Part shown: piece after piece, positions 1-64,000 of the stretch
Layout: each line of letters starts with the position of its first letter
Numbering within the stretch: position 1 is the first letter of the stretch
NCBI GenBank assembly: GCA_905221615.1
Contig: CAJNDT010006139.1
Coordinates: 62,001 to 126,000 of the forward strand
Length of the DNA: 64,000 nucleotides
DNA from: Symbiodinium sp. CCMP2592
Taxonomy: Eukaryota > Sar > Dinophyceae > Suessiales > Symbiodiniaceae
Direction of reading: 5' to 3'
Program-made: the position numbers and the translations under genes
The notes under the pieces: generated by a model
The model's input: only the letters and a program-made list of their open reading frames with translations
What the model was told of the DNA's origin: nothing
The model's database searches: none

Positions 1-28
1 GGGTTTAGGGTTTAGGGTTTAGGGTCTG
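1..28 (+). repeat. Telomere-like TTTAGGG run at window edge
   Basis: Four near-perfect TTTAGGG heptamers cut by the window start. The tract decays within 30 bases into degenerate copies, so it is interstitial-type repeat here; a real chromosome end cannot be tested because the window stops. Confidence 0.7.
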
Positions 29-520
29 GGGTTTCTGCACTGGGGTTTAGGCTCAAGGGGTCAGGCTTCCGGGCTTAGGTTTAGGGGTTTCGGGCTGGGC
101 CGTGAGGTCTTCGAAGTTAGGCGCCGCTAGGTTTACCCTGGACAACGGCATACTCCAAAAGGTTGAAATACAGCATGATTTCCGGGCCCAAAAGCCTTTA
201 AAACCGAGTCCTGCGAGCTGGAAGCTTAGGGTTTGCAGCATGAGGGTTTGAGGGGTTCAGGGTCGAGGGTTTAAGGCTACAGGTTTTGCGTGGGTTCAAC
301 TGAGGTTTGAGAGTTGAGGGTTTTGGGATTTGGGCTTATCGTGTTTAGCGTTTTGCGGTTTAGGGGTTCAGGCTATGAGTCTTGAGAATCTTGGGCCTCT
401 GCCCTTAATTAAAGGAATATACCTTCAATTCCATTCTGGTTGAAGGACTAGACCTTAAACTGTACTTTGGTTTAAGGAATATATACCCTAACTTATGTTA
501 TGAGTTGGTGTGTCTATAAT

Positions 521-552
<32 letters not shown>

Positions 553-612
553 TAGGTATACACATATAGGCCTTAATGAAGGGGTTCTGTAGTCTCGGTA
601 TTGGAAACTCCG
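29..612. repeat. Degenerate telomere-like sequence with (TA)n
   Basis: Mostly decayed TTTAGGG heptamers, with a TA dinucleotide tract at about 518-541. On the minus strand, 127-175 can be read as a short open stretch (around EIMLYFNLLEYAVVQ) followed by a GGTAAAC donor-like site. It could be the next Clp exon but does not match the family, so it is left open. Confidence 0.5.
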
Positions 613-658
613 ATGCTGAGTGCGCTGCCATGTGGATCTCATCGATGAACAGGATCAC
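613..658 (-). CDS. Clp exon 8: Walker B
   Basis: After an acceptor (TTGGGAG/GTGATC) the exon reads VILFIDEIHM followed by AAHSASE, the Walker B core of Clp ATPases. The usual Gly-Ala-Gly after IHxx is not seen, and the exon end is uncertain (a GC donor after IHM is possible). It joins in phase to the exon at 1013-1079. Confidence 0.75.
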
Positions 659-3600
659 CTCCCAAGGAACATCGGCAGAAGGTAAGAAGCCGCAACAAGA
701 ACAGTGCTAATGATAAGCATAGCAATGATGATGGTAATCATAGTGATGATGCTAACCATCACCGTCCTCATGATCGTGGTTATCAAATAAAAGAATAACA
801 CGGCAAATCAAAGGCCTAGAGGGGGGTGCTGACTGCCCTTTTCCTTCCACGCCTAGGTTTGACCCACTCAATCCCCTGGTTCCGGCACGACAAAATAACA
901 AGACGCACCCCGACCTCTACACCTCTGCCCCCTAGTTAAAACCGGCGGAAGTCCTGAGTTCGAGCCTCAACTATAGCCCCAAGCGCAAATCCGAGACATT
1001 CTCTGTTGGCACCTCGTCGCGAAGGCCCGCAAGCTCTTTCAGCAGCTTCTGCATGCGCTTCTCGAACTCTCCTCGGTACCTGCAAGGGCTCACGCGCCCT
1101 AGACTGATGCCACTGCACGGTCAAACCTAAAAAAAACACAAAAACCCACTTCTTTGAAGCATGTACTGAAATATGTCGGGACGTTGTGACGGCTTTATCC
1201 AAAAACCCTAGAGGAAAAGGTTTTTTGGCGATCCCATGCAGGTATGCCTTACCAAGGGCGATCATGCAGAAAATTGCCTCGAAGAAACGAGCATGCATGT
1301 CGTCGCTCTCACTATACCCACAGCTGCCCCTGAAGGGCTGCCGTAAGATGGGCTGCAACCTTCTGGCAGATCTTCTTTGCCAGGGATTTCCCGAGACCGC
1401 CACTGCGAGCAGAGGCCAAATCCTGCTCTTCTGGCTGCAGTGCATAGCTCTCGATCTGGTGTGAGAGAAGCTCATCAAACAGCTCGTCTTGTCCACATGC
1501 TGCCGTCATCCCGAATAGCCTGGTGGAATGAGCTGATCGCTGAGTCGGTATCTCGGTGTATGCCATGAGGGCGAATCTTCAATGGTCCCTGGAAATGCCC
1601 GAGCCATAGCCACGGTTTAAGGTTTAAGGGGGTTTAGGGTTTACGGCTCCGGGCTTAGAGTGAAGCTGATATTCTGGTGTAAGGGATTAGGGCTGGGCGG
1701 TTAGGATCTGAAGTTCAGCGACTGTTTAGGGCTTGAGGTTTAAGCGTACGGGCGGGCTTACTGGGGGTTTAGAGCTTTGGACTTGGGGCTCATGGATGGT
1801 CTCAAACACCATATATGGATTCTTTTTTGACCCTCTTTTCCACCCGCCAGTTACGGATTCAGGGCGTAAGGCATTGGTGATTTGGGGTTTAGGGTTTAGG
1901 GTTTGGGGCTTGGGCTTAATGGCCAGGGACAAACTGGAACACCGGCGTAATCCTCTAAGCCATATACCTCAAACTCCAACGAACTCTACCAAACCAACAC
2001 AGCCCAGAAGCCCCGAAATACGATGCACTGACCACCGTGCATCCTTGACCTCCAAAGCACCTGGCCTAGATCGCTAGACTGTAACCTCCTGGCCCCATAA
2101 CCCTAAATTCCTAAATCGCTAGACTGTGACCTACTGGCCCTATAATCCTAAATTCCTAAACCGTCTTAGCCCTCAAACCTCAGCATCGTATCACCCTCAT
2201 GCCCCAAACCATCCAGACCCTGAAATCGTAAACCCTTGGTACTAAAAGCAACCCCTGAGAGTAGTGCAAAGAAACCTCATAAGCCTCGAAAGAAACGCTT
2301 ATACAGTAAACCTCTAAAACCTAAACCCTGAACCCAAAGCCCAGAAACCAAAAGCAGAAGCCCCGGGGCTCACCGGGTGCCACCCACCAGCGAGCCGAGG
2401 CTTAGCTGGATCAGCCGGCGGCAGGGCTGAAGCTGCCTCTTAAATAAATCAATTTGGAAAAGGAGGGACCCTTAATGGGGACCCCTACCCTATAATGGGC
2501 TATATAATGGGTATATAGTAGCTATAATATTAAGGGTTCTTACCCAGGGGTCCTTATTAAGGGTCCCTCCTGTTCCCCTTTGATTAAAGTGGTCCTTTAC
2601 AGGAACCTTTAAGGGGTCCTCCAAAGCAACCCTTAAGGGTTCCTTGAAGCGTCGCTTTTTTATGTTTCTTTTTGAGGGTCTTTAGGGTTCCTTCAAAGGA
2701 ATGGTGGGAGTTAGGATTCGGGGGACCCTTGGGGATATAGACCCTCTCAAGAAGGCCCCTTTTAAGAGAGCCAGAAGTAGGGTTCAGAAGGGGTACCCTT
2801 GAAGGGGTCTCCCTAATAATACTACCTAAATGAAGGCTTCCTGTTGAGGGAGTTTGGGGGTTCCTGTATGGGGTGCATTGGAATCCCCCTCAAGGCGGTG
2901 ACTTCCGCGGGTTCGTTAAGCTCTGGGGCTTAGGATTCAGGGGTTTAGGGCTTAGGGTTCGGGGGTTTAGGCTTTAGCGGTTAGGCTCCATACAGGTACT
3001 GCCAGCTTCTTCTAGGGGTCTTGAGACAAGTCGCTTCCCGGCTTGAAAGGCCCTATGAGGGTTTTAGCCTTCAGGACGGTGCCTCTCGGCGATGCCTTTC
3101 GGTCATTTCGAGCTTTGCGAGGCAGATTGTGAATGCCATCCAGCGCAACAGTCCCTCTGGGCGTCATATTTAGGGGCCCGAAGATTTCGGAATAGGGTTT
3201 CGGGGAACGCTATACGACAACGATATCAGAAAGTCAAAGGAACCATATCACCAGCTATTCTAGTATTGCACGCTGCATTCTGGTCAGGATCCGGTGCGGG
3301 GCAGGGAATCGAACAGAATTGCACGCGCTGCCCCTGGATCAAGCAAAAAAAATATATGTATATGTACGGCCCCCATACAGTAAGAGTCTATAATAGGGCT
3401 ACTATTAATGGCCTTATATATCTATATTATGCATATTATCCAACTGTTACTGAGTGGGGGCCGTACCCAACATATATGCAAAGATAATCGAGGCTGCCTG
3501 CAAAGTTCAAGGAACATTACCGCAGAGATCCTGGCCCAGCAGCTTCCAGAGACCCCCCGGACCCCGAATCCAGAAAAAGACAATCCGAAACCCCAAACTC

Positions 3601-6600
3601 CTAATCCCTAAACCCTGAATCCTAAACCCCTAAAGCCGCTAAACCTTAAACCCCTAAACTCTGAAATCCTAAATCCCGCGAAGCCGAAAAAAATGAAAGC
3701 GATTCAGGCCTCGGAATGCCCTCTCGCAGGTGGATTCGCCTTGCAACCTCTCTTCGGGAGTTTGCAGATCGGGGTTGTTTTGAAGGATTTCGGGTTTAGG
3801 CTTTAGGATTAGGGGCTTAGGGTTTTAGGTTTAGGGGTTAGGGTTTAGGACGTAGGGGTTTAGGGTTTAGAGGTTTGGCTTTATGTGGGGTTTAGGGGGC
3901 TCATTTGCTCACTGCTGCTGTGGAGTTTTTACAGTTCAGGCTGCAGCTTGTCAGCGGTCGCGTTCGGATAAGGTTTGAGCTTTGCGGTCTATGGGTTAGA
4001 GTTTGGGATTTGGGATGCTGAATTTAGGTCGGGGATCCTTCTTCGCCTCCTTGCTCGAGGTCCACTGGGTTCAGGGTTGAGGATGTTGAGATGTGATGTG
4101 GGCATCAGGATTTGGGATGTGAGGTTTAGGATTCAGGGTGGCCAAGGCCTTCCCTCTAGCATTGCCGACAAAGCCTGGGTCCGCTTTGTAGAAGAAACCA
4201 CCATTTCTCATTGGTGAGCTTGCGGGTTCCCTCCATCCAGCTGGCGCCGGAAAAGTCTGCTCCAGAATGAGACTTTGTTTTCAAAGTCGACCCGATTGGA
4301 TGATTTTGCCTGCTCCTTCCCTTCGGTGGCCAACATAACTGCGAAGCGGCCTTTGTAAAAGGAGCATTGAATGCGTATAATATCAGCAATTTTCCTTGCT
4401 GTGAATCTCTCCATTTGGCAGTTAGCGAGGACGGGTTGGCTAAAGCTGGTGACTGTTACGGTTGATGATATAAACCCTGCATTACCCATAATAAGGCACA
4501 TACCATAATTCCCATAGTTTAGGGCCATTAAGGTAATGCAGGATTTATATCAGCAACCGTAGTATCCTCCCACCCTGGCTTTTCTTCTGCAAGGTACGCG
4601 TATTATTAATCAGCGCCAGGTGTGCAGGGAAGCCAAGAAATGGTCGAGAGCGCAATCATTGCTCCACTTCTACAAAGGCTGCTCCTAGGCCGCGATCGGA
4701 ACCCCAAAATTCCTTGCCGCCGAATAGTGGTCAAAAGAAACATAATCCCCGGAACCACGACAACTCAAAATCTAAAAAAGCACCCTAAACCCTCAGCCCC
4801 ACAGACGACAACCCAGCCCTGCAGGTTTGGGGTTTAGGCTTCCGCGCTTGTCGTCGGGTTTAGGTTTAGGGAACCCAAACCCTGCACGACCAAGCCCGAT
4901 TTGCAAAAGAAACTGAAGCTTAAACCCCCCAATCCCCTGAACCCTAAACCCCAAAAACGAAACAGATGGCCGATTGCCAGACCTCCTCCACCAAAGCTGT
5001 TTTGCCCACTCCGGGGGGCCCCAGCAAACAAACCTGAGTGCGCTCTGGGGTTTAGGCAAAGGGTGTAGGGTTTGGCTTTTCAGTCTACGATCCTAAGGAT
5101 ATCGGGCGTGGGGGCTCACAGTGCAGGGTTTCATCGCGTGCGCGTCGCTGTCTTGGAGGTTTGGGTTTGTCCGGCGCACGAGGCTGTGGGTTAAGCTGAA
5201 GGTGCAGGGATTCAGGCTGTAGGAAGTGGCTTTTTGGCGGAGGCCCCTAAACCTCAAACCCAGCTCGTAAGACTGATAGCATGTTCCCCCCCAAACTGAT
5301 GGAGCGTTATAGCTATAACGGCTCCTCAAAGACTCCAATATCCCTTAATTCATTAAGGAATAATCCTTACATCATAGTAGAGATCTTGTGAATAAGTCAA
5401 GGTATATTCAGTATATTCCTTAATTAAAGGATCTGGGTAGCCTCCAACCCAGACCTAGAGCTGCAAACCCGGAACCACGGAGCCAGGGCAGCATAGCCCC
5501 AGGGTACACAATTAGGCCCCAAAACCCTAAACAAAAAAACTACAAACTAACCCCTAAACCCGACAAACTAAACCCTAAACCCTAAACCCTGAAAACTAGA
5601 CCCTAAACCATAAACCCTACTAACTCGACCCTAAACCCTAAATCCTACAAACTAAACCCTAAACCCTACAGGGTAGCTGCATGGGAGCCTGGTTCTCGCT
5701 TGCTGATGCAGTTTGCCCATTGATGCTCCCAAGGCCCTACACCTTAAACCCGAAACCCTGCACCAAAACCCCAAGTCCTACACCCTAAACCCTACACCCT
5801 AAACCCTACACCCCAAACCCCCAAATCCTACACCCAGCACCCGAAATCCCATACCCCCCCCGGACCCCGAAATCCTAAACCCAAGAGTTGAAGGCTTTAC
5901 ATCTCCGGAGGGCCTCTTAGAGGCGCCTAGGCCCAAACCCAAAACCCCAAGCCAAACCTTTAAGGTTTAGGGTTTAGGGTTTTAGGTTTAGGGTTTAAGG
6001 TTTAAGGTTTAGGGTTTAGGGTTTAGGGTTTAGGGTTTAGGGTTTAGGGTTTAGGGTTTACGGTTCAATGTAGGAACCTGATTCAGAAAGCTTGGGCCTT
6101 TAGGGTTCCTTTAAGGGTTCCTTTAAAGGGTACTGTAAGGGTACTATAAGGGTTGTGACCATTTAATGAAATGTAGGAACCTGGTTCAGAAACCTTGTGC
6201 CTTTATCGGGTTTTCTTAATGTGAATCCGACTGATTTGGCGTCATAGGCCCAGGGTTTCTTAATCAGGCTCCTACATGAGGCCCAAATCCCTGAAACCTC
6301 CGCAACTCCTAAACCGAAAACCCTAAACCCTAAACCCAACCACTCACACCAACCCTGCTGGGTCTTTGAGGCCGCTGAACTCTCCCACTTGGGGCTTCAA
6401 CGAGTCATCTAGGGGCCTTAGTAATTAGAATAGGGCTTTGGGGCCCCTATCCAATAATGAGGACAATGAACCAAATAGTATAGGTAATTATTGACCCTAT
6501 ATTACAGTGTTCCGGCTGGGGGTTGCATTTGGAGGCCCTTCTTCGGTTGAAAGCTGCTTGGGGCGTAGGGTTTAAGGAGTTTGGGGTTTAGGGTTTAGGG

Positions 6601-9600
6601 TTTAGGACTAAGGGTTTCAGGGTTTAGGGTTTAGGACTAAGGGTTTCAGGGTTTAGGGTTTAGGACTAAGGGTTTCAGGGTTTAGGGTTTAGGACTAAGG
6701 GTTTCAGGGTTTAGGGTTTAGGGATTTAAGACTTTTGTTGATTAGGAGATAAGGCTGCGAGCTTTGCAGCTTCAGGGGGCAAGGTCGAAAGATCAGAGCT
6801 GCCGGCTTCGAGCTTACCTACGGTTGATGATATAAAACCTGGGGTTCCTTTAAAGGGATCTATAAGGGGTACCTTTAAGGGGCTCCTTTAAGGGATCTCT
6901 AGGGTTTTAGGGTTTTGGGATATAATTCCTGCATTACCCATAATAAGGAATATACCATAATTCCCATAGTTTAGGGTCCTTACGGTAATGCAGGATTTGT
7001 ATCATCAACCGTAGCACCCACCCACGACTGGGCTTGCCACATTGGGCTTGTTCCGCCTCGCCAGAACATTCAGCACTCGCTGCACCTCCTGGAAGTACCG
7101 GTTGGGTTTTGGGTTCTTGGCCCAATGATGTGCTGACAACTTACCATACAACCATGCCCAAAGAGTCCGATTTCTAGAGGATCAGAGGAAGTAGTGAGAG
7201 GAGTGTGGTCCCTTCAGAGAAGCTTGTACAGGGCTTTAGAGAGGTTGTCAGAGGTTCATGGGAATCAGCTCAATGATAAGGCTCGAAGTACCTAGTTCGG
7301 TCTACAAAAGTTTTCTAACTAAGGCTAGCTGCATTTCTTATAACACAAGCTACTAAGTCCCTCGCATAGATACTACTATCAAACGGGTTTAAGCATCAAC
7401 ACAGCCGAAACCCCACAACCCTCAACACCCACTTCGTTCGTGCTAGCTTGCTTAGAAAGCTTTGAACGTAGATGTTCTTGCCCTTTTCTGGGATGTAGAG
7501 GGTCTGGGACGGCAAAGGTAGGGTTGGTCCAAATATGACAGCCTCTTTAGAAAGTTGAAAGTACAACTATGTCTTTGTAAGCTCGTCGTTATCATACCTC
7601 TGGCATAAGTTGCAAGAAAGCCCTATTGAGTATCATTTGCGCTCTGAGCTGCTAAACTCAACCTCTTTCAAGAGCAGGATTGCGACGCGTCTCTTGGCTT
7701 CAGGGCGACAGTTACAGCCCAAGGTCCGAGGCGTTGGCTGCAAACCCAAAAGCTTTACTCAAACCCGGAGATCAGTTTCGGGTTCACATAAGTGAAAGTG
7801 AGTGAGCCTTTAGGGTTTAGGGTTTAGGATTTAAGGTTTAGGGTTTAGGGTTCACATGGCACAGTTAGTAGTCGTATAGAGCCGAAAAAGCCGGGCTGGG
7901 GGACAGTTCTTTGCTGTGACTACAGGACCACAGCAGGCCCACAAAAGTATACAAAACAAAAGCCTGAAAAGAAAGCCCACGCCAAGCTCCCAAAAACCCT
8001 AAACCCTACCCAAAAATCGCTGAGACCCTTTCAAGCAGCCTCCATACCTACTAGAACGACCTTTGGCAGTGGGCCTTCTCGCGGCCGAAAACCGTATCCA
8101 GGCGACCAGCCGCTGCTTCGGCCACGAGGTCCTGGACGGTTCCCTTTTTAGGGCTCCTTCAAGGAATCGATAAGGGTTTCTATAAGGTTTCTATAGTTTC
8201 AAAAAGGATGAAAAATGATTCGTTACAAAAGGGGCTTTGATCTTGGGGTTTTTTAGGTTATAGAATTGAGGGGGACCCACCAAAAAAAGCAGGTTTTGGT
8301 AGGAGATTGGCAGTTCGCTAAATTAGGTCCCCGAAACAATACGGCATCCTTATAGAAAGGACCCTGAAAGGAACCCTAATGCAGACGAAACTATGGGGGC
8401 CTTAATCTCAGGGTTGTTTAAGTTTAGGGTTTAGGGATGCATGTTTAGGGTTTAGGGTTCAAGGTAAGCGCCACAGGCGCGACATAATGGCCTTAGTCAT
8501 GACAAGCGGGTTGCGGCGTGGTGACACTGTACGTATAATCGAAGCTCAGGACCGGCAATGTGGACCCCTGATTCATACTATAGCGGCCAAAGAATTACCA
8601 AAACTATCTTGGGGGTTCCTTTTTTTAAATATAATATACTGGGCCCCAAAACCCCATTCTACTCAATAAGGCCCCTACGGTACACTCCCCAAGAGCTTCT
8701 TGGGATGTTCAAGGCTTGGGAGCTTCGGGTTCAGGGTTTTGGGTTTCAGCTTTCAGTTTTTGACAGGTAGAGGTTTAGAGGTTTAGAGGCTTAGGGTTTA
8801 GAGGTTTAGGGTTTAGGGTTGAGGGCTTAGGGTTTAGGGTCTTTTAAGGCTTCTACGAGATGCTCAAGGATGGTGTGGCCTGGTTCGGCTTTTGCAGGTT
8901 TAGGGCTTTCGGGGTTGAAGGGGTTCTGAGGTTTTAAGGATTCTAAGGTTTCGGATTTACGTACTTCCGAATTTTATCCGTGTTCTTTGAGGATCTTGGG
9001 GTGAGGAGGTGTTCGGGCCTAGGGCTGAGAGTTTCGTCCAGACTTTCAGAGTTGGCAAAATCCTTGACATGGATCACTGGGCTTCTTTGGACCCTAAACC
9101 CTAAACCCTAAACCAAAACCCTAAACCCTAAACCCTTGCACTGCTAAACCCTTCACAGCCGAGATCAGGAGCCCCAGCCTATACCAGCCTCTGCGCAGAA
9201 TCACAGTTAAAGGATCATGGGCCTTAGCAACTAGGCTATCATTAGGGTAGCCATACTTATAACTACTTATAACCCTAAAAAGATACTTATAACCTTACTT
9301 ACTAAGTCCCATCATCCTCCAAGTTTGGAAGCTCAGGAGGAAAACAAATCGGAATCCCAGGGCACCCGGAATCCGAAGCCGCCGTAAACCCTAAATCTCA
9401 TAAACCCCAGACCCGCAGCCCAAAGCCCCGAGCTGTGAAGCCTCTGTCCAAACCCTGCAATTCCTGAAATCCTAAACCCGAAGCCCACTAGGGTTGAGTG
9501 CTTTTCAAGGCCCGGTACTAAACCACCCCCAAGTTTCACCTCGTACATTGTTTGGGGGGGTTGCAAACATTGTTTTAATTGTTTGAAACATTCTTTAAAT

Positions 9601-10037
9601 GTTTCGACAATTGTTTGAAATATTCTTTAAATTGTTTGAAATATTCTTTAAATTGTTTGAAACATTCTTTGGATTGTTTGAAACATTCTTCAAAATTGTC
9701 AACAGCTGATTGAACAGCTCATAATGGTCGTAAAATGTGTCCGCCCTAATGATTAGGGCGACAAATGCTGACAACTGCAGTACCCTGAACCCTCCACCCG
9801 GAGGCATAGCTAGCATGCATGTCCCCTGATCCTTCAAGCAAGCCCTTACGAAAATCTCGGAGAAAAAGTCTGCAAAGCCCTACAACCCTTCTACTCAACC
9901 CTGCCCCTTTCTAAACCCTAAACCCTTATAGCACCCTTAGAGGAGCCTGATAGAAACCGTAGCCCCCACGGTTCCGAGACCCAATTTCTCCAGTAAACGT
10001 CCTTGCCGAAGCGTTCGAGGATGGAGCTGTCGTCATC
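613..10037 (-). CDS. Clp/Hsp100-family AAA+ ATPase gene, partial, micro-exons
   Basis: Eight exons on the minus strand join into a continuous first AAA+ domain of a Clp/Hsp100 disaggregase or protease-unfoldase. In order (minus strand): 9999-10037 (linker, ILERFGK), 8078-8131 (DLVAEAAAGRLDTVFGRE, the LDPVIGR-like motif), 7041-7088 (EVQRVLNVLARRNKPN), 4983-5033 (Walker A, GPPGVGKTALVEE), 3706-3747 (VARRIHLREGIPRP), 2374-2426 (LIQLSLGSLVGGT), 1013-1079 (YRGEFEKRMQKLL) and about 613-658 (Walker B, VILFIDEIHM). Motif order and spacing match ClpB/ClpC, and reading phases agree at most junctions. Such proteins thread substrates through a hexameric ATP-driven ring; compartment and subfamily cannot be told. 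The N domain should lie above 10 kb and the rest of NBD1 and NBD2 below 600, outside the window. Introns are 0.35-2 kb of telomere-like repeat. It could be a decayed copy, but no stop or frame break occurs in any exon. Confidence 0.8.
1013..1079 (-). CDS. Clp exon 7: YRGEFEKR motif
   Basis: 67 nt, reading YRGEFEKRMQKLLKELAG then LRDE. YRGEFE-[EK]-R is the strongly conserved motif between Walker A and B of ClpA/B/C. The acceptor is CCTTGCAG and the donor GAG/GTGCCA. The first base completes an Arg codon begun in the exon ending at 2374, an independent check of the splice model. Confidence 0.82.
1312..1566 (-). CDS. Coding-like segment inside Clp intron, unassigned
   Basis: An open minus-strand stretch includes TAACGQDELFDELLSHQIES and a Lys/Ala-rich helix GGLGKSLAKKICQKVAAHL. 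A second open stretch at about 1200-1315 includes HARFFEAIFCMIALGKAYL. The composition is protein-like, but neither fits between the flanking Clp exons, which join in phase without them. Options are an alternative exon, a nested gene or chance. Confidence 0.3.
   Translation of the reverse strand: MAYTEIPTQRSAHSTRLFGMTAACGQDELFDELLSHQIESYALQPEEQDLASARSGGLGKSLAKKICQKVAAHLTAALQGQLWV
1570..2373. repeat. Clp intron of telomere-like repeat
   Basis: TTTAGGG-type on the left half, CCCTAAA-type on the right, so orientation flips inside one intron. A short tandem at about 2068-2165 repeats a unit containing CTAGACTGTGACCTACTGGC. No supported gene. Confidence 0.5.
2374..2426 (-). CDS. Clp exon 6: strand before YRGEF
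   Basis: 53 nt reading PCRRLIQLSLGSLVGGT plus two bases of an Arg codon finished by the exon at 1079. It matches the Clp segment R-L-x-S-L-D-x-G-A-L-V-A-G-T/A-K, except that the usual Asp is Leu. The acceptor is GCTTCAG and the donor CG/GTGAGCC. Confidence 0.75.
2450..2900. repeat. Stepwise GGGTTCCTT / AAGGGATCT repeats
   Basis: Many short words of the type AAGGGTTCCTTTAAGG and AAGGGGTCCTT in both orientations, able to form many small hairpins. The same word family recurs at about 6100, 8150, 13040, 34870 and 37860-38170. Confidence 0.55.
3298..3334. other. 7-bp stem with T-arm-like loop
   Basis: GGGGCAG and CTGCCCC pair across 23 bases; on the minus strand the loop holds TTCGATTCC, like a tRNA B box followed by an acceptor strand. 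There is no room for D and anticodon arms, so at most a tRNA-derived remnant. Confidence 0.2.
3350..3480. mobile_element. Foldback element, GTACGGCCCCCA arms
   Basis: Left arm has TATGTACGGCCCCCATACAG; right arm has the complement (ACTGAGTGGGGGCCGTACCC) followed by CATATATG. AT-rich centre, no coding capacity. A MITE-like element in a Clp intron; single copy seen. Confidence 0.6.
3706..3747 (-). CDS. Clp exon 5: helix after Walker A
   Basis: 42 nt reading VARRIHLREGIPRP, the Clp segment (E)-G-L-A-Q-R-I-x-x-G-D-V-P. Joined to the previous exon it gives ALVEE-VARRI. The acceptor CGAAGAGAG/GTTGC repeats the GAGGT found at the donor of the preceding exon. The 3' boundary lacks GT; a GA donor after RP fits the next exon. 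Confidence 0.7.
4150..4440 (-). CDS. Coding-like segment inside Clp intron, unassigned
   Basis: The minus strand is open through MERFTARKIADIIRIQCSF and EGKEQAKSSNRVDFENKVSF; a second frame downstream reads MRNGGFFYKADPGFVGNARG. Sequence outside telomere-like repeat and protein-like in composition, but no family is recognised and the flanking Clp exons join without it. Confidence 0.3.
4455..4562. mobile_element. Foldback element, ACGGTTGATGATATAAA family
   Basis: Arms ACGGTTGATGATATAAACC and the complement ending ATATCAGCAACCGTA, extending into GCATTACC/GGTAATGC, around an AT-rich centre of about 50 bp. Second copy at 6818-7015, half copy at 42950-43022. No ORF. Confidence 0.75.
4983..5033 (-). 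CDS. Clp exon 4: Walker A
   Basis: 51 nt, 17 codons: VCLLGPPGVGKTALVEE, a perfect Walker A (GPPGVGKT) with the Clp-type ALVEE continuation. The acceptor is GCACTCAG/GTTTG and the donor GAG/GTCTGG; phase 0 at both ends. Telomere-like repeat lies on both sides. Confidence 0.85.
5320..5450. mobile_element. Degenerate CCAGAGACTCC-family foldback element
   Basis: Begins AAAGACTCCAATATCCCTTAA and ends TATTCCTTAATTAAAGGAT. Right arm partly lost. Confidence 0.5.
5520..6062. repeat. Telomere-like arrays, head-to-head
   Basis: CCCTAAA-type units with variants (CCCTACAAACTAAA, CCCTACACC) to about 5880, then TTTAGGG-type, ending in one of the longest perfect runs in the window (about eight units at 6004-6060). 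Confidence 0.75.
6066..6276. mobile_element. Foldback element, TGTAGGAACCTGATT family
   Basis: Arms TGTAGGAACCTGATTCAGAAA and the complement ending TTAATCAGGCTCCTACAT, with CTTGGGCCTTTA / TAGGCCCAGGG as inner arm. The left arm is duplicated at about 6172. Second copy at 14271-14380. Confidence 0.7.
6408..6515. mobile_element. Foldback-like element, GGGGCCTTAGTAATTAGAATAGG family
   Basis: Contains GGGGCCTTAGTAATTAGAA, GGGCTTTGGGG and an AT-rich right half. Related copies at 15732-15835 and 17440-17530 share the left 35-40 bases best. Confidence 0.5.
6588..6722 (+). repeat. 27-29 bp tandem of TTTAGGACTAAGGGTTTCAGGG
   Basis: Four almost identical units, each two TTTAGGG-like heptamers plus ACTAAGGGTTTCAGGG: a recently amplified higher-order form of the telomere-like repeat. 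Confidence 0.8.
6818..7015. mobile_element. Foldback element, ACGGTTGATGATATAAA family, with insertion
   Basis: Left arm ACGGTTGATGATATAAAACC, then about 80 bases of AAGGGATCT-type repeat, then the usual core and right arm GTATCATCAACCGTAG. It ends 26 bases from the Clp exon at 7041. Confidence 0.75.
7041..7088 (-). CDS. Clp exon 3: helix before Walker A
   Basis: 48 nt, 16 codons: EVQRVLNVLARRNKPN, the Clp segment E-I-x-R-V-I-Q-V-L-x-R-R-x-K-N-N just before Walker A. The acceptor is TACTTCCAG/GAG and the donor AAT/GTGGCA; it joins in phase 0 to the exon at 5033. Confidence 0.8.
8078..8131 (-). CDS. Clp exon 2: linker into NBD1
   Basis: 54 nt, 18 codons: DLVAEAAAGRLDTVFGRE, matching D-L-T-A-x-A-R-x-G-K-L-D-P-V-I-G-R-D of Clp proteins, with Thr for Pro. 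The acceptor is CGTCCAG/GAC. Both borders share a triplet with the neighbouring exon (GAC, GAG), so the exact splice points are ambiguous by 3 nt. Confidence 0.8.
9207..9320. mobile_element. Foldback element, AAAGGATCATGGG family
   Basis: AAAGGATCATGGGCCTTAG on the left and ACTAAGTCCCATCATCCTCC on the right, with repeated ACTTATAAC words inside. Other copies near 35057-35151 and 52988-53114, related forms at 38765-38990. Confidence 0.7.
9565..9705 (+). repeat. 22-bp AT-rich tandem repeat
   Basis: About six units of ATTGTTTGAAACATTCTTTAA with few changes. Its minus-strand reading (KNVSNN/KNISNN) is a by-product. Confidence 0.85.
9999..10037 (-). CDS. Clp exon 1 seen: pre-NBD1 linker
   Basis: 39 nt reading DDDSSILERFGKD, matching the S-x-x-L-E-K-Y-G-R-D-L segment that precedes NBD1 in Clp/Hsp100. 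The Asp overlaps the first residue of the exon at 8131. The acceptor is GAATGGAG/GAT. The N domain would lie in exons above 10.04 kb, which I could not identify. Confidence 0.65.
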
Positions 10038-10256
10038 CTCCATTCCGGGTTTAGGGTTTAGGGTGGCCTGGGGGCTTTCAAGGTTTTGGGCTCATTCTAG
10101 GGCCGGCAATCACCGGAATTGGTCTTTAAGGGTATGTTGTAGTATCAGTACATGAGGGAGGCCACCTTTGCTGGCTTCTGCACGTGGCACTTGCTGTTCC
10201 CTTCTCTGGGACCTCAACCCCACACCGCAGTACCTGAGCCCTGCGCTTCCTAAGCC

Positions 10257-11230
10257 CTAAGCGCTCCATGCAGATTGCAAACGTCGGACACAGAACGCCG
10301 GTACGAGAATGCCACTAAGTATCCGAAAAGGCGATTCATGAATCCAAAGTCTGCAGTAGTCCGTCAACAACAACACATCATGGTCCAAATACTCAAAAAG
10401 CACATGACTTGTGACCTCAAGCGAAGTTCCTAGACCCCTCACCAAAAACCTTCTACAATAAAACCCTCCGAGAATCTTACAAAAACCCTGAAGCTGCGTT
10501 TTGAAACAACCATAAAATCTTGACACCCCTTTGCCAAATTGCCCTAAACTCGTAACCCTAAGTTCCATGCACTAAACCTGAAACCTTCCCTAAACTCCAG
10601 CTAAACCATATAGACCCGAAACCCGCAACCCTAGAGCCCCAAAACAGTAAACCCCCAAAACCCCTACACCCTAAACACCTACCCCTAAACACCGAAAAGT
10701 TGGGCACCTGCTCTACCACATAAGTCCACAAGCCATAAACGACAATACTGAAAGCCCGGCAAGGAAGGTGGGAGGAATGTGGCTCACCGCGCGTCTGGAG
10801 CAACGAAACTGGGACGATCTCGATATGAAGGGCGCGTTTTGTGGGCATCTCTCTGTTAAGGGTCCCAGTACCCAGTGCGTTCCACAGGGTCATCTGGTAC
10901 GGACCATCAGCCATTGCAGAAAACACCCGGAGCAAAGTCATACTCATCTTTGAACATTTGTCTTTGTGCTACCTTTACTCCCGTAAGCTACCTGAGAGAC
11001 CTGCTCCTTCTCATTTTGGTGGTGTGCCATCAGCACGAATTTGGTCATCAACACGGCCTTTTGGGTATGCCGCCCTGGGAAAAGCAGTGTGGTCGCGTGC
11101 TTCTTTCGGCTCGGGGATTCATGGCTGCACCGGCCCTCAGTTCAACGCGGCCTCCTTGCAATGCCAGCATCCGGGCAGTGGCGCCCGCGTGGTTGGCTAA
11201 GATTATGTCGGCACTGGCATCCACCTAAAC
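10257..11230 (-). CDS. Coding-like islands upstream of Clp exon 1, unassigned
   Basis: Three minus-strand islands interrupt the repeat. 10257-10435 contains LEVTSHVLFEYLDHDVLLL. 10783-10950 contains MADGPYQMTLWNALGTGTL and ends at a GCG/GTGAGC donor. 11040-11230 contains ADIILANHAGATARMLALQG. Position and strand would suit 5' exons of the Clp gene, but none matches a Clp N domain, so they may belong to another gene. The opposite strand of 10840-11230 is also partly open, so strand is not certain. Confidence 0.3.
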
Positions 11231-11234
11231 CCCC

Positions 11235-12950
11235 CAATCCTCCAGTGCAGAAACCGCTAAGTGCATTGAATATCGGTCATTTCTGCCCCTCAAACCGGTA
11301 CTTTCAAAAATTCACGGTCTGTCAGCGTTGAAACTCCTCACCAGCCTGCTGCTGGCCCGATACTACGACGTGCCAAGCACATGTTTGAGTATCGGGGGCT
11401 TGTGGCTTCTCTGCATTCCCCCATTTGGTGGCCAGATGCAGATACCAAAATGCTGTCGCCTAGCTGGACGCATCCGTGCTCCAGCTTTGTGATACCCTGC
11501 TGTAGTTTTCATAGACCACTAACCTTGCTGTGTGGTGTCGTGATATTTGCATAGGTACCCCGCAAACAAAACAACAACGATTCAACTGGAGACCGGGTGG
11601 CCTTGGGGTGGGGTTTTCGCTTCCCCGCCCGGTGCGCCCTGGACGACCGCTTGGGTCGAGGCCGGGCGCTTCAGTTGGCAAGTCCACTGACTAAGCCCTA
11701 AACCCCTAAACCCCAAACCAACCGAAACCCTAAACCGCAAAAATCCCAAATCTAAAACCTAACAAACCCTAACCCTAAAGCTAAAACCTAACAAACCCTA
11801 GCCCGTCCCTAAAGCCTGAAGCCTAAAGCCTAAATCGACCTGCTCAAGAGCCCCAGGTACACCGGAGCTCCTCCTCGTCGCCTCTCACAGCTGCCTGAGG
11901 CCTGGTTACCGATGCAGCGGTTTTGAGTTTAGAGGGGTTTAGGGCTTAGGGGTTTCATAAGGGTTTAGGGTTATTTGGGTAGTTTTAGGCTGCTTTTAGG
12001 GTTTAGGCTAAGGGCTTTTTTAGTGCGACAGAAGCTTCAGCGGTTGTACAGGGCTCGCAGCTCTATGCTGAGACTTTGTCTGTGCCACCAAGACAGGAGC
12101 CAAAAGAAGAGCCTAAACATAAGCTTCCCAAAATCCGGGGCCCGTGTAAGGGGTCTGAGATGTTCTATATACACGAGATGTTATTGTAAGGGTTTGTAGG
12201 TTGCACTCACGCTTATTCATATGGGATGAGGCCGGATATCCATATGAGGATTGTTCTTTCTGAAAAGGTCTGTTTGCTGGAGTGCCTGATCTTCTGAAGC
12301 TCCCACTGGGGGCCTTAACAGTTTTGAATAGGGTCTTTAGTAGAATGCAGTATACTTCTGATCCTGACAATGCAAGATGCCCCAGCACGCCCCTGGCGGC
12401 CCACATTTCAGAACAGCCGGATCCTTACGGTATGATTTAAGGCTTAGGGCTCCTTTTCCCAGTACCGCAAACCCGATGCCCTTAACACAGCCGCAAAACC
12501 CCAAGACCCTTGTCGACACCCTTTGACGACCTCAAGAACCCAAACCCTGAACCCTACACCCTGAACCCTAAACCCTAAAAGCCCTGAACCCTACACTTTA
12601 GAGGCTTAGAACCCTGAGGCCTAAGCCTCAAAGTGAGCCCTAAGCCCTAAACCCATGAACCCTAGAGCCCTAAACCCCTAAACTCTCCAAGCTCCATATG
12701 AAAGCCCTAAACTCTACAAGCTCCATATGGGTAGTTGACAACCACCCATATCAAAACCCTAACAGCCCCAAAAGCCCTCAGAGCCCTAAGAGCCTTAAAT
12801 CCCAAACCGCCTAAACCCTAAACCCCGAAATGGGTTTAGAGTCTAGGGTTTAAGGTTTAAGGTTTTGGGTGAGTCCTGAACCCTAAACCATAAATCCTAA
12901 ACCCTGAACTCTAAACCCTGAACCCTGAACCCTAAACCCTAAATCCCAAA
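11235..12950. repeat. Telomere-like repeat with weak coding-like islands
   Basis: 11350-11690 is GC-balanced and open in parts (minus strand, LEHGCVQLGDSILVSASGHQ). 11830-11910 and 12113-12406 are also non-repetitive; the rest is CCCTAAA/TTTAGGG-derived. No gene can be supported. Confidence 0.4.
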
Positions 12951-12954
12951 GCGG

Positions 12955-13027
12955 AGTTCGGGTGCCTCTGCCGCTGCATCAACCCTGGCATCAGCGGCGC
13001 AGAAGCTCCTGGCCTCACCAGCTGGTT
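12955..13027 (-). CDS. Probable micro-exon beside a foldback element
   Basis: The minus strand reads EARSFCAADARVDAAAEAPEL or, in another frame, LVRPGASAPLMPGLMQ. It starts exactly where the CCAGAGACTCC element ends. Family unknown; inferred from composition and position. Confidence 0.4.
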
Positions 13028-13220
13028 CCCAGAGACTCCAATATCCCTTTAAGGGGATCTACAAGGGTTCCTTTAAGAGTTCTTTTTAAAGGGATCTGTA
13101 GGGTTTAGGGTTCCCAGAGACTCCAATATCCCTTAAAGAAGGGATATTCCTTAAATTATAGTAGGATCCCAAACAGGATTTCAGGAATATTCCTTAATTA
13201 AGGGATATTGGAGTCTCTGG
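13028..13220. mobile_element. CCAGAGACTCC-family element, tandem left arm
   Basis: The arm CCCAGAGACTCCAATATCCC occurs at 13028 and again at 13113; the matching right arm (AAGGGATATTGGAGTCTCTGG) ends at 13220. The sequence ACCAG flanks both outer ends in minus-strand reading, as expected for a target or splice-site duplication. Confidence 0.75.
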
Positions 13221-13273
13221 TTTGTTTTGAGCACCTGCTTCCATACATCCAGCACAGAGAGCCTCGGTAGCTG
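13218..13273 (-). CDS. Probable micro-exon beside a foldback element
   Basis: The minus strand reads LPRLSVLDVWKQVLKTNQ, ending at the outer edge of the element at 13028-13220. With 12955-13027 this gives an exon-element-exon arrangement. No family recognised. Confidence 0.45.
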
Positions 13274-13274
13274 T

Positions 13275-14270
13275 TTGGGGCTTAGGGGTTCTAAAAGGTT
13301 TGGGGTTTAAGGTTTTTAAGGCTTAGGGGTTTTAATAAGTTTGGGGTTTAGGGTTTGAGGGTTTGAGGGCTTAGGGTTGCTTTAATAAGATTTAGGGTTT
13401 GTTTATACGGTTTGGTGGTTTAGGATTTGGGGTGCTTGTAGGGTTAAGGGTTTAAGGTTCAGGGTGATTTATGGCCTCTATACGGTTTAGGGTTCATACG
13501 GTTTGGGGTGTGGGAGTTTGTAGGGTCTGGGGTTTACGGTTGAGGGTTGGGGGCTTAAGGCTTATGGGATCTATACGGTTTAGGGATGAGAGCTTAGGAT
13601 TTCTACAGTTTGGGGCTTGCGTTTTAGGGCTTGGGGTGTCTACGGCTTGGGGCTTAGAGCTTTCTAAGCTTAGGGTTGGATCTCCGAGGGCCTCGGTAGG
13701 CTCTTGGGTTCAGAGTGCGAGCTGCAGGGTTTAGTTTAGGGTTTAGGGTTTAGGGCGTATGGGGCTTGGGGTTTATAGGTTTTAGGGGTCGAAGTTCTGA
13801 CAGGGAACTCTAGGGTTTAGGGTTTTTAAAACTATGTTGACGGGTTTAGGGTGTTTTTTAAGCTCCTTTTTGATGTCCGCCAGGCAGTCGGCCGGCCTCA
13901 CGGGTTAAGGGTTTAGGGTTCAGGGTTTAGGGCTTAGGGATCTATCCAGGCAGCTGTGTAAGGGAGTTTCAGGCTGTCGGTTTTCGTCTAATATCGGTCA
14001 CATGCTGCACAACGCGCATAACTGATTCGATTGTACCCTGACCTGGTAGCTGTTAGAATCCCCAAATCCTAGAATTCTATCATCCCAAACCCCTCAAAAA
14101 CTCGTAGCTGTAGACCAACTTTGAGGCCTTAAGCTCTAGGGCTTAGGTCTTTTTAAGGTCTCAGGTTAAAAACCCTAGACTCTAAACCCTAGACCCTAAA
14201 CTCTAATCCGCCTGAAGCGAAGGCCTGTGAGTCTCGCAGGACAGGGGTTTAGGGTTGAGGGGTTCAAGGA
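13275..14270. repeat. Telomere-like repeat with longer period
   Basis: TTTAGGG-derived sequence in which TCTATACGGTTTAGGG and TCTACGGCTTGGGG words recur about every 60-90 bases (13470-13700). No gene seen. Confidence 0.5.
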
Positions 14271-14380
14271 TAATGTAGGAACCTGATTAACAAAACCTTG
14301 GGCCTTTAGTAGGGCTCCTTATATGAATCCTACTATTTTGGTGTTATAGGCCCAGGGTTTCTTAATCCGCTTCCTACACT
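14271..14380. mobile_element. Foldback element, TGTAGGAACCTGATT family
   Basis: Complete copy: TGTAGGAACCTGATTAACAAA on the left, TTAATCCGCTTCCTACACT on the right, inner arms CTTGGGCCTTTAGTAGG / TATAGGCCCAGGG. Confidence 0.8.
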
Positions 14381-14719
14381 AGTGGTTTCGTAGTGTTGCA
14401 GTCGGCTTTCCTGCTTATGTAACTCTGCGCTGTGGGGGTTAGGATTCAGGCTACGGGCTTTCACCCTACACCCCAGATCCCAAGCTGAGGGTGTCACAAC
14501 TGAACACCCTGCCACGAAACCAAGCTTCCGGCGGAGGTACCAGACTCTGCCCCGAGGCCTGCGCATTGCTTCGATTTTTAATGAAAGGCTTTTGCTTTAG
14601 GAGTTTAGGGTTTAGAGTTTAGGGTTGAGGGGTTTAGGGTTTTGGGTTTTGGGTGGTGTGTTTTGGGTCACTTCCGATGCTTTCCTGGCTTTGACTTGGG
14701 TGGCGGCAACAAAAATACT

Positions 14720-14900
14720 CATGAGCGTCTTAAGATGATTTTCTCAAGTGCTACTAGGGCCTGATCCCACATTTCGAGTTTATCGACTTCTGTGCTGCTG
14801 CGACCACAGATGGAATAGGATTGTCTCTTGTGTTTCGGTCTGGAAGATTTCACGAATCCAGGGCCTCTGCGGCATTGGGGCGCATTTCCTGCTGGGAGTG
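14720..14900 (-). CDS. Probable exon, unassigned
   Basis: The minus strand reads STEVDKLEMWDQALVALEKI then a stop or a donor at TCATGA/GTATTT. Upstream, in another frame, PMPQRPWIREIFQTETQE is open. The helical, non-repetitive composition stands out from its surroundings. Confidence 0.4.
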
Positions 14901-15021
14901 GGGAGCTTAAGGTAAAATCCTATTTGTTCAAACCTTACAGACTCCTCTACAAAGCCCCAAGATCTTTATAGAAAACTTGACACTTTCTCCCGCTAAAAGT
15001 TTCCTCCCGTCTCGCCTGCAG

Positions 15022-15085
15022 AGCTGCCCGGAGGCCTTCAGCCGAGAGGCCCCGGCGTTTCAACAGCTCTGCCAGGCCTTAAAAG
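15022..15085 (+). CDS. Possible plus-strand micro-exon
   Basis: CGCCTGCAG/AGC acceptor and AAAAG/GTGCTG donor bracket 64 nt reading SCPEAFSREAPAFQQLCQAL. Family unknown. It would be one of few plus-strand exons left of 53 kb. Confidence 0.35.
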
Positions 15086-15089
15086 GTGC

Positions 15090-17044
15090 TGTTTAGGGTT
15101 TAGGGTTTACGGGTATACAGTTTAGGGTTTAGGTTCAGGGTTTAGGGTCTAGGGTTTAGGGTTCAGGGTTGCTGTTGTCTTACTCTGGGCTAGGGCTTTT
15201 TCAGGTTTAGGGTTTAGGGTTAGGATGTTTTAGAAGAGTGTTTTCATAAGTTGTATGAAGGCTTTAGGGTTTTAGGTTTGTCTATGAAGGTTTTTGAGGC
15301 TTTTGTGACGGCTTTAAGGTTTTAGGGTGCGCATGCGGGTTTTAGGGTTAGGCTGAGGGTGGTTCGGAGATGAGGGAGTGTAGGATCTAGAAAGGAAGTG
15401 CTTCTTAAAGGTTCCATGAAATCTAACATACAAGCCTACATATTACCCACACTACTCCTCTGGGTCCCAAGCTAGCGACAAACCCTACTCTAAGTACTAA
15501 GGCTGCTCTTTTACAAGGGCCCTACCGCGGTGGTGTTTTGAGGCTTCTGCGAGGAGCGCTAGTTTTGTTTGGGCGTGAAAGGTGGGATCCGAGCTGGCCG
15601 AGTCGATGCGGGTTCGGTTTAGGGTTTAGGGGTTTAGGGCTTAGGGGTTTAGGGTATAGGGGTTTAGGGGTTTCCTACGCGGTCCTGAAGGGTTGGTTTC
15701 GGGTTGGTGTTCAGGATTTAGCGTTCAATCTAGGGGCCTTAATAATTGGAATAGGGTTTTGAAGTATATTATACAGTAAGTATAATAAGGAACGACCAAG
15801 ATAGTGTCGGTAATTGCTAAGGCCTCTATATTGGTGTTGAGTGCGATTTACCGGCATTGAGCTAGTGGGCTTGGGACGGGATCTGGTCTTGGTATTGGGA
15901 CTGGTAGTGGCTCTGCGGTGGCTTTCGAGCCCTGAGCTCGGAAACCTGCAATTTAGGGTTAATGGTTAAGCGTTTAGGCTTTAGGGTGGGGTGATCAAAG
16001 AGTTGCAAAGTAATGTTTTCGGTGGGCATCTGACGTCGTTTTGGAGGTTAGGACTTGGCGTGTTAGCGGGGCTTTGGCGAATTCTGTTAGAGTGCTGAGG
16101 AGATCGTTTGGACCCTGGGTTCAGCGATCTGCGATCGTGAAGCTTATGGTTTAGGGCTTAACGGTTTAATGGTTTTATGGCTTCAAGTATAGTGCGGCGC
16201 TCCTTCCCGCAGCACACTTCGTCGAGTCAAGGAAAAGATGGGGCGAGGGAGCTTAGAGACATACTTGTGTGCTGTTGAACTTGCAGACTTCAAGCATTGA
16301 GGAGGATGGTTCTAGGATTTACGAACCCCAAACAACAAACCCCGAACCCCAAACCCTAAACCCTCAACCCCCTGGATGCTAATCCTTAAAACCCTAACCC
16401 CCAAACACCCGCAACCCTGAAGCCCCAGCCGTCCCTCCTGTTCCCTTACCGGGCCTACGTCGGGTGCATACAGCCCGGCACAAAGGTCTCGGAGCCCCAC
16501 CTCTCAAGAGGAGCTTAACGAGATTTAGTAGAGGGCTTCATAGGGTTAAGAACTAGAACCGGGTTTCAACGTTGTACAGTGACCCGTGCAAGCCTTCAAG
16601 GGTTGAAAGGGAGCTTGAAGCCTCCAGATTTCGTGCCAATACTCATACGTACGCCAACTATTGCAGCCGATGCATCGACTCAACTGCAACCAATCAATCG
16701 CACATCCTGAGCCGTGGTCCATGAACCCAACTTCCAAAACAGCCTCTACGACCAGAGAGAAACGTTTAATGTGCACATTGAAGATACGGAAACAAATCAT
16801 CCAAAAAACAATCAAATATGTCTTATATACACATATAGATGTATGTACATACGTATGTATATGCGATTGTGTGTATGTACATGCATGCTTCTTATACGAA
16901 GCCACGATGTGTGAATATGTACATATTCTTGTAGTAGTCCTTAAGACAAGAGCATTACGGGTTTACATAAGCCAAGCAAGCCAAAACCAAGTCCAGCCAA
17001 GCCATGTAAAAATCAGGACTCTTAACTCAAGTCTTAAACCCTCG
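15090..17044. repeat. Telomere-like repeat with one foldback copy and one coding-like island
   Basis: A copy of the GGGGCCTTAATAATTGGAATAGG element lies at 15732-15835. At 16560-16720 the minus strand is open (CIGCNSWRTYEYWHEIWRL), possibly an exon. Around 16800-16930 ACATACGTATGTATATG-type low-complexity sequence occurs. Confidence 0.45.
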
Positions 17045-17175
17045 TCTAACAGATGACCCCTGCATATCAAAAGAGCCTGTGTCACAGAAGACCCTGTCCA
17101 GCAAAAGACCCAGTCAACAGAAGGCCCCTGCATAACACAAGACCCTGTGTACCAGAAGACGCTGTCTGGTCCTGA
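17045..17175. repeat. Short minisatellite, AGAAGACCCTGT words
   Basis: About six imperfect 19-22 bp units, each with an (A)AAGACCC(T) core and CAGCA/CAACAG spacers. Confidence 0.5.
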
Positions 17176-17439
17176 AGGATTGGCATAGAACTCATAAAAA
17201 AAAAACAACATACTCAGATGACACTACAAATAGAAACAGTTGGCATAGTCGGATGTTTGTTGAAAAAGACTCTCCGTAGACCCGACCCTAAACGCCTAAA
17301 CCCTAAACCCCTAAACCCTAAACCCCCAAACCCCCAAACCCTCAACCCTAAACCCTTAACCCGAGCACAACCTGCGAGCCTTTGCAGGGGCACGCTGCTC
17401 GCTGGCTGCGTCTAAGAGACTCTGCAAGGCCTCCCAAGC

Positions 17440-17530
17440 ATGGGGCGTTATTAGTTGGAATAGGCTTTTGGGGAGGCTCCTTATCATAGCTTTCGGTTTG
17501 TTTAAGGGTTCCTTATGATAATTACAGGGC
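17440..17530. mobile_element. Foldback-like element, GGGGCCTTAGTAATTAGAATAGG family
   Basis: Degenerate copy starting GGGGCGTTATTAGTTGGAATA with GGCTTTTGGGGAGGC following. Confidence 0.4.
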
Positions 17531-17876
17531 CTTGGAGGCCTCTAAGGATCTTAAGGGCTAGGGCTTTCAGGGTATAGGGGTTTTACGGTCTTAACCTAGG
17601 TGTCGATCTCAAGAGTCTCCAAATTTATGCATAACTAGAGCTCTTCATTAAACAATAAGGGAAACTTCAAAGCTATCCCCAATCGATATCCAGTAAGAGG
17701 GTAGAGAATTTAGACTGAGGGTTGAGGGCTTCGGGTTTAAGGTCTTGGGTTTGGAGTTTACGGCGGCGGGGGATTTTCGGGACGTGTGTCTAGGAATCTG
17801 AGTTTCGGACATGGAGCTCAGAGTGTAGCGGGAGTGCATCGCCAAGCGGCCCCCACCCCTGCGAAAACCCTAAACC

Positions 17877-17958
17877 CTTCCAAACCTGCTCGTTGTCAGT
17901 CGCCTTTTGTTGCTCTAGTCCGTGTGCGTTACTTTGTTGCCATGTACTCAGCCTACTT
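17877..17958 (-). CDS. Probable micro-exon beside a foldback element
   Basis: The minus strand reads SRLSTWQQSNAHGLEQQKAT then DNEQVWKG, starting at the element boundary at 17959. On the other side of the element (18070-18110) the minus strand reads PPLWRLNQAPNQ. No family recognised. Confidence 0.4.
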
Positions 17959-18067
17959 CCCAGAGACTCCAATATCCCTTAATTAAGGAATATTCCTTAA
18001 ATCATATTAGGGATCCTACTATAATTTAAGGTATATTCCGTAATTAAAGTATATTGGAGTCTCTTGG
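17959..18067. mobile_element. CCAGAGACTCC-family foldback element, near-complete
   Basis: 109 bp: CCAGAGACTCCAATATCCC at the left, GTATATTGGAGTCTCTTGG at the right, TTAATTAAGGAATATTCC inside each arm, AT-rich centre with GGATCCTACTATAA. No ORF. Confidence 0.85.
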
Positions 18068-18499
18068 TTCGGCGCCTGGTTAAGTCGCCACAGAGGTGGC
18101 GTTTGCACTGTTTTTGGAAGAGCTGCTATACGAATTATGCCCGTTCCGTCCCTCTGTCTCTCTCTCTACCTTTAAACTTTTGTATACTGTACAACCAAAC
18201 ATAGCGAATACTGAAAATATTGATTGTAAAAAACCTAGCAGATAGCCATGTCTTTGCACGGATTCCTTCGTGTGTGCATTGAAACTTTTGGTTCAGTTCT
18301 GAAATACCGACACACCCGTGAACAGAAACATAAGCAGGTATATAGCTGCACATATACAAAGAAAGATGGACAAGTGTGTGTAGAACCGTGGATGTGGCTA
18401 TTGATTAGAAGGCAAATAGGTGGACAGACAAACAAATCGATAGAAACGGAGAGCCGGAGACCAAAAGACACAGGCTGTGTCTTGATACCCTAGACCCTG

Positions 18500-18520
18500 C
18501 CCCCCCCCCCCCCCCCCCCG
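18500..18520. repeat. Poly-C tract
   Basis: About 20 consecutive C. The flanks 18120-18490 are AT-rich unique sequence with weak ORFs on both strands, and 18520-18660 is C/A-rich decayed repeat. Confidence 0.9.
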
Positions 18521-18659
18521 AAACTCTGGGCCATCAACCCAAAACAGATCCCGAAACCTCAGCTCAGACCCCAGGCCCCAAACCCCAAGCTCTCAACCTG
18601 CCTCAAGCCCAAATCCCAAGCTCAGACTCCAAGCCTCAGGCCTTAAGCCTTAAGCTCCA

Positions 18660-19515
18660 ACCGTACACAGATCCTGCAATGTACTCAAAACCCTGAATCA
18701 TAGACCCTGAACCTTCAACCCTGAACCCTAAACCCTAAACCCTGAACCCGAAGCCCGAAACCCTGAACCCTAAACCCTCAACCCTGAACCCGAAACCCTG
18801 AACTCTAAACCCAATAAGTCGATACTCCCTGCCTGCGCTCCCGAACCCTCCTTTGCGAGCTCCAGTAGCTCTGAAGAGGCACCCGGCACATCCGCGCCTT
18901 CAACTTCTAGTGTTAAGGGCTTAGGCTTCAGGGTGTAGGGTTTAGGCCTCAAGGTTTAGGGTTTAGGCTTCAGGGTTTAGGGCTTCGGCTTCAAGGTTTA
19001 GGATTTCGGCTTCAGGCTTCAGGGTTTAGGCTTCAGGGTTTAGGGCTGTTTTGCCTCAGGTGAGAGGGATGTGGCTTAGGCTTTGGCCTTGCAAGCTCAG
19101 AGTGAAGGTGTAGGTTTAGGGCAAGGATAGGATTTTCGGGTTCAGGCTGGATTTAGGGTTTGGGTTTCAGGCTGTGGCTTTAAACCCTAAACCCTAAACC
19201 CTACTAAACCCTAAACCCTAAACCCTACTAAACCCTAAACCCTAACCCTAAACCCTACTAAACCCTAAACCCGAAACCCCAAAGCCTAAACCATAAACCC
19301 TACCAAACCCTAAACCCTGCTAAGCCCTAAAGCCTAAACCATAAACCCTACTAAACCCTAAACCCGAAACCCCAAAGCCTAAACCATAAACCCTACTAAA
19401 CCCTAAACCCTGCTAAGCCCTAAAGCCTAAACCATAAACCCTACTAAACCCTAAGCCCTGCTAAGCCCTAAACCCTAAACCATAAACCCTACTAAACCCT
19501 AAACCCTGCTAAACC
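18660..19515. repeat. CCCTAAA arrays with a CCCTACTAAACCCTAAA higher-order unit
   Basis: From about 19180 the array alternates CCCTAAACCCTACTAAA with CCCTGCTAAGCCCTAAA and ACCATAAACC variants in blocks of about 65-110 bp that recur three to four times. The same unit reappears at 23940-24170 and 34715-34790. Confidence 0.8.
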
Positions 19516-19950
19516 GAGACAAGAGAGACAAAGAGAGCGACAAGAGAGAGATGTAGAAGAAAAGGAGAGAAGCCAGAGAGAAAGAGAGCGAGCGAAAAGG
19601 AGACAACATAAGGCAGAAAGAGCCGAAACACCTACAACTACAACACAGGAGCGTTCGAAGCAGGGCACGGCCAACGCTGCCCAGTCCGGTGTGGAGAAGC
19701 CGCCGCCGCACGGCTCCTCGTCGAACGCCTCGGCTTGAGACACACGCACACAAGCAAGAGGACAAGAAAGGAGAGCAGAGACAGCAACACGGACGGGAGA
19801 AGCAGAGAGAGACAGAGAGAGAGAGAGTAAGACGGATAAAACAAGGCGCATAAGCGTGGGCATCCGCGTCGTCGCCGTCCTCCACAGCAGCCTGCAAAGC
19901 AACGAAAGAAGCCAAGAACGTAACCCGAGAAACCCAACAGAGGAAGCAAA

Positions 19951-19989
<39 letters not shown>

Positions 19990-20070
19990 AAGAGAGGGAG
20001 AGAGAGCAAAAGCGACACAAGAGAGAGGACGAGCGTGAACGACAGAGAGAAAACAAAAGAGCAGAATGAG

Positions 20071-20111
<41 letters not shown>

Positions 20112-20660
20112 GAGAGAAACAGAGGCGAACTCAAGCCACGAAACTGGTCCAGAGGGTGCTGCTGCCGGCTCCGCCTAAGACTGTGCACGGCTGAGGCACT
20201 AAGGACACCAGCAGCAGCACAACAAAGTTCTAGGCAGGACACGTCCAGTTCCCCCGCCGACTCGGGCGTGGGGTAGTAAAAGCTCTGCTCGTCCCACTCC
20301 TCGGCTTGAGACACACACACACACACAAAGACGGGAGAAGCAGAAAGAGAGACAGACACAGAGAGAGTTAGACGGAGAAAACAAGGCGCGTAGGTGTCGG
20401 TGTCCGCATCGTCACCGTCCTCCATAGCGACCTGCAAAGCCACGAAAGGGGCCAAGAACGCAACCCGAGAAAACCAGCAGAGGAAGCAAGAGCGAGAGAA
20501 GAGAGAAAAGAAAAGGGACAGAAGGAGAAGGCAAACAGATAACGGCGAAAGATTAACAGAGGCCAGGAGACGCGGCGGTCGACCGCCTCGGAAAGAGCAC
20601 GGAGGAGGCTCTCTTGCAGCAACAGAGAAGCACGGCGGGCAAGACGCCAAATAAGCCGAG
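19516..20660. repeat. GA-rich low-complexity block with internal duplication
   Basis: Long AG runs (19950-19990, 20070-20107) within purine-rich sequence. A segment of roughly 300 bp is present twice (about 19680-19960 and 20215-20500), sharing TGCAAAGC-ACGAAAG-GCCAAGAACG-AACCCGAGAAA. The minus-strand open frame here (Ser/Leu/Cys-rich, over 380 codons) follows from CT-rich sequence and lacks domain features. Confidence 0.7.
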
Positions 20661-21539
20661 CATCCTCCCCGTCAGAACGTGGCTGGGCCTTGGCAAATAC
20701 AAACCATGCAGGAATATATATGCTGGAACGCGACGGCAATCGGAGAGGCAACGAATGAACAGGCTAATACGATCACAACCCAAACCCGTAAGGTACCAAA
20801 CCCGATGAACCAGAGCCGCTGTCAGAATCCAAGGCACACCAGCCAGGAGCAAAAGGGCGCCCATCAGAAGCCAGCACATCCTCCAGGACGAATGGGGGGA
20901 ACAAATCACCCTCCAACAAAAGAAAAGGAACTAGTCAGAGGAAGAGAGGCAGAGGGAGGAGTGCCGGGCGCGCCTTCCCAGGCGGTAAAGAGTGTCGTGG
21001 GCGCGATGATGCTCGATACAAACGGCTGCCACCCAAAGAGGCAATGTAAGCCGAATCAAGAGTTCAAACCGTGCGTCCCAAGATTTGATGTGGATAGTTG
21101 GCACGCGAATTGGCCCCGGGCGGAACCGAAGAGGCAGAAGATCACGCAAGCACCTCGGACGAGAAACCAGGAAACTGCGAAGCCCACGGGCTCAAATTCG
21201 ACCTCCCGTCTGAAACGCAAGACCTTCCTAGAAGCTTTGTACATTTTCAACATCCAAAGTACAGGCTGTCGTACCACGCTTGTCCAGCTCCAACGTTAAC
21301 AACGCATGGTGTTGGAAACCCTCGCCCTGCGTCAACATCAAACCTACAAGCTCCTTTGCACGCCCCTGCCCTTCCTAGACATCGGGTTTGCAGGTACTGC
21401 ACGGCACAACACAAGTAACTTTCCGCACGTGTGTTGATGCCACCCAAGATTGAGGGTAGCGCTGTTGGATCTCTCCTTTGTGCCGTCTCGGCTCTAGGCG
21501 AAATCAGCTCGAAGATGTCGCCTACAACCACACCCTCCA
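20660..21539. other. Non-telomeric sequence, no supported gene
   Basis: Balanced composition, open on the plus strand at 20679-21299 (206 codons, Pro/Gln/Lys/Thr-rich, no recognised domain) with partly open minus frames. It could include exons, but no splice or family evidence was found. Confidence 0.35.
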
Positions 21540-22290
21540 ACCTCCGAAACGACCCCGAACAAAACCGAAACCACGCGCACTCGAACCTTGCAGCCTCGGA
21601 ACACCCAAACCACCTGAGAATCCCTGAAGCCTAGGGGAAGAAGGTGCCCGGCGAATCGAAGCGAGGAGGTCATAACCTGAGCGCGGGAGGGTTAGGCACA
21701 GGGAGAGGAAGCAGGAAGGGTAAGGAAGCAAGGAAGGGCGGGAGGGCTTCGGATTTTGGGGTTTAGTGTTTTAGGGCTCGGGGTTTTCGGATTAAAGGCT
21801 TTAGGATCTGGGGATATAGGGTCTTAGGATTTGGAAGTTGTTGCCGTTGGAACGCGGGGCGGGTTAAAGGTTCGAGCTTTGGGCTTTCGGGGTTAAGGAG
21901 TTTAAGTGTTTGGCCAACACCACGCAGGGCAGGCAGAGCAAGAAAAAACAGGACAGAGCGGGACAGAAGAGGGCAGGACTGGACAGACCAGGACGAGGCA
22001 GGGCAGGGCAGAACAGAACAAGGCAGGGCAAGGCAGCACAGAAACTCTAAGCGCCCGCACTCTAAGCCTGGCTGCATCGGAGCCCCACACCTTCCAAGCT
22101 CCGAAACGACCCACAACAAAACCAAGCCTTGCGCATTCGGACCTCGCAGCCTCGGAAAACCCAAACCACCTGGGAATCCCCGAAGCCTAGCAAAGAAGTG
22201 CCTGGCAAACAACGCGAAGAGGTCCGGACCTGAGCGCGGGAGGGGTAGGCACAAGGAGAGAAAGCGGGAAGGGGGAGGAGGCAGGGAAGG
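21540..22290. repeat. Direct duplication of about 200 bp
   Basis: Copies at about 21540-21735 and 22097-22290 share CCGAAACGACCC, GCAGCCTCGGAA, CCCAAACCACCTG, GAATCCC-GAAGCCTAG and CCTGAGCGCGGGAGGG, with 75-80% identity by eye. A weaker third trace lies at 22490-22550. Between them lies GGCAGGGCAGAACAG-type low complexity (21920-22040). Confidence 0.7.
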
Positions 22291-23011
22291 GTGGAAGAGC
22301 TAAGAGTTTGGAGGCCTAGCGTTTCAAGGCTCAAGGTTTACATAAGGTTAATGCTTTAGGCTTTCAGGACGTGGAGTGTGCAGGTTCGAGGGTCGGAAGC
22401 CCTTATGTACATACGAAGCCCAGCAAACCGGAAATCCCAAGCCACAACCCCGAACCAACAAACAACAAAAACCCACAACGGCGCAACCAAGTTCCCGGCG
22501 AGCGAAGAGGCCACGACCTGAGAAGGCAAGCGAAGTCAGGGAAAGGTGCACAAGCCATGCAGTCGACAATGGCATGCAAAAAGAGGCACTGCAGCTGCGC
22601 AAAGGTGCAATCTATTTTACCCGCGAATGCAAAGGAAGGGTGAAAAAAAAAATATGCCGACCCCAGCCCCCGAGCCACCGATGCTGGTGTTAGGCGCTCG
22701 GCAACAAGAGATTAAAAAAAGCAAAAAGGGCAAGGATTGAATTCATTAATTACAGCTCCAAAAAAAGGCCACGCATTAACGGGGCGCATCCCGCAGGGCT
22801 TTGCATCTATAGCACCTAAACTAAGAGCTGCCGTAGCAGATTAAGTAGAAAACAATTACAACCAACAACAAAACCAAGTGCGATGCAAAGCCCACGGCCC
22901 GTGAAACGGGGACGAACCGAACTAACCAAACCCCAACTAAATCAATCAAATCCAATAACTAAACCCAATAACCAAACCAAGTTACCGTCCCCAGTATGTA
23001 CAAGGGGCGCT

Positions 23012-23204
23012 CTGGTCGGGGGGTTGTCCTCGGCATCTGGAGGCGAGCCTCGCTCCGGACAAACCCCCGACCTTACTACCCCCGGGTCCCCGATTGAAAC
23101 AAACTAAATTAGCGGCGACTTGCGCGTCTAAAACCCCATAGACTCCCAACAAAACAACAACAGAGAACCAAAGTATCCAACACAAAACCCGAATCGGGGA
23201 CCCC
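23012..23204. repeat. Nested inverted repeats
   Basis: GGTCGGGGGGTTGTCC (23013) pairs with GGACAAACCCCCGACC (about 23056); inside is a smaller foldback around GGAGGCGAGCCTCGCTCC. Separately GGGTCCCCGATT (23084) pairs with AATCGGGGACCCC (23192). Confidence 0.7.
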
Positions 23205-23935
23205 AAGAAAAAGATGTTATTAAAAAAAAGCATGCACATGCAATAAGGGAAAATGGCAAACGGCCAAGGCCCCGCAAAAAAAAAAAGATATCAGTATGTT
23301 AGATAGGATGCAACAAGGCGGACAGATGGATAATACCCTAAGGTTAGACAAAACTACATAGGTAGTTACATACATACACAAACACACAATATACCGGCCT
23401 ACTTACGAGGCGGATTCTGGTAAAACTGGGCCTTGGCCTTGGCCTCGGCCTTAGATTTGGCGTTCGCCTTAGGCGCAGCACGCCGAATCTGTTGAAAAAG
23501 ATGATTGCGAGGCAACGGTGCGTCACAACGACTGCTCCGCATGGGGTAGCCTGGCGGCAGACAGGAAGAGAACAACCGAGATTCCCCCAAACGCCCGAAA
23601 TCCTATAGACCCCAAAACCTTACATCCCCGAGCCCTAAACCCTTAAACGGCAGACAACAAAGTACTAAACCTAAAACAACCCTAAGCCCCGCAAGCCCAA
23701 GCGCTGAAACCCTGAACCCTAAAACCCGAGACCCCGACCCTAAGCCCTCGCACCCAAAGCCCTCGCACCAAAACCACTAGACCCAAAGACCCCAAACACA
23801 AAAAACTAAAGCCCTGAACCCTAAAACCCCTAAACCCAGAAATCCTACGAACCCGAAACATGTAAAACCTTAAACCCCGCGAACCACAATCCCTTAACAC
23901 ACAGAACACCCAAAGGCCTCGAGCCCGGTTGGCTA
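23205..23935. other. Mixed sequence, no supported gene
   Basis: An A-rich stretch, then 23400-23590 with GGCCTTGGCCTTGGCCTCGGCC repeats (minus-strand Ala/Lys codons), then decayed CCCTAAA repeat. Confidence 0.4.
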
Positions 23936-24175
23936 AGCAACGCGCCCTAAACCCTAAACCATAAACCCTACTAAACCCTAAACCCTGCTAAGCCCTAAAC
24001 CCTAAACCCTAAACCCTAAACCCTACTAAACCCTAAACCCTACTAAACCCTAAACCCTAAACCCTAAACCCCACTAAACCATAAACCCTACTAAACCCTA
24101 AACCCTGCTAAGCCCTAAACCCTAAACCCTAAACCCTAAACCCTACTAAACCCTAAACCCTACTAAACTAGGGGT
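23936..24175 (-). repeat. CCCTAAACCCTACTAAA array
   Basis: Two copies of a block of about 115 bp mixing CCCTAAACCCTACTAAA, CCCTGCTAAGCCCTAAA and ACCATAAACC. Followed at 24180-24340 by a short GC-rich unique stretch without a clear ORF. Confidence 0.8.
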
Positions 24176-24399
24176 GGCAGGCCGGTGGGCCCTGTCGGCC
24201 CACCGCTGCCGAATCCCCCCCAGCAAGCGGCTTCCATAGCATCGCACATACAATACGCCTGAACAGCGCTTCAACTGTCTTACCAGAGGGTCAGCCGTGC
24301 CACCGCTAAGCAGTGGGTCGCCGTCAGTACTGACCTAATAATATAATTAAACCCCAAACCCTGCGCAGAATGACCCCCAAACCATAAACAAGTCGGTGC

Positions 24400-26690
24400 T
24401 AAACCATAAACGTTTAGGGTTTAGGGCACATTTTGGCCGGATTTTGGCAATCCCCGTTTAGGGTTTAGCCGGATTCGGGCCTAAACCATAAACGTTTAGG
24501 GTTTAGCGTTTAGGGTTTAGCGTTTAGGGTTTGGCGTTTAGGGTTTAGAGCCAAATTTCCCGGATTTTGGGGTGGGCGTTTTGGGTGACAAATTCTGTTC
24601 ATAAAATAGCACTTTTAATGAGGCCGGGGGCCGATCTTGGGGTCCCCCCCACTCTGGGCCTAAACTACAAACGGAACTGGGGCCTAAACTACAAACGTTT
24701 AGGGTTTAGCCGCAGACTCGGGCCTAAACTACAAACGTTTAGGGTTTAGCCGCGGACTCGTGCCTAAACCATAGACGTTTAAGATTTAGCGTTTAGGGTT
24801 TAGCGTTTAGGGTTTTGCGTTTAGGGTTTAGAGCTAAATTTCCTGGATTTTGGAGTGGGCGTTTTGGATGACAAATTCTGTTCATAAAATGGCGATTTTA
24901 ATTAGGCCGGGGGCCGATCTCGAGGTACCCCCCACTCTGGGCCTAAACTACAAACGGAACTGGGGCCTAAACTACAAACGTTTAGGGTTTAGCCGCGGAC
25001 TCGGGCCTAAACTACAAACGTTTAGGGTTTAGCCGCGGACTCGCGCCTAAACCATAGACGTTTAGCGTTTAGGGTTTAGCGTTTAGGGTTTTGCGTTTAG
25101 GGTTTAGGGCCAAATTTCCTGGATTTTGGAGTGGGCGTTTTGGATGACAAATTCTGTTCATAAAATAGCGATTTTAATGAGGCCGGGGGCCAATCTCGAG
25201 GTACCCCCCATTCTGGGCCTAAACTACAAACGGAACTGGGGCCTAAACTACAAACGTTTAGGGTTTAGCAGGATTCGGGTTTCGCGTTTAGGGTTTAGCG
25301 TCTAGGTGTCTGTCCCCCGTCCGCGCGTCTGTCCCCCGTCCGGCCGCTTTTCCTTGTGAGTGGGCATTTTGGGTGACAAATTCAGTTCATAAAATAGCAC
25401 TTTTAATTAGGCCGGGGGCCGGATCTCGGGGTCCCCCCCATCCTTGGGGACGCGTCTGTTTCCCGTCCGGACCCCTGTGTCTGTCCCCCGTCCGGCTGCG
25501 TCTGTCCCCCGTCCGGCCGCTTTTCCTTTTTTTGAGTGGGCATTTTGGGTGACAAATTCTGTTCATAAAATAGCACTTTTAATAGGCCGGGGCTGGATCT
25601 CGGGGTCCCCCCCATCCTTGGGGAAGCGTCTGTCCCCCGTCCGGCTGCGTCTGTCCCCCGTCCGGCCGCTTTTCCTTTTTTTGAATGGGCATTTTGGCTG
25701 ACAAATTCTATTCATAAAATACAATTTTTAATTAGGCCGGGGGCCGGATCTCGGGGTCCCCCCCGTCCTTGGGAATTCCTTTTTTGAGTGGGCATTTTGG
25801 CTAACAAATTCTGTTCATAAAATAGCACCTTTAATTAGGCCGGGGGCCGGATCTCGGGGTCCCCCGACGCGTCTGTCCCCCGTCCGGCCGCTTTTCCTTT
25901 TTTGAGTGGGCATTTTGGGTAACAAATTCTGTTCATAAAATACAACTTTTAATTAGGCCGGGGGCCGGATCTCGGGGTCCCCCTCATCCTTGGGGACGCG
26001 TCTGTCCCCCGTCCGGCCGCTTTTCGGATTTTTGGGTGGGCGTTTTGGGTGACAAATTCTGTTCATAAAATAACATTTTTAATTAAGCCGCGGGCCGATC
26101 TTGGGGTCCCCCCCATTCTGGGCCTAAACTACAAACGGAACTGAGGCCTAAACTACAAACGTTTAGGGTTTAGCCGCGGACTCGGGCCTAAACCATAGAC
26201 GTTTACGGTTTAGCGTTTAGGGCTTAACGTTTAGGGTTTAGTGCCAAATTTCCCGGATTTTGGGGTGGGCGTTTTGGGTAATAAATTCTGTTCATAAAAT
26301 AGCACTTTTGATTAAGCCGGGGGCCGATCTTGGGGTCCCCTCCATTCTGGGCCTAAACTACAAACGTGTTTTTTTTGGGGAACATCTCGGCCAGCCCGAA
26401 TCCCCCCTTGCGCGACGCTCGAAACTTGACCCTCTTCATTGTGTTGGCCATCAAAGCAATTTAACATCAAACCAAGGAATCAAGTAAAAGACTTGTTTCC
26501 ATAATTGTGCGACTGTTCGTAAAATCAGACTTTAATCAGGCCGGGGGCCGATCTCGGTGTTACCCCCCCCCCCCCATTCTGGGCTTAAACTACAAACGGA
26601 TCTTTTTGGGAACAGCTCGGCCAGCCGGAATCCCCCCTTGCGCGACGCTCGAAACTTGACCCTCTTTATTGTTTTGGGTTTAGCGTTTAG
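24400..26690 (+). repeat. Tandem array with 80-bp core, left of Helitron
   Basis: About ten copies of a conserved core: GGGCGTTTTGGGTGACAAAT, then TCTGTTCATAAAATAGCAC, TTTTAAT, AGGCCGGGGGCCGATCTCGG, GGTCCCCCC. Starts near 24571, 24859, 25131, 25363, 25539, 25689, 25791, 25910, 26037, 26264. Spacers are of two kinds: CAAACGTTTAGGGTTTAGC units, or GGGGACGCGTCTGTCCCCCG hairpin units. The core stays open in one plus frame (FWVTNSVHKIALL), probably by sequence conservation. The right end carries a 65-bp direct repeat (26377-26440 and 26608-26670, with CCTTGCGCGACGCTCGAAAC). Confidence 0.85.
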
Positions 26691-26936
26691 GGTGTATATA
26701 CGGTTATGCTGAATGCTTGGCCGTCTTTAATGCTTTGGCCATCAAGCCATAACTCAATCGGGCAACCACCTCTTGTAATTTTGGGCACATGCCAATTACA
26801 GACATCGAAGGAGTGTCCAATTCCAATTGACCGTAAACCGACCAATCAAACTGAACTCCACAGCTTTTTTCCCGCTCTGCTTCCGCAACCTGTCTTCTGT
26901 ACGGGGGCTGGGCCCGCACCGCACAGGCCTCCACCA

Positions 26937-29018
26937 TCAATCGCATCTAGCGGGCACGCAATGCTTTCTTTCAATGCGGCCGAGGAATTGCCAACTTTCG
27001 TCCTTTCGCACTCGAGAGATAGCGACGTACGCCGCCCCTCTAACGAACGGAACATCTAGCCAAATCGTGGCATGATCCAAAGTTGCCCCTTGAATTTTGT
27101 GCAGAGTGCTGCTGTACCCTAGTCTCAGAGGCAATGCTGTGACCCGTCGCACAGACCCGTCTGCCAGCTCGTAGTCTTGAGTGACGGCATGGACCAGTGC
27201 GACTTTGCCGTTGTCCAACAAGACCTGCAGCCCACTGCGGCGCATCTGCTGCACAACTCCACCCATGCCATTGACGAAGCCGTGCTCTTTGTCTTCGTTT
27301 TTTGTGATTGTGACACGCATACCGGGGAATATGGGCATTCGGAAAGGTTCTGCATCCATTCTAGTCTGGCCGTGAAAGTTGCGATGGTTCTCTTCCGGAT
27401 CGGCAGGCACATAACCCAGCAATTGGGTCTCGTCGAAAAGCGCTTCGATCGCCAGCTGGTTCAAGTGAGCCGAAGCTCGTCGGGAAATGGTGACAAACTG
27501 AGTTGTGGGAGTCCTTTGCAGGATTTTCGCCACATTATCTGCCGTTGGCATGTTGTCCGAGCCACAAGCACTATGTTTCTTCAGGATCTTGCGAAGTTGC
27601 CGACCGGAGGGTGTGGCGCTGCGGAGTAACTCCAGCTTCCAGCGAAGCTGACTGCATTTGCAGCGTCTCATTGTGCGAAGATATACTTTGCCCACCTCCG
27701 GCCACCGTGCACTCTGCTGAGCCGTCGTTCCGTCAGGCCCCGTCAACTGGCAGAAGTCACCAACCAACACCAGTGCAGGACGACGGTCAGCAGCGTCCCA
27801 CAATCGCAGGATACGTTCGAAAATCCACAAAGGGACCTGCCCAATCTCGTCGATCACCACCAAGTCGTATATGTTCATCATTTCGAGCGTGGTGACTTCG
27901 TCCTTGTGCAGCGCGAACATGCCGTGGATAGTGTCCACATCCAGGTCCGGGTTGTCGATCCTGTACTTGGATGCCAGAAGCCCCGTAGGGCAGGCAACAC
28001 CCACGTGCGCCCCGGCTTCCACCGCTCGGCGGATGGCTACTTGCACGGCTGTGCTCTTGCCACTTCCGGCGGGGCCGAGGATGGCTGTGACACGCTCCCC
28101 TGCAGATTGTCTGTCCACCTGCAGGTATTGCCACCAAGAAGCTTGATTGTTGTCTTCCGGCCACCTGCATGCGAGCGATGTGTCGACTCTCTCAGCGATG
28201 ACGCGTGCTGCTAGCTGCTGCTCTGGTGCCAACCTATCGAAGTCGGGCAGCACGGCGGTCACGCCTGCCGCCTCGGATCTTGGCAGTCGCGCCGGAGCAG
28301 GGACTTCTCCTGCAAAGTATGCGTCGATGAGCTCCGTTCTGGCCCGTATCACCTCCAGCGCGTTGGTGATGTACAAGTCGGTCCTGGCCTCCAGCTGCAG
28401 TTCGCTTGCGATGCGACGCGGGTTTCGCCAAAAGTCCGGTCGGCGTAGAAGGCAGAGGCCAAGGAAGCGAAGCTCCTGTGGAAGGCAGGTAGCTCGGTCG
28501 TCCCAGAGGTCGGCTACGTCTCGGAAAGGTACGTGCAACAGTAGCCACTGTCCGAAATGGAAGTCACTGTAGCAGGAGTACATGATGCAGGCGACCAGAA
28601 CTTCTCCTTCCGCTGTAAGAGTGTTGATCCAGTGCGTCAGCGGCATTTCGACCTTGCGAGCCTTGTGTAGCCGCCGGTAGCGCTGGGCAATTTGTCCACC
28701 CGAGCCGGACACCCGTAGGTATTCGATGAGACTCATGCTTCTTCGTCGCCAGGAGCAATCCATATAATTCCGAACCTCCTGCGGCATCTCCTTGTTCCAG
28801 GGCACCGGCACCACGAACTTGCGGACGACCGCCGGGCACAGGAATTGAGGGTGCTGCTGTGCTGCTAGCTGCATGACCATTTCAGGTTGCAGTGGGTGAT
28901 AGTCGGACAGGATGCGCCTCGCCAGAGCGAAGCCACTGGCTTGATCGTTGAGCAATTCCTGCGCGAAGGAGCTGGAAAACTTCGGAAGGTAACCTTGCGG
29001 CAAGGCAGTGCGTTTCAT
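26937..29018 (-). CDS. Helitron Pif1-type DNA helicase
   Basis: 693 codons. Residues 1-250 continue the Rep-to-helicase linker of Helitron proteins. Superfamily 1B motifs follow: Walker A GPAGSGKST at about 315-323, Walker B LVVIDEIG at about 386-393, motif III LVGDFCQL at about 418-425, the motif V region STLHKIQGATL at about 637-647 and motif VI AYVAISRVR at about 663-671. In Helitrons this domain unwinds DNA during rolling-circle transfer. The first ATG here is not a natural start: the same frame is open upstream (HDRLV before MKRT), in the frame that would continue the Rep ORF after a one-frame change near 29060. All helicase motifs are intact, so the copy is fairly young. Confidence 0.9.
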   Translation of the reverse strand: MKRTALPQGYLPKFSSSFAQELLNDQASGFALARRILSDYHPLQPEMVMQLAAQQHPQFLCPAVVRKFVVPVPWNKEMPQEVRNYMDCSWRRRSMSLIEYLRVSGSGGQIAQRYRRLHKARKVEMPLTHWINTLTAEGEVLVACIMYSCYSDFHFGQWLLLHVPFRDVADLWDDRATCLPQELRFLGLCLLRRPDFWRNPRRIASELQLEARTDLYITNALEVIRARTELIDAYFAGEVPAPARLPRSEAAGVTAVLPDFDRLAPEQQLAARVIAERVDTSLACRWPEDNNQASWWQYLQVDRQSAGERVTAILGPAGSGKSTAVQVAIRRAVEAGAHVGVACPTGLLASKYRIDNPDLDVDTIHGMFALHKDEVTTLEMMNIYDLVVIDEIGQVPLWIFERILRLWDAADRRPALVLVGDFCQLTGPDGTTAQQSARWPEVGKVYLRTMRRCKCSQLRWKLELLRSATPSGRQLRKILKKHSACGSDNMPTADNVAKILQRTPTTQFVTISRRASAHLNQLAIEALFDETQLLGYVPADPEENHRNFHGQTRMDAEPFRMPIFPGMRVTITKNEDKEHGFVNGMGGVVQQMRRSGLQVLLDNGKVALVHAVTQDYELADGSVRRVTALPLRLGYSSTLHKIQGATLDHATIWLDVPFVRGAAYVAISRVRKDESWQFLGRIERKHCVPARCD

Positions 29019-29028
29019 TACGAGTCTA

Positions 29029-31530
29029 TCATGCAGGCTGACTGCGTGCGTCCGAGGGGCTTGCGCAATACTTCAGGATCATTGCTCGGCCGTCAGACGC
29101 AACCACGTCCGTGTGGCAGTGCAAGGCGGCGAGCACGTCTGTGAGATAGGCTCGACAGTGCTGGTCGTGAGCATCTTGCGGATGTCGAAGTTCCAGCAAC
29201 CCCGAGCTTTCGGATACCTTGGTGGGTTCCCTGCGAACGGGCCAGCCACTGCTCGTCCAATCCAACTGCGAGCCACGCACCAGATCTCGCAACTCCGGCT
29301 CCGACTCATCGGGAAGATCCGCCCGGATGTTTTCGGAGAGGCTCATGGATGCCATGTTTTCCAGCCAGAGCAGTATGTGCACGTGCACGGTTCCTCGACC
29401 ATGATAGGCTTGGGGCTCCTTGAACTGTCCTCGCTTCCTCTTCCCGTCCTGGAATTCCAGTCGTGCCACCCACTTCCGTACACCTTTGCAGGAGCCCGCA
29501 GAAAAGATATGCTCTTGTCCCTCTCCCTGCAAACCTTCATTGCTGCCCGTGAGAAGGCCCTTCACTGCTTGTGTGAGGACGTGTGCAATATGGAGGGTCT
29601 CGGCCACCGGCAGGTGCAGGCGTGCTTTCAAAGCCTTAACCAGCTCGTCCTCGTGCCAGACATGGTAAGGGAAGCTCCACTCGTAGGGCGCCATGGTGAT
29701 GAACAGCTGCGGCCAGCCAAGCTGTCGCTGCAGGTCCACCAAGGCGGCATGGTAGCCTCGCCACAGTTCTGGCGAATATGGTTTGGACGCCAGGGCCTCC
29801 CTGATGCTGCTGCTAGTCGAGCTCCGCGCTGCCCCAACAGTAGTGAAGAGCCACAAATCGTAAACGAACTGCAGCAAGGTGGGGTCGCCGTTGTAGCCAA
29901 TGACACAGGAATGGGCTTTGGCCAAGAAGCTGGCTTTTGCACTCTGGCGCCCGCGCCCGGTCTCGTCCGCTTCATCTGAACCGGAACTTTCCCAAGCATC
30001 ATTACGGTGTCGGCGCTTTCTTCTTCGAACATCCATTGAGCGCGTGTGGGTTTCCGTCATGTCTGTTTGCCAGTACAGGTGTGGCCACAGGCTGCATTCT
30101 AGACCCACGGTCTCAATAAAATTCACTGGCAACCGCTTGACGGGAGCCCCAGGCCCGATGTCCCCTCTCCTGATCTGCCGCTTGCGTTTTGCGAGAAACC
30201 TATGATGCAACTGCCAGAAGCGGTCGTACGACGACAGATCCGATTTCAGCAGGTACTCCAATGCCTTCTCGCCCTTCTCGCGAGCTTTCCGGGGTAGCCG
30301 CGCCAGGGCTTCTTCCACAGACTCCGTCTTGAAGGAGAAGCGAAGCATGTCCATGTGCACGTCGTATCCATTTGGCGCGCGACACTCGCCGCCCTTGTGA
30401 ATCTGAAAGGGCCGCAGGGCCTCGATGACCTTTGGGGGCAAGTTCCGAAGTCTGTGGGGCACGTCGTCCTTGTTGGGAGCCCAGTATCCTTGGGCGCCAT
30501 CGGATCGGCAGAACTGGCACTGGGGCAAGGTGTTCTCCGTTCGGTTGGTGCCACGGGCATGTTGCGGCTTGTAAGGTTGAGGCACCATGCGGCCGCAACA
30601 TTTGCACATTCTCCAGGACGACGAGGTGCACCAAGTCCTGAATGCGCGAGCTCTGCGCGTCATCCAAGCTTGTTCCGGACGGGTTTTCGGTCCGTATACG
30701 GCCGGAAACTTCTTGGCGAGGCGACGGAGCCTTTCACGTTCGGCGTGCAGGTGTCGCAGTGCTTCTTCCGGAGCCGAGCTGCTCTGCCTATACTTCAACA
30801 ACTCAGCCCAGCGGGGCCTGGCAGTGGCTTGTTTGCCTCTCCGCTTGGCATTGGACCCTGCAGGTGCTGGATTGAGGGGGATCCAGACCTGACAGCCCGC
30901 GGGGTGCGAGTATGGCACGGGCTCATCATATGCGACGACATCTTCCAGGATCCAGGCATGCGGTTTGGAGTACGGGATCTCTGTGAGATCTGCGATGAGA
31001 TGCAGATGCTTTGATGCCTCCAAGTCTTCCACCGTAACAGCCCTAGACTCCTTCACAGTGGCCTCTCCGACCAGCTCGCCGCTGCCGACTTGTGCAATGC
31101 CAACTCGCTTGCCGAGATGCTTTCGACAGGGCGTGCCTCGGATCTCCCATGTCTTGCCTTCGTATAGGATCTTATTGCACCATTCCGGCCTGATCGACAG
31201 AGCCCAACTCAAGGCCGCTTGCCTCCTCACAGAGTCATCGTTCTCCGCATTGATATGAGTATCCACTTCTTCTGGCACTTGCAACGCACGTTCGTCGGAG
31301 AGCAGCTGGTCGACGGCAGCCTTGGTATGCTCATTGAGAAGGTGCATCTGCTCCACAACTTCGTCCATGCCCAGCGTCTCCTGGATTTCGTGCAAGCACC
31401 CGTGGAATCTCTCCGGCTCTGTCTCCGACATTGTGGCCAGCCGTGCCGTCAGCTCTCTCTGCCCAGCATCGAGATCACCATCGTCCTCTCGACTTGGCCT
31501 CCGCAGAAAGCTAGTAACTAGCAGTAGCAC
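29029..31530 (-). CDS. Helitron Rep (HUH) protein with N-terminal ASCH domain
   Basis: 833 codons. Residues about 108-216 form an ASCH (PUA-like) domain: ALSIRPEWCNKILYEGKTWE followed by IRG, with the G-K-x-x-E-x-R signature. A Cys cluster (about 309-341, CKCCGR and CQFC) resembles a zinc finger. The Helitron-like N domain follows, with LWPHLYWQTDM (about 481-491) and WPQLFITMAPYEWSFP (about 606-621). The HUH motif is GTVHVHILLWL (His716, His718), and MILKYCAS (Tyr821) is the catalytic tyrosine region. Helitrons usually have a second Tyr four residues on; here the frame changes at this point and ends after 12 more codons. The nominal first codon is GTG just after a TGA, so translation must begin at the ATG of residue 34 or in an upstream exon. 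The ASCH fusion suggests RNA or modified-base binding (inference). Confidence 0.88.
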   Translation of the reverse strand: MLLLVTSFLRRPSREDDGDLDAGQRELTARLATMSETEPERFHGCLHEIQETLGMDEVVEQMHLLNEHTKAAVDQLLSDERALQVPEEVDTHINAENDDSVRRQAALSWALSIRPEWCNKILYEGKTWEIRGTPCRKHLGKRVGIAQVGSGELVGEATVKESRAVTVEDLEASKHLHLIADLTEIPYSKPHAWILEDVVAYDEPVPYSHPAGCQVWIPLNPAPAGSNAKRRGKQATARPRWAELLKYRQSSSAPEEALRHLHAERERLRRLAKKFPAVYGPKTRPEQAWMTRRARAFRTWCTSSSWRMCKCCGRMVPQPYKPQHARGTNRTENTLPQCQFCRSDGAQGYWAPNKDDVPHRLRNLPPKVIEALRPFQIHKGGECRAPNGYDVHMDMLRFSFKTESVEEALARLPRKAREKGEKALEYLLKSDLSSYDRFWQLHHRFLAKRKRQIRRGDIGPGAPVKRLPVNFIETVGLECSLWPHLYWQTDMTETHTRSMDVRRRKRRHRNDAWESSGSDEADETGRGRQSAKASFLAKAHSCVIGYNGDPTLLQFVYDLWLFTTVGAARSSTSSSIREALASKPYSPELWRGYHAALVDLQRQLGWPQLFITMAPYEWSFPYHVWHEDELVKALKARLHLPVAETLHIAHVLTQAVKGLLTGSNEGLQGEGQEHIFSAGSCKGVRKWVARLEFQDGKRKRGQFKEPQAYHGRGTVHVHILLWLENMASMSLSENIRADLPDESEPELRDLVRGSQLDWTSSGWPVRREPTKVSESSGLLELRHPQDAHDQHCRAYLTDVLAALHCHTDVVASDGRAMILKYCASPSDARSQPA

Positions 31531-31559
31531 TCTTCAACCCGATTATTGAAGGACTGTGC

Positions 31560-32284
31560 CAAACCCTCGCCGGGGTCGCGGCCGCTCGCCGAGGACATCG
31601 GGTATTCCCCTCGAGCTTTTGCACCGATTAAATAGCCTCCCCGACCCTATCCGCGAAAGGACTGAGCGCGAGGCCAAGCATCCGGCGATTCGCTCTGCCA
31701 CCTTCACGTGCTTCTTGATACCAGGATTGCTGGCTACTCACCTGCACTCCCGCCTCCATGATGCATCTTCCCCCTCTTCCCCGGGTGACGACGGCACGCC
31801 GGACCGAGAATTCTCGCCACACCTGAAGCTCGCGACTAGATCTGAGTGTTGCTAGACACCGACTTCGAGTTGAGCTCCCGGCGTGATTCCCTCCATGAGT
31901 TCACCTTCAAGAGGCAGAATGACAAGACTTCCTATGTGTCCAGTAACGTGCGCACGATTGAGCTGTCGACGATCTTGCGATGGCTGGCCACGGGCAGATA
32001 CGAATTTGGCGCAATCTGTTTCTACAGAGTCTTGATTGAATCTTGAATCTTAAACAGCTTCGTCTGCACCTCCAAGCATGAGCTTTCAACTCCTGTTCCA
32101 CACGCATCGGGCTTACTCTCCATGTCTGCTCATTATTGCTTCCATCTGAACTTAGCAGTGGCTTATAGTATGGCTCAAACTACTAAGCAAAACCCTAACT
32201 GCAGAAACTGCGTTTGCACTGCTGGACAGCTCGTGTTGTTGCTGAAGTGGTAGAGCATCACAACGGCATATTAATAAGAAAAAA
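31560..32284. other. Region between Helitron Rep and right array
   Basis: Not telomere-like. The plus strand is open at 31850-32046 (DTDFELSSRRDSLHEFTFKR, then SSNVRTIELSTILRWLATGR), a protein-like stretch of unknown family. The minus strand at 31556-31640 reads GIPDVLGERPRPRRGFG, perhaps a 5' exon of the Rep gene. Neither can be settled by eye. Confidence 0.35.
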
Positions 32285-34365
32285 AAACTGCCTGCGGCCG
32301 CCCAGTCTGTCCCCGCCGGGGCGCGTCTGTCCCCTATCTTGCTTTGCTTTTCCTCCTAGGGAAGAAACCCTGCTTGCCGCCGGCCTTTCCTGGGGGACGC
32401 GTCTGTCCCCTGTCTTGCCTCCTTCGTCTACTTATGAAAAACCTACCTGCGGCCGCCCAGTCTGTCCCCGCGAGGACGCGTCTGTCCCCCGTCTTGCTGC
32501 CTTCGTGTCCGTTTTAATAAGAAAGGAACCTACCTGCGACCGGTCCTCCTGTGTGCGGGGACGCGTGTGTCCCCTGTTTGCTTCTCTCCTTCTCTTACGA
32601 ATAATAAAAGAAACCCTGCCTGCGGCCGGCCTGTCTGTCCGCGGGGACGCGTCTGTCCCCTGTCTTGCTTTGCTTTTCCTCGGATTAACAAGAAGAAGCC
32701 CTGCTTGCCGCCGGCCTTTCCTGGGGGACGCGTCTGTCCCCTGTCTTGCCTCCTTCGTCTACTTATGAAAGACCTACCTGCGGCCGCCCAGTCTGTCCCT
32801 GCGAGGACGCGTCTGTCCCCCGTCTTGCTGCCTTCGTGTTCGTTTCAAAAAAAAAGGGACCCACCTGCGACCTGCCCTCCTGTATGCGGGGACACGTCTG
32901 TCCCCTGTCTTGCCTTTTTCGTTCTCTTGTTAATAAGAAGAAACCCTGCCTGCGGTCGGCCTGTGTATCCGTGGGGACGCATCTGTCCGCTGTCCTGCTT
33001 GCTTTTCCTCCTATTAACAAGAAGAAACCCTGCTTGCCGCCGGCCTTTCCTGGGGGACGCGACTGCCTCCTGTCTTGCCTCCTTCGTCTACCTATAAAAG
33101 ACCTACCTGCGGCCGCCAAGTCGGTCTCCGCGAGGACGCGTCTGTCCCCCGTCTTGCTGCCTTCGTGTTCGTAAAAAGGAAAAGGAACCTACCTGCGACC
33201 AGCCCTCCTGCGTGCGGGGACGCGTCTGTCCCTTGTCTTGCTTCTCTCCTTTTCTTACTAACAATAAAAAAAATCCTGCCTGCGGCCGGCCTGTCTTTCC
33301 GTGGGGACGCGTCTGTCCCCTGATATTAACAAGAAGAAGCCCTGCTTGCCGCCGGCCTTTCCTGGGGACGCGTCTGTCCCCTGTCTTGCCTCCTTCGTCT
33401 ACCTATAAAAAACCTAGTTGCGGCCACCCAGTCTGTCCCCGCCGGGACGCGTCTGTCCCCCGTCTTGCTGCCTTCGTAGTATTACTTATTTTAAAAAGGA
33501 ATCTACCTGCGACCTGCCCTCCTGTGTGCGGGGACACGTCTGTCCCCTGTCTTGCCTTTTTCGTTCTTATTAGTAAGAAGAAACCCTTGCCTGCGGCCGG
33601 CCTAACTATCCATGGGGACGCGTCTGTCCCGTATCTTGCTTTGCGTTTCCTCCTATTAGCAAGAAGAAACCCTGCCTGCCGCCGGCCTTTCCTAGGGGAC
33701 GCGTCTGTCCCCTGTCTTGCCTCCTTCGTCTACTTATAAAAGACCTACCTGCGGCCGCCCAGTCTGTCCCCCGAGGACGCGTCTGTCCCCCGTCTTGCTG
33801 CCTTCGTGTTCGTTTTAATAAGAAAGGAACCTACCTGCGGGGACGCGTGTGTCCCCTGTCTTGCTTCTCTCCTTTTCTTAATAATAATAAAAGAAATCCT
33901 GCCTGTGGCCGGCCGGTCTATCCGTGGGGACGCGTCTGTCCCCTGTCATGCTTTGTTTTTCCTCCTATTAACAAGAAGAAGCGTCTATCCCCTGTCTTGC
34001 CTCCTTCGTCTACGTATAAAAGTTCTTATTAATAAGAAAGGAACCTACCTGCGACCGGGCTCCTGGGTGCGGGGATGCGTCTATCCCCGGTCTTGCTTTT
34101 TTTCGTTCTTATTAATAAGAAGAAAGCCTGCCTGCGGCCGGCCTGTCTATCCATGGGGACGCGACTGCCCCTATCTTGCCCTTTCGTCCTCCTATTACAA
34201 GAAAAGACTGCCTACGGCCGGTTCCTCCTGGGGGGACGCGTCCGTCCCCTGTCTTGCTTCTTTCCTCTTCTTATAAAGAACCACCTACGGCCGCCCGGTC
34301 TGTCAGCGGGGATGCGTCCGTCCCCTGTCTTGCTTCCCTTAGCTTCTTGTTAAAAAAGAAAGGAA
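32285..34365 (+). repeat. Higher-order tandem array, right of Helitron
   Basis: About 22 subunits of 75-110 bp, each with GGGGACGCGTCTGTCCCC (an inverted repeat) plus TGTCTTGC and a polypyrimidine/A-rich tail. Four subunit types follow in fixed order, so a unit of about 330 bp repeats: the type with CTTGCCGCCGGCCTTTCC starts near 32373, 32704, 33033, 33344 and 33675. Long plus-strand ORFs (for example 32214-32768 and 33212-33739, Pro/Leu/Cys-rich) are by-products of stop-poor units. Confidence 0.9.
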
Positions 34366-34369
34366 TGTA

Positions 34370-35055
34370 TCTCCGACTACCTGTCCCACCTACGTTATAT
34401 AACAAAACAATGAGAAGTTTGGAAAATACATTTTAGGAAGGCCACCAACCTCTCGTCACCCCTTGGCCGTATCAAAGCATTCATCGCGCAAAAAGCAATG
34501 TATCAGAAAAAAAAGTTTAGGATCCTAAACCCTAAAAGGCGGAGCTGGCTAAGGGTGGGAGCCGCACTCGACGGCGCGGGTGGGAAAATTATGAGATGAT
34601 GCGGCCGAAACGAGGCCCCATTATCGATGGCTTCTAGCGTGCTCCGGAACCGAAGCAAAACTTCTTTAACTTGTAAGCACATCTGGCGAAATACGATGTC
34701 TGTGATCTGTCGCAAACCCTAAACCCTAAACCCTAAACCCCACTAAACCATAAACCCTACTAAACCATAAACCCTACTAAACCCTAAACCCCAAACCTGT
34801 GGAGGTGGGTGGTTTCAGGCTTGAGGATCCTGAGGCCCAAGGATTACTTGGAGGATCATGGGACGCAGTAAGGCTCCTTTAAGGGCTCCTTAAAGGGATC
34901 TATAGGGTTCCTTAGAGGGATCTATAGGGTTCCTTAAAGGGCTCCCTCCTTAAAGGGATCTACAGGGCTCCTTAAAGGGATCTATAAGGTTCCTTAGAGG
35001 GATCTATAGGGTTCCTTAAAGGGATCTATAGGGTGTAGGGTTTAGGGCCTACTTG
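34370..35055. repeat. Telomere-like and stepwise AAGGGATCT repeats
   Basis: 34500-34715 is unique sequence with a weak minus ORF; 34715-34790 is the CCCTACTAAA-type array; 34870-35035 is a tandem of TTCCTTAAAGGGATCTATAG (about nine units). Confidence 0.65.
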
Positions 35056-35056
35056 G

Positions 35057-35151
35057 AGGATCTGGTTATAAGTGCCTTAAATGGGGTTATAGGTAGTTAT
35101 AAGTATAGTTGCCCTGATAATAACCTTAGTTACTAAGTCCCATGATCCTTT
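35057..35151. mobile_element. Foldback element, AAAGGATCATGGG family
   Basis: TTATAAGTGCCTTAAATGGGG, TTATAAGTATAG and TTAGTTACTAAGTCCCATGA match the copy at 52988-53114; the left arm is displaced to about 34850. Confidence 0.6.
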
Positions 35152-35465
35152 AAGCATTTGTTGGAAGCCCATGGGCGGGCTTGCTTTCACGACGGGTACT
35201 GGGTAGATCAAGGTGGGGCCCTGAGCATGGCACTCATGGACACAACTATACTATGTAATGCCGATGAGGGCAGAGTGAAAGCTGCTAGCGGGTCAGGGTG
35301 CAGGGTATAACTTACCCATCAAAGTCCAACTTAGAGCAGCCTGCGCGATTCGGGACTGGGAGTAAGTGGGTCTAGCAACTGCGGCCTGCAGATGGCGGAA
35401 AGTCCCCTTAAGATCTACAAGGGTTCCTTTAAGAGTTCCGTTTAAAGGGATCTATAGGGTTTAAA

Positions 35466-35650
35466 GTACCCAGAGACTCCAATGTCCCTTCATAAAGGAA
35501 TATACCTTCAATTATAATTAGATTCCCAATAATGTGATTTAAGGAATATTCCTTAACTAAGTTGGAATGCCTTATACCCTAAAACCTATAGATCCCTTAT
35601 GGATCCCGTAAAGGAACCCTAGGTATTCCTGAATTTTGGGATGTTGGAGT
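35466..35650. mobile_element. CCAGAGACTCC-family element with insertion
   Basis: Left arm CCCAGAGACTCCAATGTCCC; centre TTAAGGAATATTCCTTAAC; then CTATAGATCCCTTATGG-type repeat before a weak right arm (GGATGTTGGAGTCCC). Confidence 0.55.
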
Positions 35651-35689
35651 CCCATGAGTATGTCTTAAGTAAGGGCCCCAAATTATGCG

Positions 35690-36100
35690 GCGTAGGGGTT
35701 TGGGGTTTAGGGTTTGAGGTTTGGTTTGAGGCTTAGTCTAGGGTTTACAGGATTAGGGGTTCAGGGCTTTGGGTTTAGGGTTAGCGGTTTAGTTTAGCGC
35801 TTAAGGTTTAGGGCACCCCTAAACCCCTAACACACTCAACCCCAGACCCGGAACCCGTGAACCTTGAAGCAACACCGATAACACTCTCCCTTCTAGTACT
35901 CTTCAACATGGTATCCCTGGTCCTAAACCCTAAACCCTAACACCCTAACACCCTAACACCCTAAACCCTAAATCTCTAAACCCTAAAACCTAAATCCCTA
36001 AACCCTAAAACCCTAAAACCCTAAAACCCTGAACCCAAAATCCCTAAACCCTGAACCCTAAACCCTAAAAACCCTAAACCTGACTGCGCGGATCAAAGCT
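35690..36100. repeat. Telomere-like repeat, both orientations
   Basis: TTTAGGG-type to 35815, then CCCTAAAACCCTAAAA and CCCTAACA variants at 35930-36075. From 36100 to 36700 sequence is mixed, including poly-G at 36680-36701 and GGGCGGGCC runs before it; no supported gene. Confidence 0.6.
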
Positions 36101-37273
36101 CAGGGGGCACCCCAGGGAGTGGGGGCTCCAGTTGTCCCGAGCACCTGAGGCTTGTCGTTTGAGGTATAGGGGGCTTAGGGTTAAGGATTTATAAAGTTTT
36201 AAGTTTATAGGCTTAGAGGGCTTAGAGAATAAAAGATGCGGGGCTGCCACACCCCCCCTCCCCCCTGTGGTGGTACTCTTTTTGCCGCGACGTTCTTATG
36301 TGTTACTCCTTGTCTTCCCTCTTGCTGTGGCATCGGTGATACTGCTCATGATGTTGTGATGCTCTAGACCGGGACACGAATCGACAATCAGACCATGCTC
36401 AACATCATCCTTGTCGTCATCATCTTCATCATTAACACCTTCAAAAGAATATCTGCCACCATCACCATCGCCATACAACCCTCATAATTCAGCATCGCAA
36501 CTCATGTCAGATGCTGGAAACTACTGCGCCGATTGCCGCTTTCCGCACACGGCAAGGCATAGCGCGACACTCGATCCGCGCACAAGGTCAAGGGGAGGGC
36601 AAGGTGCGGGCCGGGGGCGGGCCGGGGCGGGCAGGGCGGGTGGGAGCAGGGCATGAGGGGGGTGGGCGGGGATACCATTGGGGGGGGGGGGGGGGGGGGG
36701 GTGGCGGCCCGGGACCCGAGAGCATATGATGCAGGGTTTAAGGGTTTACGGTTTAGCCGGTTTAGGGTTTAGGGTTTTTGGTTCAAGGGTTTCGGGGATT
36801 AGGTTGGCTCAGGGCCTGCAGTTTAATGCTCGGGGTCTGAGGGATTTGTGGGCTCGAGTTCAAAACCTGCCTTTCTGGGACCCTAAACCCTAAACCGTTA
36901 ACCCTAAAATTTTCAACCCCTAACCCCATGGCAAACCCCAAACTGTAAAACACTGAACCCTAAACCCGAAACCCGAACCACCTGCCCGAGAACAACCTGA
37001 GTCTCGGGAGCCTTCTTCACCGATCTTCGTAGAAGAGCCTCAGCCCTCAGCCCCTGAACGCGGAAGCATTCACCCCAAAACCCTTCACCCCAAAACGCAA
37101 AAACCCTAAACCCGGATAAGGGGAGGGTTTCGATTTGTGGGTCAGAGGAATCTTTGTTTCTGCTTCCGGCAGTTTCAGACGTGGAGACTGACAGTCCAAG
37201 GCTCATGCGAAAAACCGTAGATGCCTACCATGCTTTAGGTACCTTGCTGTATATTATAGGGCTAGGGTGGGTT

Positions 37274-37570
37274 TCACGAACCTGCTTCAGTCGACTGTAG
37301 TATGGACCTCACGTCAAACTCGAACGGTTTTCTGCTTGGGCTCGCACCTCTGCCACCAGAACATAGCCCACATGCGCCTGAGGCCGTAGCTTCCGACCAG
37401 ATGAGCGCATGGAAGCTATCAATCTTACGCGTTCTGTACAGTTTCAGAACTCTTGGACGAGTTTCGTCTTGCGGGGTGAAGGGGCCTGAACTCAAGAGCA
37501 GCAGCGGACCTCCCCAAAAAACACACTGCCAAACACCAAAAGCGCCTTTAAAGCTACAAACAACAACACC
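37274..37570. other. Coding-like island, strand uncertain
   Basis: Open on both strands and outside the telomere-like repeat. The minus strand reads KLYRTRKIDSFHALIWSEA; the plus strand reads MDLTSNSNGFLLGLAPLPPE. No family recognised. The plus-strand ORF runs on into the AT repeat, which argues against it as written. Confidence 0.25.
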
Positions 37571-37596
37571 CAGCAATTTGCTATATAGATGTGAAT

Positions 37597-37602
37597 ACAT
37601 AA

Positions 37603-37655
<53 letters not shown>

Positions 37656-37745
37656 AATATCAACATATATATATATATATATGTATATATAATATGTATA
37701 TATAATATGTATATATAATATGTATATATAATATGTATATATGTT
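37597..37745. repeat. (AT)n and GTATATATAAT tandem
   Basis: About 45 bp of TA dinucleotide, an ACACATAAATATCAAC interruption, then four units of GTATATATAATAT. Confidence 0.9.
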
Positions 37746-37858
37746 TTTTTTATAGATAGGGTTTAGGGCCTGTCTCGGGTTTAGGCTTCAGGGGCTCTGG
37801 AGCCTGAACCCTGGAGCCTTCGACACGGGAACCCTGAACGCTCAAAGCCTCCAACTTC

Positions 37859-37985
37859 CCCTTTCAAGGGATCTAGAAGGGTTCCTTTAAGGGTTCTTTT
37901 AAGGGTTCCTTTAAGGGTTCCTTTAAGGGTTCCTTTAAGGGTTCCTTTAAGGGTTCCTTTAAGGGTTCCTTTTAAAGGGATAGGT
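37859..37985 (+). repeat. 12-bp tandem GGGTTCCTTTAA
   Basis: About nine units, the cleanest form of the stepwise repeat used elsewhere. Reads as KGTL repeats on the minus strand; not considered a protein. 38100-38170 repeats the theme. Confidence 0.85.
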
Positions 37986-38195
37986 TCAGGGGTAGTTAGA
38001 AGTAGGGTTATAATAAACATAACCGCTCAAAGCCTGAACCTGAAGCCCCCGACCATTGATGCGGAAGCCCTCAAAGCCCAGAGACTCCGACTTCCCTTTC
38101 AAGGGATCCTTTAAGGGTTCCTTTTAAAGGGATCTGTAAGGGTTCCCTTGAGGGTTCCTTTTAAAGGATCTAAAGGGTTTAGGGCTTAGGGTTGT

Positions 38196-38390
38196 TTTTA
38201 GACACTCCAATATCTCTTAATTCAGGAGTACCTAGGTTCTTTTAAGGAATCTATACGGGATCTCTAAGGTTTAGGGTTGAGGGGACTCCAATATCCTTTA
38301 TTTAAAATTTAAAAGAGTCTACCTTAAGTTATAATAGGAGGATCCCTACTATGGTTTCTGGAATGTTCCTTAGTTGAGGGATGAAAGACC
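38196..38390. mobile_element. Degenerate CCAGAGACTCC-family element
   Basis: AGACACTCCAATATCTCTTAA at the left and GACTCCAATATCC again at 38284; the right part (GTTCCTTAGTTGAGGGAT) is decayed. Confidence 0.5.
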
Positions 38391-38764
38391 TGAATGCCAC
38401 AGCCTACGCCCGGAGTCCTAGGCCCTAAACCTTACATCCAACAGCTCCGCACTTCCCTGGTACACCCCTTCTACAGCCGCAGCGAACCCATATGAACCAT
38501 CTCAGGCTCCTATAGACGCCCCAGAGAGAATCTCTTTGGAATCCCTATGCTAGAGCCCTGCCTAAGTCTGTAGTCGAAAGCCCTGCTAGACCTCCTGCAG
38601 ACTCCTCAGAGACCCTCAGACTTCAACCCCGAACCAGAAACCCTAACCGTTAACCGGGCCTAACCCAACACCTCAAACCGTAAACCGCAAACCCTAAACA
38701 GCCCCAAGCTCGAAACCCAAAACCCAAAAACCCAACAACCCAAAGGCCTGAAGGCTTGAGGGCT

Positions 38765-38990
38765 ATTAGAAGGGGGGTCCCTTTACTACTTGGAGGTTCA
38801 TGGGTAGTTATAAGTAGGGTTACAAGTAGGGGAACTATACTTACAACCCATTTTTAGGTAACCCTACTTATAACTACCCCTGAGCCCCCAAGTAGTAATT
38901 ATGAGCATTATTATTGCTACTCTTATTTTTTTACTCTGGTTATGGTTTGAATATAACCCTACTTATAACTACCCCTGAAGCTCCAAGTAT
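38765..38990. mobile_element. ACTTATAACTACCC foldback repeats
   Basis: TACTTGGAGGTTCATGGGTAG and its complement CTACCCCTGAGCCCCCAAGTA enclose GTTATAAGTAGGGTTACAAG; the right arm is duplicated at 38955-38990. Related to the AAAGGATCATGGG family. Confidence 0.6.
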
Positions 38991-39017
38991 GGGGTTCCCT
39001 TTAACGGCTCTGCGCGC

Positions 39018-39105
39018 AGCTCCCGAGGCTTCGGCTGCGCTGCAGGGGCAGCCCTGGGAGGAGGCCAACTCCTCCGAGCGCCGCAAGGCCTGGCGGAGGC
39101 TTTAA
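39018..39105 (+). CDS. Possible plus-strand micro-exon
   Basis: After GCGCGCAG the plus strand reads APEASAALQGQPWEEANSSE then RRKAWRRL and a stop; a GCAAG/GCCTGG donor would cut it earlier. A GC-rich island in repeat; family unknown. Confidence 0.3.
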
Positions 39106-39119
39106 AAAAGGGGAGCTTC

Positions 39120-39440
39120 AGGCGTAGCAGGATTTAGGGTTTAGGGTTATAGGGTTTAGGATCAAGGGTTTGGGGTTTAGGGCTTAGGGCTTGGGGTTTA
39201 GGCTTAAGGGTTTAGGAGGATTTAGGGTTTAGGATTTAGGATGAAGGGTTTAGGTTTATAAGTGCTAGGGTCCCTGGGTTTTGGCCGAGAGTCTTGACAG
39301 AATTGGCTTTTATTGCTCTGGGCTGGGCTGCTACGGAAAGACTGCTCGGGAACTGGCGCTGGCTGCGTTTGAAGAACTGCTGGTGTACCGCGGCCCAGGC
39401 CGAAGCTTGCAATCTCAGCCGAATGGGCGCAGCAGCGCAC
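39120..39440. other. Telomere-like repeat, then a coding-like stretch
   Basis: 39130-39260 is TTTAGGG-derived. 39280-39480 is open on the plus strand (LGCYGKTARELALAAFEELL) and partly on the minus strand; it runs into the minisatellite, so it is not called a gene. Confidence 0.3.
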
Positions 39441-40150
39441 CGTGGCATCTTCTCGATCTTCAATCATTTGAGGGCGAACATAAGGTACTTTCAATTCAGG
39501 GCGAACAGAAGGCACGAAGCTTTCCTCTCTGCGTTCAGGTGAACATAAGGTAAGGCGTCTTCTTGTTCGTGTTCAATCAGGTAAGGCCAACATAAGGTAT
39601 AAGTGCGAACATTCAGGTACATGCCTTCTTTCCGTGTAGTTTTCGGGTAAAGGCGAAAACAAGGTACAGAGCCCTGCTCCCAGTACCCGGCCCATGAAAG
39701 GCGAGCATAGCAGCCCGAACCAAGGGATCAAAAGCTTTCCTCTCCGTATTCAATCATTCAAGGGGGGCGAACATAAGGTACAAAGTACTCTTTTCCATAC
39801 TCAATTCAATTAAGGGCGAACATATATAGTACATGCCTCTTCCTCGTAGTCCTTGAAACAAAGGGGAACATAAGGCACAAAGCGCTCTGCTATATGCTCA
39901 ATCAACTAGGTGTGAACATAAGATAAACGCTTTCTTCCCTGTAGTCCGCACTTAGCCCACGACAGGCGAACAGAAGGAGGCCGAATTAAAGGTACAAAGC
40001 TTTCCTCCCTGTATTCAATCAGGTAAAAGCGAGCATAAGTTACGAAGTCCTGTTTTCTGCATTCACTCAGTTAGGGGCGAACATAAAGTACCGGACTTCC
40101 TCCCTGTAATCCTTCCGTTAAAGGCACAAGTAAGGTGCACGTTGAATTCG
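39440..40150 (+). repeat. Minisatellite of about 60-70 bp, GGCGAACATAAGGTAC
   Basis: About eleven diverged units with consensus AAGGGCGAACATAAGGTAC, AAAGC, TTTCCTCCCTGTATTCAATC. The GCGAACATAAGG word is the best conserved part. Confidence 0.85.
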
Positions 40151-40199
40151 CTCCAGTTCCAGCTCGCCGGTTCAACAAAAGATGCGGTTTCCATGTATT

Positions 40200-40985
40200 G
40201 CTGTCTTGAGGGTTCAGGGTTTAAGGTTGGGTAGGGTTTGGGTTTAGCGTTAAGTAGAGTTTGGGTTTAGGGTTGGGTAGGGTTTGGGTCAAGGGTTTAG
40301 GCTTTAGGTTTCTTTCCGTCCGCCTAACGGGAGCACGGCACTTCCAGATTGGAAGAGACTGGGCTTAAGGTTTAGGGTTTGGGGTTTAGGGCTTAGGGTT
40401 GCTGGGGGCGTTTAGGGGTTAGGGCTTGGGGTGTTCGGATTTCGGGTCTAGCCTGCTAGGGTGTAACGGTTTTTGCAGAAGGGTTTTGCGAGGATGTTAA
40501 GAACTCTACCTCGGGGTTTCCGTGGTGTTAGTCAGAGAGTTGCTCAATAAAAATTTAGTTTTGTCAGTTTCTGCAAGCCTAAAGTCTAAACCCTACACCC
40601 CTAAACCCTAAAGACTTCGACCCTCAACCCTTCCAACAAGAGCTACAACAGCGTTTGCCCTTCTGTTTCGGAGGAGTTGGGGTGCAGGACTTTAGGATGC
40701 GGGGTTCAAGGAGTGAAGAGTGTTCTTAAAGTTAGGGTTTGAGTTTAGGGTTATCGTACTAGTTGGAGTTTGCATTCCAGTCCCTTGTGTTCCGAACCTT
40801 CAAAAATCATCTTCCTTCCGGATCTTTGCCCTGATTTTTGTTCGTGTCTTTGATGGATTGAGGATCTGGGGTTCACGGCTTGGGTTCGAGGGTTTGGGTA
40901 TAGGTTTTCGGGCTTGGGGTTCAGGCTTTGGGTGTTTAGGCTTCTGCTGTTTGGAGTCTAGGGCGAGCTTCCGATGCGGCCTGAA
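40200..40985. repeat. Telomere-like repeat
   Basis: TTTAGGG-derived with GGGTTTGGGTAGGG variants. A plus-strand open stretch (40720-41010) is repeat-derived in its second half. No supported gene. Confidence 0.45.
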
Positions 40986-40989
40986 AAGC

Positions 40990-41093
40990 ACCTACTCCAA
41001 TATCCCTTAATTAAGGAAACTACCTCGAATGGTAGGATTCGAAAAAGGAATTTTCCTTAATGAAGGGCATGAAGGGATGTTGGAGTCGCCGGG
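40990..41093. mobile_element. CCAGAGACTCC-family element
   Basis: Left arm CTACTCCAATATCCCTTAATTA, right arm TGAAGGGATGTTGGAGTCGC. Smaller and more decayed centre. Confidence 0.7.
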
Positions 41094-41156
41094 AGCACGC
41101 TGCAGCCTTCAGGGCATCCGGAGAGTAGTCGCTTCTCTGGAGGTCTTGGATCCAGA
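41094..41156 (-). CDS. Micro-exon between two foldback elements
   Basis: The minus strand reads EVWIQDLQRSDYSPDALKAA, filling the 60-odd bases between two CCAGAGACTCC-family elements. It is the only non-repetitive sequence nearby. Family unknown; exon status inferred from composition and the same arrangement elsewhere. Confidence 0.45.
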
Positions 41157-41335
41157 CCTCCCAGAGACTCCAACATCCCATAACTAAGGAAGAAACCTTG
41201 AATGATGTTAGGGACAAACACTCAACCCTAAACCCTTAAGAAGTACACCTTAAATCATATTAAGGATTCTACTACAGTTTAGGGTATATTCCTTAATTCC
41301 CCTATAGAACCCAAACAGGTCCCTTGAAGGAGTCG
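41157..41335. mobile_element. CCAGAGACTCC-family element, decayed right arm
   Basis: Starts CCCAGAGACTCCAACATCCC, includes TTAAGAAGTACACCTTAAATC and GTATATTCCTTAATTC; no clear right arm. Confidence 0.55.
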
Positions 41336-41664
41336 TCAGGTCTATTCCCTAATAAAGGGGATAATCTGACCCAGACCTTGCAGAAGTCAACAGGCGTTGC
41401 GGGCTTCTTGATAAGGGAGGTTACCATAATGGGGCATCGGGTTTAGGGTTTGGGGTTTAGGGTTTATAAGGGGTTTAAGCTTTAGGATTTGGGGTTTATG
41501 GGTTTAAGGTTTAGGGTTTAGGGTTGCGAGTATGGTAACTTCAGCCGAAGTCCTTAACAAGAACCCAATCTTTAGGAAAGGAACTTCAGGGCGTGAGGCG
41601 TGGGGATTCCAGGTTTAGGATTTTGGGCTTCGGGTATATCATCAAGCCACTCAGGCAAAACCCG

Positions 41665-42270
41665 AGGCCGTAAACCCTAACTAAATCCATAAACCCTAAA
41701 CCCTAACCTCTAAACCTAGGTCCCAAAATCTAAATCCATAAACCCTAAACCCTAACCCCTAAACCCAAGGCCCCAAAAAACCTACATCCATAAACCCTAA
41801 ACCCAAACCCCTAATCCCTAGGCCCCAAAACCTAAATCCATGAACCCTACCCAAACTCTAATTCCATAAACCCTACCCAAAACCTAAATCCATACACCAT
41901 AAACCCTAACCCCCAAACCCTAGGCCCAAAATAAACCTTAAACCCTAACTCCTAAACCCCAGGCCCCAAAACCTAAATCCATAAACCCTGAACCCTAACC
42001 CCCAAACCCTGGGCCCAGAAACCCAAATCCATAAACCCTAACCCCTAACCCCTAAACCCAAGGCCCCAAAAAACCTACATCCATAAACCACTAAACCCAA
42101 ACCCCTAATCCCTAGGCCCCAAAACCTAAATCCATGAACCCTACCCAAAATCTAATTCCATAAACCCTAAACCCTAACCCCTCAAGCCTAGGCCCAGAAA
42201 CCTAAACTCATGAACCCTAAACCCTAACCCCTGAACCCTAGGCCCCAAAACCTAAATCCAAAACCATAAA
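41665..42270 (-). repeat. 50-55 bp tandem CCTAAATCCATAAACCCTAAACCC
   Basis: About eleven units combining telomere-like heptamers with CCTAGGCCCCAAAACCTAAAT. A two-unit block also repeats (CCAAGGCCCCAAAAAACCTACATCC at about 41763 and 42057). Confidence 0.85.
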
Positions 42271-42284
42271 CCCTAAGACAGCCA

Positions 42285-42400
42285 CTAGCCACCAGAGTGC
42301 CCGGCCGGTGGTGGAATCCGCTGGAAGGGGCCGGAATAGCTCCTGGGCGCTGCGTTTGAGAAGGCTTGGCCGCAAGCTGCAGGGCTGAAGACTGAAGGCC
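42285..42400 (-). CDS. Coding-like island, unassigned
   Basis: The minus strand reads SSALQLAAKPSQTQRPGAIP then APSSGFHHRPGT, a GC-rich island between repeat arrays. Low confidence. Confidence 0.3.
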
Positions 42401-42949
42401 TAAACACCCTGCGGAACCCTCATGGAAGCCCGAGCCAACTAAACGGTACTTGGGGAGGCTTCCTCTAAGGGGTTCCTCTAAGGGCACCATAAGGGACTTT
42501 GCAGGTTTAGGTTAGGATTTTAGGGTTTAGGATTGTAGGGTTTAGGGTCCTGGTAGAGTTTAGAGTTGAGAGCAGTTTAGGGCTTCACGTCGAAGGTTTG
42601 GGTTTAGTTCGGGGGCGAACGCATGATTCAGCGTCTTGGGTACCCGAGGCCAACACGGAAGGCACTGTGAAACTGAAGGGATATTTAAAAATCAGCCCGA
42701 GATCCTCAAAGCGTCTGATAACACCCTGTTGTGTCATAATACAGTACGTTAAAGTATATGATGGTACACTATAGTAACGTATGATATCGTAAGGTATGTG
42801 ATAGAACATCATAAATCCTCAACCCGAACACATTCAAAACAACTATTTGCTGCCAACTGCAAGGCTGTAAGCAAAGGCTCTCCTACTCAAGCCTCATGCC
42901 TCTTTGGGCCTCCAAAAAAACATGTAGCCACGGGCAGCCGATTTGGAGT

Positions 42950-43022
42950 TTGCCCTAAACTATGGGAATTATGGTACATTCCTTCTTATGGGTAATGCAG
43001 GATGTATGTCATCAACCGTCGT
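42950..43022. mobile_element. Half copy of ACGGTTGATGATATAAA family
   Basis: CCTAAACTATGGGAATTATGG, ATGGGTAATGCAGGATG and ATGTCATCAACCGTCG match the right half of the copies at 4455 and 6818. Confidence 0.65.
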
Positions 43023-43024
43023 TC

Positions 43025-43615
43025 AAGCCTCGACTTGCCCAATGGTGATCTACAAGGGCGCGTTGCGCTTTCGGAGTGCTAGCCAACTTCGGGGTCGGAC
43101 ACCCTAAACCCTAAACCCTGAACCTCTAAACCCCTAAACCCTAAACCCCTCATCCTAAACCCCCCTAAAAACATCCCCAAATCCTGGTGGCGCAGAACCA
43201 CCTGAGCTCACCCTTATAGATCCCTTAAGGGGGCCCTGGAGGATCTCTTGAGGACCCCTTAACGGAACCTGAAGGAACCACCCTAAACCCTAAACTCTCA
43301 ACTCTAAACCCTAAACCCCAAACCATAAACTCTAAACCCTGAACCCTAAACCCTAAACTCTAAACATCTCTAAACCCTAAACCAGCCCTTACCTAACCCT
43401 GGGTACATGAGCTCACCACGCGTCTCGTCGGCCAGCCCACCCTTCGTCGTGGCCCATGGCAGCTGCGATGCAGACTTGGCTTTCGGCGAAGCTTTAGTAC
43501 ATTCTAGGTCCATTTTAGGCTTAAGATAGCTTAGGATGTTTTAGGGTTTAGCACTTTTATGTTTGGGGTTTAGGATTTTAGGTTTAGGATGGCTTCGGGA
43601 TTACTAGCCTGCAGC
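43025..43615. repeat. Telomere-like repeat
   Basis: CCCTAAA-type to 43395, unique GC-rich stretch 43400-43500, TTTAGGG-type to 43600. The unique stretch resembles 44030-44090 (CTTCGT-GTGGCCCATGGC). Confidence 0.5.
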
Positions 43616-43621
43616 TCGCTG

Positions 43622-43990
43622 CTAGTGAGTTGAGGACGGAAGGGCTTCACAACCCAGGGTTTGCCTCGTGATGTTATCTTGAGACTCTTGAACCCAAAGC
43701 TCTTGAGCATCATGAGCATGTGGGCATCTTAGTATCTCTGAAAGTGTTAACTTCCTGCAGCACGGCACTGAAATTGCCAGCATGTCAACCCATGCACCTG
43801 TGCAACTTGCAGCGTTCAAGGCGTGAAGCAAAAGTCTTGAATGCCATGCATGCTTCTCTGCTTGAGCTTTCGTGGATAAACCAAGGGCTGTGAAACACAA
43901 CACTGGCTCGCCAATCTTGGCGAGCCACGATTGGACTTGCAAGCAAGGGGGCAAACGCCGAAATGCGCACGACAAACTCAACAATGACAT
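43622..43990 (-). CDS. Coding-like exon copy 1 of a duplicated pair
   Basis: The minus strand is open for 122 codons, including SEILRCPHAHDAQELWVQES. A diverged second copy lies at about 44110-44340. No family recognised. Confidence 0.35.
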   Translation of the reverse strand: MSLLSLSCAFRRLPPCLQVQSWLAKIGEPVLCFTALGLSTKAQAEKHAWHSRLLLHALNAASCTGAWVDMLAISVPCCRKLTLSEILRCPHAHDAQELWVQESQDNITRQTLGCEALPSSTH

Positions 43991-44109
43991 GTCACGAACT
44001 GCCGTTCAGTAGCTCTCGGCGGGCTTGCTCAACGGCCTTTGCCACACATGACCAGCCGGCCGAGTCCTTCGTGGTGGCCCATGGCGCGATACAGTTTTTT
44101 TGACAGACT

Positions 44110-44340
44110 GTGAGTTTCATACTTACAGCTCAAAAAAGCTCAAACACTGCTAGTCTGCTAGTCTTGATCGTTGACTTGCTGAACAACAGAAAGCTTGCCT
44201 TGAGCCTGTACCGTGTGATTCTTGAACCAATTGCTTCGATCGTCATGAACATGGGAGCTTCTCAGTTCTCGGCCAGATGTTCAAGCATTCCAACCGAACA
44301 CTGCCTGTCGATTGCTGCCTGTGTTTTCATGCCACGGATG
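44110..44340 (-). CDS. Coding-like exon copy 2 of a duplicated pair
   Basis: The minus strand reads ELRSSHVHDDRSNWFKNHTV, alignable with SEILRCPHAHDAQELWVQES of copy 1; neighbouring sequence shared with 43430-43460 supports duplication of a segment of about 600 bp. Frame still uncertain. Confidence 0.3.
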
Positions 44341-44509
44341 CGCGGATGACGTGGCAAGGGTTCGAGATCCTACTACGGCCTTCCACAAGCCAAGTAGGGA
44401 AAACACGACCTGGGCCTCGGCCTCACTCATCCGTTGAAGACCCCACTGATTCTTCCAACAACCCTCGCCCCGCCATAGTAAAGCATGGAACTGTTGTATT
44501 GCATAATTT

Positions 44510-44703
44510 CATAATGTAAGAGGACATATTCCAATACAGTACGCACGAACTTGCCTGAGATTTGCCTTGAGGCCAGGCCCACGCCTTCTCACGAAGAGCT
44601 ATCGGAGGCCTCCCGTTCGCCCCCCATCCAAAACAGAGCACGGTCCGACGTGCACACCGGAAGAATGTACAGCGATTGCTGCATTTGCGGTGTAGCAAGG
44701 CAA
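44510..44703 (-). CDS. Probable exon ending at a foldback element
   Basis: The minus strand reads LLHRKCSNRCTFFRCARRTV then GWGANGRPPIALREKAWAWP, Cys/Arg-rich, starting at the edge of the element at 44703. Family unknown. Confidence 0.4.
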
Positions 44704-44848
44704 CCAAGAGACTCCAATCTCCCCTAATTAAGGAATAGAAATTGAATTATAGGAGGATCCCTTTAAAAAACCCTAGAGATCCCTTTAAGGATCCCGAATA
44801 TGATTTGAGGAATGTTCCTTAATTAAGGGAATCTTGGAGTCTCCGGGT
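44703..44848. mobile_element. CCAGAGACTCC-family element
   Basis: Left arm CAAGAGACTCCAATCTCCCC, right arm AAGGGAATCTTGGAGTCTCC; the centre carries an AAGGGATCT-type insertion. Confidence 0.8.
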
Positions 44849-45016
44849 TTAAGAAGAGAGAAACGCAGCCGCTCAGCGCTCAGCGGATCTCGGTGACCTT
44901 CTGGGCTTCTTGTTTTGGGATTGAGTTTTAAGTTTAAGAAATCTAGAAGGGTTTAGGGGTTTAGGAACTTAAGCTAACATGCCATAACAGGGATCTATGG
45001 TAAGTAATATGGTGCC

Positions 45017-45529
45017 TTAAATTAAATCCTTTAACAAGCACCCAGCCTTGCAGGGCGTGAAGGGGCGGCCCACCGTTGTGTCAGCGTTGCCGCCTGTTGG
45101 GGGGGAGATGTTCGTCACGCTCCCATCTTCCTTGTAGACGACGATGGTCTTGTCGCTCCTGTCGTTGCCATCTCGCAAACCCACATGCGCAATGGAGAAC
45201 TTCTTTCCATCGACATCTCCGAGTCGAAAATTGCCAATCTGCACGAAGCGGTCGCCAAAGGTGATGCCCTTGGGCGGGCCGTAGGCACGATTGAACAAGC
45301 CGCCCGAAGTCATGTGTACAGTCTGACCAGTCCGGGAAAAGGCCAAGATTGCGAACTGTCCTCCATGGAAGAGCTGGTGCGATATGGTGAGGTAGTTCGT
45401 GGTGGTCCCCAACATTGTCATTGACGGGACGTCAGCCTCGCCAATGCGAAAGCCATGCAGCTCGATGAAGCGATCGCCAAATCTCAAACTGGAGGCTGCG
45501 AGAGATTCGAGGCCCCAAGTGCTAAAGCC
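45017..45529 (-). CDS. GDRF-repeat gene, last exon (repeats 8-9)
   Basis: Starts after CGAGGACAG/GC, reading FSTWGLESLAASSLRFGDRF and then ITFGDRFVQIGNFRLGDVDG; ends CKAGCLLKDLI and TAA. Repeat 8 has an insertion between its GDRF and ISH halves. Confidence 0.8.
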   Translation of the reverse strand, partial: GFSTWGLESLAASSLRFGDRFIELHGFRIGEADVPSMTMLGTTTNYLTISHQLFHGGQFAILAFSRTGQTVHMTSGGLFNRAYGPPKGITFGDRFVQIGNFRLGDVDGKKFSIAHVGLRDGNDRSDKTIVVYKEDGSVTNISPPTGGNADTTVGRPFTPCKAGCLLKDLI

Positions 45530-48500
45530 TGTCCTCGGTTCCGGAGTAGGACCTTTATAACAAGGGTACCCTTTTTCCTACTCTTCGGTTATTTAGTAAG
45601 GGGGCCCTAAAACAAAAAGGGCAAAAAGGTGCTACTCAGGAACCTAGTGTCCCTCCCGATGCGAGGATGCCATCCCTTCGCACGATCTGCGCGGTCTTCC
45701 CCAGTCGGTGGGAGAAGGAGAGGTGGACCAGGTCGGAGGTTCCAAGGCGCCAGTCCCCGAACTGCAGGAAGCCGTCACCTCAGCTCGGAGACTTGCGGGG
45801 GCTTCTGAATGTTGCCGATACCCAGCCTAGAAAGCGTCGCCCCCCACCTGCAGTGATCCCGGGACAGGTGCCAGTGGTGCTCTGGATGGCGCCACAATGC
45901 GATTGCGTCGGCCGATCGGTCACCTGCCAGCCCCATCCGGCAATTTCTCCAAACATATGACCATCCGCCCTGTAGATTCGGATTGTCCGGCTCGTGGAAG
46001 GCGAAGTGTCGGTGCTGTGCGTTACCAAGAAGTGACCTCCATCCGCGTCTCCTAGTCTAAAGTTGCCGAGCTGGAGGAAGTGCTTCCCATACAGAACTCC
46101 AGCTGCAGGCCCAGCAACGTCTTGTTCCCTGCCCTTCCAGGCGTTCCAAGTTGTCGTCGGCCCAGAATGGATGGTGGCGTCGTTCCTGAAGATCTGCGCA
46201 GTATTCCCAGAGTTGTGGGAGACGGTCAGGTGGTTGTCGTCCATCGCTGCCAGGCGGAAACTGCCAATCTGCAGAAAGTTCTTCCCGAAGGTAATGCCGT
46301 GAGGAAAACCGATGGGCCTGTCCCACGACGAGCTGAAGTCCGTTCTGGGTCCTGGGTGCAGAGTCCCGTCGGATCTGAAGATTTGGGCGGTCCAGCGACT
46401 GCGGTGGGAGATGCTGAAGTGGTTAGAATCAATGGCCGCCAGGCGCCATTCACCCAGCTGGACAAAGCGGTCTCCCCAGGCTCCAAAGCCGCGATCGCAG
46501 GTGCCGAAGGCGATATCACCTATCTGGGGGCACGGCCACTTATGTGGAGGACGGTCGACAAAGGTCTTGCGAAGATTTGGCTCGTCGTCGAAAAATCTTT
46601 TAGAATCGCCATTGCTGCTGAACTTCTCAATGATCCTGTTCGGGTACGTGCCATCGGCATTGAGAATCACTAAAGAATCGCCAGTGTATCCGATGCGGAA
46701 CTTGCCAATTTGGAGATACCTAGGGTCAGTCAGGGTGCGGCAGGCTTGTGAACAGCCCACCTAAACTGAAAAAGCCCAAAAAAAGCCTTTAAAAACTCCT
46801 AAACCCAGAAACTCTGAAACCCTAAACCCTAAACCCTACTAAACCCTAAAACAAAACCCTAAAACGTCCGAGCACCAAAAGCCAAACTCCGACATGGAAG
46901 TTTCCAAAAATGGGGGCACCCTACTATAGTACCCCAAATAGTAGGATCCTTATTATAAGGACCCCTAAAATACGGTACCCCTAATTTTCGGAAAATTCCC
47001 ACATGGCTGAATGGGCTTCGGCTCGGGATCTATAGCGCGCTTCAATAAAAGAGGGGGCCCACGACACCTGAGCCCTAAACCCTAAACCATCTAAACCCCG
47101 AAACCCTAAACTCCGAAACCGAAACTCGGGTTTCGATTTTTCTAATCTTTTCCGGCGGGATGCGCCCATCCAACGCTGATGCCTGTTGGGGGCCCCTCGG
47201 CGCGGTCTCTCAGGGTCCGATCCTTGGCCGCGGACCGGGAGGGGGACGGTTGAGGGTTTAGGGTTTAGGGTGGTTGAGGGGTTTAGGGTTTAGGGTTTAG
47301 GGGTTTAGGGGGCCGAGCCAAAATTGGCTGTGAGGAGTTTGGCATTTGAGGGGCCCGGTGAATTGGCTGGGTCTTCGCAAAATGCAAAGTGCTGACCTGC
47401 CAGGTGTCTGCTGTGTCCCAAGTCGATCCGTCGTGCTTCCACTCCCGAAGGACCCCCTTGGTAGTGGGGTCCATGTGCCTCAGCGGACGAGGAGCATGGC
47501 GTTTGCAAGACAAGATCACTTCAATGCATCGGAGCATATCGGAGCCATTGCGAGTGCACCGCAGCAAGTTTGCAGGTTGCACTCTATCCTGCACTGCTGG
47601 CAGGCGGCCTTCAAACACATTCACACAGCCCTGCAAGCTTCATGAAGAGCGTTGCAACCCTATACACCTTGACCCCTAAACCCAATCTTTGCAGCCACGG
47701 CTACGAAACCATGAGGCACCAGTCGTCCGCGCCTAAGCGGAAGTTGCCAATCTGGATGAACTGGAAACCCATCTTGATGCTGCCTTTGACGTGTTCGATT
47801 CCTTTGGGCCTCCCGGCAGGCATTCGTGAACTACTTAAGATCCCACTACTCGACGGCAGCCTCCTGCACTCCCTGGTCCAGGCCTGCCCCAAGCCTCGTT
47901 CCTCCATTTGCCATCGTTGAGCTGATTCGAATCCTGGTTGACGCGAGACCAGTCCTTTTTCAGAATCATGACCGCCTTGGAGAGATCCTGGTCGGATGCT
48001 CAGCTCGGCCAAACCGTAGCTCCAAAACAAGCGCTTGGAGCTGTTGGCTTTGGGACCTCGACACTGGACCCTACACCCCGGAGACCACCCCAAGAGTCCC
48101 TGTGCGTGATCGTGAAATGGTCCCCATCGTGGTCGGCGATGCGGAAGCTGCCCATCTCAAGAAAGCGATCTCCGAAGGCAATGTGCGTAGGCCGGTGGTT
48201 GCACTGCTGCTCCGCCGCACTCTGCCCAGCCGTGGTGGTCGAGGTCGTAGAGACTTCCGGGGGCATCTCCTGGGTTATTCTTCAGGTACTGACTTTTTAG
48301 CTACCAAAATATTCTTATTCTTTACGAGAGGTCCCTATTATGGTAACTCAACATAAGTCCCTTAATCCCCAAACCCTTATAGATCCTTTGAAGGAACCCT
48401 TATAGATCCCTATTATGGTAACAAAACCTAACTTCACAAACAACAACCGAGTCTCCATGACGCCAGGCTCTGGGAGACTTAAAAGGCCAGTGCCGCTGCA

Positions 48501-51500
48501 ACCAATCTCCTTTGCACACTCGAATGTTAATATTCCCTAAACCATATTTGGGATCCTACTACAGTTTAAGGTATATCCCTTAATCAAGGAGTATTCGCTA
48601 AATCATATGATTAGGGATCCTGCCAGAATTTGGGTATATCCCTTAAGGAAGGACTATTCCCTAAATCATATTATTAGGCATCCTACTACAGTTACCACAA
48701 TTTAAGGGATATTCCTTAATTAAGGGACGTTGGAGTCGCCGGGCTCCTCTGCACAGGGAGACTGCTCGAAGCCGTCCGTCTTCCAGGGCTCCTCGCAGAA
48801 CAGCTTGTCCGAGCCTGGGCTCTTGCTAATTTAAGTTACCATAATAGGGATCTACAAGGGTTCCTCTAGGGATCTATAAGGGTTTAGGGGTTTAGGGATT
48901 TATTTTGAGTCACCATAGTAGGGATCTATAGTAAATAATATGGTTTCCTGATTTTGGTAACTTCAACCCACCGTTGTCCTTTTAGAAATAATAGACAGAG
49001 CCCTATACCTATATCCCTTCGTAGGAAGTATTTAAGAAGGTCTACTAGCCGGTCTGTTTATTCTTGTGGGGGAACCATGAAAAAGGACAAGGCTGCTTCA
49101 ACCCAGGAGCTCAGAAGCTCGACCATCTGCAACTGCCAAGGGAGCTGCAGGGCCGTAAGAGCGCTCGCCAGCAGAGTCGCAACTTTGCTGGCAATTCTGT
49201 GGGCCAATGTGCCTCTCACTGGCCCAAAACCCAAGGAAATAAAAACTGAAACTTTCAGAATCGACTACCTTATAAGAACCCCAAAAATTGAAGAAAAGTT
49301 GAGTTAACAGCCAATGTGCCTGCACCTGGCACACAGTTCGCGACGGCGCTGGCACCGGGGCCGAAGGCCTTCTCTGCGCCTTCCTTGATGGCTTCTGTCA
49401 GCATTGCCTTGACCACGTCGCCGTCCAGCAAGTCCTCCAATGGGGGAGGTAGGGCGAAGCCGGTGATGCCCAGGTCTGCATAGATGCTCATGACCTCAGC
49501 GAGGGCACTGAGGGACTAGCCGGGCCCATGAACCGAGCACCCTTCCCTGAACTAAGCATGAGCTCAGGATCCATGTTCCTGGGTTCCCGGCTGCCGCATG
49601 GCACATGTTGAGCGGAGCTTTGGGGGCACCGTCCTGCCGGATCGCACACCCACACACTCCCACCACGAGGCTGAACGGTCTACATTCTCTCGTGTCAGGC
49701 CAACGGCGGTCCGGCCCGCTGCGGCGGCGGCGATCCCCGTTGCCCTGGGGATACTCGATCCTGCCCACGGCCTCTGCCTGTGCGTGGACTTGGGGGAAGA
49801 AGGTCACCGGAAGTCCCGGAGTGGGCCAGACCTCATTCTTTCGGCACTTCGGCACACGAACAGCATCGGTTGCCCAGCGCAGGACACTCTTCTGAAGATA
49901 CTGAGACGGCTGCCACAAACTTTGGCCCGACACTCACGCGCAAAGAAGCGGTAGCCTCCGCCGCGGCTTTGATGCCTTCCTGCTTCAGAGCAAGGGCCCA
50001 AAACCCACAGCAGAGCACTCAGACGGGGGCCCCTGGCCTCGTACTTAACGTCCTTGATATCAGCGTAAACCAGAGACTCCTGATTCGTGTCGGTGTTCAT
50101 CACGGCCCTGCCTGACCCAAAGGCAGCTGACTAGCACTGCACTGAAGACTTTGCTCATGGTGAGGCCTGTCACGAAAAAGTCCACGTCGTAGGATTGTGT
50201 GACCGTTCCTGTGAGGGTGCCCTCCAGCTTGAGTGTCGCAAGCATCTGCATTGCCAAGATGATGCCTCGGAAGCCACAGGGCATGCTACACCGTGAGTAT
50301 CATGCAACAGGAAGGAAAAAGGTACCCATGCTCAAGAAAGCCAGGATGCACACACCCTTGGCGCAAATCATCTTCTTCTTGGGCTGCTTGGGAAACCCCC
50401 TTTGAGCTTCATAGGAGCAAGTGCCTTCTCCCTTCACCCAGGCTTGCACCGATGCGCGTACCCAACCTTCGACCTTGGCCTCTGTCTCGACTGTGGAGCC
50501 ACTAACCTTCGTCTTCACCTCGATGAGGTCTGGGTTAAACGTCACGACGGCATCGAGGGCCACGCTCAAGTCCCCCTCGCAGGATCCACTAGGCTGCGGT
50601 GTCGCAAGGGCCTGGGTTGCCCTACGAGTCTAAAATCCTCAAGAACACATAAGCCCGGTGCCGTAAGTGATCCCGATGATGCCTTGATGTTGTGAAACCT
50701 AAGAATATCTGATCTGAGCTGCTTCCAGTGCTTGCTCGGGGCTCGTCCTGATTTCCTTACTTGTGTCAGCCGCGGTGGCCTCCATCGTGGAGACGTCAGC
50801 GTAATCAATTTCTTCCTGCACGATTCTTAAACATTACAGGTACCATTTTTACTCCTTACCGCAAGCATCCTATCCAGGGACCCGAGCCGTAGACCCTCAG
50901 TGCGTAACCGCCCTAACCTAAAGACCCCAAACCCTAACCGAACCCTAACATAAGCCCTTAAAGGCCCTACCTAAATCCAAAATTGGCTTCCGAAATTTCT
51001 GAAACTCTCTCCTCGGTTCCTGGCAGTGGCACCCCTCCCACTGGAGAGGCCTCACCACTGCTGCTTGCCGAAGCTTTCAATCGAAACCTGGGCATTTGCT
51101 TAACACGCTGAGCTGAAATCGCTACGGAATGTACGGCAAATTATATATATATATACATACATACATACATACATACATAATTACATACATACATACACTC
51201 TTTCCGTCCTCACTCCGGCAGCTTGAAAAAAGTTCCTTGACAAGAGCCCAGGAAACCCTTTGGCAAAGTCGGAGGTCTTGCTGGGCACGCACTTCATGTC
51301 CATGCCAAGTCCGGTGGTCTTTAGATGGCCTGGGTTGTGCTTTAAAACCCCCTAAACCCTAAACCCTAAACCCTAAATAAGGCAATAAGGGAAATTAAAA
51401 ATCCAGTGGCTCTTCGCCTTGCCGTTCGAGTCAAGACTGCAGTCACACTGCTTGCCAAGGAGTGCCTTGCACATTAGGCTTAGTGCTTTTGGTGCTTAGG

Positions 51501-52970
51501 ATTTAGGCTTTAGGGGTTTAGGGTTCAGGTTTAGGGTTCAGGGTTTAAGGCACTTTAGGGTCTTGTTTGCCAACGAGTGCCTTGCACCGGCCTTGCTCAT
51601 CGGTTGCTGCCAGTGCATCCTCGGCAATGCACTTCACGAAGCTCTCAACCGCGTTCGCCACCTGGCATGTGCGAGCACCCCCGTTTAAAGCGCCGAGATC
51701 TCAAAAAAACTTGGGCGTAAAACCCTCATAGGTGATTCAGCTTGTGCATCAGGGTGCAGGGGGTTCTGGGCCTAAGGGTTTACGGCTTCAGGGTTCGTGC
51801 TTCCCAGAGACTCCAATATCCCTTAATTAAGGAATATACCTTAAATCATGGTAGGATCCCTAGTATGATTTAAGGAATATTCCTTAATTAAGGAATATGG
51901 GAGTCTCCGAGTTTGCAGTGCTTCGTGATGCTTCCATGATGCCGATACAGGTGGGCCGCCTGGGTGGCTATCTCCTTGGCTTTGTTGTAGACCTCCGTCG
52001 CTAAATCCAAGAGGTGCCCTGCCAACTTGTATCTTGCCTCGAGCGTAGTTCGGGCCACCCCATGCAGAACATTGCCCACATCCAAGGCTTGGTCCCCGAG
52101 TTCGTCGGCTAAGTCTTTGAGCTCAGAATCCAGCTTGTCAAACCTCATTTTTGGAGCGTTGATGACGCGGTTCCCGACTGCAGAAAAAACGTTTCCGGCG
52201 GCCGTGCCGAGGGTTTCGCCTCGGGTGTAGCTCTGAGAGATGTGCCGGGCAAAAGAACTACAATCATTATAGTGGTTCAATGACAAGGTGTCCCTGTGTG
52301 CACCGGTGACAAACAGCCTTGACGGCCATGCTGCCGGCATCCGCGACCGCATTGGCCAAGTCAGAGAAGGTTCCCACAATGGCGGAAGCGGCTTTTCCAC
52401 TTGCCACGGCGTCGAGGGACATGTCGGAAGCATTCGCATGCTGCCCCATGGAGGTTTTTGAGGAACGAGCGATCAAGGCACCGTGAACTGCGGCAACAGA
52501 AGTGTTCGAGTGCCCAGCCGAGTCTGTAGCATACTCCCACATCGAAACGTTTGACTCCTGCTCTGGATCAAGGACAGCCAATGACAGCCCCAAGGTGCAA
52601 GGGCAAAAAACTGCGGCAGCTCTTATCCACAAGCGGGTGACAGCACATGCACACTCAAAAAGCAAAGGGATGCAGAACTACCAGGCCAGCAACCGCACCT
52701 GCGTGAACTTCATGGCAGCAGCCATTGGCAACATGGCCCTGGCTGTTCAGGAACTTGATTCCACAAGAATCTTCTGGATATGCTCACGCAACCCTAAAGC
52801 TGAGCCAAGCGCCCAAGCAAAGCCCAGCATGGTAGCGGGGGCCGCGTGGATTGCTTCATTGCTCTTTAAGAAAATATGTAGAACGGCTAGCACAGCTACA
52901 AAAGCGCGAGCCACGCCTCGCAGCACACAGGAGTACAAGTTGGGTGAGCCGCGCACAACTGCGCACACGT
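45017..52970 (-). CDS. Multi-exon gene with nine GDRF/QIGNFRLGD repeats
   Basis: Minus-strand exons run from about 52.97 kb to a TAA at 45017. The 5' part has hydrophobic, signal-like segments (SAVLAVLHIFLKS-type at 52747-52968; AAAVFCPCTLGLSLAVL near 52610), then helical Ala/Leu/Asp-rich exons, then beta-rich exons (VVTFNPDLIEVKTKVSGSTV). The C-terminal part has at least nine copies of a 60-75-residue motif: F/Y-G-D-R-F-x-Q-I-G-N-F-R-L-G-D-x-D-x-x-H-F-S-I-S-H, a 10-25-residue link, A-Q-I-F-R-S-D-G-T-x-H-x-G-P and a Trp before the next copy. This regular beta pattern suggests a propeller or lectin-like fold, but I do not recognise the family and assign no function. Phases match at the 47397, 46760, 45848, 45778, 45644 and 45529 borders. 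Secretion is inferred only. Confidence 0.7.
45530..45643 (-). mobile_element. 114-nt intron that is a terminal-inverted-repeat element
   Basis: The donor CTAG/GTTCCT and acceptor GACAG/GC join repeats 7 and 8 in phase (GGC codon split 1+2). Within it GGTTCCGGAGTAGGACC (45539) pairs with GGTGCTACTCAGGAACC (ending 45644), so the inverted repeats span essentially the whole intron. No coding capacity. Confidence 0.85.
45644..45778 (-). CDS. GDRF-repeat gene, repeat 7 exon
   Basis: 135 nt reading GFLQFGDWRLGTSDLVHLSF, then SHRLGKTAQIVRRDGILASG. Both borders complete split Gly codons with the neighbouring exons; the acceptor CTGAG/GTGAC and the preceding donor GCAG/GTGGGG share AGGTG. Confidence 0.85.
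   Translation of the reverse strand: MTASCSSGTGALEPPTWSTSPSPTDWGRPRRSCEGMASSHREGH
45848..46760 (-). CDS. GDRF-repeat gene, large exon (repeats 3-6)
   Basis: 913 nt. Starts at TTTAG/GTGGGC (VGCSQACRTL), then RYLQIGKFRIG, WGDRFVQLGEWRLAA, TFGKNFLQIGSFRLAAMDD and LYGKHFLQLGNFRLGDADG, each followed by an ISH-type strand and AQIFRxDxTxHxGP. Ends in GITA plus one base at GCAG/GTGGGG; the next intron is only 69 nt. Confidence 0.85.
46765..47396. repeat. Intron of telomere-like repeat with foldback
   Basis: CCCTAAA and TTTAGGG tracts plus a foldback at 46912-46990 (GGGGGCACCCTACTATAGTA paired with TACGGTACCCCTA-type words). Confidence 0.55.
47397..47630 (-). CDS. GDRF-repeat gene, exon of 78 codons
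   Basis: The acceptor is GCTTGCAG/GGC and the donor CAG/GTCAGC, phase 0 at both ends. Reads GCVNVFEGRLPAVQDRVQPA, then LRHMDPTTKGVLREWKHDGS. Non-repetitive linker in an otherwise repeat-built protein. Confidence 0.75.
47710..47840 (-). CDS. GDRF-repeat gene, repeat 2 exon
   Basis: After GGGAG the exon reads PKGIEHVKGSIKMGFQFIQI then GNFRLGADDWCLM, ending at CATG/GTTTCG. A GC donor upstream (GGGCAG/GCCTGG) and this acceptor (GGGAG/GCCCAA) share AGGCC. Confidence 0.7.
47870..48000 (-). CDS. GDRF-repeat gene, link exon
   Basis: Reads SKAVMILKKDWSRVNQDSNQ then LNDGKWRNEAWG, the counterpart of AQIFRSDGT...W between copies. The upstream border is uncertain. Confidence 0.6.
48100..48275 (-). CDS. 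GDRF-repeat gene, repeat 1 exon
   Basis: Reads a Thr/Ser linker (PEVSTTSTTTAGQSAAEQQC) then HIAFGDRFLEMGSFRIADHD and HFTITHRDSWG before a GTGGTC donor. Confidence 0.7.
48449..48524 (-). CDS. GDRF-repeat gene, micro-exon
   Basis: Reads FECAKEIGCSGTGLLSLPEP, Cys-containing, directly against the foldback cluster at 48526. Exon by composition and context. Confidence 0.5.
48526..48741. mobile_element. Compound CCAGAGACTCC-family element
   Basis: Three tandem partial centres (AAATCATATTTGGGATCCT, AAATCATATGATTAGGGATC, AAATCATATTATTAGGCATC) and one right arm (AAGGGACGTTGGAGTCGCC). It lies between two probable micro-exons. Confidence 0.7.
48739..48826 (-). CDS. GDRF-repeat gene, micro-exon
   Basis: Reads SKSPGSDKLFCEEPWKTDGF then EQSPCAEEPGDS, hydrophilic with two Cys; abuts the element cluster. 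Exon by composition. Confidence 0.5.
49064..49222 (-). CDS. GDRF-repeat gene, helical exon
   Basis: Reads LAHRIASKVATLLASALTAL then QLPWQLQMVELLSSWVEAAL, strongly amphipathic helix. The other strand is also open but less protein-like. Confidence 0.5.
49319..49500 (-). CDS. GDRF-repeat gene, exon
   Basis: Reads EVMSIYADLGITGFALPPPL, then VVKAMLTEAIKEGAEKAFGP and a CCAG/GTGCAG donor. Helical; family unknown. Confidence 0.55.
49740..49979 (-). CDS. GDRF-repeat gene, exons
   Basis: 49938-49979 is a clean 42-nt exon (GAAGCAG acceptor, EGIKAAAEATASLR, GTGAGTG donor). Below it, 49740-49865 reads PTPGLPVTFFPQVHAQAEAV then GRIEYPQGNG with unclear borders. Confidence 0.55.
50050..50079 (-). CDS. GDRF-repeat gene, 30-nt exon
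   Basis: AATCAG/GAG acceptor, reads ESLVYADIKD, donor GAC/GTTAAG. It resembles the exon at 50761-50815 (EEIDYADV), suggesting exon duplication. Confidence 0.45.
50150..50290 (-). CDS. GDRF-repeat gene, exon
   Basis: Reads LKLEGTLTGTVTQSYDVDFF then VTGLTMSK and a GTCTTC donor. Beta-rich; 5' border uncertain. Confidence 0.5.
50390..50595 (-). CDS. GDRF-repeat gene, beta-rich exon
   Basis: Reads LSVALDAVVTFNPDLIEVKT, then VEGWVRASVQAWVKGEGTCS. Alternating hydrophobic pattern typical of beta strands; family unknown. Confidence 0.55.
50761..50815 (-). CDS. GDRF-repeat gene, 55-nt exon
   Basis: Acceptor ATCGTGCAG/GAA, reads EEIDYADVSTMEATAADT, donor ACAA/GTAAGG. The clearest consensus splice sites in this gene. 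Confidence 0.6.
50820..51910. repeat. Intron with (CATA)n, telomere-like repeat and foldback
   Basis: ACATACATACAT tract at 51150-51200, telomere-like tracts at 51345-51380 and 51490-51560; the foldback element closes it at 51803-51909. Non-repetitive pieces at 51210-51340 and 51400-51700 show no firm exon. Confidence 0.5.
51803..51909. mobile_element. CCAGAGACTCC-family element, complete, at exon border
   Basis: 107 bp: CCCAGAGACTCCAATATCCC at the left, AATATGGGAGTCTCCGAG at the right, TTAATTAAGGAATA in both arms. Its right edge coincides with the 3' border of the exon at 51911-52232. Confidence 0.85.
51911..52232 (-). CDS. GDRF-repeat gene, helical exon
   Basis: CTCTCAG acceptor, then SYTRGETLGTAAGNVFSAVG, KLDSELKDLADELGDQALDV, LHGVARTTLEARYKLAGHLL and TEVYNKAKEIATQAAHLY. 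Long amphipathic helices with heptad character. Joins in phase 0 to the exon ending at 52315. Confidence 0.7.
52315..52665 (-). CDS. GDRF-repeat gene, exon with hydrophobic segment
   Basis: Reads RLWIRAAAVFCPCTLGLSLA (signal-like), then VSMWEYATDSAGHSNTSVAA and VGTFSDLANAVADAGSMAVK; the donor is GCT/GTTTGT. No in-frame ATG follows the upstream TAG, so an earlier exon must supply the start. Confidence 0.6.
52747..52968 (-). CDS. Possible 5' exon with hydrophobic segments
   Basis: Open for 73 codons, reading ARAFVAVLAVLHIFLKSNEA and ATMLGFAWALGSALGLREHI. It could be the signal-bearing first exon of the GDRF-repeat gene. The plus strand is also open (52502-52990), so this stays tentative. Confidence 0.4.
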   Translation of the reverse strand: MCAVVRGSPNLYSCVLRGVARAFVAVLAVLHIFLKSNEAIHAAPATMLGFAWALGSALGLREHIQKILVESSS

Positions 52971-52987
52971 GTGGAGCTGTCCCTACT

Positions 52988-53114
52988 TAAAGGATCATGG
53001 GACTTAGTAAGTAAGGTCATAAGCACCTCAATTGGGGTTATAAGTAGTTATAAGTACAGCTACCCTAACAATAACCTTAGTTGCTAAGGCTGCTAAGTCC
53101 CATGATTCCTTAAG
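52988..53114. mobile_element. Foldback element, AAAGGATCATGGG family
   Basis: AAAGGATCATGGGACTTAGT at the left and CTAAGTCCCATGATTCCTT at the right, with TTATAAGTAGTTATAAGTA inside. The best-preserved copy. Confidence 0.8.
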
Positions 53115-54252
53115 TAGCAGCCCCACATCTTGACAATTTAGCAGGTGCTCCGCAGCACAGATGCTTTGATTTCTGGTGCAACTGCCCAGTCGAAGGGTGG
53201 GACAGGGCATCTGCGACAACAGAGGAGCTCTGTGCCAAACAGTCCGCTACATGCACACCCTGCAACCCTGAACCCAAAACTGTAAACACTCAAGCATCCA
53301 ACAACTTAAATGCTCAAAGCACCCACACCTTCCAAAACCCCTACATTAAGGAATAGAACTCGAATCGTATCAGGGATCCTACTACAAATAAGTTGAAGTA
53401 TACTCCTTAATTGAAAGCTGTTGGATGGTCTGGGCACCAGTAGCCGCAGGATCTCATTTCTTGTTTTGCTTTCCCCCGCTGCAGCTGCTTTGAAGCGTTA
53501 CCGCCGGGCCAGGTGTCGGAGCTTCATTCCTACGAGAGTGGCTTAGGGCTTAGGGGTCTGGAGGCTTTAGGGCTGCGTTTCGGGATTTAGGGTTCAAGCT
53601 TCACGCACCCTTAAAGTGTAGGGTTAGGTGTAGGGCTGTGTTAGAAAGGCTGAGTTTTGGTGACACTGGGCTGGGTTTAGGGCTTGGGGTAAGCTAAACC
53701 TTTACACTGAAAGCTGCGAAACGCGCAAAAGCTGCGACACACTCCGAAAGCTCTTCATGTAAGCTATACAAGAAGGGGTTAGGTTCCCAGAGACTCTAAT
53801 ATCCCTTGATTAAGGATTATACCATAAGTTATAGTAGGATCCCTCATACGATTTAAGGAACGGTGCCTAGATTAAGGGATATTGGAGTCTCTGGGTTTAA
53901 GGTTTAGGGAGCTGAAGGAAAACATCAACAGCTTTCGAAGCTTCGGCGCATCTCGCTGCTTGCGGAGCTTCTTGCGGCTTGCGCAGCTTTGGGGCAGGAG
54001 ACTAATGATTAAGCAACCTTGGGAGGGCTCAGAACACGGACAAGAGCGTCCGATAGCTGAACGCCCCAGGCGCAAAAGCGTCGATTAGGAGCCATAGGTC
54101 CTCCCTCTCCGGCCTGGCACCGACACCTGCGAGCACGCCGAGCCCGCGTTCGCCGCCGCATACGGCAAGGGCAGTCTTGTTCTGACTCCCGTCTCCGCTT
54201 GGTTGCGGAACATCACGGCTCTGCCCCGCTGCAGAAGCAGTGTGCTTTCCGC
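53115..54252. other. Strand-switch region, telomere-like repeat ends here
   Basis: Contains the last telomere-like tracts (53535-53690), a CCAGAGACTCC-family element at 53787-53893 (CCCAGAGACTCTAATATCCC to AAGGGATATTGGAGTCTC), then GC-rich sequence with no repeat. A minus-strand exon may lie at 53115-53220. Genes left of here read leftward, those right of here rightward. No promoter motif recognised. Confidence 0.55.
53787..53893. mobile_element. CCAGAGACTCC-family element, near-complete
   Basis: Both arms present, 107 bp, centre AAGTTATAGTAGGATCCC. The rightmost copy in the window. Confidence 0.85.
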
Positions 54253-55299
54253 ATGGGCCGCCGACCGCCATGGAAGCGAGAATCGGCGCACGCCTACTCA
54301 TATTGGTCTGGTGCGGATGCCTACCGATCGCCCAAAGCCAAGGCGGCTCCCAAGAAGAAAGGTCCTGCCTTTCCTGCGTACGACGACATCCCTGCGGAGG
54401 AGCTGGCGATTGTAGAGGTCTCCACCAGGCCGGCCCCGGCGAGTGGCTCGCAGAAAGGGGGCATGGTGCAGGATGTGCAGCAGGCCGTCAATGCGGCCAG
54501 GAAGATCGACCAAAAGCTGGCGAAGCTCCAAGGAGAGCTCATCGACAAGGACAAAGCTTGGGTGGCCTATATTCACAAGATGATTCGGTCCTTCAAGGCG
54601 GAACGCTCCCGGCATATGCAGCATCAAGCCAAGCTGCGTGCGGAGATTACCGACCTAGAGTCTCAGAGAGATGGGGCCTACCAGAATGTCCAGCAAGTGG
54701 CCCTCGTAGCCACGGGTGTGATTCCCAAAGGAGCACAAGTTGTGGGCATGGATGTGGAGGCCGAGGAGGACGACTCCGCCTTTGGGGCGGAACTGGTTCG
54801 CATGCTGCAGGAGGCTGTGGCCGCGACCGGGACGGCACCCGCAACGCCAGCGCCGGTTGTGACACCGGCTCGCCCTACGCGGGTTATGCCACGCACTCCA
54901 CCCCGTTTTCAGGAGCCACCTGGAGATGTTCCTGCTCATGTGTCGGATCCTTATCTGACCTCTCCTGGAATGGCGCACTTCGGGATACATTCGTCTGCCG
55001 GTGGCGAGAACAGTGCGCCCCCTCCTACAGCGCCGGTTCCCATGCATGGCGATGTGAACGCTGGGGCACCTCCCGGCCTTACCGAGCGTCTGTCAGAAAA
55101 GCGACGCCAGCAGCGGCGTGCTCTGGCGCCCTTTGGCTTGCCTCCGCCACCGGAAGCCTCCACGGTGGCCAATGCCGACGATCTCTCTGCAGCGGCTGCT
55201 TTGCCTGTGCGAACGCCCGGAGGGACCCGCATCATAGACGACGACCTGGACGAGGAGCTACAGACAGCAACATCCCCGGGCCTGGGCAATCTGGAGTGA
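54253..55299 (+). CDS. ORF1 of giant LINE-like element, coiled coil
   Basis: The ATG at 54253 gives 348 residues; the frame is open from 54061 but has no earlier ATG. Begins MGRRPPWKRESAHAYSYW, a basic/aromatic start; then a Lys/Ala/Pro tract, a coiled coil at about residues 80-150 (KIDQKLAKLQGELIDKDKAW, RSRHMQHQAKLRAEITDLES), an acidic stretch, and a Pro/Ala-rich tail ending in an acidic cluster (IDDDLDEELQ). This architecture resembles LINE ORF1 RNA-binding chaperones, but no RRM or CCHC knuckle is visible. The following ORF lies in the -1 frame and overlaps. Similar proteins occur, to my recollection, in Symbiodiniaceae gene models; unverified. Confidence 0.6.
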   Translation: MGRRPPWKRESAHAYSYWSGADAYRSPKAKAAPKKKGPAFPAYDDIPAEELAIVEVSTRPAPASGSQKGGMVQDVQQAVNAARKIDQKLAKLQGELIDKDKAWVAYIHKMIRSFKAERSRHMQHQAKLRAEITDLESQRDGAYQNVQQVALVATGVIPKGAQVVGMDVEAEEDDSAFGAELVRMLQEAVAATGTAPATPAPVVTPARPTRVMPRTPPRFQEPPGDVPAHVSDPYLTSPGMAHFGIHSSAGGENSAPPPTAPVPMHGDVNAGAPPGLTERLSEKRRQQRRALAPFGLPPPPEASTVANADDLSAAAALPVRTPGGTRIIDDDLDEELQTATSPGLGNLE

Positions 55300-58200
55300 C
55301 ATCTGTCTTGTGCTATGGCAGCACCGGGCCCCTGACTATCCGTTTGTCTTGCCCTAGACAAGCCGGCCTGGCGGGAGGTTGTGAATCGCGATTGACTGTG
55401 GTGGAGTCAATCCTTTTCACCAGCCCCTTCGGGTCCGACAAGTTTAGGAGCTGGACGCGGATTGGTCCCCTGAGTGCAAGTGAGACAGCTGCGGGTAGTT
55501 GCTTTCTGTACATAGTGGTCTCCTGTCGAGCTCTCTCTGGGCTCACTGTCTGCCCTGTCCATACTGGCAGCCTCCTCTCCGCGACGTGCCTTGGCGGACC
55601 TGCCTGGATACAGCATTGGCTTTGTGCTGTTTTCTGGTGCAGGTCTCCGCAGTCTTCCTCGCGGGATCTTCGTAGTCACTGGGCTTGTGACCTCGAAGTA
55701 TCTCCCCCGCCTGAGCAGTCTCTCTGCTCCGCATATGGCCTTTCGCAATGGGAATGCCTTTCTCCCTCTGCAGGGATTTTTCGACCGTGGTTAGTGGCGT
55801 GCCGAAGAGAAGCATCGGTGGCTCTGGGGCTTCCACCCACTTCATGGTCCCTTTTCTGGCCCTTGGTTGTCCAGGCCTTTGTTTGTGCCCTGGGCTTTTT
55901 GTGTGCTGGGATTTACTGTGCATCAGCACGCAATTTTGAATATGCACCCTTCGAGGATTTCTGCGTGAGGTTTGGGTCTCGCCTTTGGCCAACGCTTGAC
56001 CCTGTCAGACCCGCCTTGAGTCCCACTTTTTCGCACCACATACTGCTCAAGCGGTTTTATGCGGTGTTAGCTTTGTTCCTCTTTGGTTGCCAGGTGGGAA
56101 GATGCGCAAGCTCTACTGTGCCCCTTGACTGGGCTGAAGAACAGGCTGGGTCGGTCCTCTGCGGCCTCCGTTTCATCGCCCTCTCTTGCCTAGTTATATT
56201 GTGGGCTGATCAGGCATGTCGCTTGCTGGGATTCAGGTCTCTAGGTTGCTGCCGCCCGGCCCTCTTAAGGTTAGCTGGTGCCGGTGTTTTGCTGCCTGTA
56301 AGGACCACTACCTGCTCAGGAGGCCGTCCTTTGCGTCGCGGGACTGCCTTTCGGGCCCCGCCAGCAGCCAACTTCCAGGGGCGTACGTCGCCCAAATCGC
56401 TTTTTCGGTTCACGGGGCTGGCTTGGCTGTTCGGGTTTGTTTCCCTACCTCAGCCAGTTAGCGCAGCCTGGCTTCCCAACCCTTCTTCGATTGTGCTGGC
56501 CGGTTGCACTGGACCGGCAGGGCTTCTTCACCTTGCGTTGGCAGCCCCTGCAGCTGGTGTCCGTTCGACCCCATCACGCCCGCACGACGTTGACCTTGCT
56601 GAGCTTGCGCATCATGTTGGCCCGCCGCTACTTGCCGCTGGCCCGCGTGCTCTCCCTCCTTTTGGACGTGAGACTGTGCATCTCCTACGCATATGCGATG
56701 TTACGGCACTTCCGGACCCCATTGGCATTGCTGATGCACGTTGGCTTGGTGTCACCGTGTACACGCCGCATTTTGTGCCACTCCGCCTTGCCGTTTTGTG
56801 TGAACCCGGACAAGGCCTTGAACACGTTGCATCCACCATATTCCGAGAAGCACCGGGCGCGGAGACCGGTTTGCTTGACAGGTGCGTACCTGCCAACCCA
56901 CAGCGATTTGAGGGCTGGTGCACTATGGTACGTTTCCCATCACTTGCTGCCCTCTCCCCAGACGGACCAATGCGTGCCGTCCTTGTGGACTTGTCGTCGG
57001 TGGGCGGACATTATTTTGCCTGTCTGCTGCCAGAGCATATGGACTATGCGGAGTTGCTTCATTTCGCACTCATGCAGGCGTCTTATTCTGAGGTCGACAT
57101 GCTCCTACATGTTGGCAATCAGGCCGAGCCACATCCTTTTGATGCCCCTGTCATGCTACGCGATGGTGATGTCCTCACCTTTCGCCGGCCTCCACAGCAT
57201 TGGCTGACACGGTGCCAGGCTGCCCAACTTTTTCATGCAGCAGCTACGTGGCTTCCTCCTCTCGACATGCCTCGTTTCTCCCCTGCAGTTGGGGTACTGG
57301 TGCACCACGGCGCAGAACGAGTGTTCATGCCCAAACATCACCACTACGGCCAAACCCCTCTGTCTGCCATTTCCTCCATGTGGGATTACGGTGAAGATGA
57401 ATGCACTGTTGGGGTTTTTCCGGTCCACGACCTTGAATACAGGGGAAACCCTTGTTGCCAAGTAGCTGGTGTCGTCAGCCTGCCCAGTTACCAGCTGCAT
57501 GCTCCCGCTTCTCATCGCCGTCGAGATTTCTTCGTATTATGTGACTTTCGAGGCCTCGGATTCGGCGTGAGAGTTGCCTACTCCAATGTCCCCTGGGTTC
57601 ATCTGCCCTCTGTGGCTGGAATGTCAGGCATCAAGATACCCCCTCGCCTGCGCCTCGTTGCTTTGGGTTGGGAGCATTTCGGGGATGAAGTAAGGCTTTA
57701 TGGACATGACGCTCTGGTTATTAGAGTTGTGCCCGGCTTTCCTCCCATCACCCACAACATCCAGGTCGATCCTCCTGACGACCCAGATGAGGGTCCTGAC
57801 GACAACAACTCCCACCGCAATCAGGGACGGCGTCATGTCTACCCGTTCCTTGTGACCCCGGGTGCGGTTGTTCGCCATGTGCTTCGACACTCTGTCCGCA
57901 GCAGGTCACGCTCCAGGGATAGATCTGCTTTGCTTGTTGGGTGCTTTCATCCCTTGCGTCAGTTTGATGTGCGAAGGCGGGAAGGTGTCGAGCCAGCTGT
58001 ATGCCATTCCTTCCTTCAGGTTGGATCATGCGGGAATCGTCATCTAAGGCCCTCCTGCCTGTTTGCTCCGTCTCCGATTGCGGATCTAAAGCTACTTCGG
58101 GAGCCCACGTCCCGCAGTCTTGCTGATCGCGATAGGCTTGACCATGCAAGAGACTTCACTAACCGTGCTGGCCGTCAATGGGGCTTCCTCCCTGCTGAGG

Positions 58201-61200
58201 ATGACCCTGATGCTTTCCACATTGTCGAGGAAGGGTCCGAGTCCGAGCTTGCACCAGGTGAAGAGGGTGAAGAAGAGTTCACCTTCTTCCTGCTCAGGAT
58301 TGATTATATTCCAGAGATTGTGACCCTGATGCTTGTGGCACCCGTCACAGTTCAGGATGCGCTGGCGCTCATACCTGCAGTACGGGATCCTGTCAGTTCT
58401 CGGCTCTTCCCATTGCTTGTGAACGTGGACCCCCAACCCTCTCAGGAGTCAGGGCTTCTGCTGTCGCTCCCTGGCTGGGCTGGCACCGAGATCGCTGTCT
58501 GCTGTGATTTAACTAGTTATGACGGCCGCATTTTTGCTGCCTCGGCACCTGCCTCCGCTTCGCGGGAGGCTCTTCTAAGCATCTGCGAGTTGCCGTCTGA
58601 TGCGGCCGTTGATGTATATGTTGGTGCCCAGGGTTTCCCTCTTCAAGGTGAGACTGTGCCTCTGTATCTGGGCGCCTACATCTCAGTGATCCGCCGCTTT
58701 TCATTGCCAGGCCCACTCTTCGCCCTGCATGCCGTGTTACAGGACTCCTCAACGTGGGATGCGGAGCCGCCGCTTCCGATTGGCCCTGCCGGTGGAGGTT
58801 TCTGTGCGGTTGGCGAACAGGGGCACCGTCGCATACCGGCTGCTGCTGATTCCATCTTTGTTGACGGAGGTATCCTCGCAGAGGCATTTTCTATTCCTCT
58901 CACCGAGCTCACTGTCCAACCAGCCATTCCGGTTTTAGGGGACGTTGCCTTGCGTGGTATATACTGTCGCAATGTGTGCGCGGTTGCTACAGCGCGGGAT
59001 CCACGCACTCTCCTGCCGGCGCCTGACCTTCTTGCAACGGTCGTAGACTGCCGAGCCTTGCTTCAGGGTTGGCTTCTTTTGACCTCAGTGGACGGTCGTA
59101 CCAGTCGTGCGGACCTGGAGACTGTGCTTGCGACATTTGCTCCGGTCGGATGGTCCCTTCATCTTGAAGGACTGGTTGATCAAGATGAGGATTGTCATTT
59201 TGTGGCGGGCCGACCCGTGTATGCATCCTTCGTGCCTACCCCAATGGATGAACGGGCTATTGAAGGGACTGAGCCTGGAGATAGTGAAACCCTCTCCGAC
59301 GACGAAATGGCGGTTGATGACGCCCCCGAGGCCCATCCTGCAGATTCCCCTCCTGGACCGGCCGAGCCCGGGTCTTCCCTCCTCAGGGACAATCGCCATC
59401 GCAGCCGCTCCCCGCGGGGTCCCAACATGCGCAGTGACCCTCCGTTTCTAACCAGTTTCCTAATCCTGGCTCAGGAATATGCCCCTGAGGTTGTAAGCCT
59501 AGATTTGGAACCCTGGACAACCACTAATGAGGTTCTGCGTAAGGTACGGGAAGGACGTGCTCCCCATGCCCAACGCAGATTCCCCAAGCTTTGTCCCGTT
59601 GAACCACAGACTCTAGAAAGCTATGCAGTCCTGCTTGCCAGCCCCCTATGGTCCACCCACGTCAGTATTGTGCTCGACTGCACTCGCGTCGGTGGCGGCA
59701 TCTTTTGTTGGATAGCCTCCCCAGCCCTGGATCGTGAATCGATCGTCGCCATATCCGGGGTGCCGAGCACCGAGCAGTTCGATGTATTCGTCCCCAATGT
59801 TGACGCTCCGTTGCAGCCGCGACAGGAGTGCCGCCTCGCCAATGGCAGCTGCATTACCCTTTTGCCTACCCCTGGACCAGGTTTTAGGCCCATGTCGTTT
59901 GAGGCCAGGCTTGCCTCCTGTCCGCGGGGTTCTGACGATACCTTGCTAGTTGTGGCGGGCGATTGGGTGCATGTCATCACTGATGCAGGACCGGAGACCT
60001 TCCAGCATCCCGCTAATCGAAGGCGCTCTTTGGGAGATGCGATTGCACGCTTTCTTCGGCTACAGCCCAGTTCTTTCTGTGTACAACCGGCCTTTCCGCG
60101 AGTGCAGGACTTTTCGGACTCTGGTCGCCTGGCCCACGAGGTTTTAGCGGTCACGCAGCAACATTTGAGGAGCCCCGTGACCCGGGAGGATGGCTGCCTG
60201 TATTTCTTGGATCTGCGCCCGTTGCTTTGCGGCGTCACTTGGGCTTTTACGTCGGATCGCACTGTTTCCCGGTCTCTCCTTCTTGCGCAATGCGCCCGCG
60301 CCTTGCCTGCCGGCTATCGCCCCACTGTCCGAGGGGGACGTATGATCCCTGATGACACTACTATGCTAGAGGTGCACCCAGGCGAAGTCCTGACCGTCGA
60401 GGCTTTCCAGGCAGCGGAGCCCCTCCCTGTCGGAGACAGTTCTGCATCTCAACCTAGCGCTCAGGAGGCGCCCAATGAGCCTCTCCCCTCCACAGGGACG
60501 GGCTCCGCCTCCTCCTGCCCGCCTCATACCAGAGGCCATACAACTGCCGTTTATGATACCCATAGGCAGGGTCGTGCTATGTTCATCTTAGGTAAGCTTC
60601 GTCCTGCCGCAGCTACGGCCCCCATGGGCCCACATACGCTGTATCCCAAGGTAATTACCAGGCTACATCTGCATGGCGATCGAGTTATCATGTGGCTAGC
60701 TGCTACGCGACATCACGCTCTTCAGGAGAGCAAGCGGCTGGTTACCTCTGTACTCTCGTCACAGTGCCCTGTTCTGTACACAGGGGACAGTTCGAAGGAC
60801 GTTGCATTTCCTATGGCCCCCTGCTGCAATGGAGATGACAGGAAGCTTGGGCTTGATCCTGATGACTCTAGCCCTGCTTTGGCTGGGCGGTTCCCCATCA
60901 CCGGTACCTTCGCCGTGCCGTCCCTGCTGAGTGGCCCTAGCGCTTCGTGTCTCTGTCCCTTGAGCCTACTCTATGTAGGGGATCAGGTTTCACGAGTACA
61001 GGGTTCCTTGACCTTTTCTGGCGGTGTCTTCGCTGTCCATGCCGCGACCACTGCTAGTTCTGTGCCCGAGCTGACGGCGGTTTTCTCCTCTTCGCAGCTT
61101 GCGCAAGCCTTCCTTGAAAGGGTTACTGCTCGGCTGAGTATACGGCCCTCTGGCTATGTTGGTGCCTACATTGTATGCAAGTGGCTGGTCGAGCCCACCT

Positions 61201-64000
61201 CTTCCTCACAAAGCTCGCGCCTGGCCCTTGCATCTCTCCGCCGTGTTGCTCCACAGCTTGGACAGCACTGGCGCTATCTCCCTGCTGAGGATGCTGAATT
61301 CCTCTCTGAGATAGATGCCTCCGAGGACTCCAGCGAAGACGAAGCACCCGTCCTCCGCACTGCACATTTTGGGATCCTAGTAGGGGGCTATACGGTTGAG
61401 CACGTTAGCATCGAGGTGTACTTTCCTGCAGTTCTGGCTGAGGTGCTGCCCCTGGTGCGCCACGCGCGGGCGGCACCCGCCTCCGAAGACTTCCCGTGTC
61501 TCGTTGCAGCAGACCCCCAACCATGTTCGGGGGTTGGGGTCCTGTTAGGCCTAGCGCAATGGCAACGTTCCCAGAACGCGGTCTGTCTCAACTTACTGCC
61601 ATTTGATGGCAGGCTCTTCTCGGCCTTTGCCCCCGACTATATCTCTCGCCAAGAGATCCTCGCATTAGCCGACGTGCTGCCGGGTTTAGGGGTTAATGTC
61701 TTTGTAGGCAGTGACCTCTTGCCTCTGGATGACGGTGTATACTGCCAAACCCGCACGGGCCTTACCATCACTATTACACCGCCTGACGAACCACTCCCAA
61801 CGCCTTTCTCCTTGCCGTATCTTTTACGGTCTAGATTTGCATGGAGTGACACGGACACTCTCCCCGGACAACCGGCAGCTGACTCATACTGTCTTGTCAC
61901 GGAGGGGGAGACTGTCCTCTTTATATCCGACCCAAGAACACCAACAGAATACCGGCGACAAATTGCCAACTGCCTTGGCATACCTTTCTCTACCCTACAC
62001 CTCACCCCTGCGTCGCCTAGAGTACATAATGCTGCCGTGGAAGGTCTAGCTTGCCGCACTGTTCTAGCGGTGTGTGACGCACCTGCCTTACAGGGCGGCC
62101 TCTGTCATTGCGTGCTCTTGGATCAACGGGCCTTGGCTCTAGGCTGGCGGAATATATTGGCTTTTCGAGGCCACGTTTTCTGCCCTGCTCTCCTTGCAGA
62201 GCTTAGGGACCTAGCTCCAGGCGGATATGCCCCTTACTTGGAAGGGGTTCCAGCAGCGCGCAGCCATATTGCTGTTGCTGAAGGTCAGGTTCTCGTAGCT
62301 CGGCTCATGCCTATCGCTGACTCTGCGCCACCGCATGGTGCAACTTTCTCTGCCCCATCTGATGGCGTTGTCCAGCTTCCCCTGGATGATGCCCCTGGCC
62401 ACACTGCTACGGCCACTGAGGCATCCAGCGCATTACGATCGGGTACCCAATCTGCCAGCGCCTCCTTCTCTTCGCCGGCTAATGCTGCCCGAGCTAGTGG
62501 CCCTCCTTCATCGGCTGACCCCTCTGCGCCCGTGGTCGCAGATATGACGCCTGCTTTCCGCAACCTCTCTTTTGTGATACTGGTGCCTGACTATTCCCCT
62601 GAGTTAGTGTCAGTCCGTACGGTCATGCCGGCCACCTTGCACGCCACTTTGGCCCTGGTCTCTGCTGGCAGACTGCCTTTGCGAAGACTACGGTTTCCAA
62701 GGCTGCTGCCTACCCTTTTTCAAACCATCCCAGGTATGGCAACCTTGATCGCCGTCCCTCCCTGGGCACACAGCAATGTTACCATTGCCATCGACTGCCG
62801 AATGTTTCACGGCAGTTTCTTCGCGGCTTATGTGCCTGCCTCTACTGCAGTTGCGGCCCTTTTGCGTCTTGCTAGGGTGCCAACTGAGGCTGACCCTCTG
62901 GTCTTCGTGGGGGATGTGCCTTGGCCAGCGAATAACGCGGGGTTTGCTAACCTTTCTGAAGGCGACATGGTCCAGATTCTCCCGCGTAACCACGCGCCAT
63001 TGGCTGTCACTACTCTGGAATCCATGCTGCAAGACGCTGACTGTTGGCATGCTCCCCCTGGCTTGCCGGAGGCGTTCACTGAGCATGTTTGGGTCGTCAA
63101 CGCCAATTCTAGCTTTCTTCATGAGGTGCGCCCAGGAAGATGGGATTTTCTCCGTGTTGACATTGCGGCCCTTCTAGAGACTCCTGCAGCTACACTGCGA
63201 TTCCGTGTGGCGGCACCAAGTCTTGACAGTCTATCGCGGCACGGGTTTGATGTCTGTGCTGTTATTTCGGCAGACTATGAGACCATCGACGCTGCGGGAT
63301 CTCGTCCCGAAATTTGCTTCTTAGACATGCGGCCAATCCTCCTCGGCGTCTCCTGTTTCCCTATCAGTGGTGACTGGCTGGACGAGGATCTCTTGATAGG
63401 CCGCTTTTTGCCTCGGTGCCCGGAAGGCTATCGGGTAGCACTTTCCACTGGCGACCATCCTCCCACCCTCCCGAGGGCGGGTATCCGCATTGTTGAAGGT
63501 TTGGTTGTTACTGTGGATTTTGTGCCTCGCAACGTCCAAGCCACTGACTGGATTGTGCTCAGCTCTGCGGATCCCGGTTCCCCGGCACCTTCTACCGGGT
63601 CCCATGGCTCGCCTTCTGATGCAGACCAGTTGGACCGGGACCGCCCTCATAGGTCTGGGCAGGATGCCGGCACCGGTGGCTCCGGAAGTGCTGGAGCGGG
63701 CGTGCACCATCGGGCCTTACCCCCCATAGCGGCTTCTCGGCTGAGGGCATTCCTTAGCCCCGTTTTTCTTGCGCAGCACCCTAGCCTTCCCTTGCACCGC
63801 ATCGACGGGACAAATAAGCGCGTCTTCTCCCTCTGTGGAGGTACTCCTGGCTTTCCGGCATACAAAGGGGGTTTGCGCAGGATTGCCCTCGCCTGCCTAG
63901 CCTGTTTGTGGACGCCTGACCTGGTTCATGTATGCTTGGGGATTGCCGCTAAGCTTACTGCCCTGATAGGCGTCTGCTTCCTTGCAGGTTTTCTCTGCCT
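55260..64000 (+). CDS. Giant ORF2, partial, six repeated modules
   Basis: Codons starting at multiples of three are open from 54186 to the window end without a stop (about 3,270 codons); I checked every line. The part after ORF1 is over 2,900 codons. Order: Cys/Trp-rich region with hydrophobic, membrane-like segments near 55860 (FVCALGFLCAGIYCA), 56040 (FYAVLALFLFGC), 56160 (IALSCLVILWA) and 56400; then six divergent copies of a roughly 390-residue unit from about 56.76 to 63.53 kb, joined by acidic or Ser/Pro-rich linkers with RSRSP-type motifs; then another hydrophobic block from 63870 (LRRIALACLACLW). The first in-frame ATG after ORF1 is at 56925, so expression needs a -1 frameshift, splicing or re-initiation. 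It is probably the N-terminal part of a retroelement polyprotein whose nuclease and reverse transcriptase lie beyond 64 kb (inference). No catalytic motif is seen. Confidence 0.8.
56760..57740 (+). other. ORF2 repeat unit 1
   Basis: First half with HFVPLRLAVLCEPGQGLEHV and AVLVDLSSVGGHYFACLLPE; second half with FFVLCDFRGLGFGVRVAY and ending VIRVVP. The most diverged full copy. Confidence 0.65.
58280..59245 (+). other. ORF2 repeat unit 2
   Basis: FTFFLLRIDYIPEIVTLMLV, then AVCCDLTSYDGRIFAASAP and VDVYVGAQGFPL; second half TVVDCRALLQGWLLLTSVDG and ending VYASFVP. Preceded by an acidic linker. Confidence 0.8.
59445..60405 (+). other. ORF2 repeat unit 3
   Basis: FLILAQEYAPEVVSLDL, then VSIVLDCTRVGGGIFCWIAS and FDVFVPNVDAPL; second half YFLDLRPLLCGVTWAFTSD. 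Preceded by a linker with RHRSRSPRGP. Confidence 0.8.
60580..61210 (+). other. ORF2 repeat unit 4, shortened
   Basis: FILGKLRPAAATAPM opening, then a diverged core (RVIMWLAATRHHALQES) and a second half around SGGVFAVHAATTASSVPELT. Shorter and weaker than the others. Confidence 0.45.
61355..62320 (+). other. ORF2 repeat unit 5
   Basis: AHFGILVGGYTVEHVSIEVY, then AVCLNLLPFDGRLFSAFAPD and VNVFVGSDLLPL; second half CVLLDQRALALGWRNILAFR and GYAPYLEGVP. Confidence 0.8.
62555..63530 (+). other. ORF2 repeat unit 6
   Basis: LSFVILVPDYSPELVSVRTV, then VTIAIDCRMFHGSFFAAYVP and PLVFVGDVPWP; second half CFLDMRPILLGVSCFPISGD and VVTVDFVP. Unit spacing to unit 5 is 1.2 kb. Confidence 0.8.

What the first reader, a model, noticed from the sequence alone, without database searches (positions are those of the whole stretch)
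54186..64000. Over 3,200-codon stop-free frame running off the window, with six divergent copies of a two-part module
One plus-strand frame has no stop from 54186 to 64000. From 56.76 kb it is built of six units (about 390 aa; four starts near 58.28, 59.45, 61.36 and 62.56 kb). Each has half A (φxφDxxxxxGxxFAxxxP ... VxVFVGxxxxPL) and half B (CxφLDxRxLLxGW ... PxGYxP), joined by acidic or Ser/Pro linkers. Pattern conservation with low identity means old duplication under protein-level selection. I know of no described function for such a module; it could be a retroelement-borne structural or binding array.
Basis: partly seen in the sequence, partly recalled or inferred. Interest (0 to 1): 0.88.

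Follow-up and report, generated by a model that had tools for sequence, protein, structure and literature searches.

The report
Giant LINE retrotransposon with ubiquitin-fold array
The long stop-free frame belongs to an unusually large 15.9-kb jumping gene of a coral-symbiont alga, whose giant enzyme protein carries a repeated module that looks ubiquitin-shaped and begins inside, and in a different reading frame from, its own first gene.

Summary
The frame is real and longer than reported: 5,233 codons, ending at window 69,887. It is ORF2 of a complete non-LTR retrotransposon (54,024-69,924; 13-bp target-site duplication). Two sister copies, 98.6-98.7% identical at both ends, sit at unrelated sites. 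The C-terminus has RNase H, AP endonuclease, RT, then C2H2-like fingers.

The repeats are real: five units, not six. Leave-one-out E-values are 1e-42 to 1e-53 for four; the first is more divergent. Selection is purifying. Half A is predicted to have the ubiquitin fold; half B is its homologue. This copy looks like a recombinant of a four-unit and a three-unit element.

Three features were not in the finding. (1) ORF1 (54,253-55,299) lies inside ORF2 in another frame; the first AUG is ORF1's, the second ORF2's, in all 11 copies read; shuffling predicts 12-20 stops in the overlap, 0-2 are seen. (2) Signal-peptide-like and hydrophobic segments flank the array in most relatives. (3) A ~45-nt covarying RNA hairpin without Rfam match lies inside ORF2.

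Known kind (LINE), new architecture. The array's function is inferred.

The parts
54011..54023 (+). 5' target-site duplication AAGCAACCTTGGG; second copy at 69925-69937, outside the window
   Evidence: exact 13-bp match either side of the element
54024..64000 (+). non-LTR retrotransposon, whole element 54024-69924 (15,901 bp), runs off the window
   Evidence: TSD; 5' end (A)GGGCTCAGAA shared with C133, C5351, C5067, C4940 and C1857
54024..54252 (+). leader without any AUG
54253..55299 (+). ORF1, 348 aa plus stop; basic N-terminus, coiled-coil-like middle and acidic C-terminal part (by eye)
   Evidence: conserved in 10 copies; no Pfam family above its cut-off
54270..64000 (+). ORF2, 5,205 aa from AUG 54270 to stop 69885-69887; its first ~340 codons overlap ORF1 in the -1 frame
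54270..54341 (+). signal-peptide-like start MEARIGARLLILVWCGCLPIAQSQ
   Evidence: similar starts, judged by eye, in the other copies
55788..55860 (+). structured RNA motif inside ORF2 (helices P1 and P2, conserved loop AUCGGUGGCUCNGGG)
   Evidence: core pattern 27 times in the genome, control 0; covariation; no Rfam match
55863..56201 (+). hydrophobic segments ahead of the array (aa 560, 619, 654 of the frame)
   Evidence: Kyte-Doolittle
56751..57725 (+). unit 1 (divergent)
   Evidence: family HMM 271 bits; 20-22 bits with window-only HMMs that hold the last unit, 8.7 bits without it
58284..59231 (+). unit 2
59457..60401 (+). unit 3
61368..62303 (+). unit 4
62571..63521 (+). unit 5
58470..58700 (+). 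half A of unit 2, predicted ubiquitin-fold domain; half A of the others at 56937-57194, 59643-59873, 61554-61787, 62757-62990
   Evidence: model made for unit 2; the others by alignment
58908..59240 (+). half B of unit 2, homologous to half A; half B of the others at 57402-57737, 60075-60413, 61995-62315, 63195-63530
   Evidence: own model (of unit 3's half B) gave weak matches
61161..61368 (+). approximate recombination joint between a C133-type N-half and a C5351:851905-type C-half
63882..64000 (+). hydrophobic segments behind the array (aa 3233, 3255, 3277; the last starts at 64014); RNase H motif at ~64743, endonuclease motif at ~65586, RT YADD at ~67881 lie beyond the window

Best explanation
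A lineage of giant, recently mobile non-LTR (LINE-type) retrotransposons of Symbiodinium. Shown by sequence: one element carries two overlapping frames; the first AUG opens ORF1, the second, 17-68 nt on, opens ORF2 in the -1 frame; the ORF2 frame is kept free of stops across ORF1; ORF2 encodes, in the own copy, a signal-peptide-like start, hydrophobic segments, five repeats of a two-half unit, more hydrophobic segments, then RNase H, AP endonuclease, RT and C2H2-like fingers; copies are flanked by target-site duplications of about 10-14 bp. Predicted: the unit halves are ubiquitin folds. Inferred mechanism: scanning ribosomes partly leak past AUG1, making much ORF1p (coiled-coil-like, probably RNA-coating) and less ORF2p. 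ORF2p is threaded into or held at a membrane (ER or the persistent dinoflagellate nuclear envelope), the ubiquitin-fold array serving as a self-associating scaffold that gathers ORF1p-RNA. The C-terminal enzymes then insert a copy by target-primed reverse transcription, the RNase H removing the template. The internal RNA hairpin is probably a cis signal for assembly or translation.
Against: Membrane targeting is weakly supported: the hydrophobic start does not exceed synonymous shuffles in every copy (P 0.000-0.251; 4 of 10 below 0.05, one at 0.050), so it may partly follow from ORF1's own sequence. In the sister pair the overlap shows 0 synonymous and 4 nonsynonymous changes in the ORF2 frame (3 and 1 in ORF1), so ORF2's amino acids there are not shown to be constrained, only its openness. 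14 of 48 proteins lack the segment behind the array, 6 of 21 the one ahead. The start-context difference (purine at -3 in 3 of 10 distinct AUG1, 7 of 10 AUG2, read off) is too small a sample to count. The unit model has mean pLDDT 55.9 and only ~71-140 is good; Foldseek's best E is 0.056. No expression data. The own RT matches Pfam only at E 0.02, under the cut-off.
Confidence: 0.5

Rival explanations
1. Same retrotransposon, but ORF2p is an ordinary soluble nuclear protein: the hydrophobic stretches come from composition and ORF1 constraint, and the ubiquitin-fold array is a docking site for host proteins (ubiquitin receptors, proteasome or segregase) or a spacer.
For: Shuffle test for the signal-like start significant in only some copies; hydrophobic segment missing in 14 of 48 proteins; ubiquitin folds commonly serve as docking domains (recalled).
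Against: Excess of hydrophobic segments just behind the array, P 4e-14 against control windows, and segments ahead in 15 of 21.
Confidence: 0.3
2. ORF2 is expressed by -1 ribosomal frameshifting late in ORF1 or by reinitiation, not at the second AUG.
For: The frames differ by -1 in the copies read, and many retroelements use -1 shifts (recalled).
Against: A late shift would not need the -1 frame open over all of ORF1, yet it is. In C4940 the only -1 stop lies between the two AUGs, and in L051 one of the two does. No in-frame AUG exists between 54270 and 56925, although protein conserved between copies begins before 56751.
Confidence: 0.1
3. An envelope- or capsid-like system: signal peptide, membrane anchors and a repeated ectodomain-like array make particles that leave or cross membranes, so the element is a virus-like LINE.
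For: Order signal-like start, hydrophobic, array, hydrophobic, polymerase; bacterial multi-ubiquitin proteins with filament structures are among the top rows.
Against: No protease, fusion peptide or virion gene recognised; no Pfam match of note in the array; topology unknown.
Confidence: 0.1
4. A host gene or dead repeat remnant with a fortuitously long frame.
For: Symbiodiniaceae LINEs have been described as likely remnants of an ancient expansion (PMC8045281, passages).
Against: TSDs, open frames of 4,213-5,233 codons at nine places, dN/dS well below 1.
Confidence: 0.01

Closest known systems
SymbioLINE-Dnmt (de Mendoza et al. 2018, PMC5890265; passages read)
   Same: Symbiodinium LINE with an ORF upstream of the RT ORF, TSDs, conserved UTRs, no poly-A tail; lineages called old and active.
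   Different: Theirs has a cytosine methyltransferase in ORF1; none found here. The passages read describe no ubiquitin-fold array, overlapping ORF1 or structured RNA; they do not say clearly where an RNase H lies in it.
LINE-1/jockey-type APE non-LTR retrotransposons (recalled)
   Same: AP-type endonuclease plus RT in ORF2, coiled-coil-like ORF1, TSDs.
   Different: 15.9 kb and 5,205-aa ORF2; RNase H ahead of the endonuclease instead of absent or behind RT; ORF1 wholly inside ORF2; module array.
Giant retroelements (Terminons, Burro; PMC6431247, passages read)
   Same: Large size and accessory domains; Burro is said to carry ubiquitination-related extra domains, Terminons coiled-coil and transmembrane ORFs.
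   Different: Those are Penelope-like and Gypsy-like, not APE-type non-LTR; no tandem ubiquitin folds in the passages read.
Ubiquitin-fold tandem proteins (linear ubiquitin, ISG15, bacterial multi-ubiquitin proteins)
   Same: Tandem ubiquitin-fold domains.
   Different: No detectable sequence family and no C-terminal Gly-Gly after half B in the aligned units (sequence).

Membership tests
APE-type non-LTR retrotransposon (LINE) | reverse transcriptase of LINE type | tested here: met
   motifs [FY]xDxxxAYY, RGTRPG, GPxKT and HLGS in 5 of 5 aligned copies, YADD in 4 and FADD in the fifth; Pfam RVT_1 only E 0.02, below cut-off, in 1 of 5; clade not determined
APE-type non-LTR retrotransposon (LINE) | AP-type endonuclease in the same ORF | tested here: met
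   PF03372 above cut-off in P0061 and P0065; own copy by motifs only, no Pfam hit
APE-type non-LTR retrotransposon (LINE) | variable target-site duplications, no LTRs | tested here: met
   13, 14 and 11 bp, the end base ambiguous in two and one of low complexity; the two ends of the element differ in sequence
APE-type non-LTR retrotransposon (LINE) | A-rich or simple-repeat 3' tail | tested here: inconclusive
   short GAAAGAAAG or GAATGAAA before the TSD, no poly-A
SymbioLINE-Dnmt | DNA methyltransferase in ORF1 | tested here: not met
   the ORF1 frame of the own copy gives no methyltransferase match at E 1
ubiquitin-fold (beta-grasp) domain, half A | beta-beta-alpha-beta-beta fold superposing on ubiquitin | tested here: met
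ubiquitin-fold (beta-grasp) domain, half B | same fold | tested here: inconclusive
ubiquitin-like protein modifier | C-terminal Gly-Gly for conjugation or cleavage | tested here: not met
   no Gly-Gly follows the last strand of half B in the units aligned
virus or enveloped retroelement | envelope, protease or capsid gene | tested here: inconclusive
   no Pfam match of note in the array or in ORF1; topology not testable

The most novel reading that the evidence does not exclude
A membrane-borne LINE: the second-AUG polyprotein enters the secretory pathway, its ubiquitin-fold array polymerises into a shell or filament around ORF1p-RNA, and the element moves within or between cells as a virus-like particle, a route that I do not know for non-LTR elements.
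Probability: 0.1. Interest if true: 0.95.

Novelty: new variant of a known kind. Interest (0 to 1): 0.8.

Why it matters
It widens what a LINE can be: two to three times the usual length (usual length recalled), an array of two-half units predicted to be ubiquitin folds, RNase H ahead of the endonuclease, an ORF1 nested in another frame inside ORF2, a possible secretory start and an internal structured RNA. It gives a clean case of long overprinting kept by selection, and of module exchange by recombination between element lineages. My literature searches listed no title or abstract start that describes such an element; the library holds only open-licence papers, and I read passages of three.

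Tried and rejected
Six units: rejected; the sixth I tried (aa 2181-2345) matches no other unit and the family HMM finds five. BLASTP self-comparison gave no rows; HMMs did. The (TTTAGGG)n tract about 300 nt downstream as element tail: rejected, it lies outside the TSD. Pfam and PDB sequence matches for the unit: none meaningful. Module search in 5.8 billion proteins with the four-unit alignment: 0 hits at E 0.01 among 8,000 scored; a longer query with its own length range found 19 among 7,999 scored. Rfam for the RNA motif: none at E 1 in 12 of the 18 fetched copies; at E 5 in window 53500-57000 seven matches, all at 53733-53911, off the motif. The motif was not found by pattern in L051. All-pairs profile scan timed out. 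The first stop-count test on the own copy used a wrong ORF1 frame and was redone.

Not settled: total copy number (searches scored 52 of 962 and 29 of 1,811 candidates); which LINE clade the RT belongs to; whether 11 of the 27 motif sites lie in elements (of these, ten were fetched for 161-181 bp, the second C3757 site not; C279 has an RT match 7.3 kb downstream by coordinates).
Full report
WHAT WAS CHECKED. The frame from 54186 is stop-free to the window end, while the other five frames of the stretch hold 78-156 stops. The window is G000:C5277:62001-126000, in a 1.1-Gb genome; the frame continues outside it to 5,233 codons. The genome is probably Symbiodinium tridacnidorum CCMP2592: contigs of 662,535 and 472,055 bases match contigs of named CCMP2592 proteins P0057 and P0056; the species name is from PMC8045281 (passages).

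WHAT IT IS. A 13-bp duplication (54011-54023 and 69925-69937) brackets 54024-69924. Two other copies, C133 and C5351, are 98.7% identical over 7,158 bp from the 5' end and 98.6% over the last 699 bp; similarity stops at the same bases and the flanks are unrelated apart from short simple repeats. The middle of C5351 was not fetched. The C133 copy spans about 14.7 kb. Each has its own short duplication, 14 bp (low complexity) and 11 bp, the end base being ambiguous. The C-terminal 1,633 aa of the own copy and four relatives (40-47% identity) keep the catalytic motifs of RNase H, AP endonuclease and RT, then C2H2-like fingers (motif names recalled). Pfam confirms RNase H in P0061 and P0053 and endonuclease in P0061 and P0065 above cut-off, with RNase H ahead of the endonuclease in P0061. 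The own copy reaches RVT_1 only at E 0.02 and no endonuclease or RNase H family at E 1; RNase H matches 3 of the 5 copies, best 1.5e-4. It is a non-LTR retrotransposon with an unusual domain order.

THE UNITS. Leave-one-out HMMs find the four main units at 6.5e-42 to 1.6e-53; the first unit scores 20-21 bits in three of the four leave-one-out runs and 8.7 bits in the fourth; the shuffle maximum is 4.0 bits over 200 shuffles. A family HMM iterated on 77 proteins (72 database hits plus five genome copies) gives 136 matches with domain E below 1e-4, some of them halves of one unit; 49 of the 77 proteins have a match at 1e-3 and 28 none. The own copy has five full units; C4940, C133, C1269, P0060, P0065, P0068 and P0069 show four, many others two or three, partial models one. 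Between lineages synonymous sites are near saturation (pS 0.73-0.85) while pN is 0.14-0.34; in the 5 of 18 unit comparisons where dS could be computed dN/dS is 0.05-0.12. In the sister pair dN/dS is 0.25 over a stretch from just ahead of unit 1 to just behind unit 3 (P 4.7e-7 on rounded counts).

RECOMBINANT. In 100-aa bins along the own protein, identity to C4940, C133 and C1269 is 52-72% from aa 800 to 1700 (one linker bin at about 30-35%), 39-59% from there to 2100, and mostly 20-40% beyond. The RT part instead is 74-75% identical to C435, C5351:851905 and C802. The element at C5351:851905 matches the own frame well only from aa 2326 on (55%), its other matches being 25-27% between units, and it has three units. 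The own five-unit array thus looks like three units of a four-unit type joined to the last two of a three-unit type. One search scored only 52 of 962 candidates, so an undivided ancestor is not excluded.

OVERPRINTING. ORF1 (ATG 54253, stop 55297-55299) is conserved in 10 copies. ORF2's frame is -1 to it in all of them. Shuffling synonymous codons of ORF1 1,000 times gives 12.2-17.3 expected -1 stops, and never fewer than 4. Observed: 0 in 9 of 10 copies (one a sister copy) and 1 in C4940, where the open frame begins 29 nt after AUG1 and the first ORF2-frame AUG is at +68. An eleventh copy, L051, has 2 against 19.8, one before its second AUG and one at the ORF1 end, which breaks its ORF2. In C5187 ORF2 is broken further on. 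The +1 frame shows about the expected number of stops in 8 of 10 copies and fewer in C702 (6 against 10.4) and C4940 (7 against 11.1). No AUG precedes ORF1's in the 228-260 nt examined (four of these copies without a recognised 5' end), and the next AUG is ORF2's, 17-68 nt on, in 10 of 10 copies and in L051. Purine at -3: 3 of 10 distinct AUG1, 7 of 10 AUG2 (read; too few to count).

MEMBRANE FEATURES. By eye each ORF2 start read is followed by a hydrophobic run of the signal-peptide kind. Against synonymous shuffles the excess is P 0.000-0.251 per copy, below 0.05 in 4 of 10, so part is explained by ORF1. A hydrophobic 19-mer (Kyte-Doolittle at least 1.6) starts 20-220 aa behind the last unit in 34 of 48 proteins against 45 of 322 control windows (P 4e-14), and in the 250 aa ahead of the first unit in 15 of 21, without a control. 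No topology predictor was available.

RNA MOTIF. DNA at 55788-55860 is 92-98% identical between the own copy and C133, C5351, C1269 and C5067 over 47-63 nt, while the flanks give no blastn match of their own there. A match was found in 10 of 10 copies, weakest in C5187 and C1112 (75-78%). The 24-nt core pattern has 27 genome matches and 0 for the control; 16 of them lie on the same strand within 3 kb upstream of a unit match, by coordinates. In C1857 the core is read in another frame, and its distance to the unit-1 match is 979-982 nt in C1857, C4445 and C4973 against 956 in C133, C1269 and C5067, so a nucleotide-level function is likely. On 27 aligned copies (26 distinct; 18 were picked by the core pattern, which fixes three of the helix-2 bases on one side) the two-helix model pairs 86.5% of cells (99.2% in helix 2); one pair shows four Watson-Crick types (AU 11, CG 10, GC 3, UA 2). 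The covariation score is 0.459 against 0.156 for shuffles (0 of 500 reach it) and 0.08-0.20 for slid versions; the number of further pair types does not exceed shuffles (20 against 20.4), and the four outer pairs of helix 1 fail in 8-12 of 26, partly because some copies lack the bulge. No Rfam family matches. Function unknown; assembly or translation control are guesses.

DISTRIBUTION. Of 53 database proteins related to the C-terminal part and 19 related to the N-terminal part, those that bear an organism name are Symbiodinium; most bear none, and only the candidates sharing most words were scored.

NOVELTY. A known kind of element with an architecture I found in no paper listed by my searches. 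SymbioLINE-Dnmt is the nearest relative in print that I saw (passages). The passages seen of the giant-transposon review show no giant APE-type LINE.

Noticed in passing
window 26937-31533, minus strand: Two long minus-strand frames (834 and 711 aa) overlapping at 29029-29072; the 711-aa one has an AAA_30 helicase match (E 1.8e-15), the 834-aa one a weak Helitron_like_N match (E 0.039): possibly a Helitron RepHel split over two frames.
   Followed up: no
window 32271-34336: Tandem arrays (periods 76-85 and ~330 bp) around the palindrome-like GGGGACGCGTCTGTCCCC, next to those minus-strand frames.
   Followed up: no
window 17285-26241 and L009:7233-7292: Many degenerate TTTAGGG (telomere-type) tracts inside the contig, one about 300 bp beyond the element's end.
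   Followed up: partly
window 18000-24000: Strong AT skew (+0.27 to +0.43 in 2-kb steps) with a GA-rich tract at 19954-20117.
   Followed up: no
P0034, P0059 (database proteins): Proteins with unit matches deposited under host names (RPS25, abcF4), perhaps gene models that fuse a host gene with the element.
   Followed up: no
G000:C69 and C4940: Second near-identical pair: 96.8% over the 5,622 bp compared; C69 has a much shorter open frame (2,266 against 4,609 codons).
   Followed up: no
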